Assembly (NCBI RefSeq): GCF_002814095.1
Contig: NZ_CP021913.1
Span: 1,550,001-1,614,000 of the forward strand
DNA length: 64,000 nucleotides
Direction of reading: 5' to 3'
Source: Sagittula sp. P11
GTDB lineage: Bacteria > Pseudomonadota > Alphaproteobacteria > Rhodobacterales > Rhodobacteraceae
Part shown: positions 1 to 64,000 of the stretch, in pieces
Layout: the number at the start of each line of letters is the position of its first letter
Numbering within the stretch: the stretch's first letter is position 1
Notes under the pieces: generated by a model
Database searches by the model: none
Told to the model about the DNA's origin: nothing
Seen by the model: the letters and a program-made list of their open reading frames with translations, nothing else
Translations under genes and position numbers: made by a program

Positions 1-676
1 CCGGCAGGCCCGACAGATCCGCGATCTCGCGGAAGCGCGCAGCGTCGGGTGCTTCGGCGTGTTCCAGCGCCCAGGCGAGGTCATGCGGCACATGGACGCC
101 CCAGGCCCCGGCTGCGATGGCGGGCACCACGTCGGACTTCATCGAGTTGCCGACCATCATCGCCGCCTCCGCCCCACCCGGCATCGCCCCGAAGATCCGC
201 GCGTAGGTGGCAGGCCGCTTGTCCGACACGATCTCCACCGCGTCGAACAGATCGCCGAGGCCCGAGGCCGCCAGCTTGCGCTCCTGGTGCAGGAGGTCGC
301 CCTTGGTGATCAGCACCAGCCGGTGGCCCGGCGCCAGGGCGTGCACCGCCTCCTCGGCATGGGGCAGAAGTTCGACGGGATGGGCCAGCATCTCGCGCCC
401 GGCCTCCAGCAGTTCGCCGATGACGGAGGCGGGCACGCGGCCGTCGGTGACCTCGATCGCGGTCTCGATCATCGACAGGGTGAACCCCTTCACGCCGAAT
501 CCGTAATGGCCGATGTTGCGCCGCTCCGCCGCGACCAGCCGCTCCTCGAGGTGCGCGCGCTCTGCATGATCCTTGAGCAGGTCGGCGAATTTCTCCTGCG
601 TGCCCACGAAGAACCGCTCGTTGTGCCACAGCGTGTCGTCCGCGTCGAAACCGATTGTTAGCAGATTTTGCGCCAT
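1..676 (-). CDS. HAD-family hydrolase (3' end beyond window)
   Basis: Haloacid dehalogenase-type phosphohydrolase, substrate unknown. The N-terminus carries motif I as FDADDTLW, with the nucleophilic Asp and the acid/base Asp two residues on. Further along come a motif II-type LITKGD segment and a motif III/IV region with MVGNSMKSDV. The start is the ATG whose complement lies at 674-676; a GGAGG lies about 11 bases upstream. It is divergent from clpS and shares a short intergenic region with it. The C-terminus is missing because the window begins inside the gene. Family assignment is firm; the substrate cannot be told. Confidence 0.88.
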   Translation of the reverse strand, partial: MAQNLLTIGFDADDTLWHNERFFVGTQEKFADLLKDHAERAHLEERLVAAERRNIGHYGFGVKGFTLSMIETAIEVTDGRVPASVIGELLEAGREMLAHPVELLPHAEEAVHALAPGHRLVLITKGDLLHQERKLAASGLGDLFDAVEIVSDKRPATYARIFGAMPGGAEAAMMVGNSMKSDVVPAIAAGAWGVHVPHDLAWALEHAEAPDAARFREIADLSGLP

Positions 677-769
677 TTTGTATTCATCCTCCGTGCCCCC
701 CTTTTCGCCGGGGGCCTCGCGGCTATATAAAGTGGCCGTATACCGGAACGCAAAGCGCGACAGGCACAT

Positions 770-1120
770 ATGACAGACGCCCCGCAGAAGTGGACGATGG
801 CCGCAGACGAGCCGGATGATGGTCAGGGTGAAACCGGCGTCGTCACCAAGACGAAGCCGAAGACCAAGCGCCCTCCGCTCTACAAGGTCCTGCTGCTGAA
901 CGACGACTATACGCCGATGGAATTCGTCGTGCACGTTCTCGAACGGTTCTTCGGCATGACCCACGCGCAGGCGTTCGAGGTCATGCTGACCGTGCACAAG
1001 AAGGGGGTCGCCGTGGTCGGCGTCTTCAGTCACGAGATCGCGGAAACCAAGGTCGGGCAGGTCATGGATTTCGCCCGCCGCCACCAGCACCCCTTGCAGT
1101 GCACCATGGAAAAGGAATAG
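770..1120 (+). CDS. clpS: ATP-dependent Clp protease adaptor ClpS
   Basis: Adaptor that hands N-degron substrates to ClpAP. The 116-residue product has a disordered, charged N-terminal tail (about residues 1-36) followed by the ClpS fold. The N-degron pocket is visible as [12 protein letters not shown] (Asn-Asp-Asp at 44-46) and the conserved HKKG with His76. The C-terminal QCTMEKE ending is typical. Length is normal for alphaproteobacterial ClpS. It is transcribed away from the HAD gene and followed 70 bases later by a methyltransferase gene. No clpA is in the window, so its partner is encoded elsewhere. Confidence 0.96.
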
Positions 1121-1190
1121 GCCCCCGGTTTCACGGGACGGGGCCGCACACGCCTTGTCCGCCAGAGACAAGGGAACGGTCTTTCCGCTC

Positions 1191-2198
1191 ATGACATCCG
1201 AACGCCTCCGCTTCGCCATCGAGACCGGCGGCCTCGTCCTTCCGGACGACGGGCCCTTGGCCCTGATCGGTGCGCCCGCCAATGCCCCCGTCGACATGCT
1301 GGACACGACCCGCGTGACGGTGATCCAGACCGATGCCGCCGCGCATGACGGCTGGGCCGCGCGCGGCCTGCCGACCGCCACCGCGCCCGAGGGCCGCTAT
1401 GCCGCCGCCATCGTCTCCCTCCCCCGCGCCCGCGACGCCGCCGAGGCGCGGCTTGCCCTCGCTGCGCAGCACGCCGAGATGGTGGTGGTCGACGGCGCCA
1501 AGACCGACGGGGTGGAGGCGATCCTGAAGGCGCTGAAGCAGCGCGTGACGCTCGACGGACAGGTGTCCAAGGCGCACGGGCGCTGCGCATGGTTTCATCC
1601 GGGCGAGGCGCTGGCGGACTGGGTTCGCCCCGCGCAGGCGCAGAACGCCCATGGCGACTGGGTTGCGCCGGGCGTCTTTTCCGCCGATGCGCCGGACGAG
1701 GCCTCCGTCGCGCTCGCCGGGGCGCTGCCGCAGCTCAAGGGCGACGTGGCAGACCTCGGCGCCGGCTGGGGCTGGCTCTCGCGCGAGATCCTGCGCCACC
1801 CGGGCGTGAAGACCCTGCACCTCGTCGAGACGGAGAAGACCGCCCTCGACTGCGCCCGCCTGAACGTCACCGACCCGCGCGCCGTCTTCCACTGGGCCGA
1901 CGCGACCACATGGACCCCGCCGCAGCCGCCGGGCACACACGCGCCCCGCAGGCTCGACGCGGTGGTCATGAACCCGCCGTTCCACGCCGGCCGCCGCGCC
2001 GATCCCGCGCTTGGCCGCGCCTTCATCGAGGCCGCCGCCCGGGCGCTTGCGCCGCATGGCCAGCTCTGGATGGTCGCCAACCGTCACCTCCCCTACGAGA
2101 CCGCCCTCACCGCGCTTTTCCGCGATGTGGCCGAGATCGGGGGCGACTCACGCTTCAAACTGTTGCACGCTGCCCGGGTCATCCGGACGCGGCGCTGA
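1191..2198 (+). CDS. RsmC-like class I SAM-dependent methyltransferase
   Basis: Probable 16S rRNA guanine-N2 methyltransferase of the RsmC/RlmG type. The C-terminal half has the SAM-binding motif I as DLGAGWGWLS, and the catalytic NPPF motif in VMNPPFHAGR, which is characteristic of N-methyltransferases acting on nucleic-acid bases. The ending (LWMVANRHLPYE) is typical of RsmC. I chose the ATG at 1191 (335 aa) over the in-frame TTG at 1155 because homologues begin close to the sequence TSERLRFA. The N-terminal half is a degenerate methyltransferase-like domain as in other RsmC proteins. The exact target base (G1207 in E. coli RsmC) is inferred from the family only. Confidence 0.82.
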   Translation: MTSERLRFAIETGGLVLPDDGPLALIGAPANAPVDMLDTTRVTVIQTDAAAHDGWAARGLPTATAPEGRYAAAIVSLPRARDAAEARLALAAQHAEMVVVDGAKTDGVEAILKALKQRVTLDGQVSKAHGRCAWFHPGEALADWVRPAQAQNAHGDWVAPGVFSADAPDEASVALAGALPQLKGDVADLGAGWGWLSREILRHPGVKTLHLVETEKTALDCARLNVTDPRAVFHWADATTWTPPQPPGTHAPRRLDAVVMNPPFHAGRRADPALGRAFIEAAARALAPHGQLWMVANRHLPYETALTALFRDVAEIGGDSRFKLLHAARVIRTRR

Positions 2199-2224
2199 CC
2201 GCCGAACGAGGAAAGGCGCGAACC

Positions 2225-3022
2225 ATGAGTTTCTCCATCGAGGGCAAGACCGCCATCGTCACCGGCGCCGCGAACGGCGTCGGGCTCGCCATCGCCAAGC
2301 ACTTCGCCAACAACGGCGCCAACGTCATGCTCGCCGACATGGACGAGGTGCGGCTGGCCAAGGAATGCGAGAAGGGCGACGAGGACAGCATCAAGTTCTT
2401 CGCGGGCGACCTGCGGGAAAAGCTGACGCTGGCCAACCTGCTGTCGGCGACGCTGGACGCCTACGACCGCGTCGACATCCTGGTGAACGGGTCGCGGCAG
2501 ATGCTGCCGACCGACCCGCTCGACCTCGAGGACAACACCCTCGACAAGCTGCTCGACCAGAACCTGATGACCGCCTACCGGATGAGCCAGCTGGTGGCGC
2601 GCCGGATGATCAAGCAGGCGGAGGGCCAGACCGAAGGTCAGGTCGGTGCCATCGTCAACCTGTCGTCGATTGCCGCCCGCCGCACCCATCCGGAGCTTCT
2701 GGCCTATTCCGTGTCCTGTGCCGCGCTGGACCAGATGACCCGTTCGATGGCGGTGGCGCTGGCGCCCAGCCGCATCCGGGTGAACGCTCTGGCCTTCGGC
2801 TCGGTGATGTCTGCCAGCCTGAAGGACACGCTGAAGGAACACCGCGACTACCGCTCCGACATCGAGAACCACACCCCCCTTGGCCGCATCGCGCCCCCGC
2901 GCGAGCTGGCCGAGGCGGTGCAGTTCCTCTCCAGCGACGGCTCGGGCTTCATGACCGGGCAGGTCATGACGGTGGACGGCGGGCGCACCCTGCTGGACCC
3001 GGTGGCCGCGCCCGCGCACTGA
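2225..3022 (+). CDS. SDR-family protein lacking the catalytic lysine
   Basis: Short-chain dehydrogenase/reductase fold, 265 aa. The cofactor-binding glycine motif is present as TGAANGVG near the N-terminus. The active-site region has the Ser (NLSS) and Tyr161, but the YxxxK lysine is replaced by Cys165 (YSVSC). The structural NNAG motif is also changed to NGSR, and the usual PG after the VNA segment is FG. The C-terminus MTVDGG is normal. The gene sits just upstream of hemF in the same direction, with a 100-base gap. Fold assignment is secure, but normal SDR redox chemistry is doubtful; it may be a binding or regulatory protein or use altered catalysis. Confidence 0.88.
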   Translation: MSFSIEGKTAIVTGAANGVGLAIAKHFANNGANVMLADMDEVRLAKECEKGDEDSIKFFAGDLREKLTLANLLSATLDAYDRVDILVNGSRQMLPTDPLDLEDNTLDKLLDQNLMTAYRMSQLVARRMIKQAEGQTEGQVGAIVNLSSIAARRTHPELLAYSVSCAALDQMTRSMAVALAPSRIRVNALAFGSVMSASLKDTLKEHRDYRSDIENHTPLGRIAPPRELAEAVQFLSSDGSGFMTGQVMTVDGGRTLLDPVAAPAH

Positions 3023-3122
3023 CCGCAGACCCCCGGCTGTCTGCACCGCCGGCACCCTCGCGTCGCGTTGCCCCTGCCCCGGCCCGCCGCTAATGTCCGC
3101 CCGAATGCGAGGAGACACCGCC

Positions 3123-4004
3123 ATGATGACCGCCGAAAAAGACCGCGCCAGCGCGTGGTTCCGTAACCTCCGCGACCAGATCGTCGCGGCCTTCGAGGCG
3201 CTCGAGGACAGCCATGACGCAGGTCCCTTCGCCGAAGGCAACGCCGGCCGGTTCGACGTCACCCGGACCAGCCGCCAGTCCGACGACGGTTCCGACGCGG
3301 GCGGCGGGCTGATGAGCGTGATGCGCGGCGGGCGGGTGTTCGAGAAGGTCGGCGTCAACGTCTCCACCGTCTACGGCACCCTGGGCGTGCCCGCGCAGCA
3401 GGCCATGGCGGCGCGCGGCGTCCCGGGCATCGCCGACGACCCGCGCTTCTGGGCGTCCGGCATCTCGCTGGTGGCGCACATGCAGAACCCGCACTGCCCT
3501 GCCGTCCACATGAACACCCGGATGTTCTGGACGCCCGGCGCATGGTGGTTCGGCGGCGGCTCGGACCTAAACCCGTGTATCGAGTACGACGAGGACACCG
3601 CCCATTTCCACGCCACCCAGAAGGCCCACCTCGACCCTCACGGGACCGAGCACTACCCGGCGCTGAAGGCCTGGGCGGACGAGTATTTCTACATCCCCCA
3701 CCGCAAGCGCGCGCGGGGCGTCGGCGGCATCTTCATGGACGACCGCAACTCCGGCGACTGGGAGGCGGACTTCGCCCTGACGCAGGACATCGGCCGCGCC
3801 TTCCTGCCCGCCTACCTGCCGCTGATAGAAAAGCGCCGCACCCAGCCCTTCACCGATGCGGACAAGGACGTGCAACTCGTGCACCGCGGGCTTTATGCCG
3901 AATACAACCTCGTCTACGACCGCGGGACGAAGTTCGGACTGGCCACCGGACACGACGCGAATGCCGTCCTGATGAGCCTTCCTCCGTTCGCGAAATGGGT
4001 CTGA
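3123..4004 (+). CDS. hemF: oxygen-dependent coproporphyrinogen III oxidase
   Basis: Converts coproporphyrinogen III to protoporphyrinogen IX in haem and bacteriochlorophyll synthesis, using O2; cytoplasmic. Family signatures are visible: GVNVSTVYG, VHMNTRMFW, WWFGGGSDLNP, YFYIPHRKRARGVGGIFMDD, and the C-terminal YNLVYDRGTKFGL. I chose the ATG at 3123 (293 aa), which follows a GAGGAG ribosome-binding site, rather than the in-frame ATG at 3093. All expected regions are present, so the enzyme should be active. A weak hairpin-free spacer of 159 bases follows before the next gene. Confidence 0.95.
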   Translation: MMTAEKDRASAWFRNLRDQIVAAFEALEDSHDAGPFAEGNAGRFDVTRTSRQSDDGSDAGGGLMSVMRGGRVFEKVGVNVSTVYGTLGVPAQQAMAARGVPGIADDPRFWASGISLVAHMQNPHCPAVHMNTRMFWTPGAWWFGGGSDLNPCIEYDEDTAHFHATQKAHLDPHGTEHYPALKAWADEYFYIPHRKRARGVGGIFMDDRNSGDWEADFALTQDIGRAFLPAYLPLIEKRRTQPFTDADKDVQLVHRGLYAEYNLVYDRGTKFGLATGHDANAVLMSLPPFAKWV

Positions 4005-4163
4005 AACATTCGTGAACACCCGCCTTTGAGGGGGCTTGCAAGACACCTTGCAAAATCATAAATCACCCGCCGTGACCAAAGGGAAATTCCCGGTCATGGC
4101 CGGAGATTCTGGCGCCTCCGAACGCTGCCAATCGTTCGCGCCCCGTGGCCCCGGCCCCATCTC

Positions 4164-4643
4164 ATGGGGCTTATCTTGACCTATCACGACATCGACGCGT
4201 CCGCTCCGGTTGCTGCCCGCGCGGACATCCTTATCGAGGCACCGGCTTCGGCCGTATGGGCCGTGCTTTCCGACGTCCCGAGCTGGCCCGCGTGGTTCAG
4301 AAACGTGGAGTGGATCAGCGCCCACATCCCGCTGGTGCCCGGCACCGCCTTCGAGATGCGCGCCAACAGGCAGACCGTCCGCGCACGCCTGCAGGTGGTC
4401 GACCCGAAGCACCAGCTCGGCTGGACCAGCGCCGCGCTCTTCGTCTCGGCGGGGCACCTGATCACGCTGGAGGACCACGGCAAGACGACCCACGTCCATG
4501 CCACCGCCTCCTACCGCGGCGCCTGGCCGATGGCCCTGCCGAAACAGGCGAAACGCCACGCCAAGGCGGTCCTGATCGAGGGGCTCGCCGATCTCAAGGC
4601 CGCCAGCGAGGGCAAGAAGCCGACGCTGCACCGCGCCGCCTGA
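4164..4643 (+). CDS. SRPBCC (START-like) family protein
   Basis: A 159-residue soluble protein with the START/Bet v1-like helix-grip pattern: an N-terminal strand with IEAPASAVWAVLSDVPSWPAW, which is the typical opening of polyketide-cyclase/dehydrase-like SRPBCC proteins, then alternating strands and a long C-terminal helix ending in a basic tail. Such proteins bind hydrophobic ligands in a cavity; the ligand is unknown here. It lies between hemF and a convergent pseudouridine synthase gene. The N-terminal start is the ATG at 4164; no strong Shine-Dalgarno is visible. Confidence 0.75.
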   Translation: MGLILTYHDIDASAPVAARADILIEAPASAVWAVLSDVPSWPAWFRNVEWISAHIPLVPGTAFEMRANRQTVRARLQVVDPKHQLGWTSAALFVSAGHLITLEDHGKTTHVHATASYRGAWPMALPKQAKRHAKAVLIEGLADLKAASEGKKPTLHRAA

Positions 4644-4736
4644 AACATCCCTGAACCAGACGGCCGGGCGGCGGGACACCGCCCCCGGCCAGACACTCCG
4701 GCCAGACACTCCGGCCACACGCCCCGGCACCACCGC

Positions 4737-5282
4737 TCAGGCGTCCCGCCACTCCCCCGGCGCGAGCCCTTCGACCGACCAGTCGCCCACCGACCAGCGC
4801 ACCAGCCTGAGGCAGGGCAGGCCCACATGCGCCGTCATCCGCCGCACCTGCCGGTTGCGCCCTTCCGAGATCGTCAGCGACAGCCACGCATCGGGCACCG
4901 ACTTGCGGAACCGCACCGGCGGATTGCGCGGCCAGAGGTCGGGCGGGTCGATCGCCACGCACTCCGCCCGCCGGGTCGGCCCGTCGTTCAGCTCCACACC
5001 CTCGCGCAGCGCCCGGATCTGGTCCTCGGTGGGCATGCCCTCCACCTGCACGAGGTAGGTCTTCGGGCGCTTGAACTTCGGCGAGGCGATGCGCGCCTGC
5101 AGCCGCCCGTCGTCCGTCAGCACCAAGAGCCCCTCTGAATCGCGGTCGAGCCGCCCTGCCGGGTAGACGCCCTTCACCTCGACGAACTCCGACAGGGTCG
5201 AACGCGGGCTGTCCGCGTTGCCCTTGTCGGTGAACTGCGACAGCACGCCCATCGGCTTGTTGAACAGGATCACCCGCGCCAT
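4737..5282 (-). CDS. rluE: 23S rRNA pseudouridine synthase, RluE-like
   Basis: Pseudouridine synthase of the RsuA/RluB/E/F class, 181 aa. It starts directly with the catalytic domain ([17 protein letters not shown]) and has no S4 domain, as in RluE. The active-site motif [11 protein letters not shown] places the catalytic Asp at residue 46; the later motif [11 protein letters not shown] is the family C-terminal signature. Its ATG overlaps the TGA of tadA by one base, so the two genes form one transcription unit. The E. coli target is U2457 of 23S rRNA; the same target here is inferred. Confidence 0.9.
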
Positions 5283-5731
5283 CACCGCCGCTCCCTGAAG
5301 AAACCCGTCAGCAGGGCCGAGGCCGCCTCTGCCCCGATCCCGTCGTAGACCTCCGGCACGTGGTGGCACTGGGGGTGCGAGAAGACCCGCGGCCCCTGCG
5401 CCACGCCGCCCGATTTCGGGTCCGCCGCACCGTAATACAGCCGCGCCACCCGCGCGAAGGAGATCGCCGCCGCGCACATCGGGCAGGGCTCCAGCGTCAC
5501 GTAGAGGTCATGCCCCGGCAGCCGGTCCGACCCCGCCGCCGCGCAGGCCGCACGCAGGGCCAGCACCTCCGCATGGGCCGTGGGGTCCGACAGCTCCCGC
5601 GTGCGGTTGCCCGCGCGGGCCACCACCTCGCCCGAAGGGGCCACGACGACCGCGCCCACGGGCACCTCGCCCCGGGTTGCCGCCGCGCGCGCCTCTGCCA
5701 GCGCCGCGTCCATGTGCGAACGAAAGACCAT
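5282..5731 (-). CDS. tadA: tRNA-specific adenosine deaminase
   Basis: Makes inosine at the wobble position of tRNA-Arg(ACG). The 149-aa product has the cytidine-deaminase-like zinc site: HAE (His53, Glu55) and PCPMC (Cys83, Cys86). The substrate of this enzyme, tRNA-Arg(ACG), is also encoded in this window at 39528-39604. It is divergent from the rluB gene and leads into rluE with overlapping stop and start codons. The possible alternative of a general guanine deaminase is less likely, because length and motif spacing fit TadA. Confidence 0.9.
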
Positions 5732-5805
5732 GTCCCCCCTTAGCGCGCGGGCGTGAGGCAGGAAAGCCGCTTCCCCCGGCCCCCGCCGACACGGTAAGAG
5801 GCCCC

Positions 5806-6888
5806 ATGGACAACAAGACCCCTCCCGGAGACCGAATCGCCAAGGTCATCGCCCGCGCCGGCCGCGCCAGCCGCCGCGAGGCAGAGCGCATGATCGCCGA
5901 AGGCCGCGTTGCGGTGAACGGCACGGTCATCGACAGCCCGGCCCTGAATGTCACCGACAAGGACCGCGTCACCGTCGACGACGTGGCCCTCGACGGGCCG
6001 GAGGAGGCGCGCCTCTGGCTGTACCACAAGCCCACCGGCCTTGTGACGACCACCAAGGACGAACAGGGGCGGCCGACGATCTACGACGACCTGCCCGACG
6101 ACCTGCCGCGCGTGATGTCCGTGGGCCGGCTCGACCTCAACTCCGAGGGCCTCTTGCTGCTGACCAACGACGGCGGACTGAAGCGGCGGCTGGAGCTGCC
6201 CTCCACCGGCTGGCTGCGGCGCTACCGGGTGCGGATCAACGGACGCCCGACCGACTCGATGCTGCAACCGCTGCGCGACGGCCTGACCGTCGACGGCCAG
6301 ACCTTCCAGCCGATGATCGTCAGCCTCGACCGCCAGCAGGGCGCCAACGCTTGGCTGACCGTGGGCCTGCGCGAAGGCAAGAACCGCGAGATCCGCCGCG
6401 CCATGGCCGACCTCGGTCTGTCGGTGAACCGGCTGATCCGCATTTCCTACGGGCCGTTCCAGCTTGGCCAGATGAAGCCGGGCGAGGTGCAGGAAGTGCG
6501 CCGCAAGATCCTGCGCGACCAGCTGGGTCTCGGACTGGACGCCGAACCCGATCCGGAGGCAAAGCCAAAGCCGCGCCTCCAGCCCCGCGCCCGCAAAGCG
6601 GCCGACCCCACCGGGGCAAAGCCCGTGCCGGCACGCTCCGGCGGCGGCAAGCCCTCTGCAAGCGCGGACGGTCCGTCCCGGCACGCTGGCAAGCCGGGGG
6701 CGAAACCCGCAGGCAAGCCCGCCGGAAAATTCGCGGGTAAATTCGCCGGTAAACCGGGCACCAAATCGGGCGCCAAACCGGGCACCCGGGCAGATGCGAA
6801 GGCCGGTCCGTCGAAGGGCAAACCTGCACGCTCCGGGCCGTCGCGCCCGGGCAGCGGACCCAAGTCGCCAAGGCCGCGCCGGGACTAG
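5806..6888 (+). CDS. rluB: 23S rRNA pseudouridine synthase RluB-like with long basic tail
   Basis: Pseudouridine synthase, 360 aa. An N-terminal S4 RNA-binding domain (about residues 8-65) is followed by the catalytic domain with VGRLDLNSEGLLLLT (catalytic Asp110) and LREGKNREIRRAM. From about residue 255 to the end there is a low-complexity Lys/Pro/Ala/Gly tail with short repeats of the GKPAGKFAGK type, probably a flexible RNA-binding extension. The ATG at 5806 is preceded by a GAGG. The E. coli RluB target (U2605) is a family inference. Tails of this sort are common in alphaproteobacterial members, but their sequences vary. Confidence 0.92.
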   Translation: MDNKTPPGDRIAKVIARAGRASRREAERMIAEGRVAVNGTVIDSPALNVTDKDRVTVDDVALDGPEEARLWLYHKPTGLVTTTKDEQGRPTIYDDLPDDLPRVMSVGRLDLNSEGLLLLTNDGGLKRRLELPSTGWLRRYRVRINGRPTDSMLQPLRDGLTVDGQTFQPMIVSLDRQQGANAWLTVGLREGKNREIRRAMADLGLSVNRLIRISYGPFQLGQMKPGEVQEVRRKILRDQLGLGLDAEPDPEAKPKPRLQPRARKAADPTGAKPVPARSGGGKPSASADGPSRHAGKPGAKPAGKPAGKFAGKFAGKPGTKSGAKPGTRADAKAGPSKGKPARSGPSRPGSGPKSPRPRRD

Positions 6889-6972
6889 ACGCCTTAACGA
6901 TCTGTTCACCATTTCAAGGTTTTTCCCGGACAGCGCCGCGTTTTCGCCCGGATTCGGCACGAGGTTGAGGTC

Positions 6973-7170
6973 ATGATGACATCGACTCTCGCCCTTCTCA
7001 TCCTGTTCGGCTCTGCGCTTCTGGTGCTGAGCTACCTGCGCGTCGTCGTGCAGGACACCTGCTCGATGCTGGCCCGATGCGCCGGACGCGCGCGGGACAG
7101 CGGGCAGATGATCTCGCGAGGGGCCTTTGTCACGCTCTGGCTTCTGATCTTCTTCCTGAGCTTCTACTGA
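6973..7170 (+). CDS. small membrane protein (65 aa) upstream of XpaC-like gene
   Basis: Not recognised as a named family. It has two predicted membrane segments, at about residues 5-25 (TLALLILFGSALLVLSYL) and 50-65 (FVTLWLLIFFLSFY), with a short positively charged loop between them. A good GAGGTTGAGG ribosome-binding site precedes the ATG. Its TGA overlaps the ATG of the following XpaC-like gene by one base, so translation is probably coupled. The arrangement matches a second, 29-residue membrane peptide placed just before the second XpaC-like gene. Confidence 0.72.
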   Translation: MMTSTLALLILFGSALLVLSYLRVVVQDTCSMLARCAGRARDSGQMISRGAFVTLWLLIFFLSFY

Positions 7171-8009
7171 TGCGCAGACTTCTCGCCATGCAGCGCCCGG
7201 CGGAGGCGCCCCTGGAATGCCCGAACCAGGACACGGGGCTCAACTTCCTGTTCCTGGCAGCCTTTCCGCTGTTCGCCTGGATGTTCTACGGCGGGTTCTC
7301 CGCCATGGCCACGGCCCTCGTCGAACTCTGGATCCTCTCCGTCGCGCTGCGCCTGATCGCGCACGGCACGCGCCTGCACGCCATCTACCGCGTCACCCCC
7401 GGCGCAAAGGCCCCGCGCATTCCCCGCAAGCTCCTCGGCTCGCTGCTGATCGGCACGATGATCGTCGTGCTGGCCAGTCACCGCTTCGAGGACATCGTCC
7501 TGCCGCTGCTGATCGGCGTCTGCGGCTTCGGCCTCGGCATTGCCGCCTTCGGGCTCGACCCGATGCGAGACAAGACCGACGTGCGTGCCGACAATGGCCG
7601 GCAGGAGGCCGACATCCTGCTGGAACAGACGGATCACCGGCTGGCGATGATCGCCGACCGCATCGCCATGCTGGAAGACGCGGAGATCACCCGCCGCACC
7701 GAAGCCGCCCGCACGCTCGTCCTGCGCCTGATGCGCGGCTTCGCCCGCGATCCCCGGTCGCTGGCCCGGCTGGCGCGCCCGGTCGACAAGTTCGTCAGCC
7801 TGCTCGACGCGGAATCGAACCGGCTCTGCGACGCGCGCTCCGGCGAGGGTGCCCAGTTCGCCCGTCGCCGCTACATCGCCAAGCTGGACGTCATGACCGA
7901 AAGCTTCGAGACAAGCGCCCGCAGGACCCGTGTGCGCGGCGACAAGGACGATTTCGAGATGGAGGCCGACCTCCTGCTCGACCGGATGCCCACCAACAGC
8001 GCCGCCTGA
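7170..8009 (+). CDS. XpaC-family membrane protein (5-bromo-4-chloroindolyl phosphate hydrolysis family), copy 1
   Basis: A 279-aa protein with four hydrophobic segments in the first half (about residues 25-130) and a soluble helical C-terminal half. The block PRIPRKLLGSL, followed by a membrane segment and FGLDPMRDK, is shared with the next XpaC-like protein (PSIPRKLF, FGIDPMKDK), so the two are paralogues. The family name comes from Bacillus XpaC; its biochemical activity is not established. XpaC proteins occur beside TelA, as here. Start chosen at 7170, overlapping the small membrane gene stop. Confidence 0.8.
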   Translation: MRRLLAMQRPAEAPLECPNQDTGLNFLFLAAFPLFAWMFYGGFSAMATALVELWILSVALRLIAHGTRLHAIYRVTPGAKAPRIPRKLLGSLLIGTMIVVLASHRFEDIVLPLLIGVCGFGLGIAAFGLDPMRDKTDVRADNGRQEADILLEQTDHRLAMIADRIAMLEDAEITRRTEAARTLVLRLMRGFARDPRSLARLARPVDKFVSLLDAESNRLCDARSGEGAQFARRRYIAKLDVMTESFETSARRTRVRGDKDDFEMEADLLLDRMPTNSAA

Positions 8010-8163
8010 CGACCGCCCCGCGCCCCTTTCCTTCTCCGCCGCCCGGCGCGTCAACGGACAGGTCGTCCGTGGGCAAGGTGACGCTGACTGTGGATAGTTC
8101 CCCCTAGCAAGTGCAGCATTTAGCCCCTAAGTTTCGGTCACACGCAGACCATCGGGGGCCTGG

Positions 8164-8253
8164 ATGTCCGGAAACGCCTTGCAGAAGATCAGCTATATCC
8201 TGCTGATCGTCCTCCTCTTCGGAGTGTCCACGGGCTGGCTCGGGGGCCTTTGA
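8164..8253 (+). CDS. 29-residue single-pass membrane peptide
   Basis: A short reading frame starting MSGNALQKISYILLIVLL and ending GWLGGL, with one hydrophobic stretch (about residues 10-22). It stops three bases before the ATG of the second XpaC-like gene and is in the same direction. The purine-poor start context (GGGGCCTGG before ATG) gives a weak ribosome-binding site. The position mirrors the 65-aa membrane protein before the first XpaC-like gene, which favours a real gene over chance. No family is recognised. Confidence 0.6.
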   Translation: MSGNALQKISYILLIVLLFGVSTGWLGGL

Positions 8254-8256
8254 GCG

Positions 8257-9171
8257 ATGGCAAAGCGCTACGGCGGAAAATACAGCCCCGACGGGGACAT
8301 GGCGGGCAAACCGACGCTTCGTGAGGACCGTGCCGAGGTGCGCGCCTACAAGGGCGCAAAGGTCGCGCCGGCCGGTGCCCGGTCCAACGTGCTGTTCATT
8401 CCCGGGCTGCTCCTCGCCTTCTTCTCGATCAACGAAGCGCCGGCCGACATGGCCGTGGGCCTTCTGGGCGCCGGATCATTGATCCTTGGCGCGTGGCTCC
8501 TGCGCGACGGGCTGCAGGCCGAATCCGCCTACCACGAACGCAAGATCGCCCGCCGCCCGTCGATCCCGCGCAAGCTGTTCGCGGCGGGCCTCTGCGGCAT
8601 CGGTGCCGCGCTGGCCGCCTGGACGTCGCAGCACGGTGTCGCGGCCCCGGCGATCTACGGCGTCGTCGCCGCCGCGCTGCACATCGGCGCCTTCGGCATC
8701 GACCCGATGAAGGACAAGGGAATGGATGGCATCGACACCTTCCAGCAGGACCGCGTGGCCCGCGTGGTCGACGAGGCGGAGCGCCACCTCGCCGCCATGA
8801 ACGAGGCCGTGAAGCGCGCCGACGACGCCCAGTCCGAGGCCCGCGTCGAACGCTTCACCGTCAAGGCCCGCGAGATGATCCGCACCGTGGAGGAAGACCC
8901 CCGCGACCTGACCGCCGCCCGCCAGTTCCTCGGCGTCTACCTGATGGGGGCGAAGGACGCCGCCATCAAGTTCGCGGATATCTATTCGCGCACCCGCGAC
9001 CGCGGGGCCAAAACCGATTTCATGATGTTGCTCACCGATCTCGAAGAGAGCTTCGACAAGAAGATCGAAAAACTGCTTGAGGACGACAACGCCGACCTCA
9101 ACATCGAGATAGAGGTCCTGCGCGAGCGCCTGCAGCGCGAAGGCGTGCATCTCGACCGGAAGTTGGGCTGA
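8257..9171 (+). CDS. XpaC-family membrane protein, copy 2
   Basis: A 304-aa member of the 5-bromo-4-chloroindolyl phosphate hydrolysis (XpaC) family. It has a basic N-terminal 45 residues, hydrophobic segments at roughly 48-65, 70-86, 108-126 and 130-148, and a long helical cytoplasmic part (about 165-304) with coiled-coil character. It shares the PSIPRKLF and GIDPMKDK blocks with copy 1. It is followed 24 bases later by telA, the usual partner of XpaC in Gram-positive and proteobacterial genomes. The role is unknown; a link to envelope stress or toxic anion tolerance is only by association. Confidence 0.85.
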   Translation: MAKRYGGKYSPDGDMAGKPTLREDRAEVRAYKGAKVAPAGARSNVLFIPGLLLAFFSINEAPADMAVGLLGAGSLILGAWLLRDGLQAESAYHERKIARRPSIPRKLFAAGLCGIGAALAAWTSQHGVAAPAIYGVVAAALHIGAFGIDPMKDKGMDGIDTFQQDRVARVVDEAERHLAAMNEAVKRADDAQSEARVERFTVKAREMIRTVEEDPRDLTAARQFLGVYLMGAKDAAIKFADIYSRTRDRGAKTDFMMLLTDLEESFDKKIEKLLEDDNADLNIEIEVLRERLQREGVHLDRKLG

Positions 9172-9195
9172 AATTTTAAACGGGGGATCCCTTAG

Positions 9196-10392
9196 ATGTC
9201 TGAAAACGTTCGCCAGGAAGCTCAGAAGACGCTCACGATGGTCGATGAGGTCAACGCCACCATCCTGCCGGAACCGGCCGATGCCAATGCCATCGTCCCG
9301 CTGAAGGAAGCCCCGGCCGAGACCAGCGAGGAAATCCGCGCCCGGATGGACGAGATCGACATGAGCGACACGAACTCCATCGTGTCCTTCGGCTCCGCCG
9401 CGCAGGCCGAACTCCAGACGATTTCCCAGGCGATGCTGACGGACGTGCGCAACAAGGACGTGGGCCCGGCGGGCGACAGCTTGCGCGGCATCGTCACCAC
9501 GATCCGCGGCTTCTCCGTGTCAGAGCTGGACGTGCGCCGCGAACGTTCGTGGTGGGAAAAGCTCTTGGGCCGCGCCGCCCCCTTCGCCAAGTTCACCGCC
9601 CGGTACGAAACGGTGCAGGCGCAGATCGACAAGGTCACCGACGACCTCCTGAAGCACGAGCACCGGCTCCTGAAGGACATCAAGTCGCTCGACCTGCTCT
9701 ATGAAAAGACCCTGCAGTTCTACGACGAGCTGGCGCTCTACATCGCCGCCGGCGAAGAGAAGCTGGAAGAACTTGACGGCATCGCGATCCCCGCGAAGGA
9801 GAACGAGGTCCAGAACGCCGACGAGGGCGACCAGGTGATGAAGGCGCAGGAACTGCGCGACCTGCGCGGCGCCCGCGACGATCTGGAACGCCGGGTGCAC
9901 GACCTGAAGCTGACGCGCCAGGTCACCATGCAGTCGCTGCCCTCGATCCGTCTGGTGCAGGAAAACGACAAGTCCCTCGTGACCAAGATCAACTCGACGC
10001 TGGTCAACACCGTGCCGCTCTGGGAAACCCAGCTTGCGCAGGCGGTCACCATCCAGCGTTCGAAGCAGGCCGCCGCCGCCGTGCGCGACGCCAACGACCT
10101 GACCAACGAGCTTCTGACCTCCAACGCCGCCAACCTGCGCGACAGCAACAAGATCATCCGCGAGGAGATGGAGCGCGGCGTCTTCGACATCGAGGCGGTC
10201 AAGCAGGCCAACGCCGACCTGATCGGAACCATCGAGGACTCGCTGCGGATCGCGGACGAGGGCAAGGCGCGCCGCGCCAAGGCCGAAGAGGAACTGAAGA
10301 AGATGGAACACGAACTGCGCGACACGCTGGCCTCCGCGAAGGCCCGCAAGACCGGGACCGGCGACGTCGCCGCAACCGCGGTGCCGTCCTGA
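9196..10392 (+). CDS. telA: toxic anion resistance protein TelA family
   Basis: A 398-aa soluble protein of the TelA family, predicted almost wholly helical and coiled coil. Recognisable segments are RERSWWEKLLGR, ARYETVQAQIDKV, LLKDIKSLDLLYE and MQSLPSIRLVQENDKSLVTKI, all typical of the family. TelA genes were first linked to tellurite resistance; their direct activity is not known. The gene lies between the second XpaC-like gene and a DUF2927 lipoprotein gene (two-base spacing to the latter), so these are co-transcribed. Confidence 0.93.
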   Translation: MSENVRQEAQKTLTMVDEVNATILPEPADANAIVPLKEAPAETSEEIRARMDEIDMSDTNSIVSFGSAAQAELQTISQAMLTDVRNKDVGPAGDSLRGIVTTIRGFSVSELDVRRERSWWEKLLGRAAPFAKFTARYETVQAQIDKVTDDLLKHEHRLLKDIKSLDLLYEKTLQFYDELALYIAAGEEKLEELDGIAIPAKENEVQNADEGDQVMKAQELRDLRGARDDLERRVHDLKLTRQVTMQSLPSIRLVQENDKSLVTKINSTLVNTVPLWETQLAQAVTIQRSKQAAAAVRDANDLTNELLTSNAANLRDSNKIIREEMERGVFDIEAVKQANADLIGTIEDSLRIADEGKARRAKAEEELKKMEHELRDTLASAKARKTGTGDVAATAVPS

Positions 10393-10394
10393 TC

Positions 10395-11423
10395 ATGGGC
10401 GCAGCGCGCGACATTTCCCGGTCCGCAAGGGCCAGGCTCCGGGCCAATGTCCCGGCCTGGGTCCCGGCGCTCCTCTGCGTCGCGGCCCTATCGGCCTGTG
10501 ACGAGGCGGCGCTTGCACCCAGCCAGACCGTCGTCACGCCCGAAGCCCGCCCTGCCCCCGTGGCCGCCCCCCCGCCGGTCACCGAAGCGGAGCCGACGCC
10601 GCCCTCCGCCGCCTCGCGCGAGATCGCGGCCTATTACTCGCGCGTGCAGGCCGACAACCTCGCCCGCGGCCTCCTGCGCACCGACGGTGGCGGGCCCGAC
10701 ACGCCGTTCACCGACACCATGCTGGTGCGCAACTTCATGGCCATCGCGCTGGAAGAGGAATACATCCGCGGCGAGGGCCTGCGCCCGGCCGGCCCCGGCG
10801 CCTCCTCGGCGGTCAAGAAGTGGACCCAGCCGGTGCGCGTCACCACCGAGTTCGGCCCCGGCGTCCCGCGCGAGCAGATCGACTGGGACCGCGCCGAGGT
10901 GGCGAAATACGCCGCCCGCCTTGGCCGCATCACCGGCCACCCGGTGTCGATGAGCAACGACAACCCGAACTTCTACGTCCTCTTCATGTCGGAGGACGAC
11001 CAGCCGCAGATCGCCAACCGCATCCGCCAGCTCGTGCCGGACGTGAACCCCAACGCGCTGCGCATCTTCCGCAACCTGCCGCGCGGCATCCACTGCCTCG
11101 TGATGGCCTTCGCCACCGACTACGGCGGCTACGACTACGGCACGGCGATCGCGGTGATCCGTTCCGAACACCCGGACCTGATGCGCCGGTCCTGCGTGCA
11201 CGAGGAAATGGCCCAGGGCTTCGGCCTGACCAACGACAGCCCCTCCGCGCGCCCGACGATCTTCAACGACGACGACGAATTCGCGCTGCTGACCCGGCAC
11301 GACGAGCTGCTGCTCAAGATCCTCTACGATCCGCGCCTGCGCCCGGGCATGTCCGCCGAAGAGGCGCTGCCCATCGTGCGCGAAAAGGCCGCCGATCTCG
11401 TCGGATCCGGCAATTCAAGCTGA
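10395..11423 (+). CDS. DUF2927 domain lipoprotein
   Basis: A 342-aa exported protein. An N-terminal basic region and hydrophobic stretch end in a lipobox (ALSAC), so it should be a lipoprotein; a Pro/Ala-rich linker follows (about residues 37-75). The rest matches DUF2927: VLFMSEDD, GIHCLVMAFA, CVHEEMAQGFGLTND and IFNDDDEFALLT. The HEEMAQ segment resembles a metallopeptidase-like helix, but an HExxH motif is absent, so no enzymatic role is claimed. It sits two bases after telA and 49 bases before the SPFH gene in the same operon. Confidence 0.85.
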   Translation: MGAARDISRSARARLRANVPAWVPALLCVAALSACDEAALAPSQTVVTPEARPAPVAAPPPVTEAEPTPPSAASREIAAYYSRVQADNLARGLLRTDGGGPDTPFTDTMLVRNFMAIALEEEYIRGEGLRPAGPGASSAVKKWTQPVRVTTEFGPGVPREQIDWDRAEVAKYAARLGRITGHPVSMSNDNPNFYVLFMSEDDQPQIANRIRQLVPDVNPNALRIFRNLPRGIHCLVMAFATDYGGYDYGTAIAVIRSEHPDLMRRSCVHEEMAQGFGLTNDSPSARPTIFNDDDEFALLTRHDELLLKILYDPRLRPGMSAEEALPIVREKAADLVGSGNSS

Positions 11424-11472
11424 CCGCGCCCCCCGCCGCCGTCCGACCGTTTTGAGATAAGGAGAGATTTCA

Positions 11473-12600
11473 ATGCCGATCTGGGATTTCCTCAAGGGAC
11501 AGTTCATCGACGTCATCCACTGGACGGACGACACCCGCGACACGCTCGTCTGGCGGTTCGAGCGCGAGGGCCACGAGATCAAGTACGGCGCCAAGCTGAC
11601 GGTGCGCGAAGGACAGGCGGCGGTCTTCGTCCACGAGGGCCAGCTTGCCGACGTCTTCACCCCCGGCATGTACATGCTGGAAACCAACAACATGCCGATC
11701 ATGACGTCGCTCCAGCACTGGGACCACGGCTTCCAGAGCCCGTTCAAGTCAGAGATCTACTTCGTCTCGACCGCCCGCTTCACCAACCTGAAGTGGGGCA
11801 CGAAGAACCCGATCATGCTGCGCGACCCGGAGTTCGGCCCGACCCGCATCCGCGCCTTCGGCACCTACGCGATCAAGGTCGCCGACCCCGCGCTCTTCAT
11901 GCAGGAAATCGTCGGCACCGACGGCGAGTTCACCACCGACGAGGTCGCCTTCCAGATCCGCAACATCATCGTGCAGGAATTCAGCCAGGCCATCGCCCGC
12001 TCCGGCATCCCGGTGCTCGACATGGCGGCCAACACCGGCGAGGTCGGCGGGCTGATCGCCAAGGCCATCGACCCGACCATCGCCGCCTACGGCCTGACGC
12101 TGCCCGAACTCTACATCGAGAACATCTCCCTCCCCCCCGAGGTCGAGAAGGCGCTCGACGCCCGCACCTCGCGCGGGCTGGCCGGCAACCTCGACGACCA
12201 CATGAAGTGGAAGGCGGCCGAGGCCATGGGCAAGGGCGGCGCCATGGACCAGTCGATGGGCATGGGCTTCGGCGCGGGCATGGGCATGAACATGGCCCAG
12301 CAGATGACCCAGCCCTCCGGCGGTCAGCCCGGGCCCTGGGGCGGCCAGCAGCAACCGGCCGCCGCCGCGCCGCCACCGCCTCCCCCCCCGCCGGTGGAAC
12401 ACGTCTGGCACATCGCAAAGGCCGGGCAGACCACCGGCCCGTTCTCGAAAGCCGACCTCGGCAAGATGGTCACCACCGGAGAGTTCGACCGCGAAACCCA
12501 CGTCTGGACGCAAGGCCAGGACGGCTGGAAAAAGGCGGGCGAAGTGTCCGAACTGGCACAGCTCTTCACCGTCATGCCCCCGCCGCCGCCGCCGATGTAA
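11473..12600 (+). CDS. SPFH-domain (YdjI/virion core-like) protein with C-terminal GYF_2 domain
   Basis: A 375-aa protein. The first 240 residues are an SPFH-type domain of the YdjI kind (GHEIKYGAKLTVREGQAAVFVHEG, SEIYFVSTARFTNLKWGT). A Gly/Met/Pro-rich linker with a polyproline run follows (about 245-305), then a C-terminal GYF_2/DUF4339 domain (WHIAKAGQTTGPFSKADL to WKKAGE), a peptide-binding module. In Bacillus, ydjI belongs to the PspA (ydjF) membrane-stress operon beside a zinc-ribbon protein gene. A strong AAGGAGA ribosome-binding site precedes the ATG. It ends the co-directional run that began at 6973. Confidence 0.88.
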   Translation: MPIWDFLKGQFIDVIHWTDDTRDTLVWRFEREGHEIKYGAKLTVREGQAAVFVHEGQLADVFTPGMYMLETNNMPIMTSLQHWDHGFQSPFKSEIYFVSTARFTNLKWGTKNPIMLRDPEFGPTRIRAFGTYAIKVADPALFMQEIVGTDGEFTTDEVAFQIRNIIVQEFSQAIARSGIPVLDMAANTGEVGGLIAKAIDPTIAAYGLTLPELYIENISLPPEVEKALDARTSRGLAGNLDDHMKWKAAEAMGKGGAMDQSMGMGFGAGMGMNMAQQMTQPSGGQPGPWGGQQQPAAAAPPPPPPPPVEHVWHIAKAGQTTGPFSKADLGKMVTTGEFDRETHVWTQGQDGWKKAGEVSELAQLFTVMPPPPPPM

Positions 12601-12778
12601 CCCCTTCGCGGCCCCCGCCCGGACACCCGGGGGCCGCGCCCCCCGTCACCGCGCGCAACGCCGCGCTCCGACGCAAAAGCCGCGCCCCCTTCCGCCCGGC
12701 CATGACTCCTCCGCGCGCCACAGGCCGCCGGGGCCACTCTCCGCTGCCGACGCCCGCCACTACACCAGGACGCCCCCA

Positions 12779-12832
12779 CCTTCATCTTGGCCAAAATACC
12801 TCGGGGGGCCGCAGGCGGGGGCGGAGCCCCCT
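12779..12832. repeat. intergenic repeat of the Rhodobacteraceae CCAAAATACC type with hairpin
   Basis: The 3' spacer after the SPFH gene contains CTTCATCTTGGCCAAAATACC-like sequence followed by G-rich sequence and a GGGGGC-GGA-GCCCCC hairpin (about 12817-12831). I recognise this arrangement as a recurrent intergenic element in Rhodobacteraceae genomes. It lies between convergent genes and may work as a bidirectional terminator. No second copy was found in this window. Confidence 0.45.
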
Positions 12833-12834
12833 CC

Positions 12835-13395
12835 TCACCCGCCCGACAGTGCCCGCGGCAGGGCGCTCATCAGAGCCGGGGCGTTGCAGGCATAGGGCGG
12901 AAAGGCGTGCTCCGTCACACGCTCCACCGGGAAGGGCCGGAACGGATCGACCTGGCTTTCATACATAAGCTCGCCATCCAGGCAGAGGTCCTGCGCCGCG
13001 CTGCCGATGTTGAAGCCGAAGCCGCCCGTGCCGCAGCTCGTGCCGAAACCGTCCATGTTCCACGCCTGCGGCATATCCACACCCATGCCCTCGACCAGCA
13101 GTTCCGGCCCCTCGGGGTCGAGGAAGAGCCGCCAGTCGGTCTCCTCGTTCAGCATCCGCAGGCCCCAGTGGCCGATGGCTTCGCCGTCCTTCGTCCCGTC
13201 GACGTGAAAGCAGATCAGGTCGCTGTCCCGCACCAATGGCGCGGACACGTCCCGCGTGTCGTATTGCAGCGCGCCCGACACCGCGTAGCCGCCAGACCCC
13301 TCCCAGCGGAAGGCCATGGTCACCGTCTCCGCCCGGAGCGGCGCCGCCAGCAGGATCATCAGGGTCGTTCGCAGGTACACGCAGCAGTCCTCCAT
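12835..13395 (-). CDS. exported protein of unknown function
   Basis: A 186-aa protein with an N-terminal signal peptide (hydrophobic LMILLAAP, likely cleavage after LRA). The mature part contains several cysteines (CFHVDG, SCGTGGFG, DLCLDG, YACNAP), probably forming disulphides in the periplasm. I do not recognise a family. It is convergent with the SPFH gene and divergent from the cytochrome b561 gene. The ATG at 13395 was chosen because it places the signal peptide at the N-terminus; the reading frame stays open further upstream. Confidence 0.7.
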   Translation of the reverse strand: MEDCCVYLRTTLMILLAAPLRAETVTMAFRWEGSGGYAVSGALQYDTRDVSAPLVRDSDLICFHVDGTKDGEAIGHWGLRMLNEETDWRLFLDPEGPELLVEGMGVDMPQAWNMDGFGTSCGTGGFGFNIGSAAQDLCLDGELMYESQVDPFRPFPVERVTEHAFPPYACNAPALMSALPRALSGG

Positions 13396-13536
13396 CGTTT
13401 GCCCCGAACCTAACCGCCTGATCCCCTGCGGCAAGAGGTCGTCTCCGGCGCGCTTGCCTTGAATCGCGCCGCCCGTAATCTGAACCCGGCAATTCACCGG
13501 TGCCGTGCGGCACCGCAGCTTCGGGGATTTCACGGC

Positions 13537-14016
13537 ATGGCCCGCCAAGAGGGATATTCCGGCCTCCAGATCGGCCTTCACTGGACCGTCGCGGTGCTGA
13601 TCGCCGCCGCCTTCCTGACCCACGAGGACATGGGCCGCGCCCTGCGCAACCGCCTCGAATCGGGGGAGGACGCCACGCCGCTGCACGTCTGGCTGGGGAT
13701 CGGCGCGCTGGTCTTCATCGCCATCCGCATCGTCGTGCGCGCCTTCCATGGTGCCCCGCCGCCGCCTGCCGGTCAGCCCCGCTGGGCCGACCTCGCCGCG
13801 CTCTGGGGGCACCGCGCGCTTTACCTCCTGATGATCGCGGCGCCGCTTCTGGGCATCGGCGCCTGGTACGGCGGGCTGCGCACGTCAGGCGAGGTGCACG
13901 AGGTCGTGGGCGAGGCGCTGGTAATCCTCGCCGCCGCCCATGCGGTCGTGGCGCTCCTCCACGCGGTCGTGAAACGCGACGGCGTGCTGACCCGGATGTT
14001 CCGCCCGCAGGTCTGA
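13537..14016 (+). CDS. cytochrome b561-type membrane protein
   Basis: A 159-aa, four-helix membrane protein of the prokaryotic cytochrome b561 family, which carries electrons in the inner membrane. Candidate haem-ligand histidines are in GLHWTVA (helix 1), LHVWLG (helix 2), EVHEVVG and AAAHAVVALLH (helix 4). The length is slightly shorter than E. coli CybB (176 aa). The gene faces away from the exported protein gene and is followed by a 331-base spacer. Confidence 0.85.
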   Translation: MARQEGYSGLQIGLHWTVAVLIAAAFLTHEDMGRALRNRLESGEDATPLHVWLGIGALVFIAIRIVVRAFHGAPPPPAGQPRWADLAALWGHRALYLLMIAAPLLGIGAWYGGLRTSGEVHEVVGEALVILAAAHAVVALLHAVVKRDGVLTRMFRPQV

Positions 14017-14347
14017 GGGCCCGCGCGGGGCCGCGTTAACAAAGATGACGCAACGTCACGCCGATCCGCGGCGGACCGCGGGCGCAAAGGTTAACAACCG
14101 GCCGGTTCGGACCCCCGGACCGGCCGGTTCACCCCTTACAGCGCGTTCACGTTTCCGAACGAATGCTTCCGCCCTTGTGGTCCCGCACCCGGAAACCCCA
14201 ACAGGTGCCCAGCGCACGGCAGCTTAACCCTACCGCACGCACCGGTGATAAAGGCCAAATGTGAACGCGCGCCGCCCTGCCCCCTTCCCCTCCGCGCCAA
14301 TCCTCCTAGGATGACCGCAACCGCCATTGATCCAAGACGATTTTGCC
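14017..14347. promoter_or_regulatory. 331-base spacer with paired palindromes
   Basis: No gene is seen. The notable content is a perfect 12-base palindrome AACCGGCCGGTT at 14096-14107 and a second copy, ACCGGCCGGTT, at 14119-14129. Their centres are about 22 bases apart, two helical turns. They could be tandem operators for the zinc-ribbon gene at 14348, or together a long hairpin (arms 14096-14106 and 14119-14129). No U-run follows, so a simple terminator is less likely. Confidence 0.45.
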
Positions 14348-15484
14348 ATGAGTGACACGCCCCCGCCCTTCGACTCCGCGCCGCCCGAGACCGGCCCCAA
14401 GGAAGAGCACCGCTTCCCCTGCGACCAGTGCGGCGCCGACTATCGCTTTGATCCTGAACGCAATATGCTGATCTGCGACTTCTGCGGATCGACCCGCGAG
14501 GTGATCGAGCAGCGCAGCCCGTGGGAAGGCGGCCTGAAAGAGCTCGACTTCCGGGCGGCGATCGACAACCTCCTGCCGCTCCAGGAGATGGAGGAGACCC
14601 GCGTCACCACCTGTCCGAACTGCGCCGCGCAGCTCGAATTCGACCCGGCGGTGCATGCCACGGAATGCCCCTTCTGCGCCACGCCCGTGGTCGCCGACAC
14701 AGGCACCCACAGGCACATCAAGCCACGGGGATTGCTGCCTTTTGCGCTGGACGAGGCCGCCGCGCGCGACGCCATGACCAAGTGGCTGGGCAAGCTCTGG
14801 TTCGCGCCCGGCGGGCTTCAGGACTACGCCCGCAAGGGCCGCAAGATGAGCGGCATCTACGTGCCCTACTGGACCTACGACGCCAACACGGCCTCCCGCT
14901 ACTCGGGCGAACGCGGCACGGTCTACTACGTGACCGAAACCGTGGTGCGCGACGGCAAGCGCCAGCAGGTGCAGGTCCAGAAGATCCGCTGGTCGCCCGC
15001 CTCGGGCCATGTCTCGCGGTTCTTCGACGACGTTCTCGTGCTGGCCTCCCGGGCGCTGCCGAAGCGGTTCACCGACGCGCTGGAGCCCTGGGACCTGGCC
15101 GCGCTGGAGCCCTACCGCCCTGAATTTCTTGCCGGTTTCCGGGCCGAAGGCTATCAGGTCGACCTCGACGAAGGCTTTGTCGAGGCGCGCGCCCACATGG
15201 ACCGGCAGATCGAGCGGGACGTGAAGTTCGACATCGGCGGCGACCGCCAGCGAATCCACCGCATCGACACGAACGTCTCGGACGTGACCTTCAAGCACAT
15301 CCTGCTGCCGGTCTGGCTGGCGGCCTACAAGTACCGGGGCAAGACCTACCGCTTCGTGGTCAACGGCCGCACGGGCCGGGTGCAGGGCGAACGGCCATGG
15401 TCGGCGTGGAAGATCGCCGTGGCGGTGATTCTCGGCCTGATCGTCGCCGCAGGCGTGGGCTACGTCTTCGCCCAGAACCAATGA
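14348..15484 (+). CDS. zinc-ribbon membrane protein (TFIIB-type zinc finger, YdjG-like)
   Basis: A 378-aa protein. Two zinc ribbons are near the N-terminus: CDQCGADYRF with CDFCGS, and CPNCAAQLEF with CPFCATP. A globular part follows (GRKMSGIYVPYWTYDANT, FKHILLPVWLAAYKYRGKTYRF), and one C-terminal membrane helix (WKIAVAVILGLIVAAGVGYVF) anchors it. This class is often misnamed primosomal protein N'-like. In Bacillus a comparable zinc-ribbon gene (ydjG) neighbours the SPFH gene ydjI; here the SPFH gene is about 1.7 kb upstream. That supports one functional locus, by inference. Confidence 0.82.
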   Translation: MSDTPPPFDSAPPETGPKEEHRFPCDQCGADYRFDPERNMLICDFCGSTREVIEQRSPWEGGLKELDFRAAIDNLLPLQEMEETRVTTCPNCAAQLEFDPAVHATECPFCATPVVADTGTHRHIKPRGLLPFALDEAAARDAMTKWLGKLWFAPGGLQDYARKGRKMSGIYVPYWTYDANTASRYSGERGTVYYVTETVVRDGKRQQVQVQKIRWSPASGHVSRFFDDVLVLASRALPKRFTDALEPWDLAALEPYRPEFLAGFRAEGYQVDLDEGFVEARAHMDRQIERDVKFDIGGDRQRIHRIDTNVSDVTFKHILLPVWLAAYKYRGKTYRFVVNGRTGRVQGERPWSAWKIAVAVILGLIVAAGVGYVFAQNQ

Positions 15485-15742
15485 GGGGAGGCGGCGCAAA
15501 GCCCCGCCCTACATCCCGCTGCGCCCCGTGGATTAACGGATTCGTAACCCGTGACGGGCAATGTGTGACCACCCCGCGATTTGTCCTGCCGGTGACGACC
15601 GGAACGTTAACGGCCCGGTGCGCCCCGATGCACCGGGCATGTTTCTCCGGCCCCGGATCCGCAACATGGGCTTGACCCCTTCCGCATTCGCGTCTCTTCC
15701 TGATAGATAGCGCAAACACGAATGCCAGAAGGGACCGGACCC

Positions 15743-16642
15743 ATGATCCTCTGCTGCGGCGAAGCTCTCATCGACATGCTGCCCCGCGAAACGACGGCGG
15801 GTGAGGCGGCCTTTGCCCCCTACGCCGGCGGCGCGGTCTTCAACACCGCCATCGCGCTTGGCCGCCTTGGCGCCCCGGCGGGCTACTTCGGCGGGCTGTC
15901 GAACGACCTCTTCGGCCAGCTTCTGGCGTCCACCCTGACCGCCTCCAACGTCGATCACACCCCGGCGGCACGCAGCGACCGCCCGACGACGCTGGCCTTC
16001 GTCACGCTGGTGGACGGCCACGCCAAATACGCCTTCTACGACGAGAACACCGCCGGGCGGATGCTGTCCTCGGACCAGCTTCCGGCGCTGGACGACACCT
16101 GCAAGGCCCTGTTCTTCGGCGGTATTTCCCTTGTCGGCGAACCGGCGGCCGACACCTATGCCGATCTGTGCGAACGCGCGGGCGACCGCGTGGTCATGAT
16201 CGACCCGAACATCCGCCCCGGCTTCATCACCGACGAACCGCGCTACCGCGCGCGCCTGAGCGCCATGCTGAACCGGGCCGACGTCGTGAAGATCTCCGAC
16301 GAGGACATGGAGTGGCTGGGCACAGCGCCCGAAACGCTGCTGAAGCAGGGCGTGGCACTGGTGCTGGTGACGCGCGGCGCGGAAGGCGTGGACATGGTCA
16401 GCCGCGAGGGGACGAAGCGCATCGCCGCGCAGAAGGTCGCCGTGGTCGACACCGTGGGTGCGGGCGACACGTTCAACGCGGGATTCCTCGCCGGGCTCGA
16501 CCGGGCCGGGCTGCTGACCCGGGAGAAGCTCGCCTCTGCATGGCTCGACGATCTGGCACCCGCCGCCGACCTCGGCGCCCGGGCCGCCGCGATCACTGTC
16601 AGCCGCGCGGGCGCCAACCCGCCGTGGGACAACGAGCTGTGA
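15743..16642 (+). CDS. PfkB-family carbohydrate kinase, fructokinase-like
   Basis: A 299-aa ribokinase/PfkB kinase. The N-terminal GEALIDMLP and [15 protein letters not shown] match the first PfkB signature; the second signature is [14 protein letters not shown], with the catalytic base Asp242. Overall sequence most resembles bacterial fructokinases. The ATG at 15743 was preferred to the ATG at 15722 because an AGAAGGGA ribosome-binding site lies upstream of it. Its stop overlaps the GTG start of dtd by four bases (GTGA). The substrate is not proven by sequence. Confidence 0.85.
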
Positions 16643-17082
16643 GGGCACTGATCCAGCGCGTCACCAACGCCCGCGTCGAGATCGGCGGCTCCACCGTCGG
16701 AGAGATCGGGCCCGGCCTGATGATCCTCGTCTGCGCCATGCAGGGCGATACGGAGGCAGAGGCCGACCGCCTCGCCGCCAAGATCGCGAAGCTCAGGATC
16801 TTCCGCGACGACGAGGGCCGCATGAACCGCTCCGTCACCGACACCGGCGGCGCGGCACTGGTCGTCAGCCAGTTCACCCTTGCGGCCGACACCTCGCGCG
16901 GGAACCGTCCCGGCTTTTCCGCCGCCGCCAGCCCGGACGAGGGCGAACGCCTCTACAACCACTTCGCCGCGCAGGTCCAGAAGCAGGGCATCCCGGTCGC
17001 CACCGGACGCTTCGGCGCGGACATGGCGGTGAGCCTGACCAACGACGGGCCGGTGACGATCTGGATGGACACCGACAGCTGA
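16639..17082 (+). CDS. dtd: D-aminoacyl-tRNA deacylase
   Basis: Hydrolyses D-aminoacyl-tRNA (and Gly-tRNA-Ala), preventing D-amino acids entering translation. The 147-aa product has the DTD active-site motifs SQFTLAAD and the cross-subunit Gly-cisPro motif as [10 protein letters not shown]. The start codon is GTG, lying within the stop of the kinase gene (GTGA), which implies translational coupling. Length is normal for the family. Confidence 0.95.
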
Positions 17083-17148
17083 TCCGCGGCAGCCCTGACG
17101 GGAAGGCCTTCGACGAGACAGGCAGCGCGCCACAGGCGCCCCGCCGGA

Positions 17149-18330
17149 TCACGGTTCGTGGAAGGCCTCGCGCGATTTGTAGAGCGGTTTCAACAGGTAC
17201 TGGAGCACCGTCTTCTCGCCCGTGTGCAGCTCCGCCTGCGCCTGCATCCCGGGACGAATCTGCATCGCCGCCTGCCGGTCGGTCATCGCGTCCCGGTCGA
17301 CGCGCGCCGTCACCTTGTAGTGCGGCGGCATCTCCGGGCGGCGCTCGTCCTTGAAGGTGTCCGCCGAGATCACGTCGACCCGCCCCTTCAGCGCGCCGTA
17401 GATCGTGTAGTCGTAGGCCGACAGCTTGATCGTGACTTCCTGCCCGGGACGGATGCCGGCGATGTCCTCGGGCTTCACCTTGGCCTCGACGTACAGTTCC
17501 TCGTCCAGCGGGATGATCTGCATGATCTCCTCGCCCGGGCGCACCACGCCGCCGATGGTCGTCACGCTCAGCTTGTTCACCACGCCGTGCAGCGGCGACA
17601 CCAGCACCGTGCGGTTCAGCTGGTCCAGCGACGCCTTCAGGTTCTGCTTGAGCGTCGCAAGTTCCTTCAGCGTCTCGGAAAACTCCTCGGCCCGGGCCAG
17701 TTCCGTGCGCGTGACGATCTCGTCGTAAGCGTTCTTTGCGTCCGCATGGGCCTTGCGGGCCCGCGTCACCTCGATCAGCGCGACCACCTTCTTGTCCAGA
17801 AGGTTCTCCATCAGCGCCTTCTCTTCCGCCGCCTGGTCGAGCACCTTCTGCGCCCCCTGCCGCCGCGAGATATAGTCGGACTGCCGCGCCGCCAGCAGCG
17901 CCTGTTCCGAGGCGACCATGGCGGGCAGGCGCTCCCTAAGTTCGTCGGGCACCTCCACCACGGAACTGCCGGACAGCTCCGCCTCGAGGCGCAGCCTTCG
18001 GATTTCCAGCGCGGTGATCTGGTCGCGCAGATCGTCGACCGAGGACCGGAACTGCGTGCCGTGCAGCCGGGCCAGCACGTCGCCGCGCAGCACCTCGTCG
18101 CCTTCCTTCACCAGAAGCTCCGACAGGATGCCGCCTTCGAGGTTCTGGATGATCTGCGGACGGGAGGAGGAGATGATCTCGCCCTCCGCCCGAACGATCT
18201 CGTCCAGCCACGCCATCGACGCCCAGACGATGAAGACCCAGACCGAAATGGCGCACAGCCAGATGGTCATCGACGGGCCACGCAGCGACTTCGACAGCTG
18301 CGCGCCGAGGTTGGTGGAGGACGCCGCCAT
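17149..18330 (-). CDS. HlyD-family type I secretion periplasmic adaptor
   Basis: Membrane-fusion subunit joining the ABC exporter to the TolC channel. The 393-aa product has a short cytoplasmic N-terminus, one membrane helix (about residues 23-41, WLCAISVWVFIVWASM), a lipoyl/barrel-sandwich half (NLEGGILSELLVKEGDEV), a long coiled-coil hairpin (about 90-250), the second lipoyl half (VLVSPLHGVVNKL), and the C-terminal beta-barrel with IRPGMQAQAELHTGEKTVLQYLLKPL, the HlyD ending. Its ATG overlaps the ABC gene stop by one base. It closes the minus-strand operon of adhesin, TolC, ABC and HlyD. Confidence 0.94.
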   Translation of the reverse strand: MAASSTNLGAQLSKSLRGPSMTIWLCAISVWVFIVWASMAWLDEIVRAEGEIISSSRPQIIQNLEGGILSELLVKEGDEVLRGDVLARLHGTQFRSSVDDLRDQITALEIRRLRLEAELSGSSVVEVPDELRERLPAMVASEQALLAARQSDYISRRQGAQKVLDQAAEEKALMENLLDKKVVALIEVTRARKAHADAKNAYDEIVTRTELARAEEFSETLKELATLKQNLKASLDQLNRTVLVSPLHGVVNKLSVTTIGGVVRPGEEIMQIIPLDEELYVEAKVKPEDIAGIRPGQEVTIKLSAYDYTIYGALKGRVDVISADTFKDERRPEMPPHYKVTARVDRDAMTDRQAAMQIRPGMQAQAELHTGEKTVLQYLLKPLYKSREAFHEP

Positions 18331-20576
18331 CAGGCCGCTCCCGTCGCGGGCATGGACGCGGCCACGGGGGCCGGGGCACCCGCCACCTGCGCGCCGCGCA
18401 GATGCGCCAGGACCTGGTCGCGCGGCCCGTCCACGATCATCCGGCCGTTCGCCAGGATCATCGTCCGGACCGCCAGTTGCAGGATCGGCACCCGGTGCGT
18501 GGCGATCACCGCCGTGCGCCCCTTCAGCCAGTGTTCCAGCCGGGAAATCAGCGTCTTCTCAAGCGTCTGGTCCAGCGCGGCGGTGGGTTCGTCCAGCAGG
18601 CAGACGCTCGGGTCCTGAAGCCACAGGCGCGCCCAGCCGATGGACTGGCGCTGCCCGACAGAAAGCCCCTCTCCGCCGTCGCGGATGTCGAGGTCCAGCC
18701 CCTTGGGATGCGCCTTCACGAAGGGGCCGAGGCCCGCGAAATCCAGCGCATCGAAAAGCCTGTTGTCGTCCCGCTCCAGCAGCGACAGGTTCAGGTTGTC
18801 CCGAAGCGTGCCGTGGAACAGCCGCACGTCCTGCCCGAGGTAGCCGATGTTGCGGCGCAGGTCCTTCGGTTCGATCTGCGCCATCTCCGTGCCATCGACC
18901 AGCACCTTGCCGGCCTGTGGCTGGTAAAGCCCGGTCAGCATCTTCAGAAGCGTGGACTTGCCCGAACCGTTGGCGCCCAGCACCGACATCACCTGCCCGG
19001 GCAGTATGCTCAGCGCGTTCACGTCCAGAACCGCCGCGCCTTCGGGGTCGTAGCGAAAGCTCACACCCTGCAGGTCGAAGCGGCCGCCCAGCGTCTCGCG
19101 GCGCAGGTAGGTGCGCGTGGCAGAGCGGTCCTGCTGCACCTCGGCGATGGAGTCGAGCCCGTCGAGCGCCGCCTTGACGTTGCCCCAGCGGGCCAGGATG
19201 CCCGACAGCTGGGTCAGCGGCGCCAGCGTGCGCGAACACAGGATGCCCACGGCGATGATCGATCCGACGGTGAATTCGCCTGCGAAGACAAGGTAGGTGC
19301 CGGTGATGACCGCCGCGACATAGGTGGCCTGCTGGACGCCCTGGCTCCAGAACGTCAGGGTCGCCGCCAGCCTGCGCTGGTCGGAGGATTTCAGCGCCTG
19401 CACTGCGCTCAGTTCTTCCCACAGCCGGGCAAAGCGGTCCTCCGCGCGCTGAGTCTTGATGGTGTCCAGTTCGACCACGGTTTCCTGCAACAGGCGCGAC
19501 TGCTTGGACGACGCGCCCTGCATTTCCTTTGTCAGGCGGATCATGCGGCGCTGCATGAAGAAACCGGGCACAACCATCAGGACACCGCCCGCCACCAGCA
19601 CCCAGACGACGCTGCCCGCGATCGACCAGACCATCAGCAGGAAGACGAAGATGAAGGGGATGTCGGCCAGCGCGCCCACGGTCGAGGCGGTGAAGAACTC
19701 CCGCACCGATCCGAATTCCCGCATGGAGGAGAAGAGCTGCGACGGCGTGCGCCCCGGCAGGTCGGACCGCATGCCCAAGAGGCGCTTCATCAGGAGGCCC
19801 TGCACGCCAAGCTCGATCTGCCGTCCTGCCCCGTCCAGAAGCTGGGACCGCGCGACCTTCAGGAACCCTTCGAGCAGCAGCGCCAGTCCGGCGCCCGCCG
19901 CCAGCACCCAGAGCGTCGCCTCCGACTGGTGCGGGATCACCCGGTCGTAGACTTGAAGCGAGAACAGCGCGACGGACACCGCCAGCAGATTGGCCACGAA
20001 GGAGCCCAGGGCCACCTCGCCGAACTGCTTGGAGAAATGGCCGAACTGGCCCCAGAACCAGTGCTGCTTGCGCTCAACCGCTGCGTGGGTTTCCGCTAGG
20101 TAGGCGACCGGTGCCTCCGCCCGGATCAACTGACCGGAAAAGAACCGCGCGAATTCTGCCAGCTCAACCTCGGAGGTGCGGGACACGGTGGTGTCGTCGT
20201 AGATCGTCAGCCAGCCCGCCTCCTGCGACAGGACCAGCACAGCCTGCCCGTTCTTCATCACGGCGATGGCAGGCCAGAGACCGGGCACGAGGCTGTCGGG
20301 TTCGTCCTCAAGGGCCAGAAGGCCCGCGGCCTCGACCCCTGTGCGCAGGGCGTAGGCATCGTAGCTGTCGTCGCATCCGGCGTTCTGCGACAGGGCTTCG
20401 AGGATATCGGTCGCCTTGGCCTCCACCCCGAGCCGCCCGGCCAGCACGCGGATCAGCGTCGCCCGGGCGCGCCCCCGTGTGCTAAACCGCGACGACGCGC
20501 CAGAGCCGTGCCCCGAGGGCACCGCCCTCAGCACGGCATCGCGCGCCCGGCCCGCCATATGCAGGACCTGGCTCAA
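18330..20576 (-). CDS. type I secretion ABC exporter (LapB-like)
   Basis: Permease-ATPase for the adhesin upstream, 748 aa. Residues about 30-165 form a peptidase-C39-like domain lacking an obvious catalytic Cys; five or six membrane helices span about 185-460; the ATPase follows, with Walker A GANGSGKST near residue 535, signature LSVGQ near 640 (usual form LSGGQ), Walker B VCLLDEPT near 659, and switch His in ATHR. It starts with TTG at 20576, just behind a GAAGG; the in-frame ATG at 20558 is an alternative. The TTG overlaps the tolC stop by four bases. Confidence 0.93.
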   Translation of the reverse strand: MSQVLHMAGRARDAVLRAVPSGHGSGASSRFSTRGRARATLIRVLAGRLGVEAKATDILEALSQNAGCDDSYDAYALRTGVEAAGLLALEDEPDSLVPGLWPAIAVMKNGQAVLVLSQEAGWLTIYDDTTVSRTSEVELAEFARFFSGQLIRAEAPVAYLAETHAAVERKQHWFWGQFGHFSKQFGEVALGSFVANLLAVSVALFSLQVYDRVIPHQSEATLWVLAAGAGLALLLEGFLKVARSQLLDGAGRQIELGVQGLLMKRLLGMRSDLPGRTPSQLFSSMREFGSVREFFTASTVGALADIPFIFVFLLMVWSIAGSVVWVLVAGGVLMVVPGFFMQRRMIRLTKEMQGASSKQSRLLQETVVELDTIKTQRAEDRFARLWEELSAVQALKSSDQRRLAATLTFWSQGVQQATYVAAVITGTYLVFAGEFTVGSIIAVGILCSRTLAPLTQLSGILARWGNVKAALDGLDSIAEVQQDRSATRTYLRRETLGGRFDLQGVSFRYDPEGAAVLDVNALSILPGQVMSVLGANGSGKSTLLKMLTGLYQPQAGKVLVDGTEMAQIEPKDLRRNIGYLGQDVRLFHGTLRDNLNLSLLERDDNRLFDALDFAGLGPFVKAHPKGLDLDIRDGGEGLSVGQRQSIGWARLWLQDPSVCLLDEPTAALDQTLEKTLISRLEHWLKGRTAVIATHRVPILQLAVRTMILANGRMIVDGPRDQVLAHLRGAQVAGAPAPVAASMPATGAA

Positions 20577-21898
20577 ATCGCGCCGCCTTCGGCCAGCGCG
20601 CCACGCAGGCGGGCCAGTTCAAGCTCCGCGCGGGCGGCCTTGTATTTCAGCTCGATCTCCGTCTCCAGCGCGCGGGCGTAGGTCTCGTAGGTGTTGACCA
20701 CGTCCATGACCTGCCGCTGTCCGCCTTCGAACTGGCGCTGGAACATGTCGAGGTTCTGTTTCGCGGCTGCGGTCAGGCCCTTCGCCTCGCCCGCCTGCCG
20801 CTCGTAGGCCACAAGCCGCGACTGCTGGCTGGCGATATGACGATCCGCGGTCTCGCGCGCCTCGGCAACCTTGCGGTCGGAGGTCTCCTTCGTGGCCTCG
20901 ATGGCCTTGAACTCTGCCAGCGTGCCCAGCCCGAAGAGCGAATCCGTCGTCACCTCCAGCCCGCCGCTGGTATCGCCGTAACCGTCGACCGATCCGGTGG
21001 CGGCGAGCCCCGGCAGATGGCCGGCACGCTCGATCCGGGCCGTGGCCAGCGCCTGCTCCCGCTCGGCACGGGCGCGCAGGACGCCCAGGGCCTCACCCGC
21101 GGTGTCGTCGCGCAGACCGCCCAGCCCGCGCAGGTCGGTCAGGGAGGTCGCGGTCATGGCGTTCAGTTCGGCCAATGCGGTCGCCTCCGCCTCCTGCGCC
21201 TCGGCAGAGCGGGCGCGGATCGAGGCCAGCTTCTGTTGCAGGACGTTCAGGTCGGACGTGTTCGAAACGCCGCCCTGCACCCGCTGCTGCATGACCCATT
21301 CGAACTTTGCCATGTCGTCGTAGGCGCGGTTGAGATGCAGCGACAGGTCGCGGTTTTCCTCGGCGGTCACGTACAGCGACAGCGCGTCGAACACCCGCTG
21401 GTTGCCGTCTTCCACAAGCTGCACGGCGGCGCGTTCCACGTCCGCCTTGGCAAGGTCGCGCTCTGCCACCTTGCGCCCGTTGTCGAACAGCACTTGGTTC
21501 ACGACCATTTCCGCGACCAGATCCCCGAGGGAGGTCAGCGACACCCGCGGCCCGATCGTGGGCATCCAGTTCTTGCGGGCGGCCTCTTCCAGCAGTTGGG
21601 CCACGCGCAGCTCTGCCTCCGCCACCCGCGCGTCGGAGGCGATGACAGCATGCGACACGCGGGCGTAGGGCGTGCCGGAAACGATGACCGACGGCCGGGC
21701 CTGAAGGGCGGCGATGATCTCCGAGGCATCGCCCGGCCTGACCACGGCCTTCCGGACGCCCGCATCCTGTTCGGTCGGAATCGTCGCTTCGGCGCCCCTG
21801 AAACGTGACACGAAGCCTTCACCTATATCCGTGGAACACCCTGCCACGATTGCCGTCATGGCGATCATGGCCAGGCTCCGCCTGTAAACTACACTCAT
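20573..21898 (-). CDS. TolC-family outer membrane channel, lipoprotein
   Basis: Outer membrane exit channel of the type I system, 441 aa. The N-terminal signal ends in a lipobox (VAGCS, Cys21), so it should be lipidated. The body is two long helical repeats with the OEP pattern, including RVQGGVSNTSDLNVLQQKLA in the first and FEGGQRQVMDVVNTYETYA in the second repeat. It sits 109 bases after the adhesin stop and overlaps the ABC gene start. This matches the LapE/TolC position in lap-type operons. Confidence 0.92.
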   Translation of the reverse strand: MSVVYRRSLAMIAMTAIVAGCSTDIGEGFVSRFRGAEATIPTEQDAGVRKAVVRPGDASEIIAALQARPSVIVSGTPYARVSHAVIASDARVAEAELRVAQLLEEAARKNWMPTIGPRVSLTSLGDLVAEMVVNQVLFDNGRKVAERDLAKADVERAAVQLVEDGNQRVFDALSLYVTAEENRDLSLHLNRAYDDMAKFEWVMQQRVQGGVSNTSDLNVLQQKLASIRARSAEAQEAEATALAELNAMTATSLTDLRGLGGLRDDTAGEALGVLRARAEREQALATARIERAGHLPGLAATGSVDGYGDTSGGLEVTTDSLFGLGTLAEFKAIEATKETSDRKVAEARETADRHIASQQSRLVAYERQAGEAKGLTAAAKQNLDMFQRQFEGGQRQVMDVVNTYETYARALETEIELKYKAARAELELARLRGALAEGGAI

Positions 21899-22007
21899 TT
21901 CGTGCCCCCGTTGTCGGCCCGACTGCTCTGATTACCGGGATTCGGGGCCCGGTTGATCCGGACCTCCGAATGTCTTGCTTGTGCACCCTTTGCGCGGGCG
22001 TCCGTCT

Positions 22008-25000
22008 TCAGATCACCACGTTGGTGATGTCGTCGTCGATCAGGACGGTGGACCCGCCCAGCTCGAAGACGTTGAAGGTATTGCCGTCCTGCGTCACCGT
22101 CCCGTTCGCGGTGGCGCCGGTGATCGTGACCATGTCGTCCGACCCGCCGTGGATCGCGACCGTATCGGTCGTGGACGACAGCGCCTGGATCTGGCTTTCG
22201 GTGATCGTCAGCTGGCTGTCCTCGGCGAAGTGCAGGTCGATCGTGTCGATGTTGAACTGCCGCAGCGCAGAGGCGATGTCGTCCGACATCTGCACCTGGT
22301 TGGTGTTCGGATCGTCCGTCACGAGATACGCGCCCGAGGTGTTGCCCGCCTGGTCGGTGGACGCCAGCACGAGGTGCGTGCCGTCCGCGACCGTGTTCTG
22401 CAGGAACAGGTAGGTGTCCTGACCCGCCGACACGGTGTTGGCGATCTGCACCTCCGAGACGTTCGGGTTGCCGGACGGATCGCCGACCTTGCCGAGGAAC
22501 AGGTCGTCGGCGGTGGTGTCGGTCCAGACCTGCGCCACCCCGCCGCCGCTGCGGCCGTAGCCGGTCCAGCTCAGCGTGTCGGGCGCTTCGGTGTCGATGC
22601 TCAGCGTCTCGGTGATCGAGGCGGTGTTGCCCGCCGCGTCCACGGCAGAGATCACCACCGGCGTGCTCAGCGTGCCGGTCGGGATCGAGGAGGACGGCAC
22701 ATCCACCGTCCAGCTTCCGTTCGCGGCCACCGTTGCCACATGGGTGTGGCCGTCGATCTCGATCTCGACGGTCGAGCCAGGTTCGACGTTGCCGGTCAGG
22801 GTGATGCCCGCTGCGGCCTCGGCAAAGTTCACCACGCCGTCGCCCGCCACCGTGCCGGTGGTCTCCAGCTGGTTCACCAGCGTGTCGATGGCAAAGTTGA
22901 CCTGCGTCGTCGCCGTGTTGCCTGCCGCATCGGTGGTGTTCACCGTGGCAGAGGCCGGCATCTCGCCCGACGGGACCCGAGCGGCAGAGAAGTCCACCGA
23001 CCAGTTGCCCTGGCTGTCCACCGTCGCGTTGTGCGTGACACCGTTGAAGCTGACAGAGACCGTGGCACCCGGCTCCGTCGTGCCCTTCAGGGTGAAGCCG
23101 TCCGACGCCTCGGCGGCGTTGATGACGTTGTCGCCCTCGACCGGATCGGTGGAGGTGGCGAAGTTCTGCACCTCGGTGTCCACCTTCACGCTGTCCGTCC
23201 GGGTCAGCGTGTTGCCCGCGCTGTCCACGATCTGCGCGGTGATCTGCGCGGTATAGGTGCCGGGCGCGATCTCGTTCGCGGCGAAGGGCGCGACCCAGTT
23301 TCCGTTGGCATCGGTCAGCACCCGGTGGGTGACACCTTGCATGGTGACATCGACATACTGGCCCGGGGTGGAGGTGCCGGTCAGCACCACGCCGTCGGAC
23401 GCCTCGACGAAGTTCACCACGTCATCGGTTTCCACCGGGTCCGGGTCGATGGTCAGGCGGCCCGCGTCGGTGTCGATCACCACGTTCTGGGTAATCGTCT
23501 GCGTGTTGCCCGCACGGTCGGTCGACACGGCGGTCAGCACGGTGGTCGTCTCGCCCGTCGGCAGCTGCGAGGAGACGAAAGACGCCGTCCAGTTGCCGTT
23601 CGCATCGACAGAGGCGTTCACCGTCTGCCCGTTCAGCGTCAGCCGCACCGCGCCGCCGGGTTCGGTGGTACCGGTCAGGGTCAGACCCTGCGAGACTTCG
23701 GCGGCGTTCATCACCCCGTCCGCGCCACCGGGCGTGGAGGTCAGGGCAAAGTTGCGCACGAAGGTGTCCACCTCGACGCTGCCGGATGCGGTGGCCGCGT
23801 TGCCGGCGGCGTCGACGGAAGTGGCGCTGGCGGTCAGCGTCGTCTCGCCTGCCGGGATCTCGGCGGCGGCGAAATTCGCGCTCCAGGTGCCGTCCGCGGC
23901 GACGGTCGCGGCGTGGGTCACGTTGCCCAGTGTCACCTGCACCGAGGAGCCGGGCTGGGTCGTGCCGGTCAGGACGATACCATCCGCGCGCTCGGCGAAG
24001 TTGATGACACCGTCGGTTTCCACGGTGGAGGTGGCGATGGTGACGGTGTTCAGCGTGTCCACGGCGATGCTGCCGGAGGTGCTGGCGCTGTTGCCCGCCA
24101 CGTCAGTCGAGGTGACGGCCACGTTCAGCGCCGTTTCGCCCGCCGGGATGGACGCGGCAGGGACCGTCACGCTCCATGTGCCGTTCGCGTTGGCCACGGT
24201 ATCGATGGCAAAGGGCGTGCCGCCCGCGGCGCCGACCGTGCCTGTGATGCGCGCGCCCGGCTCTGCGTTGCCGGTGAGGACAAAGCCGTCCTGCGCCTCG
24301 GTCGCGTTCACCACGCCGTCGCCTTCGACGGTCGCAGTGTTCACGGTCACGGCGGTCTGGGTGTCGACGGCGATGCTGACGGTCTGCATCGCGGTATTGC
24401 CCGCAAGATCGGTCGCGGTGACGGAAGCGCCCAGCGTGCCGACCCCTTCGGGGATCAGCGCGGGGGGCACGGTCACGCTCCACGCGCCGGTGTTGTCGGC
24501 GGTGGCGCTCAGGGTCTGGCCGCCGATGGCGACGGCAATGGTCGCGCCCGGCTCTGCCCCGCCCGCCAGGGTCACACCCGCCGCGCGTTCGGACGCGTTC
24601 ACCACGAAGTCGGCATCGTCGAAGCTGGCGAAGAGCGAGGTGTTGCGGTCCACCGTCACGGTGCCGGATGTGGAGGTCGTGTTGCCTGCAGCATCCACGG
24701 CCGTGGCCGTCAGCGTGCCGGTGTATCCCAGCTCCGAATGGCCCGGCGCGCCGTCGATCAGCGACGGCGAGAAGTCGAGCGTCCAGGTTCCGTCCTGCGC
24801 CACGGTCGTCGTGCCCAGCGTCAGCCCGCCGGAGGTCACGGTAATCGCCGATCCGGCCTCGCCCGTGCCGGTCACGGTCACGTCAGAGCCATACTCCGCA
24901 CCGTTCACCACGCCGTCGACGGCAACGCTGCCGGTGTCGATGGTCACGGCCTGCTCGGTATCCACGTCGAAGCTGTGCGAGGTCGTGGAGACGTTGCCCG

Positions 25001-26408
25001 CCGCATCGGTGGCGGTGACATCCGCCGTGGCCGTATAGGTGCCCGGCGCAAGGTCGCCGCTGCCGAAGGTCACGGACCACGCGCCGCTGGAATCGGCGGT
25101 CGCGGTCTGGGTCACGCCGGCGATCACCACGGAAACCGCATTGCCCGGCTGGGACGTGCCGCTCAGCGTCACACCGGCGGCATGTTCGGCGGCAGAGATC
25201 AGGTCGTCCCCGGTCAGCGGCACGTTGTCGAGCGCCACCATGTTGACCGTGTCGATCTGAACCTGGTCGGTGACCGTGGTGCTGTTGCCGAAGGCATCGG
25301 TGGCCGTCATCGAGAAATCGGTGACGTATTCGCCTTCGGGGAAGACGGTGTCGTCGAAGGTGAAGCTCCACGCGCCGTCCGTGCCGATGATCACCGTTTC
25401 CGACACGGTGCCGATGGTGATCGTCAATTCCGCACCCGGCTCGCCGGTCCCGGTGATCGTCACGCCATCGGAATGATCGACCGCGTTGACGATGTCGCCC
25501 AGCGAGACGGTGCCATCCGTGATGTCGATGGCCGGGGGCGTCGTGTCGATCACGAAGGACGGGCCGTCGAGATCGGTGACCGTGCCGTTCGGATCGGTGA
25601 CGGTAACGTCGATGTCCTCGTAGCTGCCGTCATCGGGAAACTCGGGGCCGGTGAAGATCACCTCCCACGTGCGGTCCTCGCCGGCGGTCGCGGTGACCGT
25701 GTCGTCGCCGATCACCACCTCGATCACCGAGCCGGGGTTGGCCGTGCCGGTGACGGTCAGGGTGGGATCGTCGTTGCCGCTGATACTGTAGGATTCATCC
25801 GGGTTGTCGACGGTCGGCGCGATCCAGTTGTCGCCAGACGATCCGTCGCCGCCATCGCCACCGCCGCCGCCCTTGCCGCCGACCAGAAGCGGCAGACCCA
25901 AGAGCGCACCAAGGCCGCCGGCCCCCGCGCCGCCAAGGCCGAGCAGCGGCAGAGCCGCGAGCATCGTGGCCTCTTCGCCCTCACCGTCGAAGTCGGAAAC
26001 ACCCTGCGCCACGACCTCCGGATCGTCGATGAAGATCAGCGAGTCGGACGGGCTCCACTTGCCCCATGTCTCCGTCGGGCCGTACTGAGCGAACAGGACG
26101 CCACCCTCGGTCTCGACAAAGCTGACCTCGTTCAGTTCGCCGTTGGCGCTGATGAAGAGACGGCTGTTCGCGGCGCCCGCGCTGCCCGAACTGAAGTAGT
26201 CCTCCAGCACGATCACACGGCCATCGGCAAGGGTGATCAACAGGTCATTGGCCGCCCGGTCGTAGCCGCGCAGGTCGCTCTGACCGATGTTTAGGGAAAT
26301 ATCGTTACCTGCGCCGCCAGCAAGAAGAAAACTTTGTCCTTCACCACCAACGGAACCGCGTTCCACCGCACCCTCAGGGGTACGGATCACGAATTCAATC
26401 GCATTCAT
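22008..26408 (-). CDS. large BapA-like surface adhesin with 11 Ig-like repeats
   Basis: A 1466-aa type I secreted adhesin. Residues 1-125 resemble the BapA/LapF prefix domain (ISLNIGQSDL, LLITLADGRVIVLEDYF, TWGKWSPSD). A hydrophobic, glycine-rich stretch (about 148-190) ends in poly-Gly. Residues about 216-1286 hold 11 tandem Ig-like repeats of about 97 residues, each opening as VTLTGTxEPG and containing the DAAGN motif and a VDT boundary. The C-terminal 175 residues lack RTX nonapeptides and carry the likely secretion signal (ending DDDITNVVI). The ATG follows an in-frame GTG one codon upstream. Genes for TolC, ABC exporter and HlyD follow directly. Confidence 0.9.
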   Translation of the reverse strand: MNAIEFVIRTPEGAVERGSVGGEGQSFLLAGGAGNDISLNIGQSDLRGYDRAANDLLITLADGRVIVLEDYFSSGSAGAANSRLFISANGELNEVSFVETEGGVLFAQYGPTETWGKWSPSDSLIFIDDPEVVAQGVSDFDGEGEEATMLAALPLLGLGGAGAGGLGALLGLPLLVGGKGGGGGDGGDGSSGDNWIAPTVDNPDESYSISGNDDPTLTVTGTANPGSVIEVVIGDDTVTATAGEDRTWEVIFTGPEFPDDGSYEDIDVTVTDPNGTVTDLDGPSFVIDTTPPAIDITDGTVSLGDIVNAVDHSDGVTITGTGEPGAELTITIGTVSETVIIGTDGAWSFTFDDTVFPEGEYVTDFSMTATDAFGNSTTVTDQVQIDTVNMVALDNVPLTGDDLISAAEHAAGVTLSGTSQPGNAVSVVIAGVTQTATADSSGAWSVTFGSGDLAPGTYTATADVTATDAAGNVSTTSHSFDVDTEQAVTIDTGSVAVDGVVNGAEYGSDVTVTGTGEAGSAITVTSGGLTLGTTTVAQDGTWTLDFSPSLIDGAPGHSELGYTGTLTATAVDAAGNTTSTSGTVTVDRNTSLFASFDDADFVVNASERAAGVTLAGGAEPGATIAVAIGGQTLSATADNTGAWSVTVPPALIPEGVGTLGASVTATDLAGNTAMQTVSIAVDTQTAVTVNTATVEGDGVVNATEAQDGFVLTGNAEPGARITGTVGAAGGTPFAIDTVANANGTWSVTVPAASIPAGETALNVAVTSTDVAGNSASTSGSIAVDTLNTVTIATSTVETDGVINFAERADGIVLTGTTQPGSSVQVTLGNVTHAATVAADGTWSANFAAAEIPAGETTLTASATSVDAAGNAATASGSVEVDTFVRNFALTSTPGGADGVMNAAEVSQGLTLTGTTEPGGAVRLTLNGQTVNASVDANGNWTASFVSSQLPTGETTTVLTAVSTDRAGNTQTITQNVVIDTDAGRLTIDPDPVETDDVVNFVEASDGVVLTGTSTPGQYVDVTMQGVTHRVLTDANGNWVAPFAANEIAPGTYTAQITAQIVDSAGNTLTRTDSVKVDTEVQNFATSTDPVEGDNVINAAEASDGFTLKGTTEPGATVSVSFNGVTHNATVDSQGNWSVDFSAARVPSGEMPASATVNTTDAAGNTATTQVNFAIDTLVNQLETTGTVAGDGVVNFAEAAAGITLTGNVEPGSTVEIEIDGHTHVATVAANGSWTVDVPSSSIPTGTLSTPVVISAVDAAGNTASITETLSIDTEAPDTLSWTGYGRSGGGVAQVWTDTTADDLFLGKVGDPSGNPNVSEVQIANTVSAGQDTYLFLQNTVADGTHLVLASTDQAGNTSGAYLVTDDPNTNQVQMSDDIASALRQFNIDTIDLHFAEDSQLTITESQIQALSSTTDTVAIHGGSDDMVTITGATANGTVTQDGNTFNVFELGGSTVLIDDDITNVVI
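22551..25763 (-). repeat. 11 tandem Ig-like repeat units within the adhesin
   Basis: About 3.2 kb encoding 11 units of roughly 97 residues. Each unit has the pattern (V/L)TGTxEPG, GxW near the middle, then TATDAAGN and VDT. Units differ at many positions and in DNA, so they are old divergent repeats and not recent identical copies. Repeat number may still vary between strains. Confidence 0.85.
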
Positions 26409-26431
26409 CACTACACCGCTCTTGCCTCTGC

Positions 26432-26458
26432 GCCCGTCGATTTTTTTATTTGACGGGC
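26432..26458 (-). promoter_or_regulatory. hairpin in the 5' leader of the adhesin gene
   Basis: A perfect 7-base stem, GCCCGTC at 26432-26438 pairing with GACGGGC at 26452-26458, with an A/T-only 13-base loop, lies 24 bases upstream of the adhesin start. It is in the untranslated leader if transcription starts upstream. A flanking T-run lies on the plus strand side, but no plus-strand gene ends here, so a terminator role is not obvious. Confidence 0.45.
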
Positions 26459-26594
26459 ATTTTTTGCTCTGATGACCGGTTAACTTATTTTGGTCTCAGT
26501 CGCTAGGCGAAATTGACGTTGGTGCCGCCTCACGTCGCTTTGATCAGGATAAATCGCAAGTTCTGCGTCATCTTGTGGCAAAAATGCGGCGGTC

Positions 26595-27707
26595 TCAGCA
26601 ACTATCGAAATGCATGGCCTGGCCGCGTTGTGCCGCAAGTTGTGCGGCCAATCCCATTCTCACCGCCCAGGCCCCATCCTGCAGCGAGACCTCGCAGCGC
26701 GCGCCATTCCTCACCGCCTCAAGGAATCGGACATGCTGATAATAGGTGGCACCGTTGTGGTCGCCCGCATCCAGAAGAGTCGGGTCGACGGGTATTTCCA
26801 CGATGCGCGGCGCCTTCGGGCTTCGCGGGCTGACAATGACCTGCGGCACCGGCGCCTCCGATGCGGGGCCGGGCCAGAATCGGGTGGGTCCGGGCACCAG
26901 CGCCTCGATCTTGCCAACGGGGCCGACCGCCAACAGCTCCTCCTGGTAGCGGGAACCTTCTGCGTACATGCAAAGCTCCAGCATGGCGCGGGCGCCGTTG
27001 GCGAAATCGACGATGACATAGGCGCTGTCCCAGATGTCGGGCACCTCCTCGCCATAGCGTTCGTCGAGGTGGTTCACCTCCTGCCCGGCGCTGGCCATGA
27101 TCCGCACCGGGTCGGACTTCAGGATCAGGCGCATCAGGTCGAAGAAGTGGCAGCACTTCTCCACCAGCGTGCCGCCGGTGTTCCGATTGAAGCGGTTCCA
27201 GTCGCCGACCTTCGGCAGGAACGGAAAGCGGTGTTCCCGGATGGTCAGCATCTTCACACCGCCGGTCGCGGCCTCCACCTGCTGCAGGAAGGTCGCAACA
27301 GGCGGCATGTAGCGGTATTCCATCGCCACCCAGATCGGCGCGGGATAACTGGCCGCGATACGCGCGACGCGTGCCGCATCCTCGGGCGCGGTATAAAGCG
27401 GCTTCTCCATAAGGATCGGAAGCGGCCTCAGCTCTGCAATCCGTTCGAGCTGCGACAGGTGCAGGTGGTTCGGACTGGCGACCAGCAGCGCGTCGAGGTC
27501 AGGCTGGGCCAGAAGGTCGTCGACAGAGGAAACCTGCCCGGCCCCCGGGGCAAGGGCGCGTGCCGCGCCGGCCATCGCCTCCGACGGCTCGTAGATGGCG
27601 GCGACGCGGGCATTGGGCAGAAGGGCGATGTTGCGCAGGTGCTCCTGCCCCATCATGCCGCAGCCGATGACACCGTAATTGACGGTCGCGAGAGAGATGT
27701 CCTTCAT
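26595..27707 (-). CDS. Gfo/Idh/MocA-family protein, candidate NAD-dependent sulfoquinovosidase
   Basis: A 370-aa protein with an N-terminal Rossmann fold (YGVIGCGMMGQEH) and the family motif MEKPLY containing the EKP lysine. The C-terminal alpha/beta domain carries the substrate site (EKCCHFFDLM). Context: it overlaps a GntR gene (ATGA) and sits opposite LLM, AKR and flavin reductase genes that fit the sulfo-SMO pathway. Known work shows that some Gfo/Idh/MocA proteins in such clusters are NAD-dependent sulfoquinovosidases (family GH188). That role is inferred here from context; a plain sugar dehydrogenase is the alternative. Confidence 0.72.
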   Translation of the reverse strand: MKDISLATVNYGVIGCGMMGQEHLRNIALLPNARVAAIYEPSEAMAGAARALAPGAGQVSSVDDLLAQPDLDALLVASPNHLHLSQLERIAELRPLPILMEKPLYTAPEDAARVARIAASYPAPIWVAMEYRYMPPVATFLQQVEAATGGVKMLTIREHRFPFLPKVGDWNRFNRNTGGTLVEKCCHFFDLMRLILKSDPVRIMASAGQEVNHLDERYGEEVPDIWDSAYVIVDFANGARAMLELCMYAEGSRYQEELLAVGPVGKIEALVPGPTRFWPGPASEAPVPQVIVSPRSPKAPRIVEIPVDPTLLDAGDHNGATYYQHVRFLEAVRNGARCEVSLQDGAWAVRMGLAAQLAAQRGQAMHFDSC

Positions 27708-28405
27708 TTCAGCCGTGCCACGTATGTTGCAACTGTCGTGTCGATCCAGCCGCGCGACACCTCCGCGCGCGCGCCCTCGCGCGAGAAACTGATGCGCGAG
27801 GCCAGGAGCGTCGGTGTGCCGGCGGTCAGGCCGTAGGACGCTGGCGCCCAGTCGGGCACCGGCGCGACAGTCATCCGGTCCTCCACCCGGCCGATCATCA
27901 GCCCAAGCTTGTCGCGGTAGAACAGGTACAGCGACTCCGACAGGTCAGCGCGGGTCATCCTTGCCGCGTAGGAGGCGTCGAGGAAGACCTCTTCGAGGAT
28001 CGCGGGCACACGGTTCAGACGGCGCAGGCGGCGGATGCGCCACGCCTCCCTGTCCGTTCCGAACGCCGGGAGGTCATCGGGCTTCGGCACCCTCGCCACA
28101 TCGAGGACCTCGGCGGTGGGCAGGCCGCCGCCTTCCAGCAGCTCGACCCGGAAGAAGGCATAGACCGCCTGCACGTCGGCCCGCGCGCGGATGTAGTTGC
28201 CCGACCCCTGCACCCGATCCAAGAGCCCCTTCTCCGTCAGGTCGGCCAGCGCCTTGCGCAGCGTTCCGACGGAAATCCCCAGCTTGGCGGCGTAGTCGCG
28301 TTCGGGCGGCAGGCGCTCCCCGTCCGCGAGGCGCCCGGCATTGATCTCCCGGATCAGCATCTCGCTGATCTGGAGGTACAGGGGCAGGGCGTAGCGGTCG
28401 GTCAT
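27704..28405 (-). CDS. GntR-family transcriptional regulator (HutC/UTRA type)
   Basis: A 233-aa regulator. The N-terminal winged helix-turn-helix begins PLYLQISEMLIREINAGRL and includes ERLPPERDYAAKLGIS and TLRKALADL; the C-terminal half is a UTRA effector domain (about residues 85-230, ending SFSREGARAEVSRGWID). The start ATG at 28405 was chosen to match the usual GntR opening. It is divergent from the LLM gene across an 85-base spacer that holds an 11-base tandem repeat. It likely controls the cluster by sensing a sugar or sulfosugar phosphate; the effector is unknown. Confidence 0.9.
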   Translation of the reverse strand: MTDRYALPLYLQISEMLIREINAGRLADGERLPPERDYAAKLGISVGTLRKALADLTEKGLLDRVQGSGNYIRARADVQAVYAFFRVELLEGGGLPTAEVLDVARVPKPDDLPAFGTDREAWRIRRLRRLNRVPAILEEVFLDASYAARMTRADLSESLYLFYRDKLGLMIGRVEDRMTVAPVPDWAPASYGLTAGTPTLLASRISFSREGARAEVSRGWIDTTVATYVARLK

Positions 28406-28420
28406 TGCGCGCAATCCGAA

Positions 28421-28442
28421 ATTGATACACCATTGATCTACC
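28421..28442. promoter_or_regulatory. tandem 11-base repeat, candidate GntR operator
   Basis: ATTGATACACC (28421-28431) is followed at once by ATTGATCTACC (28432-28442), matching at 9 of 11 positions and so placing two sites on the same DNA face. The repeat lies between the divergent GntR and LLM genes, where an autoregulated operator is expected. Binding is inferred only. Confidence 0.42.
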
Positions 28443-28490
28443 CAAAATCCGCGGCTAAGCAATATGGAAAATGCGGACCGGAGACATCTT

Positions 28491-29645
28491 ATGACCGTTG
28501 TGCCCATCACCTCCCCCGATCTCGACGCCGCCGAGGTGTCATGGTTCGCGGCGCTCTGTTCCGACGACTACGAATACCTCGGAGTTCCTGAGGGCCGGTT
28601 AAGGTCGTCCTGGGCGCATTGCTCCTCCATCGTGCGGGAGGCAGAGCAGCAGGGCTTCCGCAACATCCTCTGCCCGTCGAGCTACCAGGTGGGGCAGGAT
28701 ACCCTGTCCTTCGTCGCGGGCTGCGCGCCGATCACCTCGAAGATCAACATGCTGGCCGCCGTGCGCTGCGGCGAGATGCAGCCCATCATGCTGGCCCGCA
28801 CCATCGCAACGCTGGATCACATGCTGGAGGGGCGGCTGACGGTGAACATCATCTCGTCCGATTTCCCCGGCGAGAAGGCCGACAGCAGCTTTCGCTACCG
28901 CCGCAGCCGCGAGGTGGTGGAAATCCTGAAGCAGGCCTGGACCCGCGACCAGATCGACCACGACGGAGAGGTCTACAACTTTCATGGCCTGACGACGGAT
29001 CCCGCCCGCCCCTACCAGACCGGCGGACCACTGCTCTACTTCGGCGGCTACTCTCCCGACGCGCTGGAACTGTGCGGCCAGCATTGCGATGTCTACCTGA
29101 TGTGGCCCGAACCCAAGGACCAGATCGCGGAACGGATGAAGGCGGTGAACGCGGTGGCGGAACGCTATGGGCGTACGCTGGACTACGGCCTGCGCGTCCA
29201 TGTCATTGTCCGCGATACGGAGGCCGAGGCCCGCGAATACGCCGAACACATCACCTCGAAACTCGACGACGAGATGGGCCGCCTGATCCGCGAACGCGCG
29301 CTGGACGCGGGCTCCCTTGGCGTTTCGCATCAGGCCCGCGCGCGCGAACTGGCGGACCAGTACGGTTATGTTGAACGGCACCTCTGGACCGGCATCGGCC
29401 GGGCGCGGTCGGGCTGTGGGGCGGCGATTGTCGGCTCCACCGACCAGGTGCTGTCCGAACTGGAAGAGTACCGCCGGATGGGCATCCGTGCCTTCATCCT
29501 GTCGGGCTATCCGCATCTGGACGAATGCCGCCACTTCGGCAGCCGGGTCTTGCCGCACCTGAAGACCTGTTCATTGCCCGAAGCTTACGGCAGGGTACCG
29601 GCCACCGCCCCCGACACGCCGCTTGCCGCAGGAGCCCGCCGATGA
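28491..29645 (+). CDS. smoC: LLM-class flavin monooxygenase, SmoC-like (sulfoquinovose monooxygenase candidate)
   Basis: A 384-aa bacterial luciferase-like, FMNH2-dependent monooxygenase of the alkanesulfonate monooxygenase (SsuD) branch: NILCPSSYQVGQDTLSF, NIISSDFPGEKAD, EVVEILKQAW, YLMWPEPKDQI, RARSGCGAAIVGSTDQVL and GIRAFILSGYPHLDE. The product is expected to cleave a C-S bond, releasing sulfite. Adjacent AKR and flavin reductase genes in the same direction give the smoC-smoB-smoA set of the sulfo-SMO pathway. The ATG at 28491 has a CCGGAGA upstream; an ATG at 28464 is possible. The stop overlaps the AKR start (ATGA). The substrate is inferred from context and general resemblance. Confidence 0.75.
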   Translation: MTVVPITSPDLDAAEVSWFAALCSDDYEYLGVPEGRLRSSWAHCSSIVREAEQQGFRNILCPSSYQVGQDTLSFVAGCAPITSKINMLAAVRCGEMQPIMLARTIATLDHMLEGRLTVNIISSDFPGEKADSSFRYRRSREVVEILKQAWTRDQIDHDGEVYNFHGLTTDPARPYQTGGPLLYFGGYSPDALELCGQHCDVYLMWPEPKDQIAERMKAVNAVAERYGRTLDYGLRVHVIVRDTEAEAREYAEHITSKLDDEMGRLIRERALDAGSLGVSHQARARELADQYGYVERHLWTGIGRARSGCGAAIVGSTDQVLSELEEYRRMGIRAFILSGYPHLDECRHFGSRVLPHLKTCSLPEAYGRVPATAPDTPLAAGARR

Positions 29646-30532
29646 CCCCCCGCATCCAGATCACCGAAGACCTGTCGTTCTCGCGCCTCGTCTACGGCAT
29701 GTGGCGGCTGGGAGATGACGCCGACACATCGCCGGAGCACATCCGCAACAAGATCGCCGCCTGCCTCGACCAGGGCATCACCACCCTCGACCAGGCCGAT
29801 ATCTACGGCGGCTACATGGCCGAGGAGATCCTGGGTGGCGCCCTGACCCCTGCCCTGCGCAAAGAGGTCGAGATCGTCACCAAGTGCGACATCGTCGCGC
29901 CCGTGGGCCGGCACGCCGGGCACCGGGTGAAACACTATGACACGACACGCAAGCACATCCGCAGCTCGGTCGATGCCAGCCTGAAGCTGATGCGGACCGA
30001 TCACATCGACCTGCTGCTGATCCACCGCCCCGACCCGCTGATGGACCACGTGGAAACCGGTGCGGCGCTGGACGAGTTGATCGACAGCGGCAAGGTCCGC
30101 GCCGTGGGCGTGTCGAACTTCCGCCCGTGGGACTGGGAACTGCTGCAATCCGGCATGACCACCCCGCTGGCCACCAACCAGATCGAGATCTCGCTGCTGC
30201 ATCATCAGCCGCTGACCAACGGTGACCTCGCCTTTCACCAGCGGCACGGTCACCCGGTCATGGCATGGTCGCCGCTTGGCGGTGGCGCCCTCTTTGCGGA
30301 ATCCAGCGCGCCCCTGCGCGCGCGGCTGAACGGGATTGCCGAAGAACAGGGCGTTGATGCCGCAGCGGTCGCCGTCGCCTGGCTGATGACACATCCGGCA
30401 AGCATTCTGCCGGTCCTGGGCACGAACACCCTTGAGCGTATTGCCCGGATCGGCGATGCCTCCCGGGTGACGCTCGACCGGGAGACATGGTTTGAACTCT
30501 ATACCCTCGCCCTCGGCCACGAAGTGCCCTGA
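29642..30532 (+). CDS. smoB: aldo/keto reductase, SmoB-like (6-oxo-glucose reductase candidate)
   Basis: A 296-aa aldo/keto reductase of the YdhF-like branch. The TIM-barrel motifs are present: LDQADIYGGYMAEE with the catalytic Asp and Tyr, the catalytic Lys in EIVTKCDI, the catalytic His in LLIHRPDP, VGVSNFRPWD, and the NADPH-binding end VLGTNTLERI. In the sulfo-SMO pathway this enzyme reduces 6-oxo-glucose from the monooxygenase to glucose. The gene overlaps the LLM gene by four bases and is followed nine bases later by a flavin reductase gene. Confidence 0.78.
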   Translation: MTPRIQITEDLSFSRLVYGMWRLGDDADTSPEHIRNKIAACLDQGITTLDQADIYGGYMAEEILGGALTPALRKEVEIVTKCDIVAPVGRHAGHRVKHYDTTRKHIRSSVDASLKLMRTDHIDLLLIHRPDPLMDHVETGAALDELIDSGKVRAVGVSNFRPWDWELLQSGMTTPLATNQIEISLLHHQPLTNGDLAFHQRHGHPVMAWSPLGGGALFAESSAPLRARLNGIAEEQGVDAAAVAVAWLMTHPASILPVLGTNTLERIARIGDASRVTLDRETWFELYTLALGHEVP

Positions 30533-30541
30533 GGCCCGCCG

Positions 30542-31045
30542 GTGACACAGTCCACCGGCCACGAGAGCTTTGATCCGGCGGATGCCGATCCCCGTGCCTT
30601 CCGCGCGGCACTGGGCCGTTTCGCCACGGGCGTGACCGTGATCACCTGCGAAACGCCGACCGGACCGCTTGGGATCACCGCGAACAGCTTTGCCAGCCTG
30701 TCGCTGGAACCGCCGCTGGTGCTGTGGTCGCCGGCGAAGGCCTCGTCGCGCTACCCGTTCTTCATGGCGGCCAAGCACTTTGCCATCCATGTCCTCGGCG
30801 CCGAGCAGGAAAGCCTGTGCAAGCGTTTCGCGCAGGCAGGCGACGCGTTCGACGGCCTGGATTGGGCCACCGGGCCGCACGGCGCACCGCTGATCGAAGG
30901 CTGCCTCGCCCGGTTCGAATGCGAACTTTATGCGGCGCATGACGGCGGCGACCATTCGATCCTCGTCGGTCACGTCCTTCGGGTCACGGCCCGCCCCGGC
31001 GCGCCGCTCCTGTTCCATGCCGGCCTGTTCGGGCGGCTCGCCTGA
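30542..31045 (+). CDS. smoA: flavin reductase, SmoA-like (FMN reductase domain)
   Basis: A 167-aa flavin reductase-like FMN-binding protein (RALGRFATGVTVITCETPTG, GITANSFASLSLEPPLVLWSP, FAIHVLGAEQESLCKRFA). It should supply FMNH2 to the LLM monooxygenase. The start is GTG with a GAGG upstream. It ends the operon of LLM, AKR and flavin reductase. No transporter or sulfoquinovosidase of the GH31 type is next to it, so uptake must be handled from elsewhere. Confidence 0.85.
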   Translation: MTQSTGHESFDPADADPRAFRAALGRFATGVTVITCETPTGPLGITANSFASLSLEPPLVLWSPAKASSRYPFFMAAKHFAIHVLGAEQESLCKRFAQAGDAFDGLDWATGPHGAPLIEGCLARFECELYAAHDGGDHSILVGHVLRVTARPGAPLLFHAGLFGRLA

Positions 31046-31260
31046 TCCACGACGATGCCTGAAAGGCGCATCCTGAATGGGCGTTTCGCTAGGTCCAGCA
31101 CATCCCTGAATCGGGAATAATTGCCAGTTCATTGACGGAAATCGGCGAGTTGTGGGGTAACTCCGAAGATTTCCATTGCACACCTGCTACTTGCATTGTC
31201 TGGTCAACGAGATCACGATTTAGTCATCCATACTTCCTTCCCATTGATCAAAGGTCTGCC

Positions 31261-32604
31261 ATGCCTCTGACAACGCATTTCCTGAAGACGCTGACCCGCG
31301 TCTTCATCGCCTGCTGCGCCGCGGCGGTGCTGTCCGGCACGCCCGCCCATGCCGAGACGCTGGACGCCGAGGATTACACCCAATTCGACCCGGCGCAGGC
31401 GCGGCTCGGGCGGTTGCTGTTCTACGACAAGATCCTGTCCGGCAACATGAACATCAGTTGCGCCACCTGCCATCACCACAGTCTGCACGGCGCCGACGGC
31501 GTCAGCCTCGGCATCGGAGAAGGCGGGTACGGCCTTGGGCCAGACCGACTGTCCGGCCTTGTCGGCACCACCCGTGTGAAGGCCCGCATCCCGCGCAATG
31601 CCCCGGCCCTCTGGAACCTCGGGCACAGCGACCGCCGCGTGCTGTTCCATGACGGGCGGGTCGAGGTGGACGCGGATCAGCCCTCCGGGTTCCGCACCCC
31701 GGCAAAGGACCAGACACCCTCCGGCCTGAACTCGCCTCTCGCGGCGCAGGCGCTTTTCCCAATGACCTCCGCCGACGAGATGAAGGGCCGCGCCGGCGAC
31801 AACCCGGTGGCCGACGCCTTCGAGGCGAGCTTTACCGAAGGCTGGGACACCATTGCGCAACGCGTGCGCGACAACCCCGGGTACGAGGCCGCGTTCCTTG
31901 TCGCCTACCCGGAAATGACCAGCGCCGACGATATCGGCATCGTGGATATCGTCAACGCCATCGCCGCCTTCATCGGGACGGAATGGCAGAGCTTCGACAG
32001 CCCCTACGATGACTACCTGCGCGACGGCACGCCGCTCGAACCGCTGGCCGAGCGCGGGCGGGAGCTGTTCTTCGGCGACGCCGGCTGCGTGACTTGCCAC
32101 AGCGGCCCGCTGTTCACCGACCAGAACTTCTATGCCGCGGGCGTTCCGCAGTTCGGGCCCGGCCGCAAGTTCGAAGGCAACCTCCTGCCGGTGGACATGG
32201 GCCGGATGGAAACCACGGGCGATCCGGCGGACGCCTACAAGTTCCGCGTCCCCAGCCTGCGCAACGTCACGCTGACCGGGCCGTGGGGGCACAACGGTGC
32301 CTACAGCGACCTGCGCGACATGATCCGCCACATGTGCGATCCGGTCACGACACGCGCCCGCTGGTCGCCCGGCATGGCCCGCCTGCCCGATGTGCCCTGG
32401 CTGAGCATCGAGGACTTCACCATCGTCACCCATCGCGAGGAACAGCAGCGGCAGGCCAGGGCACTGGACATCGTGCCCGTTGCGATGGTCGAGGAGGACA
32501 TCGTGGCATTGGAGGCCTTCCTCGGGGCGCTGACCGGCAAGACCGCGCTGCAGCGCCCGCTGGGCCGCCCGGCACGGGTGCCAAGCGGGCTGCCGGTGGA
32601 CTGA
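31261..32604 (+). CDS. di-haem cytochrome c peroxidase / MauG-like protein
   Basis: A 447-aa periplasmic protein. A signal peptide ends at about Ala31 (AHA). Two c-type haem sites are visible: CATCH at residues 67-71 and CVTCH at 276-280. The segments RIPRNAPALWNLG, FRVPSLRNVTLTGPWGHNGAY and DLRDMIRHM are typical of the bacterial di-haem peroxidase/MauG family. It is longer than the usual CcpA (about 330-350 aa). The ATG at 31261 gives the signal peptide; an in-frame start lies further upstream. It is 215 bases past the flavin reductase gene and may be a separate unit. Confidence 0.9.
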   Translation: MPLTTHFLKTLTRVFIACCAAAVLSGTPAHAETLDAEDYTQFDPAQARLGRLLFYDKILSGNMNISCATCHHHSLHGADGVSLGIGEGGYGLGPDRLSGLVGTTRVKARIPRNAPALWNLGHSDRRVLFHDGRVEVDADQPSGFRTPAKDQTPSGLNSPLAAQALFPMTSADEMKGRAGDNPVADAFEASFTEGWDTIAQRVRDNPGYEAAFLVAYPEMTSADDIGIVDIVNAIAAFIGTEWQSFDSPYDDYLRDGTPLEPLAERGRELFFGDAGCVTCHSGPLFTDQNFYAAGVPQFGPGRKFEGNLLPVDMGRMETTGDPADAYKFRVPSLRNVTLTGPWGHNGAYSDLRDMIRHMCDPVTTRARWSPGMARLPDVPWLSIEDFTIVTHREEQQRQARALDIVPVAMVEEDIVALEAFLGALTGKTALQRPLGRPARVPSGLPVD

Positions 32605-32678
32605 AGGTTTAGCGACCTCTGACAATCCTGCGGCGCGGCTGCCAGGTGGCCGCGCCTATTCCATGACCGTAGAGGCCC

Positions 32679-33140
32679 TCAGACTCGCCGTTTCTTCAGG
32701 TCGCGCCACAGCGTGCGGGAGCGCTGCTTGTGGTCCAGATCCAGAAGAAGCTGCGCCAGATCTTCCTCCACCACACGCCTCGCCGCGCCCTTTATCGAGA
32801 ACCAGCGCCGCTTGCGCTGCTTGCGCTCTTTCCAGTCACGGCGCAGCGTTTCGACCAGCATGGGGTAGACGCGGACGGTGCAGGGCACGATGCACCCGTC
32901 GGACAAGATCTTTGCGTAGCTGAAGGACCCGATGGGCTGGCGCCCCACGTGACCGACCGCGCCCGCCTCTTGCAGGGCCTCGATCTCGGCCGCGGTCCAG
33001 GGTTGCCTTCCGTCCATCTGCCAGCCCTTGGGCATGACCCACCTGCCGGTGTCACGAGAGGTCACCATGAGGACCTGCAACCTGTCCTTGTCGCTCCACC
33101 GCAACGGCAGGGCAGCGATCTGTTCGCCGACCTCTGGCAT
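32679..33140 (-). CDS. NUDIX-domain protein with altered Nudix box
   Basis: A 153-aa NUDIX-fold protein resembling the diphosphoinositol polyphosphate phosphohydrolase type (LQVLMVTSRDTGRWVMPKGWQMDG). The Nudix box is altered: where AAxREVxEEtG is usual, this has AAEIEALQEAG. The Arg and one of the metal-binding Glu are lost. Hydrolase activity may be reduced or changed. The ATG at 33140 fits the domain start; longer in-frame starts exist. A tail rich in Arg/Lys ends the protein. The 250 bases upstream to 33390 hold no clear gene. Confidence 0.72.
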   Translation of the reverse strand: MPEVGEQIAALPLRWSDKDRLQVLMVTSRDTGRWVMPKGWQMDGRQPWTAAEIEALQEAGAVGHVGRQPIGSFSYAKILSDGCIVPCTVRVYPMLVETLRRDWKERKQRKRRWFSIKGAARRVVEEDLAQLLLDLDHKQRSRTLWRDLKKRRV

Positions 33141-33390
33141 GTGACGTGTCGTGCTCCTCCGCCTCCCGGCTCGCATGTATCGTCGGGGTGGCCTACCGCA
33201 TTCGGGTAAAGCGGACATGAACCCGGACACATCCTCCAGCCGATGAGGGTAGTGCCGCACGCCCTGTCCGGCAACGATCATGCAGCACCGTCGCGGGGTC
33301 GTCGCCGCCGATCACCTGCCAGAGGGAAACGGTGAAGCATGATGCACCCTGCCATTCAGCGTGTGGGTTCATCAAGGTGGCATTGAGGGG

Positions 33391-34599
33391 TCAAACCAAC
33401 TTGGCTTTGGCGCCTTCAAGTGCCGACCCCGCTGAAACCTTCGCCGACAACCAGTGGAAGAGGGGCAAGAGACCGACGGTTATGACCAGCAGCACCGCCG
33501 CCAGCTGGAACGTCGCCGCGAGCGTCACCCTTTCCGAAACCTGCCCCGCCACCATCGGCCCGGCCGCGATGCAGACATAGTAGACGGTGAAAAAGAGACC
33601 CATGCCCAAGGATCGCGACGCAGGCGGGAGTATCAGCGAGGGCAGACTGACCATGGCGCCCACTGCCACGCCCGAGGACAGACCGATCGCTACGACACAG
33701 GCGACCGAGTTCCCGATGACCGAGCTAAGCACGACGAAGAACGCGAAGCTCAGGTTTCCCAGCGCGATGATCTGGAGCCTGCGGCCGCTCCGATCCGCCA
33801 GAGTCCCGGCAATTGGCCCCATGATAGCCAGGCACCAGAGCACGATTGACGTCACCGAGCCCGCCTCTGCGAGGCCCATGCCGCGGCTGACGAACAACTG
33901 CGGGCCAAAGCTGAACACGATGGCCAGCGCTGCATTGTAAAGGCCCCAGATCGCACCCGACACCAGCACCGCCCAGAGAAGGGCGCCACGCACGCTGCCG
34001 GACCTTGCCAGGGCGGATTGCGCGCGGTCCCGGGGCGCTCGATACATCGCCCACAGTCCAAGCAGCGCCACGGCGATCAGCCCGGTGACAAGACCCATGG
34101 CAAGCGTCAGCCCACCTGAAACCGCAACGACCGGCAAGCCGATCAAGGCAACCGCGATCCCGACCGGCCATGAATTGACGAAAACGGCCATCGCCAGGCT
34201 GATCTCCCGCCCCGCGAACCAGTCCGACACCATCTTGGTCAACAGCACATTCAGAAAGACGCCTCCCACGCCGGATAAGACGCGTCCAAGGAGTTGCATG
34301 GACCAGTCGCCCGACACGGTCATCATGACCCCGCCGATCAACATGAAGCCCAGCCCCGCGAGAACGACCTGCTTCTCACCGAAGTATCGCCCAAGTGCGC
34401 CGCCAGGCGCCGCGATGAAGATGCCGGGGGCAAAATACAGGCCAATCAGGATGCCGACATCGGCAAGGCTGACGGCAAAGGCATCCTCGATGACCGGGGA
34501 CAGTGCAGCGACCATCTGGAACTGGATCGCCATGGTCATGCGCACCAGAAACAGCAGAGCCAATATGCGCCATCTTTGCGGAAAGACTTGCTGAGGCAT
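33391..34599 (-). CDS. MFS transporter
   Basis: A 402-aa inner-membrane transporter of the major facilitator superfamily with about 12 hydrophobic helices. Segments between helices 2 and 3 (GGALGRYFGEKQVVLAG) and helices 8 and 9 (AGTLADRSGRRLQI) are the two MFS motif A copies. It resembles cyanate/nitrate-type MFS proteins in general form, but the substrate is not evident. It is divergent from a LuxR-type regulator gene, which may control it. The ATG at 34599 was chosen, although the frame is open further upstream. Confidence 0.85.
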   Translation of the reverse strand: MPQQVFPQRWRILALLFLVRMTMAIQFQMVAALSPVIEDAFAVSLADVGILIGLYFAPGIFIAAPGGALGRYFGEKQVVLAGLGFMLIGGVMMTVSGDWSMQLLGRVLSGVGGVFLNVLLTKMVSDWFAGREISLAMAVFVNSWPVGIAVALIGLPVVAVSGGLTLAMGLVTGLIAVALLGLWAMYRAPRDRAQSALARSGSVRGALLWAVLVSGAIWGLYNAALAIVFSFGPQLFVSRGMGLAEAGSVTSIVLWCLAIMGPIAGTLADRSGRRLQIIALGNLSFAFFVVLSSVIGNSVACVVAIGLSSGVAVGAMVSLPSLILPPASRSLGMGLFFTVYYVCIAAGPMVAGQVSERVTLAATFQLAAVLLVITVGLLPLFHWLSAKVSAGSALEGAKAKLV

Positions 34600-34760
34600 G
34601 CGGACCTGCTCCGATTGACGTCTGTGACCAAAGTATTGCGGCAGATTACACTCGCCCACTGAACGTGAGTATCGGCCAGACGCATCACGTTTCATGCTGC
34701 AACTGCCGGATAGGCCCTCATGCAAATGCGGTATTGGCAAGCCTGCAGGTGCCAAGCAAG

Positions 34761-35600
34761 ATGGTTTGCGTCAGCCATTTTCGAGGCCCGACAGTGGACA
34801 AGGAACGATTGACCGGACGCGAAACCGAGATCGCACGCGCCTATGCCAGCGGCGGCACCTACTACCGGATCGCGGACCAGCTTGGCATAGCGCCGTCCAC
34901 TGTGCGCACGCATCTGGCATCAATCTATCGAAAGCTCGGCATTTCCTCGAAACTGGAACTCTTCAAGATCCTCGAAGGCGACGCGGTCGGGCCACGCGAA
35001 GAGACCGACCAGGCCGCGATCATCTCGGAACTGGCCCTGAGCCTCGAAGAGGCGCTCAGTCGCGAACAGGCGATTGGCGAAGTCCTTCGCATCATCAGCC
35101 GGTCGGAGGGCCGGATCGACGACGTCATCGAAGCGCTTCTGGGCTACGCGCTGGAGCTCTACGACGCACAGTTCGGATTGTTGCTGACCTATGACCCGGG
35201 CAGCGGATTTACCGCGCGATTCATGAAGGGCATACCACCGGCGTTCGAGGACTGGTGGGAGGAGCGCGGCAGCTACAGGCCGAGCCCGCAGACGGCAATC
35301 GGCAGGCTCGAGAAGAGCCTGGATGTCGTAAACATCCCCGACGTGCGGGCTGAGCCGATCTTTCGCCAGAACGATCCCCTCCGCCACGCAACGGCTGTGC
35401 TGGGCGGCGCGCGTTCCTTCACGGCAATCCCGATGCTGGCTGGAAAACGCCTCATAGGGGCGTTCACGATCTATCGTCAGCAATTGCGTCCGTTCGACGA
35501 AAGAACCGTCCAGATCGCCCGCAGCTTTGCGGACCAGAGCGCAATCGCCATCGAGAATGCAAGAATGATAGGGGCGCTGCGTTCGAGCATCAAATGTTAG
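34761..35600 (+). CDS. LuxR-type HTH plus GAF regulator, probably truncated
   Basis: A 279-aa protein with an N-terminal LuxR HTH (LTGRETEIARAYASG to TVRTHLASIYRKLGIS, about residues 16-60), a helical linker and a GAF domain (about 110-270). Related proteins that I know in alphaproteobacteria continue beyond a GAF domain, often to an adenylate cyclase catalytic domain. This one ends just after the GAF (IENARMIGALRSS) with a stop at 35598-35600. The ending may be a truncation or a genuine short form. The start at 34761 is uncertain; GTG at 34794 is the other choice. It is divergent from the MFS gene. Confidence 0.7.
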   Translation: MVCVSHFRGPTVDKERLTGRETEIARAYASGGTYYRIADQLGIAPSTVRTHLASIYRKLGISSKLELFKILEGDAVGPREETDQAAIISELALSLEEALSREQAIGEVLRIISRSEGRIDDVIEALLGYALELYDAQFGLLLTYDPGSGFTARFMKGIPPAFEDWWEERGSYRPSPQTAIGRLEKSLDVVNIPDVRAEPIFRQNDPLRHATAVLGGARSFTAIPMLAGKRLIGAFTIYRQQLRPFDERTVQIARSFADQSAIAIENARMIGALRSSIKC

Positions 35601-35746
35601 ACGAAGTGGTTCGCTCAGGATCGAAACCCGCGCCGTTCGAGCCTTTCAAGAGCCCATTGAACTGCGCCCAGCCCCTCCCTCCGGGCTACGATAAAGTCCG
35701 CTCCGACGAGGAAACGTATAGAGGAGCGACCGAGGTTCAGCGAAGA

Positions 35747-35757
35747 TGACCTGCCAC
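35747..35757. repeat. left terminal inverted repeat of the IS
   Basis: TGACCTGCCAC, the perfect inverted match to 37007-37017. It begins just outside the transposase stop codon at 35765. Confidence 0.85.
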
Positions 35758-35764
35758 TGAACTT

Positions 35765-36694
35765 TCATCCAGCCACGACCGGAGCCCGGTTAGTGTTTAC
35801 GCCGGTTGGCGCAGGTTGAGCAATCGCCCGGCGCGCGGAGCTTTCATCTCGCGCAGCGGGGCGGGCGATTGCGGTGGTCAGGGTCCGCGCGTAGGCAGCC
35901 GGGGTCTGGTAATCCAAGGCCGAATGGGGGCGCTCGGTGTTGTAGTCCGTAGCCCAGGCTGCGATCACGATCCGCGCATGGGCCAGATTGCGGAACATGG
36001 TCTCGTTGAGCAGCTCGTCGCGCATCCGGCCGTTGAAGCTTTCGACGAAACCGTTCTGCATCGGCTTGCCCGGCGCGATGTCGTGCCATTCGACCCGGTG
36101 CTCGGAACACCACCGCAGGATCGCGTTACTGGTCAGCTCCGTCCCATTATCGCTGACAATCATGCCGGGCTTGCCGCGGCGCTCGATCAGGGCCGTCAGT
36201 TCACGCGCGACACGGCGCCCTGAGATCGAGGTGTCCGGGATCGCCGCCAGGCATTCCCGGGTGACGTCGTCGACCACGTTGAGCACGCGGAAGCGCTGGC
36301 CGTTGGCGAACTGGTCATGGACGAAATCCAATGACCAACGGGCGTTCGGTCGCGCCTCGACCAGGATCGGTGCCCGCGTTCCGACCGCCTTGCGCCGCGC
36401 CTTCCGCTTGCGCACCGTCAGCCCTTCTTCGCGGTAGAGCCGATAGATCCGATTGATCCCCGAGGGCTCGCCCTCGCGGCGCAGCAGCACGAACAGGCGC
36501 CGGTAGCCGAACCGCCGACGCTCGTTGGCCAGGTCCCGCAACCGGCCGCGCAGAACCGTGTCCGGCGCGCGCTGAGATCGATAGCGGATCATCGTGCGAT
36601 CCGCGCCGACGATGTGGCAGGCCCGCCGTTCCGACAGGCCATGCTCAGCCTGAAGATAGGCGACGACTTCGCGCTTCACCGCGGGCCCTACCAC
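35765..36694 (-). CDS. IS3-family transposase catalytic subunit (OrfB)
   Basis: The 309-aa integrase-core transposase. The DDE residues are visible: Asp in [11 protein letters not shown], Asp in [11 protein letters not shown], and Glu in [17 protein letters not shown]. An HTH_21-type segment ([18 protein letters not shown]) precedes the catalytic core. It is most likely expressed as an OrfAB fusion by -1 frameshifting at AAAAAAG (36694-36700). The frame is intact, so the element may be active. The protein ends 18 bases before the IS end. Confidence 0.92.
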
Positions 36695-36954
36695 TTTTTT
36701 GAAACCAGATCCTTCATCGCCGCCAGATCCAGCATCTGTTCGGCCAGAAGCTTCTTCAACTTGGCGTTCTCATCCTCAAGCGCCTTCAGCCGCTTGGCCT
36801 CTGATACCGTCATGCCACCGAACTTGGCCTTCCAGTTGTAGAAGGTGCCTTCCGACATGCCGTGCTTGCGGCATAGATCGGCGCACTTCGCGCCGGCCTC
36901 ATGCTCGGCCAGGATGCCGATGATCTGCTCGTCCGTGAATCTCGTTCGCTTCAT
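36688..36954 (-). CDS. IS3-family OrfA, helix-turn-helix protein
   Basis: The 88-aa HTH_8/transposase_8-type protein that recognises the IS ends: [17 protein letters not shown] and [15 protein letters not shown], then a leucine-heptad helix ([18 protein letters not shown]). The stop TAG comes a few bases after the A6G slippery site, where ribosomes can shift -1 into orfB. It begins 63 bases inside the right IS end. Confidence 0.92.
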
Positions 36955-37006
36955 TGTCCGTCCTCAGGTTGGGCCGGACTCTAATCGACGGTGGAGGAAA
37001 AATCCC

Positions 37007-37017
37007 GTGGCAGGTCA
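37007..37017. repeat. right terminal inverted repeat of the IS
   Basis: GTGGCAGGTCA, the complement of the left terminal repeat. The neighbouring gene fragment reads directly into this sequence. Confidence 0.85.
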
Positions 37018-37462
37018 TCGCCTCTGCGAGCAGCTCTCGATCGTTCATCGGGCTATTTTGGGCGTGCTCGATGTCGACCTCAACACGAGGGGTGGCCGAA
37101 GGATTTTCTGGCAGTAATATGCGCCAGCTGTCACCTTCCATACGAACGTCGCCGAGCATCGTGCATAATTCGTATGGATGCCCTTGTATTTCTCCTCGAG
37201 TGATGGCGTCAGGCCCCCCGAAGATATGGTCAAAGGTTGTACCCTCGTGGGACGTAATTCGTTGCACGAAAGCCTTTATCGCGGCGACTTGTGCTTCGGA
37301 TGGGTCCCACTCTCCTTTCGCGCTGCCAGTCAATGCGTTCCAATGAGAAAAGCCCAATCGAGCAGCAATAACGTCGAGCGCGGCGTGTTGCGGCTGCCCC
37401 GTCGCTCTGGCGTAACGCTTTGCCAGAAGTTTCAAAGCCTTAAGCTTATCGTTCTCTGTCAT
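37018..37462 (-). pseudogene. gene truncated by the IS (unknown protein, HTH-like N-terminus)
   Basis: An ATG at 37462 starts a frame whose native part runs about 148 residues (MTENDKLKALKLLAKRYAR, then ARLGFSHWNALTG and DRELLAEAM) and then reads into the IS right end, where the last 39 codons are IS sequence. The N-terminal 45 residues resemble the small helical module found at the N-terminus of glyoxalase-superfamily and plasmid proteins (LGFSHWNAL). The missing C-terminal half is not on the other side of the IS, so the 3' part was lost. I do not recognise the function. Confidence 0.62.
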
Positions 37463-37812
37463 GATCCATGTCCAAGCTGGATCCGACTAGGTGCCCGCTG
37501 CTAATCAGACCCGCCGATGGCATGAAGTCTGCTGTTCAAAGTCAAGATCGCTGCAAAGCTTCGTATGGCGGGCACACCGGCCTGCGAGAAAGGCCGTCCC
37601 TAAGCTGTGCCATTTTCGAGCGCAGGTCAACACTGATGAATTCCAGGCGTGGGGAGCCCAGCAATTGAAGGCCGTTTGCCCGATGAGGTGGACTAGGATG
37701 CCGACCTTGTAGCAGAATGAATTTCTGCGCCGCACGCCGAACGACCGCTTCCGGGAGAGACCACCGGCCCAGTCAGCTCACTCCGCGCTCATGGGGGCTA
37801 GGGGCCGAAATG
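37463..37812. other. 350-base spacer between truncated gene and tniQ
   Basis: No convincing gene, RNA or strong repeat is seen. Short frames here lack codon bias and ribosome-binding sites. Base composition is lower in G+C than in the neighbouring core genes, in line with the accessory nature of this region. Confidence 0.5.
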
Positions 37813-39372
37813 TTACTGCTCGGTAGCGACGTAGACGCGCACGTCCTCGCGCCAGTAAATTCTGCTCAAGTCGTGTGGCATCGCCAGGAGGGCCACATCT
37901 GCATTTCTAAGTCTCATAGACAAAGCGCCCTGAGGGCGCTGAGCGACGCCGGCAAGCTGACCCAAAGATATGAAGATTTCGCGGAACTGCATCAGACTAC
38001 CAGCGGTGACTACTGTCGCCCCTCGACGGTAGAGCTCCGTCGCATCCACTCCGTGCAGCAATCCGTTCTCTACCAGATATCCCACTGTCTTTGCGGTGAT
38101 GCGTAGCTCCTGCGCGACGGCGCTGATGGAGAGATGGGCCTCACCCGCCGCTTCTCCAGCGTCGGCACCATGCGCCTCCACAGGCACTTTTGCGCCAAAG
38201 CCCTTACAAGCTGGGAAGGACTTCTTCTCGCGCTCGTATGCCTCAAGCATTCGCTGCGTCACGAAGCCCGCCGGAACAATGCTGCCATCAGCCTGACGCT
38301 TTGCGAGGCCGCGGCGCACCAAGTCCTCTGCGTTGCGCTTGGCGAATCCCTTGAGCGGAAATGGCTTCTGCGCGTTCAACGCAGCCTTTCCCCCCGACGG
38401 CACCCCAAGCACCAGCACTCCTCTTCTGACGGAGAAATGGTCGAAGACGTGCCGCCGCACGACGTCACGCAGGGGTTCGAATTCGTCACCGAGGCTCCGG
38501 CTTTTCAGCCATGTGGTCCAGGGACCGAAAACACGACCGAAGAAACGCCCATCCACGCCCTCCTCACGCGCCATCGCCGCGAGGCAGTCTGAGAGGGCCA
38601 CAGGGCCATCTTTCAGCACGTCGTAGCCCAAGGCACCGAAACTCATCCAGTCGGCTTCTCTGTGCCCCGCAAGCGAGGCGTCTGGCCCCTTAGCGACGCG
38701 CAGCCCCAGCACCTCGCATGCGCGCGACACCACATTGAGCTCGAGACGGTCGATCCATCGATCGCCCCGCCCTTTCAGGATGCGGTTGGTGAGGTACTGC
38801 TCGAAAGAGCTGAGGCCTGCGGGGATCATCGGCTGATCCAAGATCCACCCGTAGTGCTTCCGAAGCTGCGCCGAAAAATCCCTGGCATCTTTGCTAAATT
38901 TCTCTGGCGGAAGGTTCACCAGCATGCAGCCGTGCTCGGGGCAGCTTCTGATCGACGAGAATTTCCACTGCAGGCGGCGCGGTACACGCCACGATTCAGC
39001 TGTAGACGGCGACTCCGCCCTTACACACTCGGGACAGACACGGACCCGCAAGCGTTGAAAGCTCTTGCGGGAGGCAAATTCGTCTCGCAGACGGAAATGC
39101 CCTTTACCAAGATGGCAGACAGACACCCGCTCCAACGCAGCCGCATCGCACCCGGCCAGCTGCGCCAATTGCCCTATCGCGACCTTATCCCCGCGGAACA
39201 AGGGATCGATCGGAAAGGCAATATCGCCGCAGAATCGCTGCATGGAGCTTGCGCCGTTCCGGGCCGCGAGTCGGGACAGCAAAGACGATGCCGGCTCGAA
39301 CGCGGCATGCCGAACAGTCAGCGGCAACTGAGGAAAGGTATTTCCGGGGATGGCAGGGAGGCTCTTGGCCAA
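37813..39372 (-). CDS. tniQ: TniQ-family protein (TnsD-like target selector), orphan
   Basis: A 519-aa TniQ protein. The N-terminal domain starts LPLTVRHAAFEPASSLLSRLA; zinc-ligand motifs are VCPECVR near residue 115 and CPEHGCML near 143. The C-terminal third contains a possible HTH (LSISAVAQELRITAKTVGYL). TniQ/TnsD proteins choose insertion sites for Tn7-, Tn5053- and CRISPR-associated transposons. No transposase (TnsA/B/TniA) or ATPase (TnsC/TniB) gene is found nearby. The start is TTG, with a GGAAG upstream. It lies about 155 bases from a tRNA-Arg gene, a kind of site that TniQ-guided elements use. Confidence 0.85.
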   Translation of the reverse strand: MAKSLPAIPGNTFPQLPLTVRHAAFEPASSLLSRLAARNGASSMQRFCGDIAFPIDPLFRGDKVAIGQLAQLAGCDAAALERVSVCHLGKGHFRLRDEFASRKSFQRLRVRVCPECVRAESPSTAESWRVPRRLQWKFSSIRSCPEHGCMLVNLPPEKFSKDARDFSAQLRKHYGWILDQPMIPAGLSSFEQYLTNRILKGRGDRWIDRLELNVVSRACEVLGLRVAKGPDASLAGHREADWMSFGALGYDVLKDGPVALSDCLAAMAREEGVDGRFFGRVFGPWTTWLKSRSLGDEFEPLRDVVRRHVFDHFSVRRGVLVLGVPSGGKAALNAQKPFPLKGFAKRNAEDLVRRGLAKRQADGSIVPAGFVTQRMLEAYEREKKSFPACKGFGAKVPVEAHGADAGEAAGEAHLSISAVAQELRITAKTVGYLVENGLLHGVDATELYRRGATVVTAGSLMQFREIFISLGQLAGVAQRPQGALSMRLRNADVALLAMPHDLSRIYWREDVRVYVATEQ

Positions 39373-39471
39373 ACGAGACTTCCGAGATCAGACAAAGGCA
39401 GGATTGTCCTGACCCTACGATCACGAGCTCAACTGGGCAACGCCACTCCGTGTTCTGTAAGTTCCGTCTGC

Positions 39472-39515
39472 GGGGTCAGGCATCTGACATGAAAGTCAGT
39501 TTTGCCTGACACCCC
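39472..39515. repeat. long inverted repeat beside tRNA-Arg, candidate transposon end
   Basis: GGGGTCAGGCA (39472-39482) pairs with TGCCTGACACCCC (39503-39515, two-base bulge), and an inner stem CTGAC/GTCAG pairs inside. Read on the minus strand from 39511, it begins TGTCAGGCAAAACTGAC and repeats TGTCAG 24 bases on. TGTC is the terminal tetranucleotide seen in Tn5053-like elements. It lies about 16 bases from the 3' end of the tRNA. A matching second end was not found. Confidence 0.5.
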
Positions 39516-39527
39516 ACATTGAAATTC

Positions 39528-39604
39528 TGGCGGACCGAGGAGGATTCGAACCCCCGACCCCTTGATTCGTAGTCAAGTACTCTATCCAGCTGAGCTATCG
39601 GTCC
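39528..39604 (-). tRNA. tRNA-Arg (anticodon ACG)
   Basis: The 77-base gene folds as a cloverleaf. The acceptor arm pairs GGACCGA with TCGGTCC, the anticodon arm is CTTGA-CTACGAA-TCAAG with anticodon ACG (wobble A becomes inosine by TadA), the T arm contains GGTTCGAAT. The discriminator is G and CCA is encoded. The gene follows the histidine kinase gene on the same strand by 58 bases and flanks the accessory region. Confidence 0.96.
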
Positions 39605-39662
39605 GTGAGGCGTGCATGTACCGTCCGTGTCCGGGATGCGCAAGGGGCATTCTCGAGATTTT

Positions 39663-41045
39663 TCAACTCATGTCCCCCATCGGCAGGCGGATCTCGAAAC
39701 ACGACCCGGTCTCGTCGCTGCGCTTCAGTGCCAGCGTGCCGCCGTGCCCCCGGATCAGTTCCGACACGATCGGCAGACCGAGACCCGATCCGCCCTTGCG
39801 CGCGCCGCCCTGGAACGGCTGGAACAGGTGCTCCTTCGCCTTGGGCGGCAGGCCCGGGCCGGTATCCGTCACGTTGATGACCCAGGCCTCGTCCTCCGCC
39901 CAAGCGGCGACGGAGATCTCCCCTGGCTTGCCGGTGGCGATGATTGCCTGCCGCGCGTTGCGGACGAGGTTGGCGAGCGCGCGGTAGATCTGTTCCGGAT
40001 CGCCCCGGATCATCAGGCTGGCGGGTACGTCCTCCGACAGCGAAAGGTCGGAGTCGCCGATGGCCAGCCGCTCGGCCTCCAGCACCTCGTTGGTGAGTTC
40101 GGCGAAGTTGAACAGCGTCAGCGAGGGTGCGGGCTCCTCCGCCCGACCGAAGGCCAGCGTGTTCTCGCACAGCGACACGGCGCGCGAGATGGAGTTCACC
40201 AGCTTCGGCGCCATGCGCTTGACCGCCGGGTCCTCGGACATCTCGATCCGGTCGGTGAACAGCTGGGCCGAGGTCAGGATATTGCGCAGGTCGTGGCTGA
40301 CCCGCGCCACCGCACCGCCCAACTGGGCCAGACGCTCTTTCTGGCGCAGCGCCTGCGTCAGTTGCGTCTCGAGCGCCTGCAGCGCCTGTTCCGCCTCGCG
40401 CAGTTCCCGGACCCGGGCCGAGGGCGCGATGATGCGGCGGGCGTCTTCGGGGGCTTCGGCGTAACGCATCATGTGGCCGATCACGCGCTTGATCGGGTGC
40501 ACCATCAGCCGCCGGACGGCCAGGAACAGCAGCAGGGCGGTCATGACCGAGATCGCCGCCGACAGCAAAAGGATGCGCAACCCGTAGTCGACCATGGCGG
40601 TGCGCAGTTCGGTTGTGTCCATGGTCACTTCGATCAACTGCCCCGCGTCGCGCGACGGGGCGCCGATCACCCGGATGATCGCCGGCTCACCCGCAATCAG
40701 CCTGTAGAGCGCATCCCGCATCAGGTCCCAGGCGCTCGCTTCCCGCAGGTCGAAGGTGATGTCGACCTCGCCCGGAATCGGAGAGGTCAGCACCAGTTGC
40801 CGCATGGAGTCGCGGCGGAGCACGACGTTGAAGACGCCTGCATTGTCCAGCAGTTCCGCCTCCAGTTCCTCGGACAGCATGTCGTCGGCCAAGACCGCGA
40901 GGGACGCGATCTGCGCCCGCTCCAACCGCGACTCGAGGAAGTCCTCGCGGAAGCGCGCGATCGAGGGCACGAAGATCAGCACTTCGGCCAGCATCACGAA
41001 GATCACCGTGAGAAACAGGAAACGGCCAGAGAGCGAGGTTAGCAT
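39663..41045 (-). CDS. sensor histidine kinase, orphan
   Basis: A 460-aa membrane kinase. There is a helix at residues 8-28, a periplasmic sensor region (about 30-155), a second helix (156-178), a HAMP-like linker, then HisKA with VSHDLRN (phosphorylated His251), and the HATPase domain with N box LVRNARQA, G1 DTGPGLPP and G2 GGSGLGLPI. All catalytic motifs are intact. No response regulator gene is adjacent; the partner is encoded elsewhere. The signal is unknown. Confidence 0.92.
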   Translation of the reverse strand: MLTSLSGRFLFLTVIFVMLAEVLIFVPSIARFREDFLESRLERAQIASLAVLADDMLSEELEAELLDNAGVFNVVLRRDSMRQLVLTSPIPGEVDITFDLREASAWDLMRDALYRLIAGEPAIIRVIGAPSRDAGQLIEVTMDTTELRTAMVDYGLRILLLSAAISVMTALLLFLAVRRLMVHPIKRVIGHMMRYAEAPEDARRIIAPSARVRELREAEQALQALETQLTQALRQKERLAQLGGAVARVSHDLRNILTSAQLFTDRIEMSEDPAVKRMAPKLVNSISRAVSLCENTLAFGRAEEPAPSLTLFNFAELTNEVLEAERLAIGDSDLSLSEDVPASLMIRGDPEQIYRALANLVRNARQAIIATGKPGEISVAAWAEDEAWVINVTDTGPGLPPKAKEHLFQPFQGGARKGGSGLGLPIVSELIRGHGGTLALKRSDETGSCFEIRLPMGDMS

Positions 41046-41079
41046 GGGGCGGTCAGCATGGGGCGGTCAGGTCAATTTC

Positions 41080-42501
41080 TCAGGGCAGCCATCGTTGGAT
41101 CAGGCGCACAACCGTCTTCACGGTCTGGTTTTCGAACAATCTGGGGGAAAAATAGGCTCCGGCCACCCGTTTGTTAATCTCTCCAACAGTCGGATAGGGC
41201 GAAACCATCGCAGAAATTGCGCTCATCTTGAGATTGTTGGCAATCACCATCGACCAGAAGTTCGCCAGTTCACCCGCCTGGGGGCCGACGATGGACACGC
41301 CCACGGGCCGGCCGCGGACCACCATCGCCTTGATGAACCCCTGCGCGGACCGCTCGGCGACAAGGCGGTCGTTGTGGCCGAAGTCGAAGCGAGCGACTTC
41401 AAGGCGATCTCCGTGCGCGGTGCGGGCCTCGGCCTCCGTCAGCCCGACCTGCGCCAGTTCCGGGCGGGTGTAGGTGGCGCGCGGGATGTGGGCGGTGCCG
41501 GCCTTCGCAGGCAGACCCAGAACGGCAGAACGGACGACGATCCCGGCGTGGTAGCCCGCCACATGGGTGAACATCAGCCCCCCTGCCGCATCGCCGATGG
41601 CGTAGACCTTGCGGTTCGTGGTCTTCAGCGCGGCGTCCACCTTGATCCCGGTGCCCGTCGTCTCGATCCCCGCGGCGTCGAGGCCGAGGGTCTCCGTATT
41701 CGCACGCCGTCCAACCGCGACCAACAGATGAGAGCCCGCGATCTCGCGGCCGTCCTCCAGAACCACCGACACGCCGTCCGCCTCGGTGCCGCCGACGCGC
41801 GTGACCTTTGCCTCCTCGATCACCTCGACGCCCTCGGCGCGTATCGCCTCCAGCACGCGGGCGGCGCACTCGGGGTCTTCACGGCCAAGGGCCTTCGCCC
41901 CTTCCAGCACCGTCACGCGAGAGCCAAGCCTGCGGTGCGCCTGCGCCATTTCCATCCCGATGGGGCCGCCGCCGATGATCAGCAGGTGCTCGGGCCGCGT
42001 CTTCAGCGACCAGAGCGTCTCGTTCGTCAGGTATGGCACCTTGTCGAGTCCGGGGATCGGCGGCACCATCGGGGAAGAGCCGGTGGCGATCACGATCCGG
42101 CGCGCGGTGATCCTGTAGTCGCCTGCCTCCACCTCCGTCGGCGCCACGAACCGCCCGAAGGCACGGATGACCCGCACGCCGAAGCCCTCGAACCGTTCCT
42201 GGCTGTCGACCGGCTCGATCTGTTCGATGACACCGGCGACGTGATCCTGCACCGCCGCGTAATCCGTGTCCGGCGTGACGTTGGCGATGCCGTAAGAGGA
42301 GAGTCGCCCCATCATGTGCGCCCGGTCCGCCGCAGCAATCAGCGCCTTGGACGGCACGCAGCCGTAGTTCAGGCAGTCGCCGCCCATCTTGTGGCCTTCC
42401 AGAAGGATGACGTCGGCGCCCATCTGGCTGGCACCCGCCGCGACGGACAAGCCACCCGACCCGGCACCGAGGATGAGAATGTCGCAGGACAGCTTTTGCA
42501 T
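41080..42501 (-). CDS. LPD/mercuric-reductase-like FAD disulphide oxidoreductase
   Basis: A 473-aa class I pyridine nucleotide-disulphide oxidoreductase. FAD motif ILGAGSGGLSVA is followed by the redox disulphide GGDCLNYGCVPSK, the NAD site IIGGGPIGMEMA, and FAD motif YAIGDAAGG. The usual C-terminal His-Glu pair (HxHPTxxE) is replaced by SPYPTVGE, as in mercuric-reductase-like proteins without a lipoyl partner. It is preceded on the same strand by a TVP38-like membrane protein gene. True lipoamide dehydrogenase is therefore unlikely; substrate unknown. Confidence 0.87.
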   Translation of the reverse strand: MQKLSCDILILGAGSGGLSVAAGASQMGADVILLEGHKMGGDCLNYGCVPSKALIAAADRAHMMGRLSSYGIANVTPDTDYAAVQDHVAGVIEQIEPVDSQERFEGFGVRVIRAFGRFVAPTEVEAGDYRITARRIVIATGSSPMVPPIPGLDKVPYLTNETLWSLKTRPEHLLIIGGGPIGMEMAQAHRRLGSRVTVLEGAKALGREDPECAARVLEAIRAEGVEVIEEAKVTRVGGTEADGVSVVLEDGREIAGSHLLVAVGRRANTETLGLDAAGIETTGTGIKVDAALKTTNRKVYAIGDAAGGLMFTHVAGYHAGIVVRSAVLGLPAKAGTAHIPRATYTRPELAQVGLTEAEARTAHGDRLEVARFDFGHNDRLVAERSAQGFIKAMVVRGRPVGVSIVGPQAGELANFWSMVIANNLKMSAISAMVSPYPTVGEINKRVAGAYFSPRLFENQTVKTVVRLIQRWLP

Positions 42502-42629
42502 GGGTCAGGTGCCTTCCCGGGTCTTGGCGTTATTAGGCTAGGTGTAACGGGCCATGCCGATGGTATCCGGAACCAGGGCGGCGAAGGCGAGGACATTCGC
42601 CCGCCCCTTCCTTGCAAAGGGCCGGCAGC

Positions 42630-43367
42630 TCAGATCTCGCGCTTTCCGCGCACAGCCTTGATGACCATCGGCAAGGCCGCCAGCGCGCAGAGGGCGAGGA
42701 TCGGGCCGATCACATGCGGCTCCCACAAGATCGACAAGTCCGGCGTCTCGCCCCGGTCAAACACCTCGCCGACACCGACGCCGATCCACGTGAACACGAT
42801 GGCGCCCGGCACGATGCCCAGAGCGGTGGTGAACACGTAGTTGCGAAAGCGCACCCCGACCAGCGCGGGCAGCAGGTTCGCGACAAAGAACGGCACGGCG
42901 GGCACGAGCCGCAGCAGGAAAAGCACGCTGATCTCGTTTTCGCGCAGCCCGTCGCGCAGCTTTGCGATCCGCCCTTCCGACGCATCCATGCGCGCCGACA
43001 GCATTTCACCCAGACCAGCGCGGGCGGCGAGGAAGATCAGGCAGGCGCCCGCAGTTGCCGAAATCACGTTCAGCACGGTGCCGCCCACAAGCCCGAAGAG
43101 GAACCCGCCGGTGATTGACGCCACCGCGGCGCCCGGCAGGGAAAAGGCGACGATGGCCACGTAGATCAGCACGAAGGCGGCGGCGATCAGCACGAAATGG
43201 TCGTCGCGCAGGGCAATCAGCGCATCGCGGTTCTCGGCCAGCGTCTCGAAACTGAGGGTGTCGCGCAGCGTAAACACACCAACAAGCGCAACCGCAGCGA
43301 TCAGGATCAGCGGCAGGTGCCGCTTCAGTCCGGCCGCGCCGGCCCTCGGGTCTGTCATCTCGCTCAT
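42630..43367 (-). CDS. TVP38/TMEM64 (DedA-like) membrane protein
   Basis: A 245-aa membrane protein with five or six helices and the SNARE-associated/VTT signature (PGAAVASITGGFLFGLVGGTVLNVISATAGA, then LLRLVPAVPFFVANLLPALVGV). VTT proteins are thought to scramble or transport lipids. It is followed 128 bases later by a mercuric-reductase-like flavoprotein gene on the same strand; in other bacteria these two domains occur side by side or fused. Start at 43367 or nine bases inside at the second Met. Confidence 0.88.
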   Translation of the reverse strand: MSEMTDPRAGAAGLKRHLPLILIAAVALVGVFTLRDTLSFETLAENRDALIALRDDHFVLIAAAFVLIYVAIVAFSLPGAAVASITGGFLFGLVGGTVLNVISATAGACLIFLAARAGLGEMLSARMDASEGRIAKLRDGLRENEISVLFLLRLVPAVPFFVANLLPALVGVRFRNYVFTTALGIVPGAIVFTWIGVGVGEVFDRGETPDLSILWEPHVIGPILALCALAALPMVIKAVRGKREI

Positions 43368-43662
43368 GGTCCTGTCCCTCGTGTGCGGCCATACTGCCCC
43401 ATAGATGCGCCGGGCGCCTCCCCGGAAACAGGGTTCTCACACCCGCTTGATCTTCGGGACGCGGAAACGTGACAAACACGGGTCCGGCGCTCCGTTTCTG
43501 AAACATTGGCAGCCCGCGCAGTCGGGGCACTGTAACAAACGGAGGTGCCGCGAAGCCGGTTGCGCAACAGGCTGAAATCGCTCACTACGGCGGGGTGCGC
43601 GGCGTTCTGCCGTGGCATTTCCCTGCGCCGTTACGACAGCGCAGAAGTTTCTCAACAGGTGT

Positions 43663-43691
43663 TTGACAAGTGAAGTCCTCTTCCCTATAGG
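43663..43691 (+). promoter_or_regulatory. sigma-70 type promoter of rpmH-rnpA-yidD
   Basis: A -35 TTGACA (43663-43668), a 17-base spacer and a -10 TATAGG (43686-43691) lie 72 bases before rpmH. This is the strongest promoter match in the window. It sits in a 395-base spacer (43368-43762) that otherwise holds no gene. Confidence 0.85.
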
Positions 43692-43762
43692 CAGGGCTTC
43701 CAACGTCCCTGGCGGGCGACTCGCACTGTCTTCTCGCCTGCCAATGAACCGGAGTAGCCGCG

Positions 43763-43897
43763 ATGAAACGCACCTTTCAACCGTCCAACCTCGTCCGCAA
43801 GCGCCGCCACGGCTTCCGTGCCCGCATGGCAACCAAAGCCGGCCGCAAGATTCTGAACGCCCGCCGCGCGCGCGGCCGCAAGAACCTCTGCGCCTGA
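43763..43897 (+). CDS. rpmH: 50S ribosomal protein L34
   Basis: The 44-aa product is classical L34: [22 protein letters not shown] and [15 protein letters not shown]. It is too short for many gene finders but unmistakable. A GGAG ribosome-binding site lies ten bases before the ATG and a strong promoter lies 72 bases upstream. It starts the conserved rpmH-rnpA-yidD string. Confidence 0.97.
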
Positions 43898-43932
43898 GCC
43901 TGACCCGCAAGGACGACACGGCTGGCGCCGTC

Positions 43933-44325
43933 ATGGCGCCTTCGAAAGCCGCCCCGGTTGAAGCCGAGGCGGCTTTGTTGCCGTTGACGGTCATCAAGCG
44001 CCGGCCGGATTTCCTGAAGGCGGCGCGCGCGCGTCGCGTGCCCTGCGAAGGTTTCCTTCTGCAGGCCCGTAAACGCGACCCCGGTGAGGCCGAAGGCCCG
44101 CGGGTCGGCTTCACCTGCTCAAAGAAGGTCGGCAACGCCGTCGCCCGCAACCGGGCCAAGCGCCGTCTGCGCGAGATCGCACGTCTGGTCATGCCCGGAC
44201 GCGTGCACGCAGATCACGACTACGTCCTGATCGGGCGCGCGGAAAAGACCGCGGACCGCCCCTTTGACCTGCTTCAGGACGATCTCCGCAAGGCCCTGGC
44301 GGTCGTGCACGGGGGGCGGGAATGA
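43933..44325 (+). CDS. rnpA: ribonuclease P protein component
   Basis: The RNase P protein subunit, needed for tRNA 5' maturation. Conserved RNR motif is in [19 protein letters not shown]; the opening [16 protein letters not shown] is typical. Length is 130 aa from the ATG at 43933, where the first 14 residues form an unusual tail; a TTG at 43975 (starting at LPLTVIK) is the other choice. Its stop overlaps the yidD start (ATGA). Confidence 0.94.
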
Positions 44326-44543
44326 CGCCCGCCGCCTGGCTGGTCTCGCTGCCTGTCCGGGCCTATCGGCTGGTGGGATCGCCCTGGGTCGGCCACGGCT
44401 GCCGCTACCATCCCACATGTTCTGCCTACGCACTGGAAGCACTTGAAAAGCATGGCGCTTTCCGGGGGACGTGGCTCGCCGCGCGGCGCATCGGACGGTG
44501 TCACCCATGGGGTGGCTCGGGCATCGACAACGTCCCCGACTGA
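44322..44543 (+). CDS. yidD: membrane protein insertion efficiency factor YidD
   Basis: A 73-aa protein with the YidD signature [19 protein letters not shown] and a closing RCHPWGGSG segment. It is thought to assist insertion of membrane proteins with YidC. Its ATG overlaps the rnpA stop. Here yidC lies separately, 3.3 kb away on the same strand. The 360 bases that follow hold one tiny ORF. Confidence 0.96.
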
Positions 44544-44668
44544 GCGCCTGCCTGATGCCGGTCGGCCACAGCGGAACGATCTTTCGCCCGTGGCCGCAAA
44601 CATCTCTCCATTTTTCGGCTTTTCCTGCTAACAGGGCGGCGCACGTCAACCTGACAGAGAAGGAGTGC

Positions 44669-44755
44669 ATGATGACCAAGCAAAATGCGCCCCGCAAGGC
44701 TGTCCCGATGACTGCATGGGGACTACGATCCGCAGCCTATCGCTGCGCCGCGTAA
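44669..44755 (+). CDS. possible 28-residue ORF
   Basis: A near-perfect AGAAGGAG ribosome-binding site is placed eight bases before ATGATG. The frame encodes 28 residues (MMTKQNAPRKAVPMTAWG at the start). In the +1 frame the sequence continues as HGDYDPQPIAAPRNAPRL, which looks more protein-like, so a frameshift or a wrong base could be present. The family is not recognised. It is offered as a tentative gene because of the strong ribosome-binding site. Confidence 0.35.
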   Translation: MMTKQNAPRKAVPMTAWGLRSAAYRCAA

Positions 44756-44903
44756 CGCCCCCCGCCTCTGATCAGAGGCACACTTTCATCACACATCCAT
44801 AAACCGCTCCACACCGGCCCCATGCCTTTCGCATGACCCGGTACCCGGCTCGGTCCTTTCTTCAAGCAGGAGCCCTTGGCGTCTGTGCCTTGGGAAGTCT
44901 CTC

Positions 44904-45143
44904 ATGATCACGATTCCAAATCCGTCGCCCGTTCGCGGCGAAATCAGCACTCTCATCAGCCGGCACGGTGCCCTTCCGGTGCTGCGCGCCGTACTGTTCA
45001 CCCTGCTGTCCCGTCAGGGCCGCAAGCGGCGGCCTCCGGTGTTCGCCAACGAGTTGCCCCCGCACCTGCGGCGCGATCTGGGTCTGCCGCCCCAACAGCG
45101 CAGCCTGCGGCCCGGACTGCCGCCGAGCGCCGGGCTGTTCTGA
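44904..45143 (+). CDS. small basic protein, DUF1127-like ending
   Basis: A 79-aa, Arg-rich protein. The centre is hydrophobic (LPVLRAVLFTLLSRQ), and the segment ELPPHLRRDLGLPP resembles the C-terminal motif of short DUF1127-type proteins. No strong ribosome-binding site is seen. It lies between yidD and ttcA on the same strand. Function unknown; regulation or RNA binding would fit DUF1127 relatives but is only a guess. Confidence 0.5.
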   Translation: MITIPNPSPVRGEISTLISRHGALPVLRAVLFTLLSRQGRKRRPPVFANELPPHLRRDLGLPPQQRSLRPGLPPSAGLF

Positions 45144-45245
45144 CAGAGGCCGCGCGGCTGCCACGCCGCGCGGATCTGCGCTTTAGCGGGCCATGCCGTG
45201 CGCGTCGCCATTGCGCGGCGGCATCCGAACGGCTAAGCCGCCGCC

Positions 45246-46097
45246 ATGCTCGACGACAACGACGAAATCCACCCGCTCTTTTACGGGGCCCCCAAGACGA
45301 CGGAGTTCAAGAAGCTCCGCAAGCGGCTTGTGCAGAACGTGCGCGAGGCGGTGGACCAGTACGGCATGGTGCAGGAAGGTGCGCGCTGGCTTGTCTGCCT
45401 GTCCGGCGGCAAGGACAGCTACACCCTGCTCGCCATCCTTCACGAGCTGAAGTGGCGCGGCCTGCTGCCGGTCGAGCTTCTGGCCTGCAACCTTGACCAA
45501 GGGCAACCCGGCTTTCCTGCGACCGTGCTGCCCGAGTTCCTCGAAAAGATGCAGGTGCCGCACCGGATCGAGTACCAGAACACCTATTCCATCGTCATGG
45601 ACAAGGTGCCGCAGGGGCGGACCTATTGCGCCCTCTGCTCCCGGCTGCGGCGCGGACATCTGTACCGGATCGCGCGCGAGGAAGGCTGCTCTGCCGTCGT
45701 GCTGGGGCACCACCGCGATGACATCCTTGAAACCTTCTTCATGAACCTGTTCCACGGCGGGCGCCTTGCGACCATGCCGCCGAAGCTGGTGAACGAGGAA
45801 GGCGACCTGTTCCTGTACCGCCCCCTCGCCCATGTCGCCGAGGCCGACTGCGAGAAGTTCGCGCGCGACATGAACTACCCGATCATCCCCTGCGATCTGT
45901 GCGGCAGCCAGGACGGCCTGCAGCGGCAGCAGGTCAAGCAGATCCTCGACGGCTGGGAAAGAAACAGTCCCGGACGGCGGCAAGTGATGTTCAAGGCGCT
46001 CACGAACGTGCGGCCGTCGCACATGCTCGACCCGAAGCTGTTCGACTTCGCCGGGCTGGATATCGGCGGCAAAACAAGCAATTCGAGCGACTTCTGA
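45246..46097 (+). CDS. ttcA: tRNA 2-thiocytidine(32) synthetase
   Basis: Thiolates C32 of tRNA using ATP and a 4Fe-4S cluster. The 283-aa product has the PP-loop SGGKDS (residues 53-58) and the paired CxxC motifs [12 protein letters not shown] and PCDLCGSQ that hold the cluster. Further signature: [16 protein letters not shown]. All key residues are present. It is followed 69 bases later by an EAL-domain gene. Confidence 0.95.
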
Positions 46098-46166
46098 TCT
46101 CTGCGTTAAGGAGCGGGTTACTCCCGACTTCTAGTCTCCCTTCCGAATGGAAAGGGACGGGCAGAG

Positions 46167-47711
46167 ATGAAGGTTTCCTTCGACAAGAGCCTCGGCAGAC
46201 TTCGGATCCTCCTGCGCCGTGGCCTGCACGGGCCGCAGGTGCTCGCTTTCCTGCCCGCCGGTGTGCTGACCGCCTTCTGGCTTGGTGGCGAACCGCTGCT
46301 GATCCTGACCGCCCTTTGTGCCCCGCTGCTCTATGTCTTCGCCAACGGCGCGCCGCCAGAGGCGCCCGAGGATCCCGCCGAGCGTAAGGGTAATCTCGCG
46401 GATGAGGACACCTCCCGGGCACTTGCCCAGCAGGCGCTGGATCGCGCCGTGGCCGCCAACCTGTCCACCGCCTGCATGATCGTCGAACTGGCCGGGCTGG
46501 ACGATGTATCGCAGCAGGCAGGGGACACGACCGCCGACACGCTGCGCGACCTGTCGCTGTCGCGGCTGCGCAATGCCCTACGCCGCGATGACACCGCCGT
46601 GCGCATGGGCGACAACCGTTTCCTCGTGCTGCTGGGCCCGTCGCTCAGGCTGGATCTGGAGGCGCTGCTGCAACTGGCGACCCGCATCCAGAACGCGCTG
46701 GAAGAGCCCGCGGCGATCGAGAATTCCATGCGCTACCTGTCGGCCTCCGTCGGGTTCTGCGGCAGTCCTCGCATGCCATCCGGTGCGAAGGGCGCGCAGC
46801 TTCTCGAAGCGGCGCAGGTCGCCCTTGCCGAGGCGGTCGCCAACGGCCCCTCCGCCATCCGCGCCTGGTCGGAACACATGCGGCTCGCGCACACGGAGCA
46901 GAAGACACTCAAGTCCGAGGTCGACCGCGCCCTTGCCGCCGGGCAGATCCAGCCGTGGTTCCAGCCGCAGCTGTGCACGTCCACCGGGCGCATAAGCGGG
47001 GTGGAGGCGCTGGCCCGCTGGATCCATCCGACCCGCGGCATCGTCCCCCCGGCACAGTTCCTCCGTGTTCTCGAAGACGCGGGCCGGATGGAACGCCTGT
47101 CCGAGGTCATCCTGCAACATTCGCTGACGGCGTTGCGCAGCTGGGACACCGCCGGGCTGTCGATCCCGCGGGTCAGTGTCAATTTCTCCGACCAGGAGTT
47201 GCGCGATCCCCGACTGGTGGAGCGTATCCAATGGGAGCTGGATCGTTTCGGGCTGACGCCGGAACGGCTTGGCGTCGAAGTGCTGGAAACCGTCATTGCC
47301 AGTTCCCCCGAAGGGGTCGTGGCCCGCAACATCGTGGAACTGGGCAAGCTGGGGTGCCAGATCGACCTCGACGACTTCGGCACGGGCCACGCCTCCATCA
47401 CCTCGCTCCGCCGGTTCAAGGTGCACCGGCTGAAGATCGACCGCAGCTTTGTCACGCGCATCGACCGGGACGAAGACCAGCACCGCATGCTGGCCGCAAT
47501 CCTGGGCATGGCCGACCGGCTGGGCCTCGAAACGCTGGCCGAAGGGGTGGAAAGCGTGGGCGAACACGCCCTCCTCGCACAGCTTGGCTGTGACCATGTC
47601 CAGGGGTTCGGCATCGCCCGCCCGATGCCCGCCGACCAGATCGCCGAATGGGCGCATCAGCATGACGAACGCATCGCCGGGGCCCAGCGGCTGGGACGCA
47701 GTTCCGGCTGA
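46167..47711 (+). CDS. degenerate GGDEF plus EAL c-di-GMP phosphodiesterase
   Basis: A 514-aa inner-membrane protein. Two hydrophobic segments lie at about 27-57; a GGDEF-type domain follows (about 90-235) in which the active-site GGDEF is replaced by GDNRF, so cyclase activity is unlikely. The EAL domain (about 250-500) has EALARW, the Asn in VNFSD, the Glu in VLETV, DDFGTGH, LKIDRSF and EGVE, all the residues needed for metal and c-di-GMP. It should hydrolyse c-di-GMP. No link to the adhesin operon is shown by position. Confidence 0.92.
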   Translation: MKVSFDKSLGRLRILLRRGLHGPQVLAFLPAGVLTAFWLGGEPLLILTALCAPLLYVFANGAPPEAPEDPAERKGNLADEDTSRALAQQALDRAVAANLSTACMIVELAGLDDVSQQAGDTTADTLRDLSLSRLRNALRRDDTAVRMGDNRFLVLLGPSLRLDLEALLQLATRIQNALEEPAAIENSMRYLSASVGFCGSPRMPSGAKGAQLLEAAQVALAEAVANGPSAIRAWSEHMRLAHTEQKTLKSEVDRALAAGQIQPWFQPQLCTSTGRISGVEALARWIHPTRGIVPPAQFLRVLEDAGRMERLSEVILQHSLTALRSWDTAGLSIPRVSVNFSDQELRDPRLVERIQWELDRFGLTPERLGVEVLETVIASSPEGVVARNIVELGKLGCQIDLDDFGTGHASITSLRRFKVHRLKIDRSFVTRIDRDEDQHRMLAAILGMADRLGLETLAEGVESVGEHALLAQLGCDHVQGFGIARPMPADQIAEWAHQHDERIAGAQRLGRSSG

Positions 47712-47848
47712 TCTCGCCGTGCGGCGCGCTGCGCCTGCCTGTTACCATGGGCCGCATCTCGCATATATGACCGGAATCCGCTTGACCTTTCAGGCCGGGG
47801 ACGATTGAACCCGGCGGTGACTTTCAAGTGGAAAGGCAGGCCCCCCCG

Positions 47849-49651
47849 ATGGATGAACAGAACAAGAACCTATTCCTGGCAACGGCGCTCAGCTTCGTTG
47901 TCATCCTCGTATGGTTCATTCTCTTCCCACCGCAGGAGCCGGTCGAGGATCCCAATGCCCCGGCTGAGGTGACGCAGACTGCCGACCCGGCGCCCGGCGT
48001 GGCCGCCGTCCCGGACGCGGCCCCCGGCACCGAAGCCGCGGCCCCGACCGGACAGCCCGTCGGCGCCGCCGCGGACGCGCCCCGCCTGCCGCTGGAAACC
48101 GCGCGTCTCGAAGGCTCCATCGCCCTGACCGGCGGCCGCCTCGACGACCTGCGCCTCAAGGACTACACCGTCTCGCTCGACAGCGACGAAATCGTCCAGG
48201 TGTTCCAGCGCGTGGGCTCCAACGATGCCTACTATACGCTGTACGGCTGGGCCCCCGGCGGCGGCCTCTCGATGGAGGAGGTGCCCGGCGCCAACACCGT
48301 CTGGAGTGTCGAGACCGGCGAGACGCTGACCACCGAGACGCCCGTGACGCTGCGCTGGGACAGCCCGTCGGGCCTGGTCTTCCGCCGCACCATCGCGGTC
48401 GATGAGGACTACATGTTCACCGTCACCCAGACCGTCGAGAACGCCAGCGATGCCTCCGTTTCGCTGGCCCCCTACGGCGTGCTGGCCCGCCATGGCGAAC
48501 CCTCGAACGTGAAGAACTTCTTCATTCTTCACGAAGGCGGGATTTCCATGATCGACGGCGAACTGGCGGAAACCGACTACGACGATTTCCAGAGCGCCGG
48601 TCAGCACCAGGACACCACCATGGAGACCGCCGGGTGGACCGGTTTCACCGACCACTACTGGATGAGCATCCTGATCCCGACCCAGCCCGGGACCAAGATC
48701 AGCACATTCCACAACCAGAGCAACGACATCTACCAGACCACGGCGCGCATGCCGACGATGACCGTGGCTCCCGGCCAGACCCAGCAGGTCACCAGCCAGC
48801 TTTTCGCCGGCGCCAAGGAATGGGAAACCATCCGCGAGTACCAGAAGAACGGCGTCGACCGCTTCCTCGACAGCATCGACTGGGGCTGGTTCTTCTTCCT
48901 GACCAAGCCGATGTTCGCTGTCCTGCACTGGCTGCACGGCGTGATCGGCAACATGGGCATCGCCATCATCGGCCTGACCGTCCTGCTGAAGATCCTGCTC
49001 TTCCCGCTGGCCTACAAGTCCTACGCTTCCATGGCGAAGATGAAGGAACTGCAGCCCGAGATGGAGAAGCTGAAGGAGCGCGCGGGCGACGACCGCGAGA
49101 AGCTCCAGAAGGAGATGATGGCGCTCTACAAGAAGGAAAAGGTGAACCCCGCCGCGGGCTGTCTGCCGATCCTTCTGCAGATCCCGATCTTCTTCTCGCT
49201 CTACAAGGTGATCTTCGTCACGCTGGAACTGCGGCACGCGCCCTTCTTCGGGCCGTTCCAGGACCTGAGCGCACCTGATCCCACCTCGCTGTACAACCTG
49301 TTCGGCCTGCTGCCCTGGGCCGCGCCCGAGGCGGGTTCGATCCTCGCGCTGGTCTTCATCGGCATCCTGCCGATCCTGCTCGGCATCTCCATGTGGCTTC
49401 AGCAGAAACTGAACCCGGCGCCGGCCGATCCGACGCAGCAGATGATCTTTGCCTGGATGCCGTGGGTGTTCATGTTCATGCTCGGCGGCTTCGCCTCCGG
49501 TCTCGTGGTCTACTGGATCACCAACAACACGATCACCTTCACGCAGCAGTACCTGATCATGCGCAGCCACGGCTATCACCCCGACGTGCTGGGCAACATC
49601 AGGGGCAGCTTCAAGCGCGGCAAGAAGGGTGAGGCGGCCGCGAAGAAATGA
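47849..49651 (+). CDS. yidC: membrane protein insertase YidC
   Basis: Inserts and folds inner-membrane proteins with or without SecYEG. The 600-aa product has an N-terminal helix (residues 8-23), an Ala/Pro-rich linker, the periplasmic beta-sandwich domain (about 85-335) and five C-terminal helices with YKSYASMAKMKELQPEMEKLKER, the Y-C loop, and KVNPAAGCLPILLQIPIFFSLYK. The ATG at 47849 follows a GGAAAGGCAGG. The gene overlaps the MOSC gene by four bases, and engB follows that. Confidence 0.96.
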   Translation: MDEQNKNLFLATALSFVVILVWFILFPPQEPVEDPNAPAEVTQTADPAPGVAAVPDAAPGTEAAAPTGQPVGAAADAPRLPLETARLEGSIALTGGRLDDLRLKDYTVSLDSDEIVQVFQRVGSNDAYYTLYGWAPGGGLSMEEVPGANTVWSVETGETLTTETPVTLRWDSPSGLVFRRTIAVDEDYMFTVTQTVENASDASVSLAPYGVLARHGEPSNVKNFFILHEGGISMIDGELAETDYDDFQSAGQHQDTTMETAGWTGFTDHYWMSILIPTQPGTKISTFHNQSNDIYQTTARMPTMTVAPGQTQQVTSQLFAGAKEWETIREYQKNGVDRFLDSIDWGWFFFLTKPMFAVLHWLHGVIGNMGIAIIGLTVLLKILLFPLAYKSYASMAKMKELQPEMEKLKERAGDDREKLQKEMMALYKKEKVNPAAGCLPILLQIPIFFSLYKVIFVTLELRHAPFFGPFQDLSAPDPTSLYNLFGLLPWAAPEAGSILALVFIGILPILLGISMWLQQKLNPAPADPTQQMIFAWMPWVFMFMLGGFASGLVVYWITNNTITFTQQYLIMRSHGYHPDVLGNIRGSFKRGKKGEAAAKK

Positions 49652-50391
49652 CCGCGCGGCTGACCCAGATCTGGCGGTTCCCGATCAAGAGCCATGGCCG
49701 GGAGGCCCTGACCGAGGCGCAGCTTGCGCCCGGTCAGACGCTGCCCTGGGACCGTCACTGGGCCGTGGCGCACGAACACAGCGACGCCGATGGCAGCCGC
49801 TGGGTGCGCTGCAACAACTTCTCGATCGGAACCAAGGCGCCGCTTCTGGCGGCGATCACCGCCCGGCTGGACGAAGAGCGGGGCGTCGTGACGCTCTCTC
49901 ATCCCGATCGCCCGGACCTGACCTTCGATCCCGATACCGAGGGCGAGCGGCTGATCGACTGGACGCGCGGCTTCGTGCCGGAGAACCGGGCACAGTCGGC
50001 CCGCGTCGTTCGCGGAGAGACGCGCGGTTTCACCGACAGCGAGTTTCCGTCGATCACCATTGGCAACCTCTCGTCGCACCGCGCGGTGGAACAGCGCGTG
50101 GGGCAACCGCTCTCCGTGCATCGCTGGCGCGGCAACCTGTGGTTCGACGGCGGCGCTCCGTGGGAAGAGTTCGACTGGATGGATCGCGAGGTCCAGATCG
50201 GAGAGGCCGTGCTGCACGTCCGCGAACGCACCGACCGCTGCCTTGCCACCCACAACAATCCCGACACCGGCGCCCGCGACCATGACGTGCTCGGCGCGCT
50301 CGACACCTGGGGCCACCGGGATTTTACCGTCCGGGCAGAAGTCGTCCGCCCCGGCCGGATCGCCATCGGCGACGACGTGAGGTGCCTGTGA
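49648..50391 (+). CDS. MOSC domain protein
   Basis: A 247-aa soluble protein of the MOSC type. An N-terminal MOSC_N beta-barrel part starts LTQIWRFPIKSHG; the C-terminal MOSC core ends with ERTDRCLATHNNPDTG, where the conserved Cys is a candidate sulfur carrier. Members such as YcbX reduce N-hydroxylated substrates with a molybdenum cofactor. Its stop overlaps the engB start by one base. Confidence 0.85.
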   Translation: MTARLTQIWRFPIKSHGREALTEAQLAPGQTLPWDRHWAVAHEHSDADGSRWVRCNNFSIGTKAPLLAAITARLDEERGVVTLSHPDRPDLTFDPDTEGERLIDWTRGFVPENRAQSARVVRGETRGFTDSEFPSITIGNLSSHRAVEQRVGQPLSVHRWRGNLWFDGGAPWEEFDWMDREVQIGEAVLHVRERTDRCLATHNNPDTGARDHDVLGALDTWGHRDFTVRAEVVRPGRIAIGDDVRCL

Positions 50392-51041
50392 TGGAACTGC
50401 GCTTTCCGCTGGCCGAGGAACCCGATGACGCTGCGCGCGAGGCCGCGCGCAAGCTGTTCGTCGGTGAGGTCGACTTCCTCAAGGGTGTCGTCGCGATGAA
50501 CGGCCTGCCGCCGGACGACCGGGCCGAGGTTTGCTTTGCCGGGCGCTCCAACGTCGGGAAGTCCAGTCTGATCAATGCCCTGACCGGCCGAAAGGGGCTG
50601 GCCCGCGCCTCGAACACGCCGGGCCGGACACAGGAAATCAACTATTTCACGCTTGGCAGCGAACGCTACCTCGTCGACCTGCCGGGCTACGGCTTTGCGA
50701 ACGCGCCGGTCAAGGTGGTGGAGAAGTGGCAGGCCCTGCTTAAGGCTTACCTTGCCGGGCGGGTGTCCCTGCGCCGGGCCTTCGTGCTGATCGACCATCG
50801 CCACGGGGTGAAGGCGGTCGACAACGAGATCATGACCCTGCTCGACCGCTCGGCCGTGACCTTTCAGGTCGTGATGACCAAGGCGGACAAGGTGAAGGGT
50901 GCCGAGCACGAAAAGATCCTCGAGCAGGTCCGCGGCCAGTTGGCCAAGCATCCCGCCGCCTACCCGGAGATCGTCGTGACCAGCAGCGAAAAGGGCGACG
51001 GCATCGGCACCCTGCGCAGCATCATCGCAACGCTGGACTGA
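50391..51041 (+). CDS. engB: ribosome biogenesis GTPase EngB (YihA/YsxC)
   Basis: GTPase needed for large-subunit assembly, 216 aa. G1 is [10 protein letters not shown]2 NTPGRTQ, G3 DLPGYGF, G4 MTKADKVKG and G5 TSSEKGDG. The ATG at 50391 overlaps the preceding TGA; the GTG at 50382 is an unlikely alternative. It is followed by argB in the same direction. Confidence 0.95.
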
Positions 51042-51199
51042 TCCGCGGCACGCGGGGCCCTGCCCCAACTTGGGGGCACCCGCCGTATCCACGAAACCGT
51101 CGGACAGCAGCTTGCGCACTCCCGTCTTTGCCACAACACCCACTGGCATTCCTGTCCCGCGCGCGGCATTGTCGCAGCAGATGCCAAGGGAACGACCAG

Positions 51200-52093
51200 A
51201 TGAGACCGCGCAACATGAACAAAGACTGGAAAGCGACCGCCCGGACCCTCTCCGAGGCCCTGCCCTACATGCAACGCTATTCCGGCGCCATCGTCGTCGT
51301 GAAGTTCGGCGGCAATGCGATGGGCGACGCCGACGCGATGGCGGAATTTGCCCGTGACATCGTGCTGATGCGCCAGGTGGGCGTGAACCCCATCGTCGTG
51401 CACGGTGGCGGGCCGATGATCAACGACATGCTCAAGAGGCTCGACATCAAGTCGGAGTTCGTGCGCGGCAAGCGCGTCACCGACCAGGCCACCGTCGAAG
51501 TGGTCGAGATGGTGCTGACCGGCCTCGTGAACAAGCGGATCGTTCAGGCGATCATGGACGAGGGCGGCCGCGCCGTGGGCCTGTCGGGCAAGGACGACGA
51601 CCTGATGGTCTGCGAGGCCGACGATCCGGAACTGGGCTTTGTCGGCCGCCCGATCGAGATGAACGTGCAGGTGCTGCGCGACCTCTTCACCGCCGGGATC
51701 ATCCCCGTGGTGGCGCCCGTGGCGACCGGCATGGACCCGCTCGAAACCTTCAACGTCAACGGCGACACTGCGGCCGGGGCAATCGCGGGTGCGCTGAAGG
51801 CGGATCGCCTGCTTCTTCTGACAGACGTGGCCGGGGTGAAGGACAGCTCGGGCGAGGTGGTGACGGAGCTTGTCCCCGATGACATCCGCAAGCTGACCGC
51901 CGAAGGGGTGATCGCGGGCGGCATGATCCCGAAGACCGAGACCGCGCTGAAGGCGCTGGAGGAAGGCGTGCGCGCCGTGGTCATCGTCGATGGCCGCGTG
52001 CCCAACGCCTGCCTGCTGGAGCTTTTCACCGAACATGGCTCCGGCTCGATGATCCGGCAACCGGACCTGCCGCCGCTCACCCCGCGCAGATGA
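51200..52093 (+). CDS. argB: acetylglutamate kinase
   Basis: Second step of arginine synthesis: phosphorylates N-acetylglutamate. The 297-aa product has KFGGNAMGD (phosphate-binding Lys and GG), [25 protein letters not shown] and the regulatory ending GSGSMIRQ. The ATG at 51200 has AAGGGA upstream; the ATG at 51215 ([10 protein letters not shown]) is also plausible. The stop overlaps the ferredoxin-like gene start (ATGA). Feedback control by arginine is likely but not visible from the sequence. Confidence 0.95.
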
Positions 52094-52749
52094 CCCTCGA
52101 CCGGGTGGATGCCGCGGCCCGCGCGCAGGCACTCGCCGTGCGCGGTGCGCTGCATCCCGGCCCGGACGACGGCGCACCCGAAGGCACCGGGACCATCGTG
52201 CTGCTGGGCCCGGACGAGCCGCGCTTCTGGCAGGTGTTCACCGCTTCGCCCGAGTATGGCGACGGCGGCAAGGACCCGTTGGACCGCTGGTCGAAACGGG
52301 TGATCGGCGCGCTGGCCTCGGACCTCGGCGCGCCCGCCATCTTCCCGTCCGACGGTCCGCCCTACCCGCCGTTTCTGCAATGGGCGGTGGACAGCGGGCG
52401 CTGCTGGCCATCCCCCGTGGGCCTTCTGGTGCATGACGAAGCGGGGCTGTTCCTCAGCTTTCGCGGCGCGCTGGCCCTGCCCGACCGGCTCGACCTTCCC
52501 GCGCCGCCCACGCGCCCCTGTGACACCTGCGCCGCCCCCTGCACGACCGCCTGCCCGGTGTCCGCGCTGGCAGAGCGGCAGGCCTACGATGTCTCGCGCT
52601 GTCAGGCCCACGTGGCAAGCCCTGAGGGGGCCGCGTGCCGGCAGGGCTGCCTCGTCCGGCGCGCCTGCCCGGTGGCGAAAGACTTCCGGCGGCGCCTCGA
52701 ACAGTCCACCTTCCACATGTCCGCATTCATGAGGCATTACCGACCGTGA
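52090..52749 (+). CDS. ferredoxin-like 4Fe-4S protein
   Basis: A 219-aa protein. The C-terminal part has an iron-sulfur motif [17 protein letters not shown] (CxxCxxxCxxxCP) and a second Cys cluster ([12 protein letters not shown]). The N-terminal 140 residues are of unknown fold and carry no obvious cofactor motif. It resembles ferredoxins annotated near argB in Rhodobacteraceae. It overlaps the argB stop and the sixA start, so the three genes are co-translated. Function unknown. Confidence 0.75.
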
Positions 52750-53231
52750 AACGCCTGATCCTGATGCGCCACGCCAAGTCCGACTGGTCCCTAGGCCAAC
52801 CCGACTCCGCCCGTCCACTGAACGCCCGTGGCCAGAGGTCCGCCGAAGCCATGGGCGACTGGCTGCGAGAGAAGGGCTACCTGCCCGACCAGATCCTCTG
52901 CTCCAGCGCGCAGCGCACGCGTGAGACGCTGGACCTGTTGCGCATCACCGCGCCGACGAGTTTCCAGAGGGGACTGTACCTCGCCACGCCGGACAAGATG
53001 CGCAAGGCGCTGCGCAAGGCGAAGGGCGACACCGTGCTGATGCTGGGGCACAACCCGGGCATCGGGCTTTTCGCGCATAGCATCGTTGCCACGCCGCCGG
53101 ACCATCCGCGCTTTGACGACTATCCGACCTGCGCGACGTTGGTGGTGGATTTCCCGATCACGGCCTGGAAAGCGCTGGATGCGCCGGGCGAAACTGTGGA
53201 TTTCGCGGTCGGGCGCGATTTCAGCGACTGA
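52746..53231 (+). CDS. sixA: SixA-type histidine phosphatase
   Basis: A 161-aa phosphohistidine phosphatase. The catalytic RHG-like motif is LMRHAKSDW with His9 at the start, and LGHNPGI supplies the second His. In E. coli SixA removes phosphate from PtsP/NPr histidines or sensor kinases. The start is GTG in the overlap GTGA with the preceding stop. It ends the argB operon; the next gene is convergent. Confidence 0.9.
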   Translation: MKRLILMRHAKSDWSLGQPDSARPLNARGQRSAEAMGDWLREKGYLPDQILCSSAQRTRETLDLLRITAPTSFQRGLYLATPDKMRKALRKAKGDTVLMLGHNPGIGLFAHSIVATPPDHPRFDDYPTCATLVVDFPITAWKALDAPGETVDFAVGRDFSD

Positions 53232-53260
53232 TCCGCAAGCCGGTCAGCCCTGCCCCGGCC

Positions 53261-54271
53261 TCAGCGAAACGGCGGGCTGTAAAGCAGGCCGCCCTCGGTC
53301 CATTGCAGGTTCAGTCCGCGCGACAGACCGATGGGCGTGTCCACCCCGATATTGCGCGAGAAGAGCTCGCCATAGTTGCCGCCCGCCTTGATCGCCCGGA
53401 CCGCCCAATCGGCGTCGAGCCCCAGCATCTCGCCCATGCGCCCTTCGAGCCCGAGCAGCCGGTTGATCTCCGGCGTGCTGGTGCCCTGTGCCTTCAGTTC
53501 GTCGACGTTAGCCGAGTTGACGCCCAGCTCCTCGGCGGCGATCAGGGCGTTCAGCGTCCAGCGCACGATATCGGCCCAGTCGTTGTCGCCATGCCGGATC
53601 GCCGGCCCCAGCGGTTCCTTCGAGATGATGTCTTCCAGAAGGACGTGGTCACCCGGGTTGGCGAAGGTGGCGCGGATCGCGGCCAGCTGGGAGGCATCGG
53701 ACGAATAGACCTCGCACGCGCCCTCAAGGTAAAGCGACTGCGCTTCTGCCGTGCCTTCGACCGGCACCGCCTCGTAGCTCATCTGGTAGCGGTCGAAATA
53801 CTCGTCGACGTTCAGCGCGCTCGTGGTGCCGGCCTGCACACAGATCGACCGCCCGTCCAGTTCCCGCGCCGAGCTCAGCCCCAGCGTCTTGGGCACCATG
53901 AAGGCCTGACCGTCGTAATAGTTGATCCCGGCGAAATCGACCTTCAGGTCGACGTCCGTCGCGAAGCTCCACGTCGTGTTGCGCACCAGCAGGTCGATTT
54001 CCCCTGCATTCAGCGCGGTAAAGCGGGTCGCGGCGGTGGTCTCCACGAAGTTGACGGCCATCGGATCGCCAAGGACGGCCGCGGCCACGGCCCGGCACAT
54101 GCCGACGTCGAACCCGCGCCATTCGCCATTGGAATCCTTGGAGGCGAAACCGACGAGCCCGGTGTTCACGCCACAGTTCAGGGTTCCGCGCGTCTTGACC
54201 TCGTCCAGCGTCCCTGCCGTTGCGGCGCCCGCAAGCAGCATGGCGAGCCCTGCGCCGATTATCCTGTACAT
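53261..54271 (-). CDS. aapJ: amino-acid ABC transporter substrate-binding protein (AapJ-like)
   Basis: A 336-aa periplasmic binding protein. A signal peptide ends near residue 19 (ATA). The segments GVNTGLVGFASKDSNGEWRGFDVGMCRAVAAAVLGD and RFTALNAGEIDLLVRNTTWS are the PBP family-3 signature for general L-amino-acid carriers. It binds polar amino acids. No permease or ATPase genes are adjacent, which is unusual, as aapJ normally leads aapQMP; this could be an isolated paralogue. The ATG at 54271 is chosen. Confidence 0.88.
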   Translation of the reverse strand: MYRIIGAGLAMLLAGAATAGTLDEVKTRGTLNCGVNTGLVGFASKDSNGEWRGFDVGMCRAVAAAVLGDPMAVNFVETTAATRFTALNAGEIDLLVRNTTWSFATDVDLKVDFAGINYYDGQAFMVPKTLGLSSARELDGRSICVQAGTTSALNVDEYFDRYQMSYEAVPVEGTAEAQSLYLEGACEVYSSDASQLAAIRATFANPGDHVLLEDIISKEPLGPAIRHGDNDWADIVRWTLNALIAAEELGVNSANVDELKAQGTSTPEINRLLGLEGRMGEMLGLDADWAVRAIKAGGNYGELFSRNIGVDTPIGLSRGLNLQWTEGGLLYSPPFR

Positions 54272-54448
54272 GCCGTCCTCACCTTCAGGTCTTTGCCTCG
54301 CCATCAACCGTCGGATCAGCCTTCGGATTCAGGAAATTATGAGGGTTCATCCCTCTTGATCGGCGACAGTTTGGGCGGATTCCTGCCAAGAGGTCAAGCC
54401 GCGATCCCGTGCTGTCATCCACGATCCGCCAAAGGCCCGCCCGGGCCT

Positions 54449-55159
54449 TCAAACGGTTGATAGCACGTAGAAACGCGCGGCGTGCAGAAATTCGTTCCGC
54501 TTCAGGGCCACAATTTCTGCCGCTTCCTCGTCGACGCCCCACTGCTCTTCCTGCCAGGTCTCGTCGATCCGGGACAGCCGCCACGCCTCTTCCGCGTCGC
54601 GATGTCTGCGGATCACCGCGAGGGCCAGCACCAGCGAGCCCGACATGGATACGAGATCGTGGAACGCGGCAAGCTGGAAGGCGTCCAGGGCGTGCACCTC
54701 CCGCGACAGGCGCGCCAATGCGTCCGGCGTCTGCGGCTGGTGCATGACACCGGCGCGCGGTTCCAGCCGTGCGCCGTATGTCTCCGCCGCCCAGTCGAGC
54801 AGCGGGTCCCAGCCGTCGATCTGGCGCTTGACCAGTGCGGTGGGCTTGTCGGCGCGGTAGCACAGAAGATCGCTGTCGCCGTAAGAGGCCAGCATCTCCG
54901 CCACGTCCGCGCGCTGCGTGGCCACCTTGTCGAGGGCGGAGTTGGACATGCGGGTGAAGGGCATGGTCAACGGGTTCACGCGCTCGTCCTGCGCGCGCCA
55001 TTCGGCGGCCACCGCCTCGGCCAGCCCTTCGGTCGGGACGATCAGCGGCGTCTTGGCCGGGGTCTTCACCCCGCGCCCGTCCAGCTTGACGGCAAACCCC
55101 GGGCCGGACGGTTCGACCGTCGCGTCCTTCCAGAAGCGTTTCATTGCCCATTCGCTCAT
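54449..55159 (-). CDS. ATP12-family F1-ATPase chaperone
   Basis: A 236-aa protein of the ATP12 chaperone family, which helps assemble the F1 ATPase alpha subunit. Typical features: MKRFWKDATV opening, GFAVKLDGRGVKTPAKTPLIVPT, EWRAQDERVNPLTMPFTRMSNSALD, GDSDLLCYRAD and EQWGVDEEAAE. Its ATG overlaps the preceding HAD gene stop (ATGA). It belongs to the minus-strand string crcB, rluC, HAD, ATP12. Confidence 0.93.
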   Translation of the reverse strand: MSEWAMKRFWKDATVEPSGPGFAVKLDGRGVKTPAKTPLIVPTEGLAEAVAAEWRAQDERVNPLTMPFTRMSNSALDKVATQRADVAEMLASYGDSDLLCYRADKPTALVKRQIDGWDPLLDWAAETYGARLEPRAGVMHQPQTPDALARLSREVHALDAFQLAAFHDLVSMSGSLVLALAVIRRHRDAEEAWRLSRIDETWQEEQWGVDEEAAEIVALKRNEFLHAARFYVLSTV

Positions 55160-55833
55160 GCAGAGACCTCCAGGATGTCGAAGATCGCGGCCTGCAGGCC
55201 CGCCGTGTCGGACACTACCCGGGCGGCGTTGATCAGCGCCGTCGCCGGGTGATAGCCCCATGTCACGCCAATGCCGGGTATGCCCGCAGCGTCCGCCATG
55301 TCCATGTCGTAACTCGTGTCGCCGATCATCACCGCCTGAGGCGCATCCACCCCCACGTCGTCGAGCGCCGCATATAGCATCGCAGGATGCGGTTTCGACG
55401 GATGGTCGTCGGCAACCTGCGTGGTGACGAACCGGCCCGTCAGGCCGTGCGCGTTCAGAAGCGCCGTCAGCCCCTTGCGGGACTTGCCTGTCGCCACGCC
55501 CAGCAAGACGTTGTCGATGGCGCCCAGCCGGTCGAGAAACTCCGGGATGCCCGGATAGAGCGGCGAGGCCATGGCCCCGCCCTCCTTCACGATCGCCGCG
55601 TAGGACCGCTTGTAGGCCTCCACCAGATGCGTCCGGCGGACGACGCCCAGTTGCGGCGCAAGCCGTTCCATCGCGACCGGCAGCGACAGGCCGACGATGC
55701 CCAGCACATCCTCGCGCGCCGGCTGCGGCAGGTCCTGACTGTCGAAGGCCCGGGTCATCGCGGCGAGGATATCGCCTTGGCTGTCCACCAGTGTCCCGTC
55801 GACGTCGAAGATGACAAGCTTCAGATCGGTCAA
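55156..55833 (-). CDS. HAD-IA hydrolase, phosphoglycolate phosphatase-like
   Basis: A 225-aa HAD hydrolase. Motif I is FDVDGTLVDS, then GVATGKSRKG (motif II/cap), KPHPAML with the motif III Lys, and GDTSYDMDMA as motif IV. The start is TTG at 55833, overlapping the RluC stop (TTGA), as TTG ACC GAT CTG. Sequence fits Gph-type phosphatases; the exact substrate is not certain. It overlaps the ATP12 gene at its end. Confidence 0.86.
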   Translation of the reverse strand: MTDLKLVIFDVDGTLVDSQGDILAAMTRAFDSQDLPQPAREDVLGIVGLSLPVAMERLAPQLGVVRRTHLVEAYKRSYAAIVKEGGAMASPLYPGIPEFLDRLGAIDNVLLGVATGKSRKGLTALLNAHGLTGRFVTTQVADDHPSKPHPAMLYAALDDVGVDAPQAVMIGDTSYDMDMADAAGIPGIGVTWGYHPATALINAARVVSDTAGLQAAIFDILEVSA

Positions 55834-56873
55834 TGCAGCGCCTCGAACGGATCGTCGTCGGCAAAGTCCTCTTCCCAGCCCAGCGTGTCCCAGCTTTGCT
55901 TCATGTGCTCGGGCAGCGGGGCGGTCACGGTGAAGGGCTTCTTCGTGACCGGGTGCAGCAGCGTCAGCGACCGCGCGTGCAGGTGCAGCTTCTTCGAGAT
56001 GATCCCGCCAAGCTGTGCGCCCCAGCCGTCGCCGAGGTTCTCCTGACCGGAGCCGCCGTACTTGCCGTCGCCGATGATCGGGTGCCCGATCTCGGCCATG
56101 TGCGCGCGAAGCTGGTGGGTTCGGCCGGTGATCGGCTCCATCGCCACCCAGGACGCGCGTCCCGCGACGCGGTAAAGCGTGGCGTATAGCGTATGCGCCC
56201 GCTTCGCGCCCTCGGTCGTGGCGATGTCCTTCGGATGCACGCAACGCATCTTCTCCGCCTCGCCGCCCTTGCCGTGGCCGGGCGCCTTCACCAGGCCGTA
56301 CTTGATCTCGCCAAGGTAGGGGGTCGGCACACCGGCGACGAGCGCCCAGTAGATCTTGCGCGCCTCGCGGTGCCGGATCGCCTCCGTCAGCGACTTGGCC
56401 ACGGCACGGGTGCGCGCCAGCAGCAGCACGCCCGAGGTGTCCTTGTCCAGCCGGTGCACGAGCCGGGGCTTTTCATCCATGCCAAAGGTCAGCGCCTCCG
56501 ACAGGCCGTCGACGTGCCGGGTCTGGCCGGAGCCGCCCTGCGTCGCCAGCCCCGGGGGCTTGTTCAGCGCAATGATGTGGTCGTCCTTCCACAAGACGCA
56601 GTCGCGGATCATCTCCGCGTCCTTCTCGTTGAAGGAGGGTTTCGGCGCGCTTTCCACCTGCCCCGGTTCGGGCAGCGGCGGGATGCGCACCTGCATGCCC
56701 GTCTCGATCCGCGAGGATGCCTTGCAGCGCCCGCCGTCGATCCGCAGTTCGCCCTTGCGGCACATCTTTTCGATGCGGGCCTGGGCGACGTGGGGGAACA
56801 GCCGCTTCAGCCAGCGGTCCAGCCGCTGGTCGCCGTCGCCCGGCCCCACTGTGATGGTCTGTACCCGGCTCAT
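55830..56873 (-). CDS. rluC: RluC/RluD-family pseudouridine synthase
   Basis: A 347-aa enzyme with an N-terminal S4 domain (about residues 15-75) and the catalytic domain with VHRLDKDTSGVLLLAR (catalytic Asp in HRLD) and EPITGRTHQLRAHMAEIGHPIIGD. It modifies 23S rRNA uridines; RluC sites are 955, 2504 and 2580 in E. coli. The gene overlaps crcB upstream and the HAD gene downstream by four bases each. RluD is the alternative label. Confidence 0.9.
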   Translation of the reverse strand: MSRVQTITVGPGDGDQRLDRWLKRLFPHVAQARIEKMCRKGELRIDGGRCKASSRIETGMQVRIPPLPEPGQVESAPKPSFNEKDAEMIRDCVLWKDDHIIALNKPPGLATQGGSGQTRHVDGLSEALTFGMDEKPRLVHRLDKDTSGVLLLARTRAVAKSLTEAIRHREARKIYWALVAGVPTPYLGEIKYGLVKAPGHGKGGEAEKMRCVHPKDIATTEGAKRAHTLYATLYRVAGRASWVAMEPITGRTHQLRAHMAEIGHPIIGDGKYGGSGQENLGDGWGAQLGGIISKKLHLHARSLTLLHPVTKKPFTVTAPLPEHMKQSWDTLGWEEDFADDDPFEALH

Positions 56874-57244
56874 GTCGTCACGCTCCGTGCCAGCAGCAGC
56901 CCCGCAAAGAGCGCCGCGATGGAAACGACCACCGACGCGCCCACGTAAAGCGCCGCGATGCCAAGTTGCCCGCGTTCGTAAAGCGTCACCGCGTCCAGCG
57001 AGAAGGCCGAGAAGGTGGTGAACCCGCCCAGCACGCCGGTCATCAGGAACGGCGCAAGGCGGTTGCCGCCCAGATGCGCCAGCACCACGACCAGAACGCC
57101 CATGGCGAAGCTGCCGACGATGTTCACCGTCAGCGTCCCCCAGGGGAATCCCTTGCCCATCAGGCGCGCCATGCCAAGGCCGGTCATGTACCGGGCCGAG
57201 GCGCCGAGCGCGCCGCCAAGGGCTACTTGCAGAAGTGGTGTCAT
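56870..57244 (-). CDS. crcB: fluoride ion channel CrcB/Fluc
   Basis: A 124-aa, four-helix membrane protein that exports F-. The signature GGALGASARYMTG, WGTLTVNIVGSFAMG (Asn in the pore) and GGFTTFSAFSLD (Phe box) are present. The ATG at 57244 gives a normal length; the longer frame adds an unlikely N-terminus. It heads the overlapping operon crcB-rluC-HAD-ATP12. A fluoride riboswitch is not seen upstream. Confidence 0.93.
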   Translation of the reverse strand: MTPLLQVALGGALGASARYMTGLGMARLMGKGFPWGTLTVNIVGSFAMGVLVVVLAHLGGNRLAPFLMTGVLGGFTTFSAFSLDAVTLYERGQLGIAALYVGASVVVSIAALFAGLLLARSVTT

Positions 57245-57283
57245 GCCGGTGTCGTCACGAATGTGGGGGTGGTTGTCAAGCAT

Positions 57284-57320
57284 GCGAAGGCCGCCCCGCG
57301 GGATGCGGGACGGCCTTCGC
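57284..57320 (-). terminator. hairpin between helicase and crcB
   Basis: A perfect 10-base stem, GCGAAGGCCG (57284-57293) with CGGCCTTCGC (57311-57320), has a 17-base loop and lies 15 bases past the helicase stop on its strand. No U-run follows, so it may work as a weak terminator or an RNA 3' end stabiliser. Confidence 0.55.
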
Positions 57321-57334
57321 TCGTCAATTCAGGC

Positions 57335-58624
57335 TCAGGCTGCCTTGGCGCGGCGCTGACGGCGCGGACGGCCCTTGGCTGCGGCGGGCTTGGCATGGGC
57401 CGGCTTGTGGCCGCCGCCGTGCTTCGCACCGTGACCGCCGCCACCGGGACGACCGCCCCGGCCACGACCGTTGCCGCGGCCCACGGGCTTCACCGGTTCC
57501 CAGGCTTCGCCGCCCGCGACCTCGATCTCGCGGCCCATCAGCTTCACGATGGCCTTGAACTCGCCCATCTCCTCGGCCGAGCAGTAGGCGACCGCCGTCC
57601 CGTCCCGGCCCGCGCGCGCGGTGCGCCCGATCCGGTGGACGTAGTTGTCGGCGACGTTGGGCAGATCGTAGTTGTAGACGTAGCGCACCGACGGGATGTC
57701 GATCCCGCGGGCGGCCACGTCTGTCGCGACCAGCACCGTCAGCTCTCCGTCACGGAAGGCCTTCAGCGCGCGGTCCCGCTGACCCTGGCTCTTGTTGCCG
57801 TGGATCGAACCGGCGGCAAAGCCCTTGTCCTCGAGGTGGCGCTTCAGCTTCTCCGCACCGTGCTTGGTGCGGGCAAAGACCAGCGCGGCCTCGGTGCGGT
57901 GACCGTCGAGGTGGTTGACCAGCAGCGATGTCTTGGACTTCTGCTCGACGAAGTGCACCGACTGGTCGATGCGTTCGACCGGCTGGCCCGGAGGTGTGAC
58001 TTCGATCCGGATGGGGTCGGTCAGGTAGGCCGCGGCGATCTCGGCCATCTGCTTCGGCATGGTGGCCGAGAACAGCATGGTCTGACGCTCTTTCGGCAGG
58101 ACCTTGGCGATCTGCCGCAGCGCGTGGATGAAGCCGAGGTCCAGCATCTGGTCGGCCTCGTCCAGCACGAGGAAGCGGGTCGCGTCCAGCCGGACGGCCT
58201 TCTGCTCCATCAGGTCGATCAGGCGGCCCGGGGTGGCGACCAGCAGGTCGGTGCCCTTGGCAAGACGGTTGATCTGCCCGTTGATGGAATTGCCGCCGGT
58301 GACCAGGCCGATCTTGACCGGGGTGTTGGCGGAGTAGGCGCGCAGGTTGTCCACGATCTGCTTGGCCAGCTCGCGGGTCGGCGCAAGGATCAGCCCGTGC
58401 ACCTGTTTCGGGCCGGGGCGCGACTGGTCGCGCATGATGGTGGTGACGATCGGCAGGCCGAAGGCGGCCGTCTTGCCGGTGCCTGTCTGCGCAAGGCCCA
58501 TCACGTCGCGGCCGTTCAGCGCGTGCGGGATGGCCTGGGTCTGGATCGGGGTCGGATCGGTGATGTTCAGGTCGGCGAGGTTCGCCAGGAGGCGGGGCGG
58601 CAGCCCCAGCATGTCAAAATCCAA
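57335..58624 (-). CDS. DEAD-box ATP-dependent RNA helicase
   Basis: A 429-aa RhlE-like helicase. Motifs: Q motif PTPIQTQAIP, I AQTGTGKT, Ia PTRELA, Ib TPGR, II DEAD, III SATMP, V ATDVAARGID, and VI HRIGRTARAGR. The last 60 residues are a Gly/Arg/His-rich basic tail typical of RhlE-like proteins. The TTG start at 58624 has GAAGGA upstream; the ATG at 58612 is possible. It is divergent from rplO over a 586-base spacer. Confidence 0.93.
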   Translation of the reverse strand: MDFDMLGLPPRLLANLADLNITDPTPIQTQAIPHALNGRDVMGLAQTGTGKTAAFGLPIVTTIMRDQSRPGPKQVHGLILAPTRELAKQIVDNLRAYSANTPVKIGLVTGGNSINGQINRLAKGTDLLVATPGRLIDLMEQKAVRLDATRFLVLDEADQMLDLGFIHALRQIAKVLPKERQTMLFSATMPKQMAEIAAAYLTDPIRIEVTPPGQPVERIDQSVHFVEQKSKTSLLVNHLDGHRTEAALVFARTKHGAEKLKRHLEDKGFAAGSIHGNKSQGQRDRALKAFRDGELTVLVATDVAARGIDIPSVRYVYNYDLPNVADNYVHRIGRTARAGRDGTAVAYCSAEEMGEFKAIVKLMGREIEVAGGEAWEPVKPVGRGNGRGRGGRPGGGGHGAKHGGGHKPAHAKPAAAKGRPRRQRRAKAA

Positions 58625-59076
58625 AAGGTGTTCCTTCGAAGCGCCAGCAGGCGCGAATAGCGTGGCACCCGCCGGAAGGGCAGGACCGCAAGGGGACCGC
58701 GAACGCGGGCACCGGACCGTATGTCGGGCGCCTGTCGCGGGTCTGGACCCAAGCGTGATGTGGGAGCCATGTCAGGGAGTGTGGTCGGCAGGTTGGATGT
58801 GCCGAAACAGCCGTGCGGGCCATATTGCCCGTCTGCCCCGCTCACGCGGCGGGTGCGGCTGAGGGGCATATGATCGCTGCGGTGCGGAAAGTCAATCGCT
58901 ACCGAGCATCATGGTCCGTTTATCGTCATGGCGTCCGGCGCGGCCCGGCAGGGTCGGCCCACTTGCCCCGGCATTCGCGAGGTGTATTGAGCCATATCGC
59001 TCCCGACTGAGGACACACATCGAACGGTCGCACGCTCCGGTTCCCGCCGGGGGAAAGGGCGGGCCGCACTCCTCCC
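58625..59076. other. gene-free part of the helicase-rplO spacer
   Basis: No protein or RNA gene is recognised in this 452-base stretch. Frames here are shadows with poor codon use. The whole spacer to rplO is 586 bases; the promoter-like part is listed separately. Normally rpmD would precede rplO, but no rpmD is present. Confidence 0.5.
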
Positions 59077-59105
59077 TTGCACGGCAGCCCCTCAGCGACT
59101 ATACG
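59077..59105 (+). promoter_or_regulatory. candidate promoter for rplO-secY-adk
   Basis: TTGCAC (59077-59082), a 17-base spacer and TATACG (59100-59105) form a good sigma-70 type pair 106 bases before rplO. It would give an untranslated leader of about 100 bases. Confidence 0.68.
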
Positions 59106-59164
59106 CCCCCGGTGGCCCGACTCGACTTGCGCGGCCACACTTCACAATCAAGAAAAGCCGTGGT

Positions 59165-59188
59165 TGGCCCGTATCGCTTCGAGGGCCA
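59165..59188 (+). promoter_or_regulatory. leader hairpin before rplO
   Basis: TGGCCC (59165-59170) pairs with GGGCCA (59183-59188) over a 12-base loop, ending 22 bases before the rplO ATG. It could affect translation of the operon, but this is a short stem. Confidence 0.35.
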
Positions 59189-59210
59189 CATCCGGCAATG
59201 GAGAAGCGAC

Positions 59211-59672
59211 ATGAAACTCAATGAACTGCGCGACAATCCCGGCGCAACCAAGACCAAGAAACGCATCGGCCGCGGCCCGGGTTCGGGCAAGGGCAAGATG
59301 GGTGGCCGTGGTATCAAGGGTCAGAAATCCCGTTCGGGCGTGGCGATCAACGGCTACGAAGGCGGCCAGATGCCGCTCTACCAGCGTCTGCCCAAGCGTG
59401 GCTTCACCAAGCCGAACCGCCTGAGCTTTGCCGTGGTGAACCTGGGCCTCATCCAGAAGTTCGTCGACGCAGGCAAGCTGGACGCCGCCAACATCAACGA
59501 AGACACGCTGGTGTCCTCGGGCCTCGTGCGCCGCAAGCTGGACGGCATCCGCGTCCTCGCCAAGGGCGACGTGACCACCGCCCTGACCATCGACGTGACC
59601 GGCGCCTCCAAGTCGGCTGTCGAAGCCGTCGAAAAGGCCGGTGGCGCGCTCAAGGTCGCGGCTGCGGAGTAA
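59211..59672 (+). CDS. rplO: 50S ribosomal protein L15
   Basis: The 153-aa product opens [20 protein letters not shown] and contains [13 protein letters not shown] and [15 protein letters not shown], typical of L15. The ATG has GGAGAAG upstream. It is followed by secY after 135 bases that carry two hairpins. It is split from the earlier spc genes by the divergent helicase gene. Confidence 0.97.
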
Positions 59673-59710
59673 CCTCCGCCCGCGCCCTGCGGCGCAAAAC
59701 CGGGTTGTGA

Positions 59711-59784
59711 GCGGCGTCAGCGCCGCTTACATAGCCCCCAGTTTTCCCAAAGCGCCGCCAGACGGAAAACCCGTCTTGGCGGCG
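59711..59784 (+). promoter_or_regulatory. two consecutive hairpins in the rplO-secY spacer
   Basis: GCGGCG-TCAG-CGCCGC spans 59711-59726. A stronger hairpin, CGCCGCCA-GACGG (59753-59765) with CCGTCTTGGCGGCG (59771-59784), has a 4-5-base A/C loop and one bulged base; TTTG follows. The second may be a partial terminator or RNA processing site that lets secY be set apart from rplO. It ends 23 bases before the secY ATG. Confidence 0.6.
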
Positions 59785-59807
59785 TTTGCCTGAAAAGAGA
59801 GATCCGC

Positions 59808-61171
<1,364 letters not shown>

Positions 61172-61175
<4 letters not shown>

Positions 61176-61816
61176 ATATCATTCTTTTGGGGCCGCCGGG
61201 GGCGGGCAAGGGCACACAGGCTCGGTTTCTCGTGGAAGAACGCGGCATGGTGCAGCTCTCGACCGGCGACATGCTGCGCGAGGCGAAGGACAGCGGAACG
61301 GAAATGGGCAAGAAGGTCGCCGACGTGATGGCACGCGGCGAGCTTGTCACCGACGACATCGTGATCGGCCTGATCCGCGAGAAGCTGACCACCGAGAAGG
61401 CGTCGGGCTTCATCTTCGACGGCTTCCCGCGCACCCTGAAGCAGGCCGATGCGCTGGGTGAGCTGCTGGAGGAAGTGGGCCAGACGCTGGACAAGGTGAT
61501 CGAACTCCGCGTCGAGGACGAGGCCCTGGTGAAGCGCATCACCGCGCGCTCCACCTGTGGCTCCTGCGGCGAGGTCTACAACGACATCACCAAGCCGATC
61601 CCCGAGGATGGCAAGTGCTCGAAGTGCGGCGGGACGGAGTTCAAGCGCCGCGCCGACGACAACGAGGAATCGCTGCGCACGCGCCTGATGGCGTACTACA
61701 AGCAGACGTCCCCGCTGATCGGCTACTACTACCACGCAGGCGTGCACAGCCGCGTGGATGGGCTGGGCGAGATCGACGAGATCAAGTCGGCTATTGGCGG
61801 GAAGCTCGACGGCTGA
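61172..61816 (+). CDS. adk: adenylate kinase
   Basis: Interconverts AMP, ATP and ADP. The 214-aa product has the P-loop GPPGAGKGT (residues 7-15), FDGFPRT, and a zinc-binding LID with CGSCG and CSKCG cysteines. Such Cys-containing LIDs are found in part of the family. The 3' end overlaps by 26 bases the end of the BLUF gene on the other strand. An intrinsic terminator follows. Confidence 0.97.
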
Positions 61817-62264
61817 ACGTTATCCCTGAAACGAGTTGACCGAGAGAGGCCGCGAGAGCGGCCTTTTTCCTGCGCCGTCCCACGGCCAGCAGTTCGACAT
61901 GGGCCCGCAGGCTTGAATCCGAGATGGCAGAGGACTTCAGGCTCTCGATGAACGCCGCCGCACGCGTTTGCAACACGTCGTCGTAGCCCATGGCAAAGCG
62001 CGCAAAACTGCGGGTGTCGGTCTGCATCGTCCGGATCACGTTGAAATCGGTATGGCGCGGGTCGCGGCGCAGGGACTCCGTCACCTGCCCGACCGCCTCG
62101 GCCGGCCCTTCGAGGAGCTGGATGTAGTGGGTGCGCGTCCGGAAGAGGAACCCCGTCAGGCCAAGTTCCGCATTGCGTTTCCGCGCCACCCTGAGGATAT
62201 CCCTGTCGGTCCCGCGGCCCATCGCATGAACCGCGCGACTGACGTAAACGACCTGTGTGATCAT
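61791..62264 (-). CDS. BLUF-domain blue-light photoreceptor
   Basis: A 157-aa protein with an FAD-binding BLUF domain (residues 1-95). The key residues Tyr7 (VVYVS), Asn31 ([11 protein letters not shown]) and Gln49 (YIQLLEG) match AppA Tyr21, Asn45 and Gln63. No output domain follows, only about 60 residues of basic helix, as in short BLUF proteins like BlrB. The ATG at 62264 has GGGGGAG upstream. It lies between adk and rpsM on the opposite strand, and its last codons overlap the adk end. Confidence 0.92.
61848..61868 (+). terminator. intrinsic terminator after adk
   Basis: GGCCGC (61848-61853), a GAGA loop and GCGGCC (61858-61863) are followed by five T (61864-61868). It lies 32 bases after the adk stop. 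The same bases code for part of the BLUF protein tail on the minus strand. Confidence 0.85.
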
Positions 62265-62585
62265 CCACTCCCCCGAGCACACCATTTTCGTTGACCGGAC
62301 CACAATGTCATGATCCGGGTGCACGGACAACGGTTTATGTACTGGCTTATACGCCAGTTCAGGGCTATATCCCGATTTGCCCGAAACGAGGACTTGACAG
62401 GGGTTGACGTTGTGGCGTCCGCCCCTTAGGTAGCCCCATCCCGCATGGGAAGCCGCCCGAATCGAAGGCCTTCGTGCCGGGCAGATCACCTGAGAAATGA
62501 CGGACAGCCCGTGCGCCGACCGCACGGGCTCATGTTGTGAAAAAAGGGCCCGGTGCTACGGGCTCGCAACGAAAGGAACAGAGAC
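62265..62585. promoter_or_regulatory. 321-base spacer between BLUF and rpsM with inverted repeat
   Basis: No gene is seen. It holds the inverted repeat ACTGGC-TTATAC-GCCAGT at 62341-62358, a possible operator in the shared region, and the candidate rpsM promoter listed separately. Divergent promoters for the BLUF gene and rpsM must both lie here. Confidence 0.5.
62404..62432 (+). promoter_or_regulatory. candidate promoter of rpsM-rpsK-rpoA
   Basis: TTGACG at 62404-62409 and, 17 bases later, TAGGTA at 62427-62432 in a CCTTAGGTAGCCC context resemble ribosomal-type promoters of alphaproteobacteria. A second TTGACA lies at 62394. The -10 is imperfect. The start would be about 145 bases before rpsM. 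Confidence 0.5.
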
Positions 62586-62954
62586 TTGGCACGTATTGCC
62601 GGCGTCAACATCCCGACCGCCAAGCGCGTCCCGATCGCGCTCACCTACATCACCGGTATCGGCCACACATCGGCCCGGGCCATCTGCGAAGCCGTGGGCA
62701 TCGACGCGACCCGTCGCGTGAACGAGCTTTCGGACGCCGAAGTCCTCGCCATCCGTGAGCACATCGACGCCAACTACACCGTCGAGGGCGACCTGCGCCG
62801 CGACGTGCAGATGAACATCAAGCGCCTGATGGACCTTGGCTGCTACCGCGGCCTGCGCCATCGTCGCAACCTCCCCGTCCGCGGCCAGCGGACCCACACC
62901 AACGCACGCACGCGCAAGGGCCCCGCAAAGCCCATCGCAGGCAAGAAGAAGTAA
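62586..62954 (+). CDS. rpsM: 30S ribosomal protein S13
   Basis: The 122-aa product is typical S13 ([43 protein letters not shown]). The start is TTG at 62586, placed by homology and by the AAAGGAA ten bases upstream. It leads to rpsK after 15 bases. Confidence 0.97.
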
Positions 62955-62969
62955 GGGAGGCACCGACCA

Positions 62970-63365
62970 ATGGCACGCGATACTCGCCGCACCAGCGGCA
63001 AGAAAAAGGTCTCCAAGAACATCGCCGCTGGCGTGGCGCATGTGAACTCGACCTTCAACAACACCAAGATCCTGATCTCCGACGTTCAGGGCAACGCCAT
63101 CTCCTGGTCCTCCGCAGGCACCATGGGCTTCAAGGGTTCGCGCAAGTCGACCCCCTACGCTGCCCAGCTCGCCGCGGAAGACGCAGGCAAGAAGGCACAG
63201 GAACACGGTGTGAAGACGCTCGAAGTCGAAGTGCAGGGCCCCGGTTCGGGTCGTGAATCCGCGCTGCGTGCGCTGGCTGCCGTCGGCTTCAACATCACGT
63301 CCATCCGCGACGTGACCCCGATCGCGCACAACGGCTGCCGTCCGCCGAAGCGCCGTCGCGTCTGA
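62970..63365 (+). CDS. rpsK: 30S ribosomal protein S11
   Basis: The 131-aa product has the S11 signatures [29 protein letters not shown] and [19 protein letters not shown] ribosome-binding site lies before the ATG. rpoA follows after 117 bases. Confidence 0.97.
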
Positions 63366-63482
63366 TCCGACCAGAATATTCGACGAGGCGGGGCACAATG
63401 CCCTGCCTCGTTCTGTCGTTTCGAAACCTCGGGCGTCGGCATCTATTGGACATGGGACGCCGGCAGGTATGGAGGGAACTGC

Positions 63483-64000
63483 ATGATCCACAAGAATTGG
63501 GCAGAATTGATCAAGCCGACCCAGCTTGAGATCAAGCCGGGCGCTGATCCGTCCAAGCAGGCGACCTGCGTCGCCGAGCCGCTGGAGCGGGGCTTTGGTC
63601 TGACACTTGGCAACGCACTGCGTCGTGTGCTGCTGTCCTCGCTGCAAGGCGCGGCCATCACCTCCGTGCAGATCGACAACGTCCTGCACGAGTTCTCCTC
63701 GGTTGCAGGCGTGCGCGAGGACGTCACCGACATCATCCTGAACCTCAAGCAGGTCGCCCTGAAGATGGAAGTAGAAGGGCCGAAGCGCCTCTCCGTCTCC
63801 GCGAAGGGCCCCGGCGTGGTAAAGGCCGGCGACATCTCCGAATCCGCCGGCATCGAGATCCTCAACCGTGACCATGTCATCTGCCACGTCGACGAAGGCG
63901 CGGAAGTGTACATGGAATTCACCGTGAACACGGGCAAGGGCTACGTCAGCGCCGACAAGAACAAGCCGGAAGACGCACCCATCGGCCTGATCCCGATCGA
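63483..64000 (+). CDS. rpoA: RNA polymerase alpha subunit (3' end beyond window)
   Basis: The N-terminal 172 residues of the alpha subunit: [38 protein letters not shown] and [18 protein letters not shown] are characteristic of the dimerisation domain. The window ends within domain 2. It belongs to the alpha operon after rpsM and rpsK. Confidence 0.97.

Follow-up and report, generated by a model that had tools for sequence, protein, structure and literature searches.

The window, a 64,000-nucleotide stretch of contig C1 in the 5.58-Mb genome of Sagittula sp. P11, carries a compact five-gene cluster that is best explained as a sulfo-SMO cluster of the Roseobacter type, in which GH188 serves as the gateway enzyme (probability about 0.9). 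Judged from its gene content, the cluster probably frees the plant sulfur sugar sulfoquinovose (SQ) from glycosides and converts it to glucose and sulfite. As GH188 within Roseobacter sulfo-SMO clusters has already been published (PMC10755693), the cluster is of an already described kind; it is an ordinary, well-supported member of that kind, and not a new pathway. The features of the locus are as follows.

26595..27707, minus strand: predicted GH188 NAD+-dependent sulfoquinovosidase (SqgA-like) of the Gfo/Idh/MocA fold, from PDB matches and residue mapping
27704..28405, minus strand: GntR-UTRA (HutC-type) transcriptional regulator (PF00392 and PF07702), overlapping the GH188 gene by 4 bases; GntR is also matched in 77 of the 80 loci from relatives
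28420..28446, no strand assigned: operator-like element, conserved between the divergent GntR and smoC genes, with consensus AATTGATACActATTGATcTACatcAA, from the alignment of 87 divergent GntR-SmoC pairs
28491..29645, plus strand: predicted SmoC, FMNH2-dependent SQ monooxygenase, from identity to 7oh2 and PDB entry titles
29642..30532, plus strand: predicted SmoB, aldo/keto reductase (6-dehydroglucose to glucose), from identity to 7bby and AKR tetrad motifs
30542..31045, plus strand, GTG start: predicted SmoA, flavin reductase (PF01613), from its family and its position after smoB
31261..32604, plus strand: di-haem cytochrome c peroxidase/MauG-family protein (PF03150, two CXXCH motifs), a conserved neighbour of putative role

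Coordinates and Pfam matches agree with the sequence-only reading as to the place, strands, order and overlaps of the five genes. The LLM monooxygenase, aldo/keto reductase (AKR) and flavin reductase genes stand on the plus strand in the order C-B-A, and the ATGA at the AKR start, read directly from the sequence, overlaps the LLM stop, giving a smoC/smoB overlap of 4 bases. All Pfam scores were far over the cut-off (Bac_luciferase 188.9, Aldo_ket_red 181.9, Flavin_Reduct 140.7, GFO_IDH_MocA 74.9 and GntR 59.7 bits). The same-strand peroxidase gene downstream, a conserved neighbour, had been omitted from that reading.

The LLM enzyme was 81% identical (309/382) to 7oh2, the solved SQ monooxygenase SmoC. 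It scored 722 and 711 bits against two solved SQ monooxygenases, the 711-bit match being the Agrobacterium structure 7olf, versus 190 bits or less against SsuD-type enzymes, and the PDB titles of both solved matches name monooxygenases for oxidative desulfurization of sulfoquinovose. Thus, a grouping of the LLM protein with another sulfonate clade, which had been named in advance as the outcome that would speak against a sulfo-SMO cluster, was not found. Since the predicted SmoC structure reaches a moderate mean pLDDT of 69.7, the identity of SmoC is carried by the sequence match. The proposed comparison of the AKR with Agrobacterium SmoB also came out in favour of that assignment, with 67% identity (195/292) to 7bby, which we take to be Agrobacterium SmoB, and a location in the same operon as smoC. 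Residues D50, Y55, K81 and H128, presumably the AKR catalytic tetrad, are at the usual AKR tetrad motif positions. The flavin reductase fits SmoA by its family and its position after smoB, the two points on which this prediction stands; its best NCBIfam model was FerA, at 226 bits under the cut-off of 260. By these predictions, the enzyme set comprises what defines the sulfo-SMO (sulfo-ASMO) pathway, a SmoC-type monooxygenase distinct from SsuD/MsuD, a SmoB-type AKR, a flavin reductase and a sulfoquinovosidase, and the identities of SmoC and SmoB together with the presence of GH188 support the earlier sulfo-SMO interpretation. Searching the literature for the entries 8ZN9 and 7BBY brought up no pertinent paper.

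The Gfo/Idh protein is, as judged from sequence and predicted fold, a GH188 NAD+-dependent sulfoquinovosidase. It was 62% identical to 8zn9 and 46% identical to 8qc2 and 8qc3, and its best PDB matches, in sequence as well as in fold, were GH188 enzymes, well ahead of the rest; the structure searches also listed other Gfo/Idh and LLM families, with lower Z, and absence from these lists excludes no family. A profile search of the whole genome for GH31 (PF01055), the sulfoquinovosidase family that in Agrobacterium presumably lies within the smo cluster, gave no match, which agrees with the earlier view that no GH31 gene is adjacent and, together with the PDB matches and residues, that the Gfo/Idh protein takes the place of a GH31 enzyme. 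Eight of the nine named GH188 residues are kept in exact register: all five of the active-site residues Lys107, Tyr136, Glu189, His193 and His321 (ArSqgA numbers) are present, and the sulfonate triad Arg166, Leu170 and Lys172 corresponds to R160, L164 and K166 in the window protein, the Arg/Leu/Lys set being that given in an excerpt of PMC11465081. Glu163 of ArSqgA is named as a further active-site residue (PMC10755693); in our mapping ArSqgA position 163 is Val and a Glu at 164 corresponds to E158 in the window protein, perhaps a matter of numbering. Fold, NAD domain and, with Glu163 set aside, catalytic and sulfonate residues are common to the window protein, ArSqgA (8qc3), FlSqgA (8qc2) and the 8zn9 enzyme. 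The GH188 family was discovered via the sulfo-EMP cluster of Arthrobacter AK01 (PMC10755693), whereas the window copy sits in a sulfo-SMO cluster. The 8zn9 entry bears the title of a paper on the marine sulfonate-based carbon cycle.

By analogy with characterised relatives, from which chemistry, substrate and regulation are all drawn, an SQ glycoside, most likely sulfoquinovosyl glycerol, would enter via an importer not assigned to a gene, and GH188 (26595-27707) would take off the aglycone through transient NAD+ oxidation at C3, elimination, hydration and reduction. SmoA (30542-31045) would supply FMNH2, with which, and with O2, SmoC (28491-29645) would cleave the C-S bond to yield sulfite and 6-dehydroglucose, and SmoB (29642-30532) would convert the latter to glucose with NAD(P)H. 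GntR (27704-28405) may control both divergent units via the conserved site in between. Sulfoquinovose production amounts to about 10 billion tons per year (PMC10755693), and clusters of this kind would return SQ sulfur as sulfite and SQ carbon as glucose.

The cluster shares its enzymes, the GH188 sulfoquinovosidase and the lack of GH31 with the Roseobacter GH188 sulfo-SMO clusters as described in the text of PMC10755693, and differs from them in that the TRAP DctQMP genes, which many relatives have after smoA, are missing. SmoA/B/C chemistry is held in common with the smo cluster of Agrobacterium tumefaciens, as outlined in excerpts of two reviews (PMC9594981, PMC12890257); according to these, Agrobacterium has an SQ glycerol ABC transporter, whereas the window cluster has GH188 and no assigned transporter.

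The gene arrangement is not due to chance, because the same genes co-occur among the best 80 loci fetched with the GH188 (Gfo/Idh) protein from other genomes, a sample beyond which more loci exist: SmoC was found in 77, GntR in 77, SmoB in 72, SmoA in 70, and the TRAP proteins DctM, DctQ and DctP in 48, 45 and 45, respectively. The di-haem peroxidase was found in 23 of these 80 loci (2 nearest to the window's copy and 21 nearest to a Ruegeria copy, none counted twice). The relatives are mostly Rhodobacteraceae, Roseobacteraceae and Paracoccaceae, with some rhizobia, and a frequent order is GH188-GntR facing SmoC-SmoB-SmoA-DctQ-DctM-DctP, partly with the peroxidase gene next.

The TRAP transporter genes often seen after smoA in relatives are absent at the window locus. 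The TRAP binding protein of a relative's cluster matched the genome 24 times, each time weakly (best 1.4e-27, 22-30% identity); the cluster copies of TRAP-bearing relatives are 68-88% identical. At E <= 1e-40, no SQ-TRAP binding protein was detected in seven of nine genomes (G000, which is the window genome, G001, G003, G028, G005, G245 and G181), and one was detected in each of the two controls with TRAP at the locus (G016 and G023). The earlier statement that no transporter is adjacent therefore stands. An MFS gene 2.3 kb off (33391-34671) was rejected as the importer: it shares a stretch of DNA with transposase and TniQ-type genes, and the neighbours flanking this stretch are close together in three relatives' loci (L109, L110 and L152); lying within this apparent insertion, the MFS gene is not regarded as part of the cluster. 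In the closest relative (L108), neither the MFS gene nor its flanking neighbours were within the fetched stretch. The ABC sugar-binding protein of rhizobial clusters (f11) was also tried as an importer probe and rejected; it gave one 36% genome match and one weaker match, which say little on an importer of the SmoF ABC type, an accessory in Agrobacterium, since f11 itself is barely SmoF-like (23 bits). The surroundings of the TRAP-less clusters showed no common importer; their common neighbours are the genes for an adhesin and for its secretion, together with those for a histidine kinase, a VTT-domain membrane protein, a pyridine nucleotide-disulphide oxidoreductase and a protein of 200 aa that matches no Pfam family. 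An SQ-TRAP importer is a common accessory of sulfo-SMO clusters, outside the rule for the pathway, which consists of SmoB plus SmoC (PMC13372026). Without an assignable SQ transporter, it is not certain that the cell uses SQ.

In a quick SmoC tree of 91 rows from 94 loci (L034, L045 and L076 were dropped, SmoC being short or missing), the window genome, G003, G001, G028 and G005 formed one set with 99% SH-aLRT, of which 5/5 lack TRAP and 4/5 have the peroxidase. G005, the nearest sister genus found to lack TRAP, is also without smoB and the peroxidase at the locus, which looks like decay. G245 and G181 have a window-like arrangement and stand elsewhere on the tree, the placement of G181 being weakly supported. 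TRAP-less lineages occur at three places on this tree; explaining the arrangement on it takes four changes, no fewer than two of which are dictated by well-supported branches. After exclusion of nine loci with shorter flanks, 82 loci with 6 kb or more downstream remained: TRAP and peroxidase occur together in 24 of them, TRAP without peroxidase in 21, peroxidase without TRAP in 6 and neither in 31.

GntR and SmoC are divergent in 87 of 92 loci, and alignment of the intergenic regions revealed a shared AATTGATACActATTGATcTACatcAA followed by TGcTAcGCAAG; the 8-mer AATTGATA was present on either strand in 77 of the 87 regions. Scanning the window genome for the pattern TTGATANNNTATTGATCTA with up to 3 mismatches gave 6 sites, versus 1 for the reversed-pattern control: the smoC site with 1 mismatch (28422-28440) and five sites with 3 mismatches, three of them inside open frames. 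No co-regulated transporter was recognised by eye at these five further sites. The smoC site has 0-1 mismatch in G000, G001, G003, G028 and G005 and 3 mismatches in G245 and G181, so the element is looser in the latter two. For the other eight scanned genomes, the further sites inspected were the four with 2 mismatches (three in G245 and one in G016); one G245 site lies just behind, not in front of, a 700-aa TRAP-like frame, and no importer was recognised by eye at the other three. The 22 operator-like sites in G245, versus 2 in the control, are an excess without explanation. Scanning 26400-32900 for sigma-70 promoters and for terminators yielded no signal over shuffled sequences (1 versus 0.9 and 2 versus 2.9, respectively). 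The conserved operator sequence provides a search handle for the regulon.

The peroxidase gene (31261-32604) follows directly after smoA on the same strand, and its product has haem motifs CATCH and CVTCH at residues 67 and 276 and, by eye, a probable signal peptide. A search of 295 genomes sampled from the family detected SmoC (E <= 1e-150) in 123 and this type of peroxidase (E <= 1e-60) in 173; the peroxidase by itself is thus widespread. At least 48 of the 123 SmoC-positive genomes have it downstream of smoC, in all 48 on the same strand (compared by eye). Within the top 87 peroxidase matches, these 48 were within 12 kb of SmoC, 3 were farther on the same contig, 15 lay in a SmoC-positive genome but on a different contig, and 21 came from genomes without SmoC; the other 75 SmoC-positive genomes had no peroxidase neighbour among these 87 matches. 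The smoC-peroxidase gap is 1.6-1.7 kb in 5 of the 48 (G000, G001, G028, G245 and G181), which leaves room for smoB and smoA only, and 4.9-9.5 kb in the other 43. As the genomes are related, this is a conserved neighbourhood and no proof of common function. Removal by the peroxidase of peroxide leaked by the flavin system would be a guess. It is possible, though doubtful, that the peroxidase takes an active part in SQ catabolism of the Roseobacter type and was retained despite loss of TRAP, and that TRAP-less lineages import SQ or SQ glycerol via an undescribed importer. A literature search on sulfoquinovose and cytochrome c peroxidase found nothing about a bacterial SQ cluster in titles and abstracts, a scope that did not extend to the Roseobacter paper of Liu et al. 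(2023), and the main text of review PMC12890257 does not contain the word "peroxidase". The case shows that TRAP importer genes can be missing while enzymes and operator stay, and points to a peroxidase gene travelling with the cluster; both are small, testable refinements from a closely checked member.

The missing importer bears on whether the enzymes, although sound, belong to a lineage that no longer uses external SQ, the cluster being a relic after TRAP loss or serving intracellular SQ only. The lack of an SQ-TRAP binding protein in seven TRAP-less genomes while both controls have one, the further losses in G005 of the same SmoC clade and the failure to recognise a co-regulated transporter at the further operator-like sites inspected are what such a history would leave. 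However, the five genes are 93-98% identical between the window genome and G003 (SmoC is 91% identical in G001) with no internal stops, the active-site residues and, in all five genomes of the set, the operator are kept, and other importers (ABC, MFS) could serve; we therefore consider a relic rather unlikely.

Action of the cluster on another sulfo-sugar or sulfonate, e.g. sulfofucose, or on alkanesulfonate for sulfur supply, appears quite improbable. The LLM protein does match the alkanesulfonate monooxygenase model, at 235 bits far below its cut-off of 518, but its SmoC match exceeds the SsuD match by 532 bits, and a sulfoquinovosidase gene lies within the same cluster. Paracoccus strain Merri grows on sulfofucose, and a record with the same strain name (L081) holds this gene set, yet the excerpt of the report on that strain (PMC12421959) names a different pathway for sulfofucose. 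Pfam and NCBIfam give the Gfo/Idh protein merely generic family names (inositol 2-dehydrogenase, 105 bits with a cut-off of 355), as would suit an ordinary sugar or inositol dehydrogenase without glycosidase activity; this is very hard to reconcile with the wide margin of the GH188 enzymes in sequence and fold and with the retained sulfonate-binding Arg, Leu and Lys. Bearing on the fate of the sulfite that a sulfo-SMO cluster would release, the genome has one gene of the sulfite oxidase type (Mo-co_dimer), at C1:783959.

The smo cluster of Sagittula sp. P11 is bordered on both sides by genes that recur beside the corresponding loci of relatives. The genes concerned, and one stretch between them, are as follows (window positions).

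17149-26411, minus strand: gene for a large (1467 aa) BapA-like adhesin that carries bacterial Ig repeats, together with genes for HlyD, ABC and outer-membrane efflux proteins, adjoining the GH188 gene
32679-33281, minus strand: gene for a 200-aa protein, NUDIX-like by eye
33391-39372: MFS, LuxR-GAF regulator, transposase (rve and HTH_Tnp_1) and TniQ genes
39663-43367, minus strand: genes for a histidine kinase, a pyridine nucleotide-disulphide oxidoreductase and a VTT-domain protein

On the GH188 side, the adhesin or its secretion genes also flank the cluster at the relatives' loci L004, L005, L008, L011, L052, L108-L112 and L152. On the peroxidase side, the gene for the 200-aa protein, for which a search for a Pfam match returned none, is kept near the cluster in L109, L110, L112 and L152, while the histidine kinase, oxidoreductase and VTT-domain genes all lie beside the cluster in L110 and L152, and the first two of them do so in L109. 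The genes flanking the 33391-39372 stretch stand close together in L109, L110 and L152, and the stretch itself looks like a recent insertion.

The genome of Sagittula sp. P11 is TRAP-rich: searched as a whole with one TRAP binding protein, it gave 24 weak matches, none of them close to the SQ type. The whole genome of a relative, G245, contained 22 operator-like sites at up to three mismatches, versus 2 for the reversed control pattern; four of the two-mismatch sites in G245 and the further genome G016 were judged by eye only.

The smo locus L112, from genome G005, is a reduced cluster, in which GH188, GntR, SmoC and SmoA are present and no SmoB match, peroxidase or TRAP genes were found at the locus. 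A SmoB match was also missing at seven rhizobial loci (L043, L057, L060, L067, L079, L082 and L083). Locus L081, with GH188, GntR, SmoC, SmoB and SmoA, comes from a record that bears the name Paracoccus onubensis strain Merri; growth on sulfofucose is published for a strain of that name (PMC12421959). The contig of L022 is titled as an Acidobacteria MAG, yet its SmoC groups among Nioella sequences in the quick SmoC tree, and the Acidobacteria label is probably a binning error.
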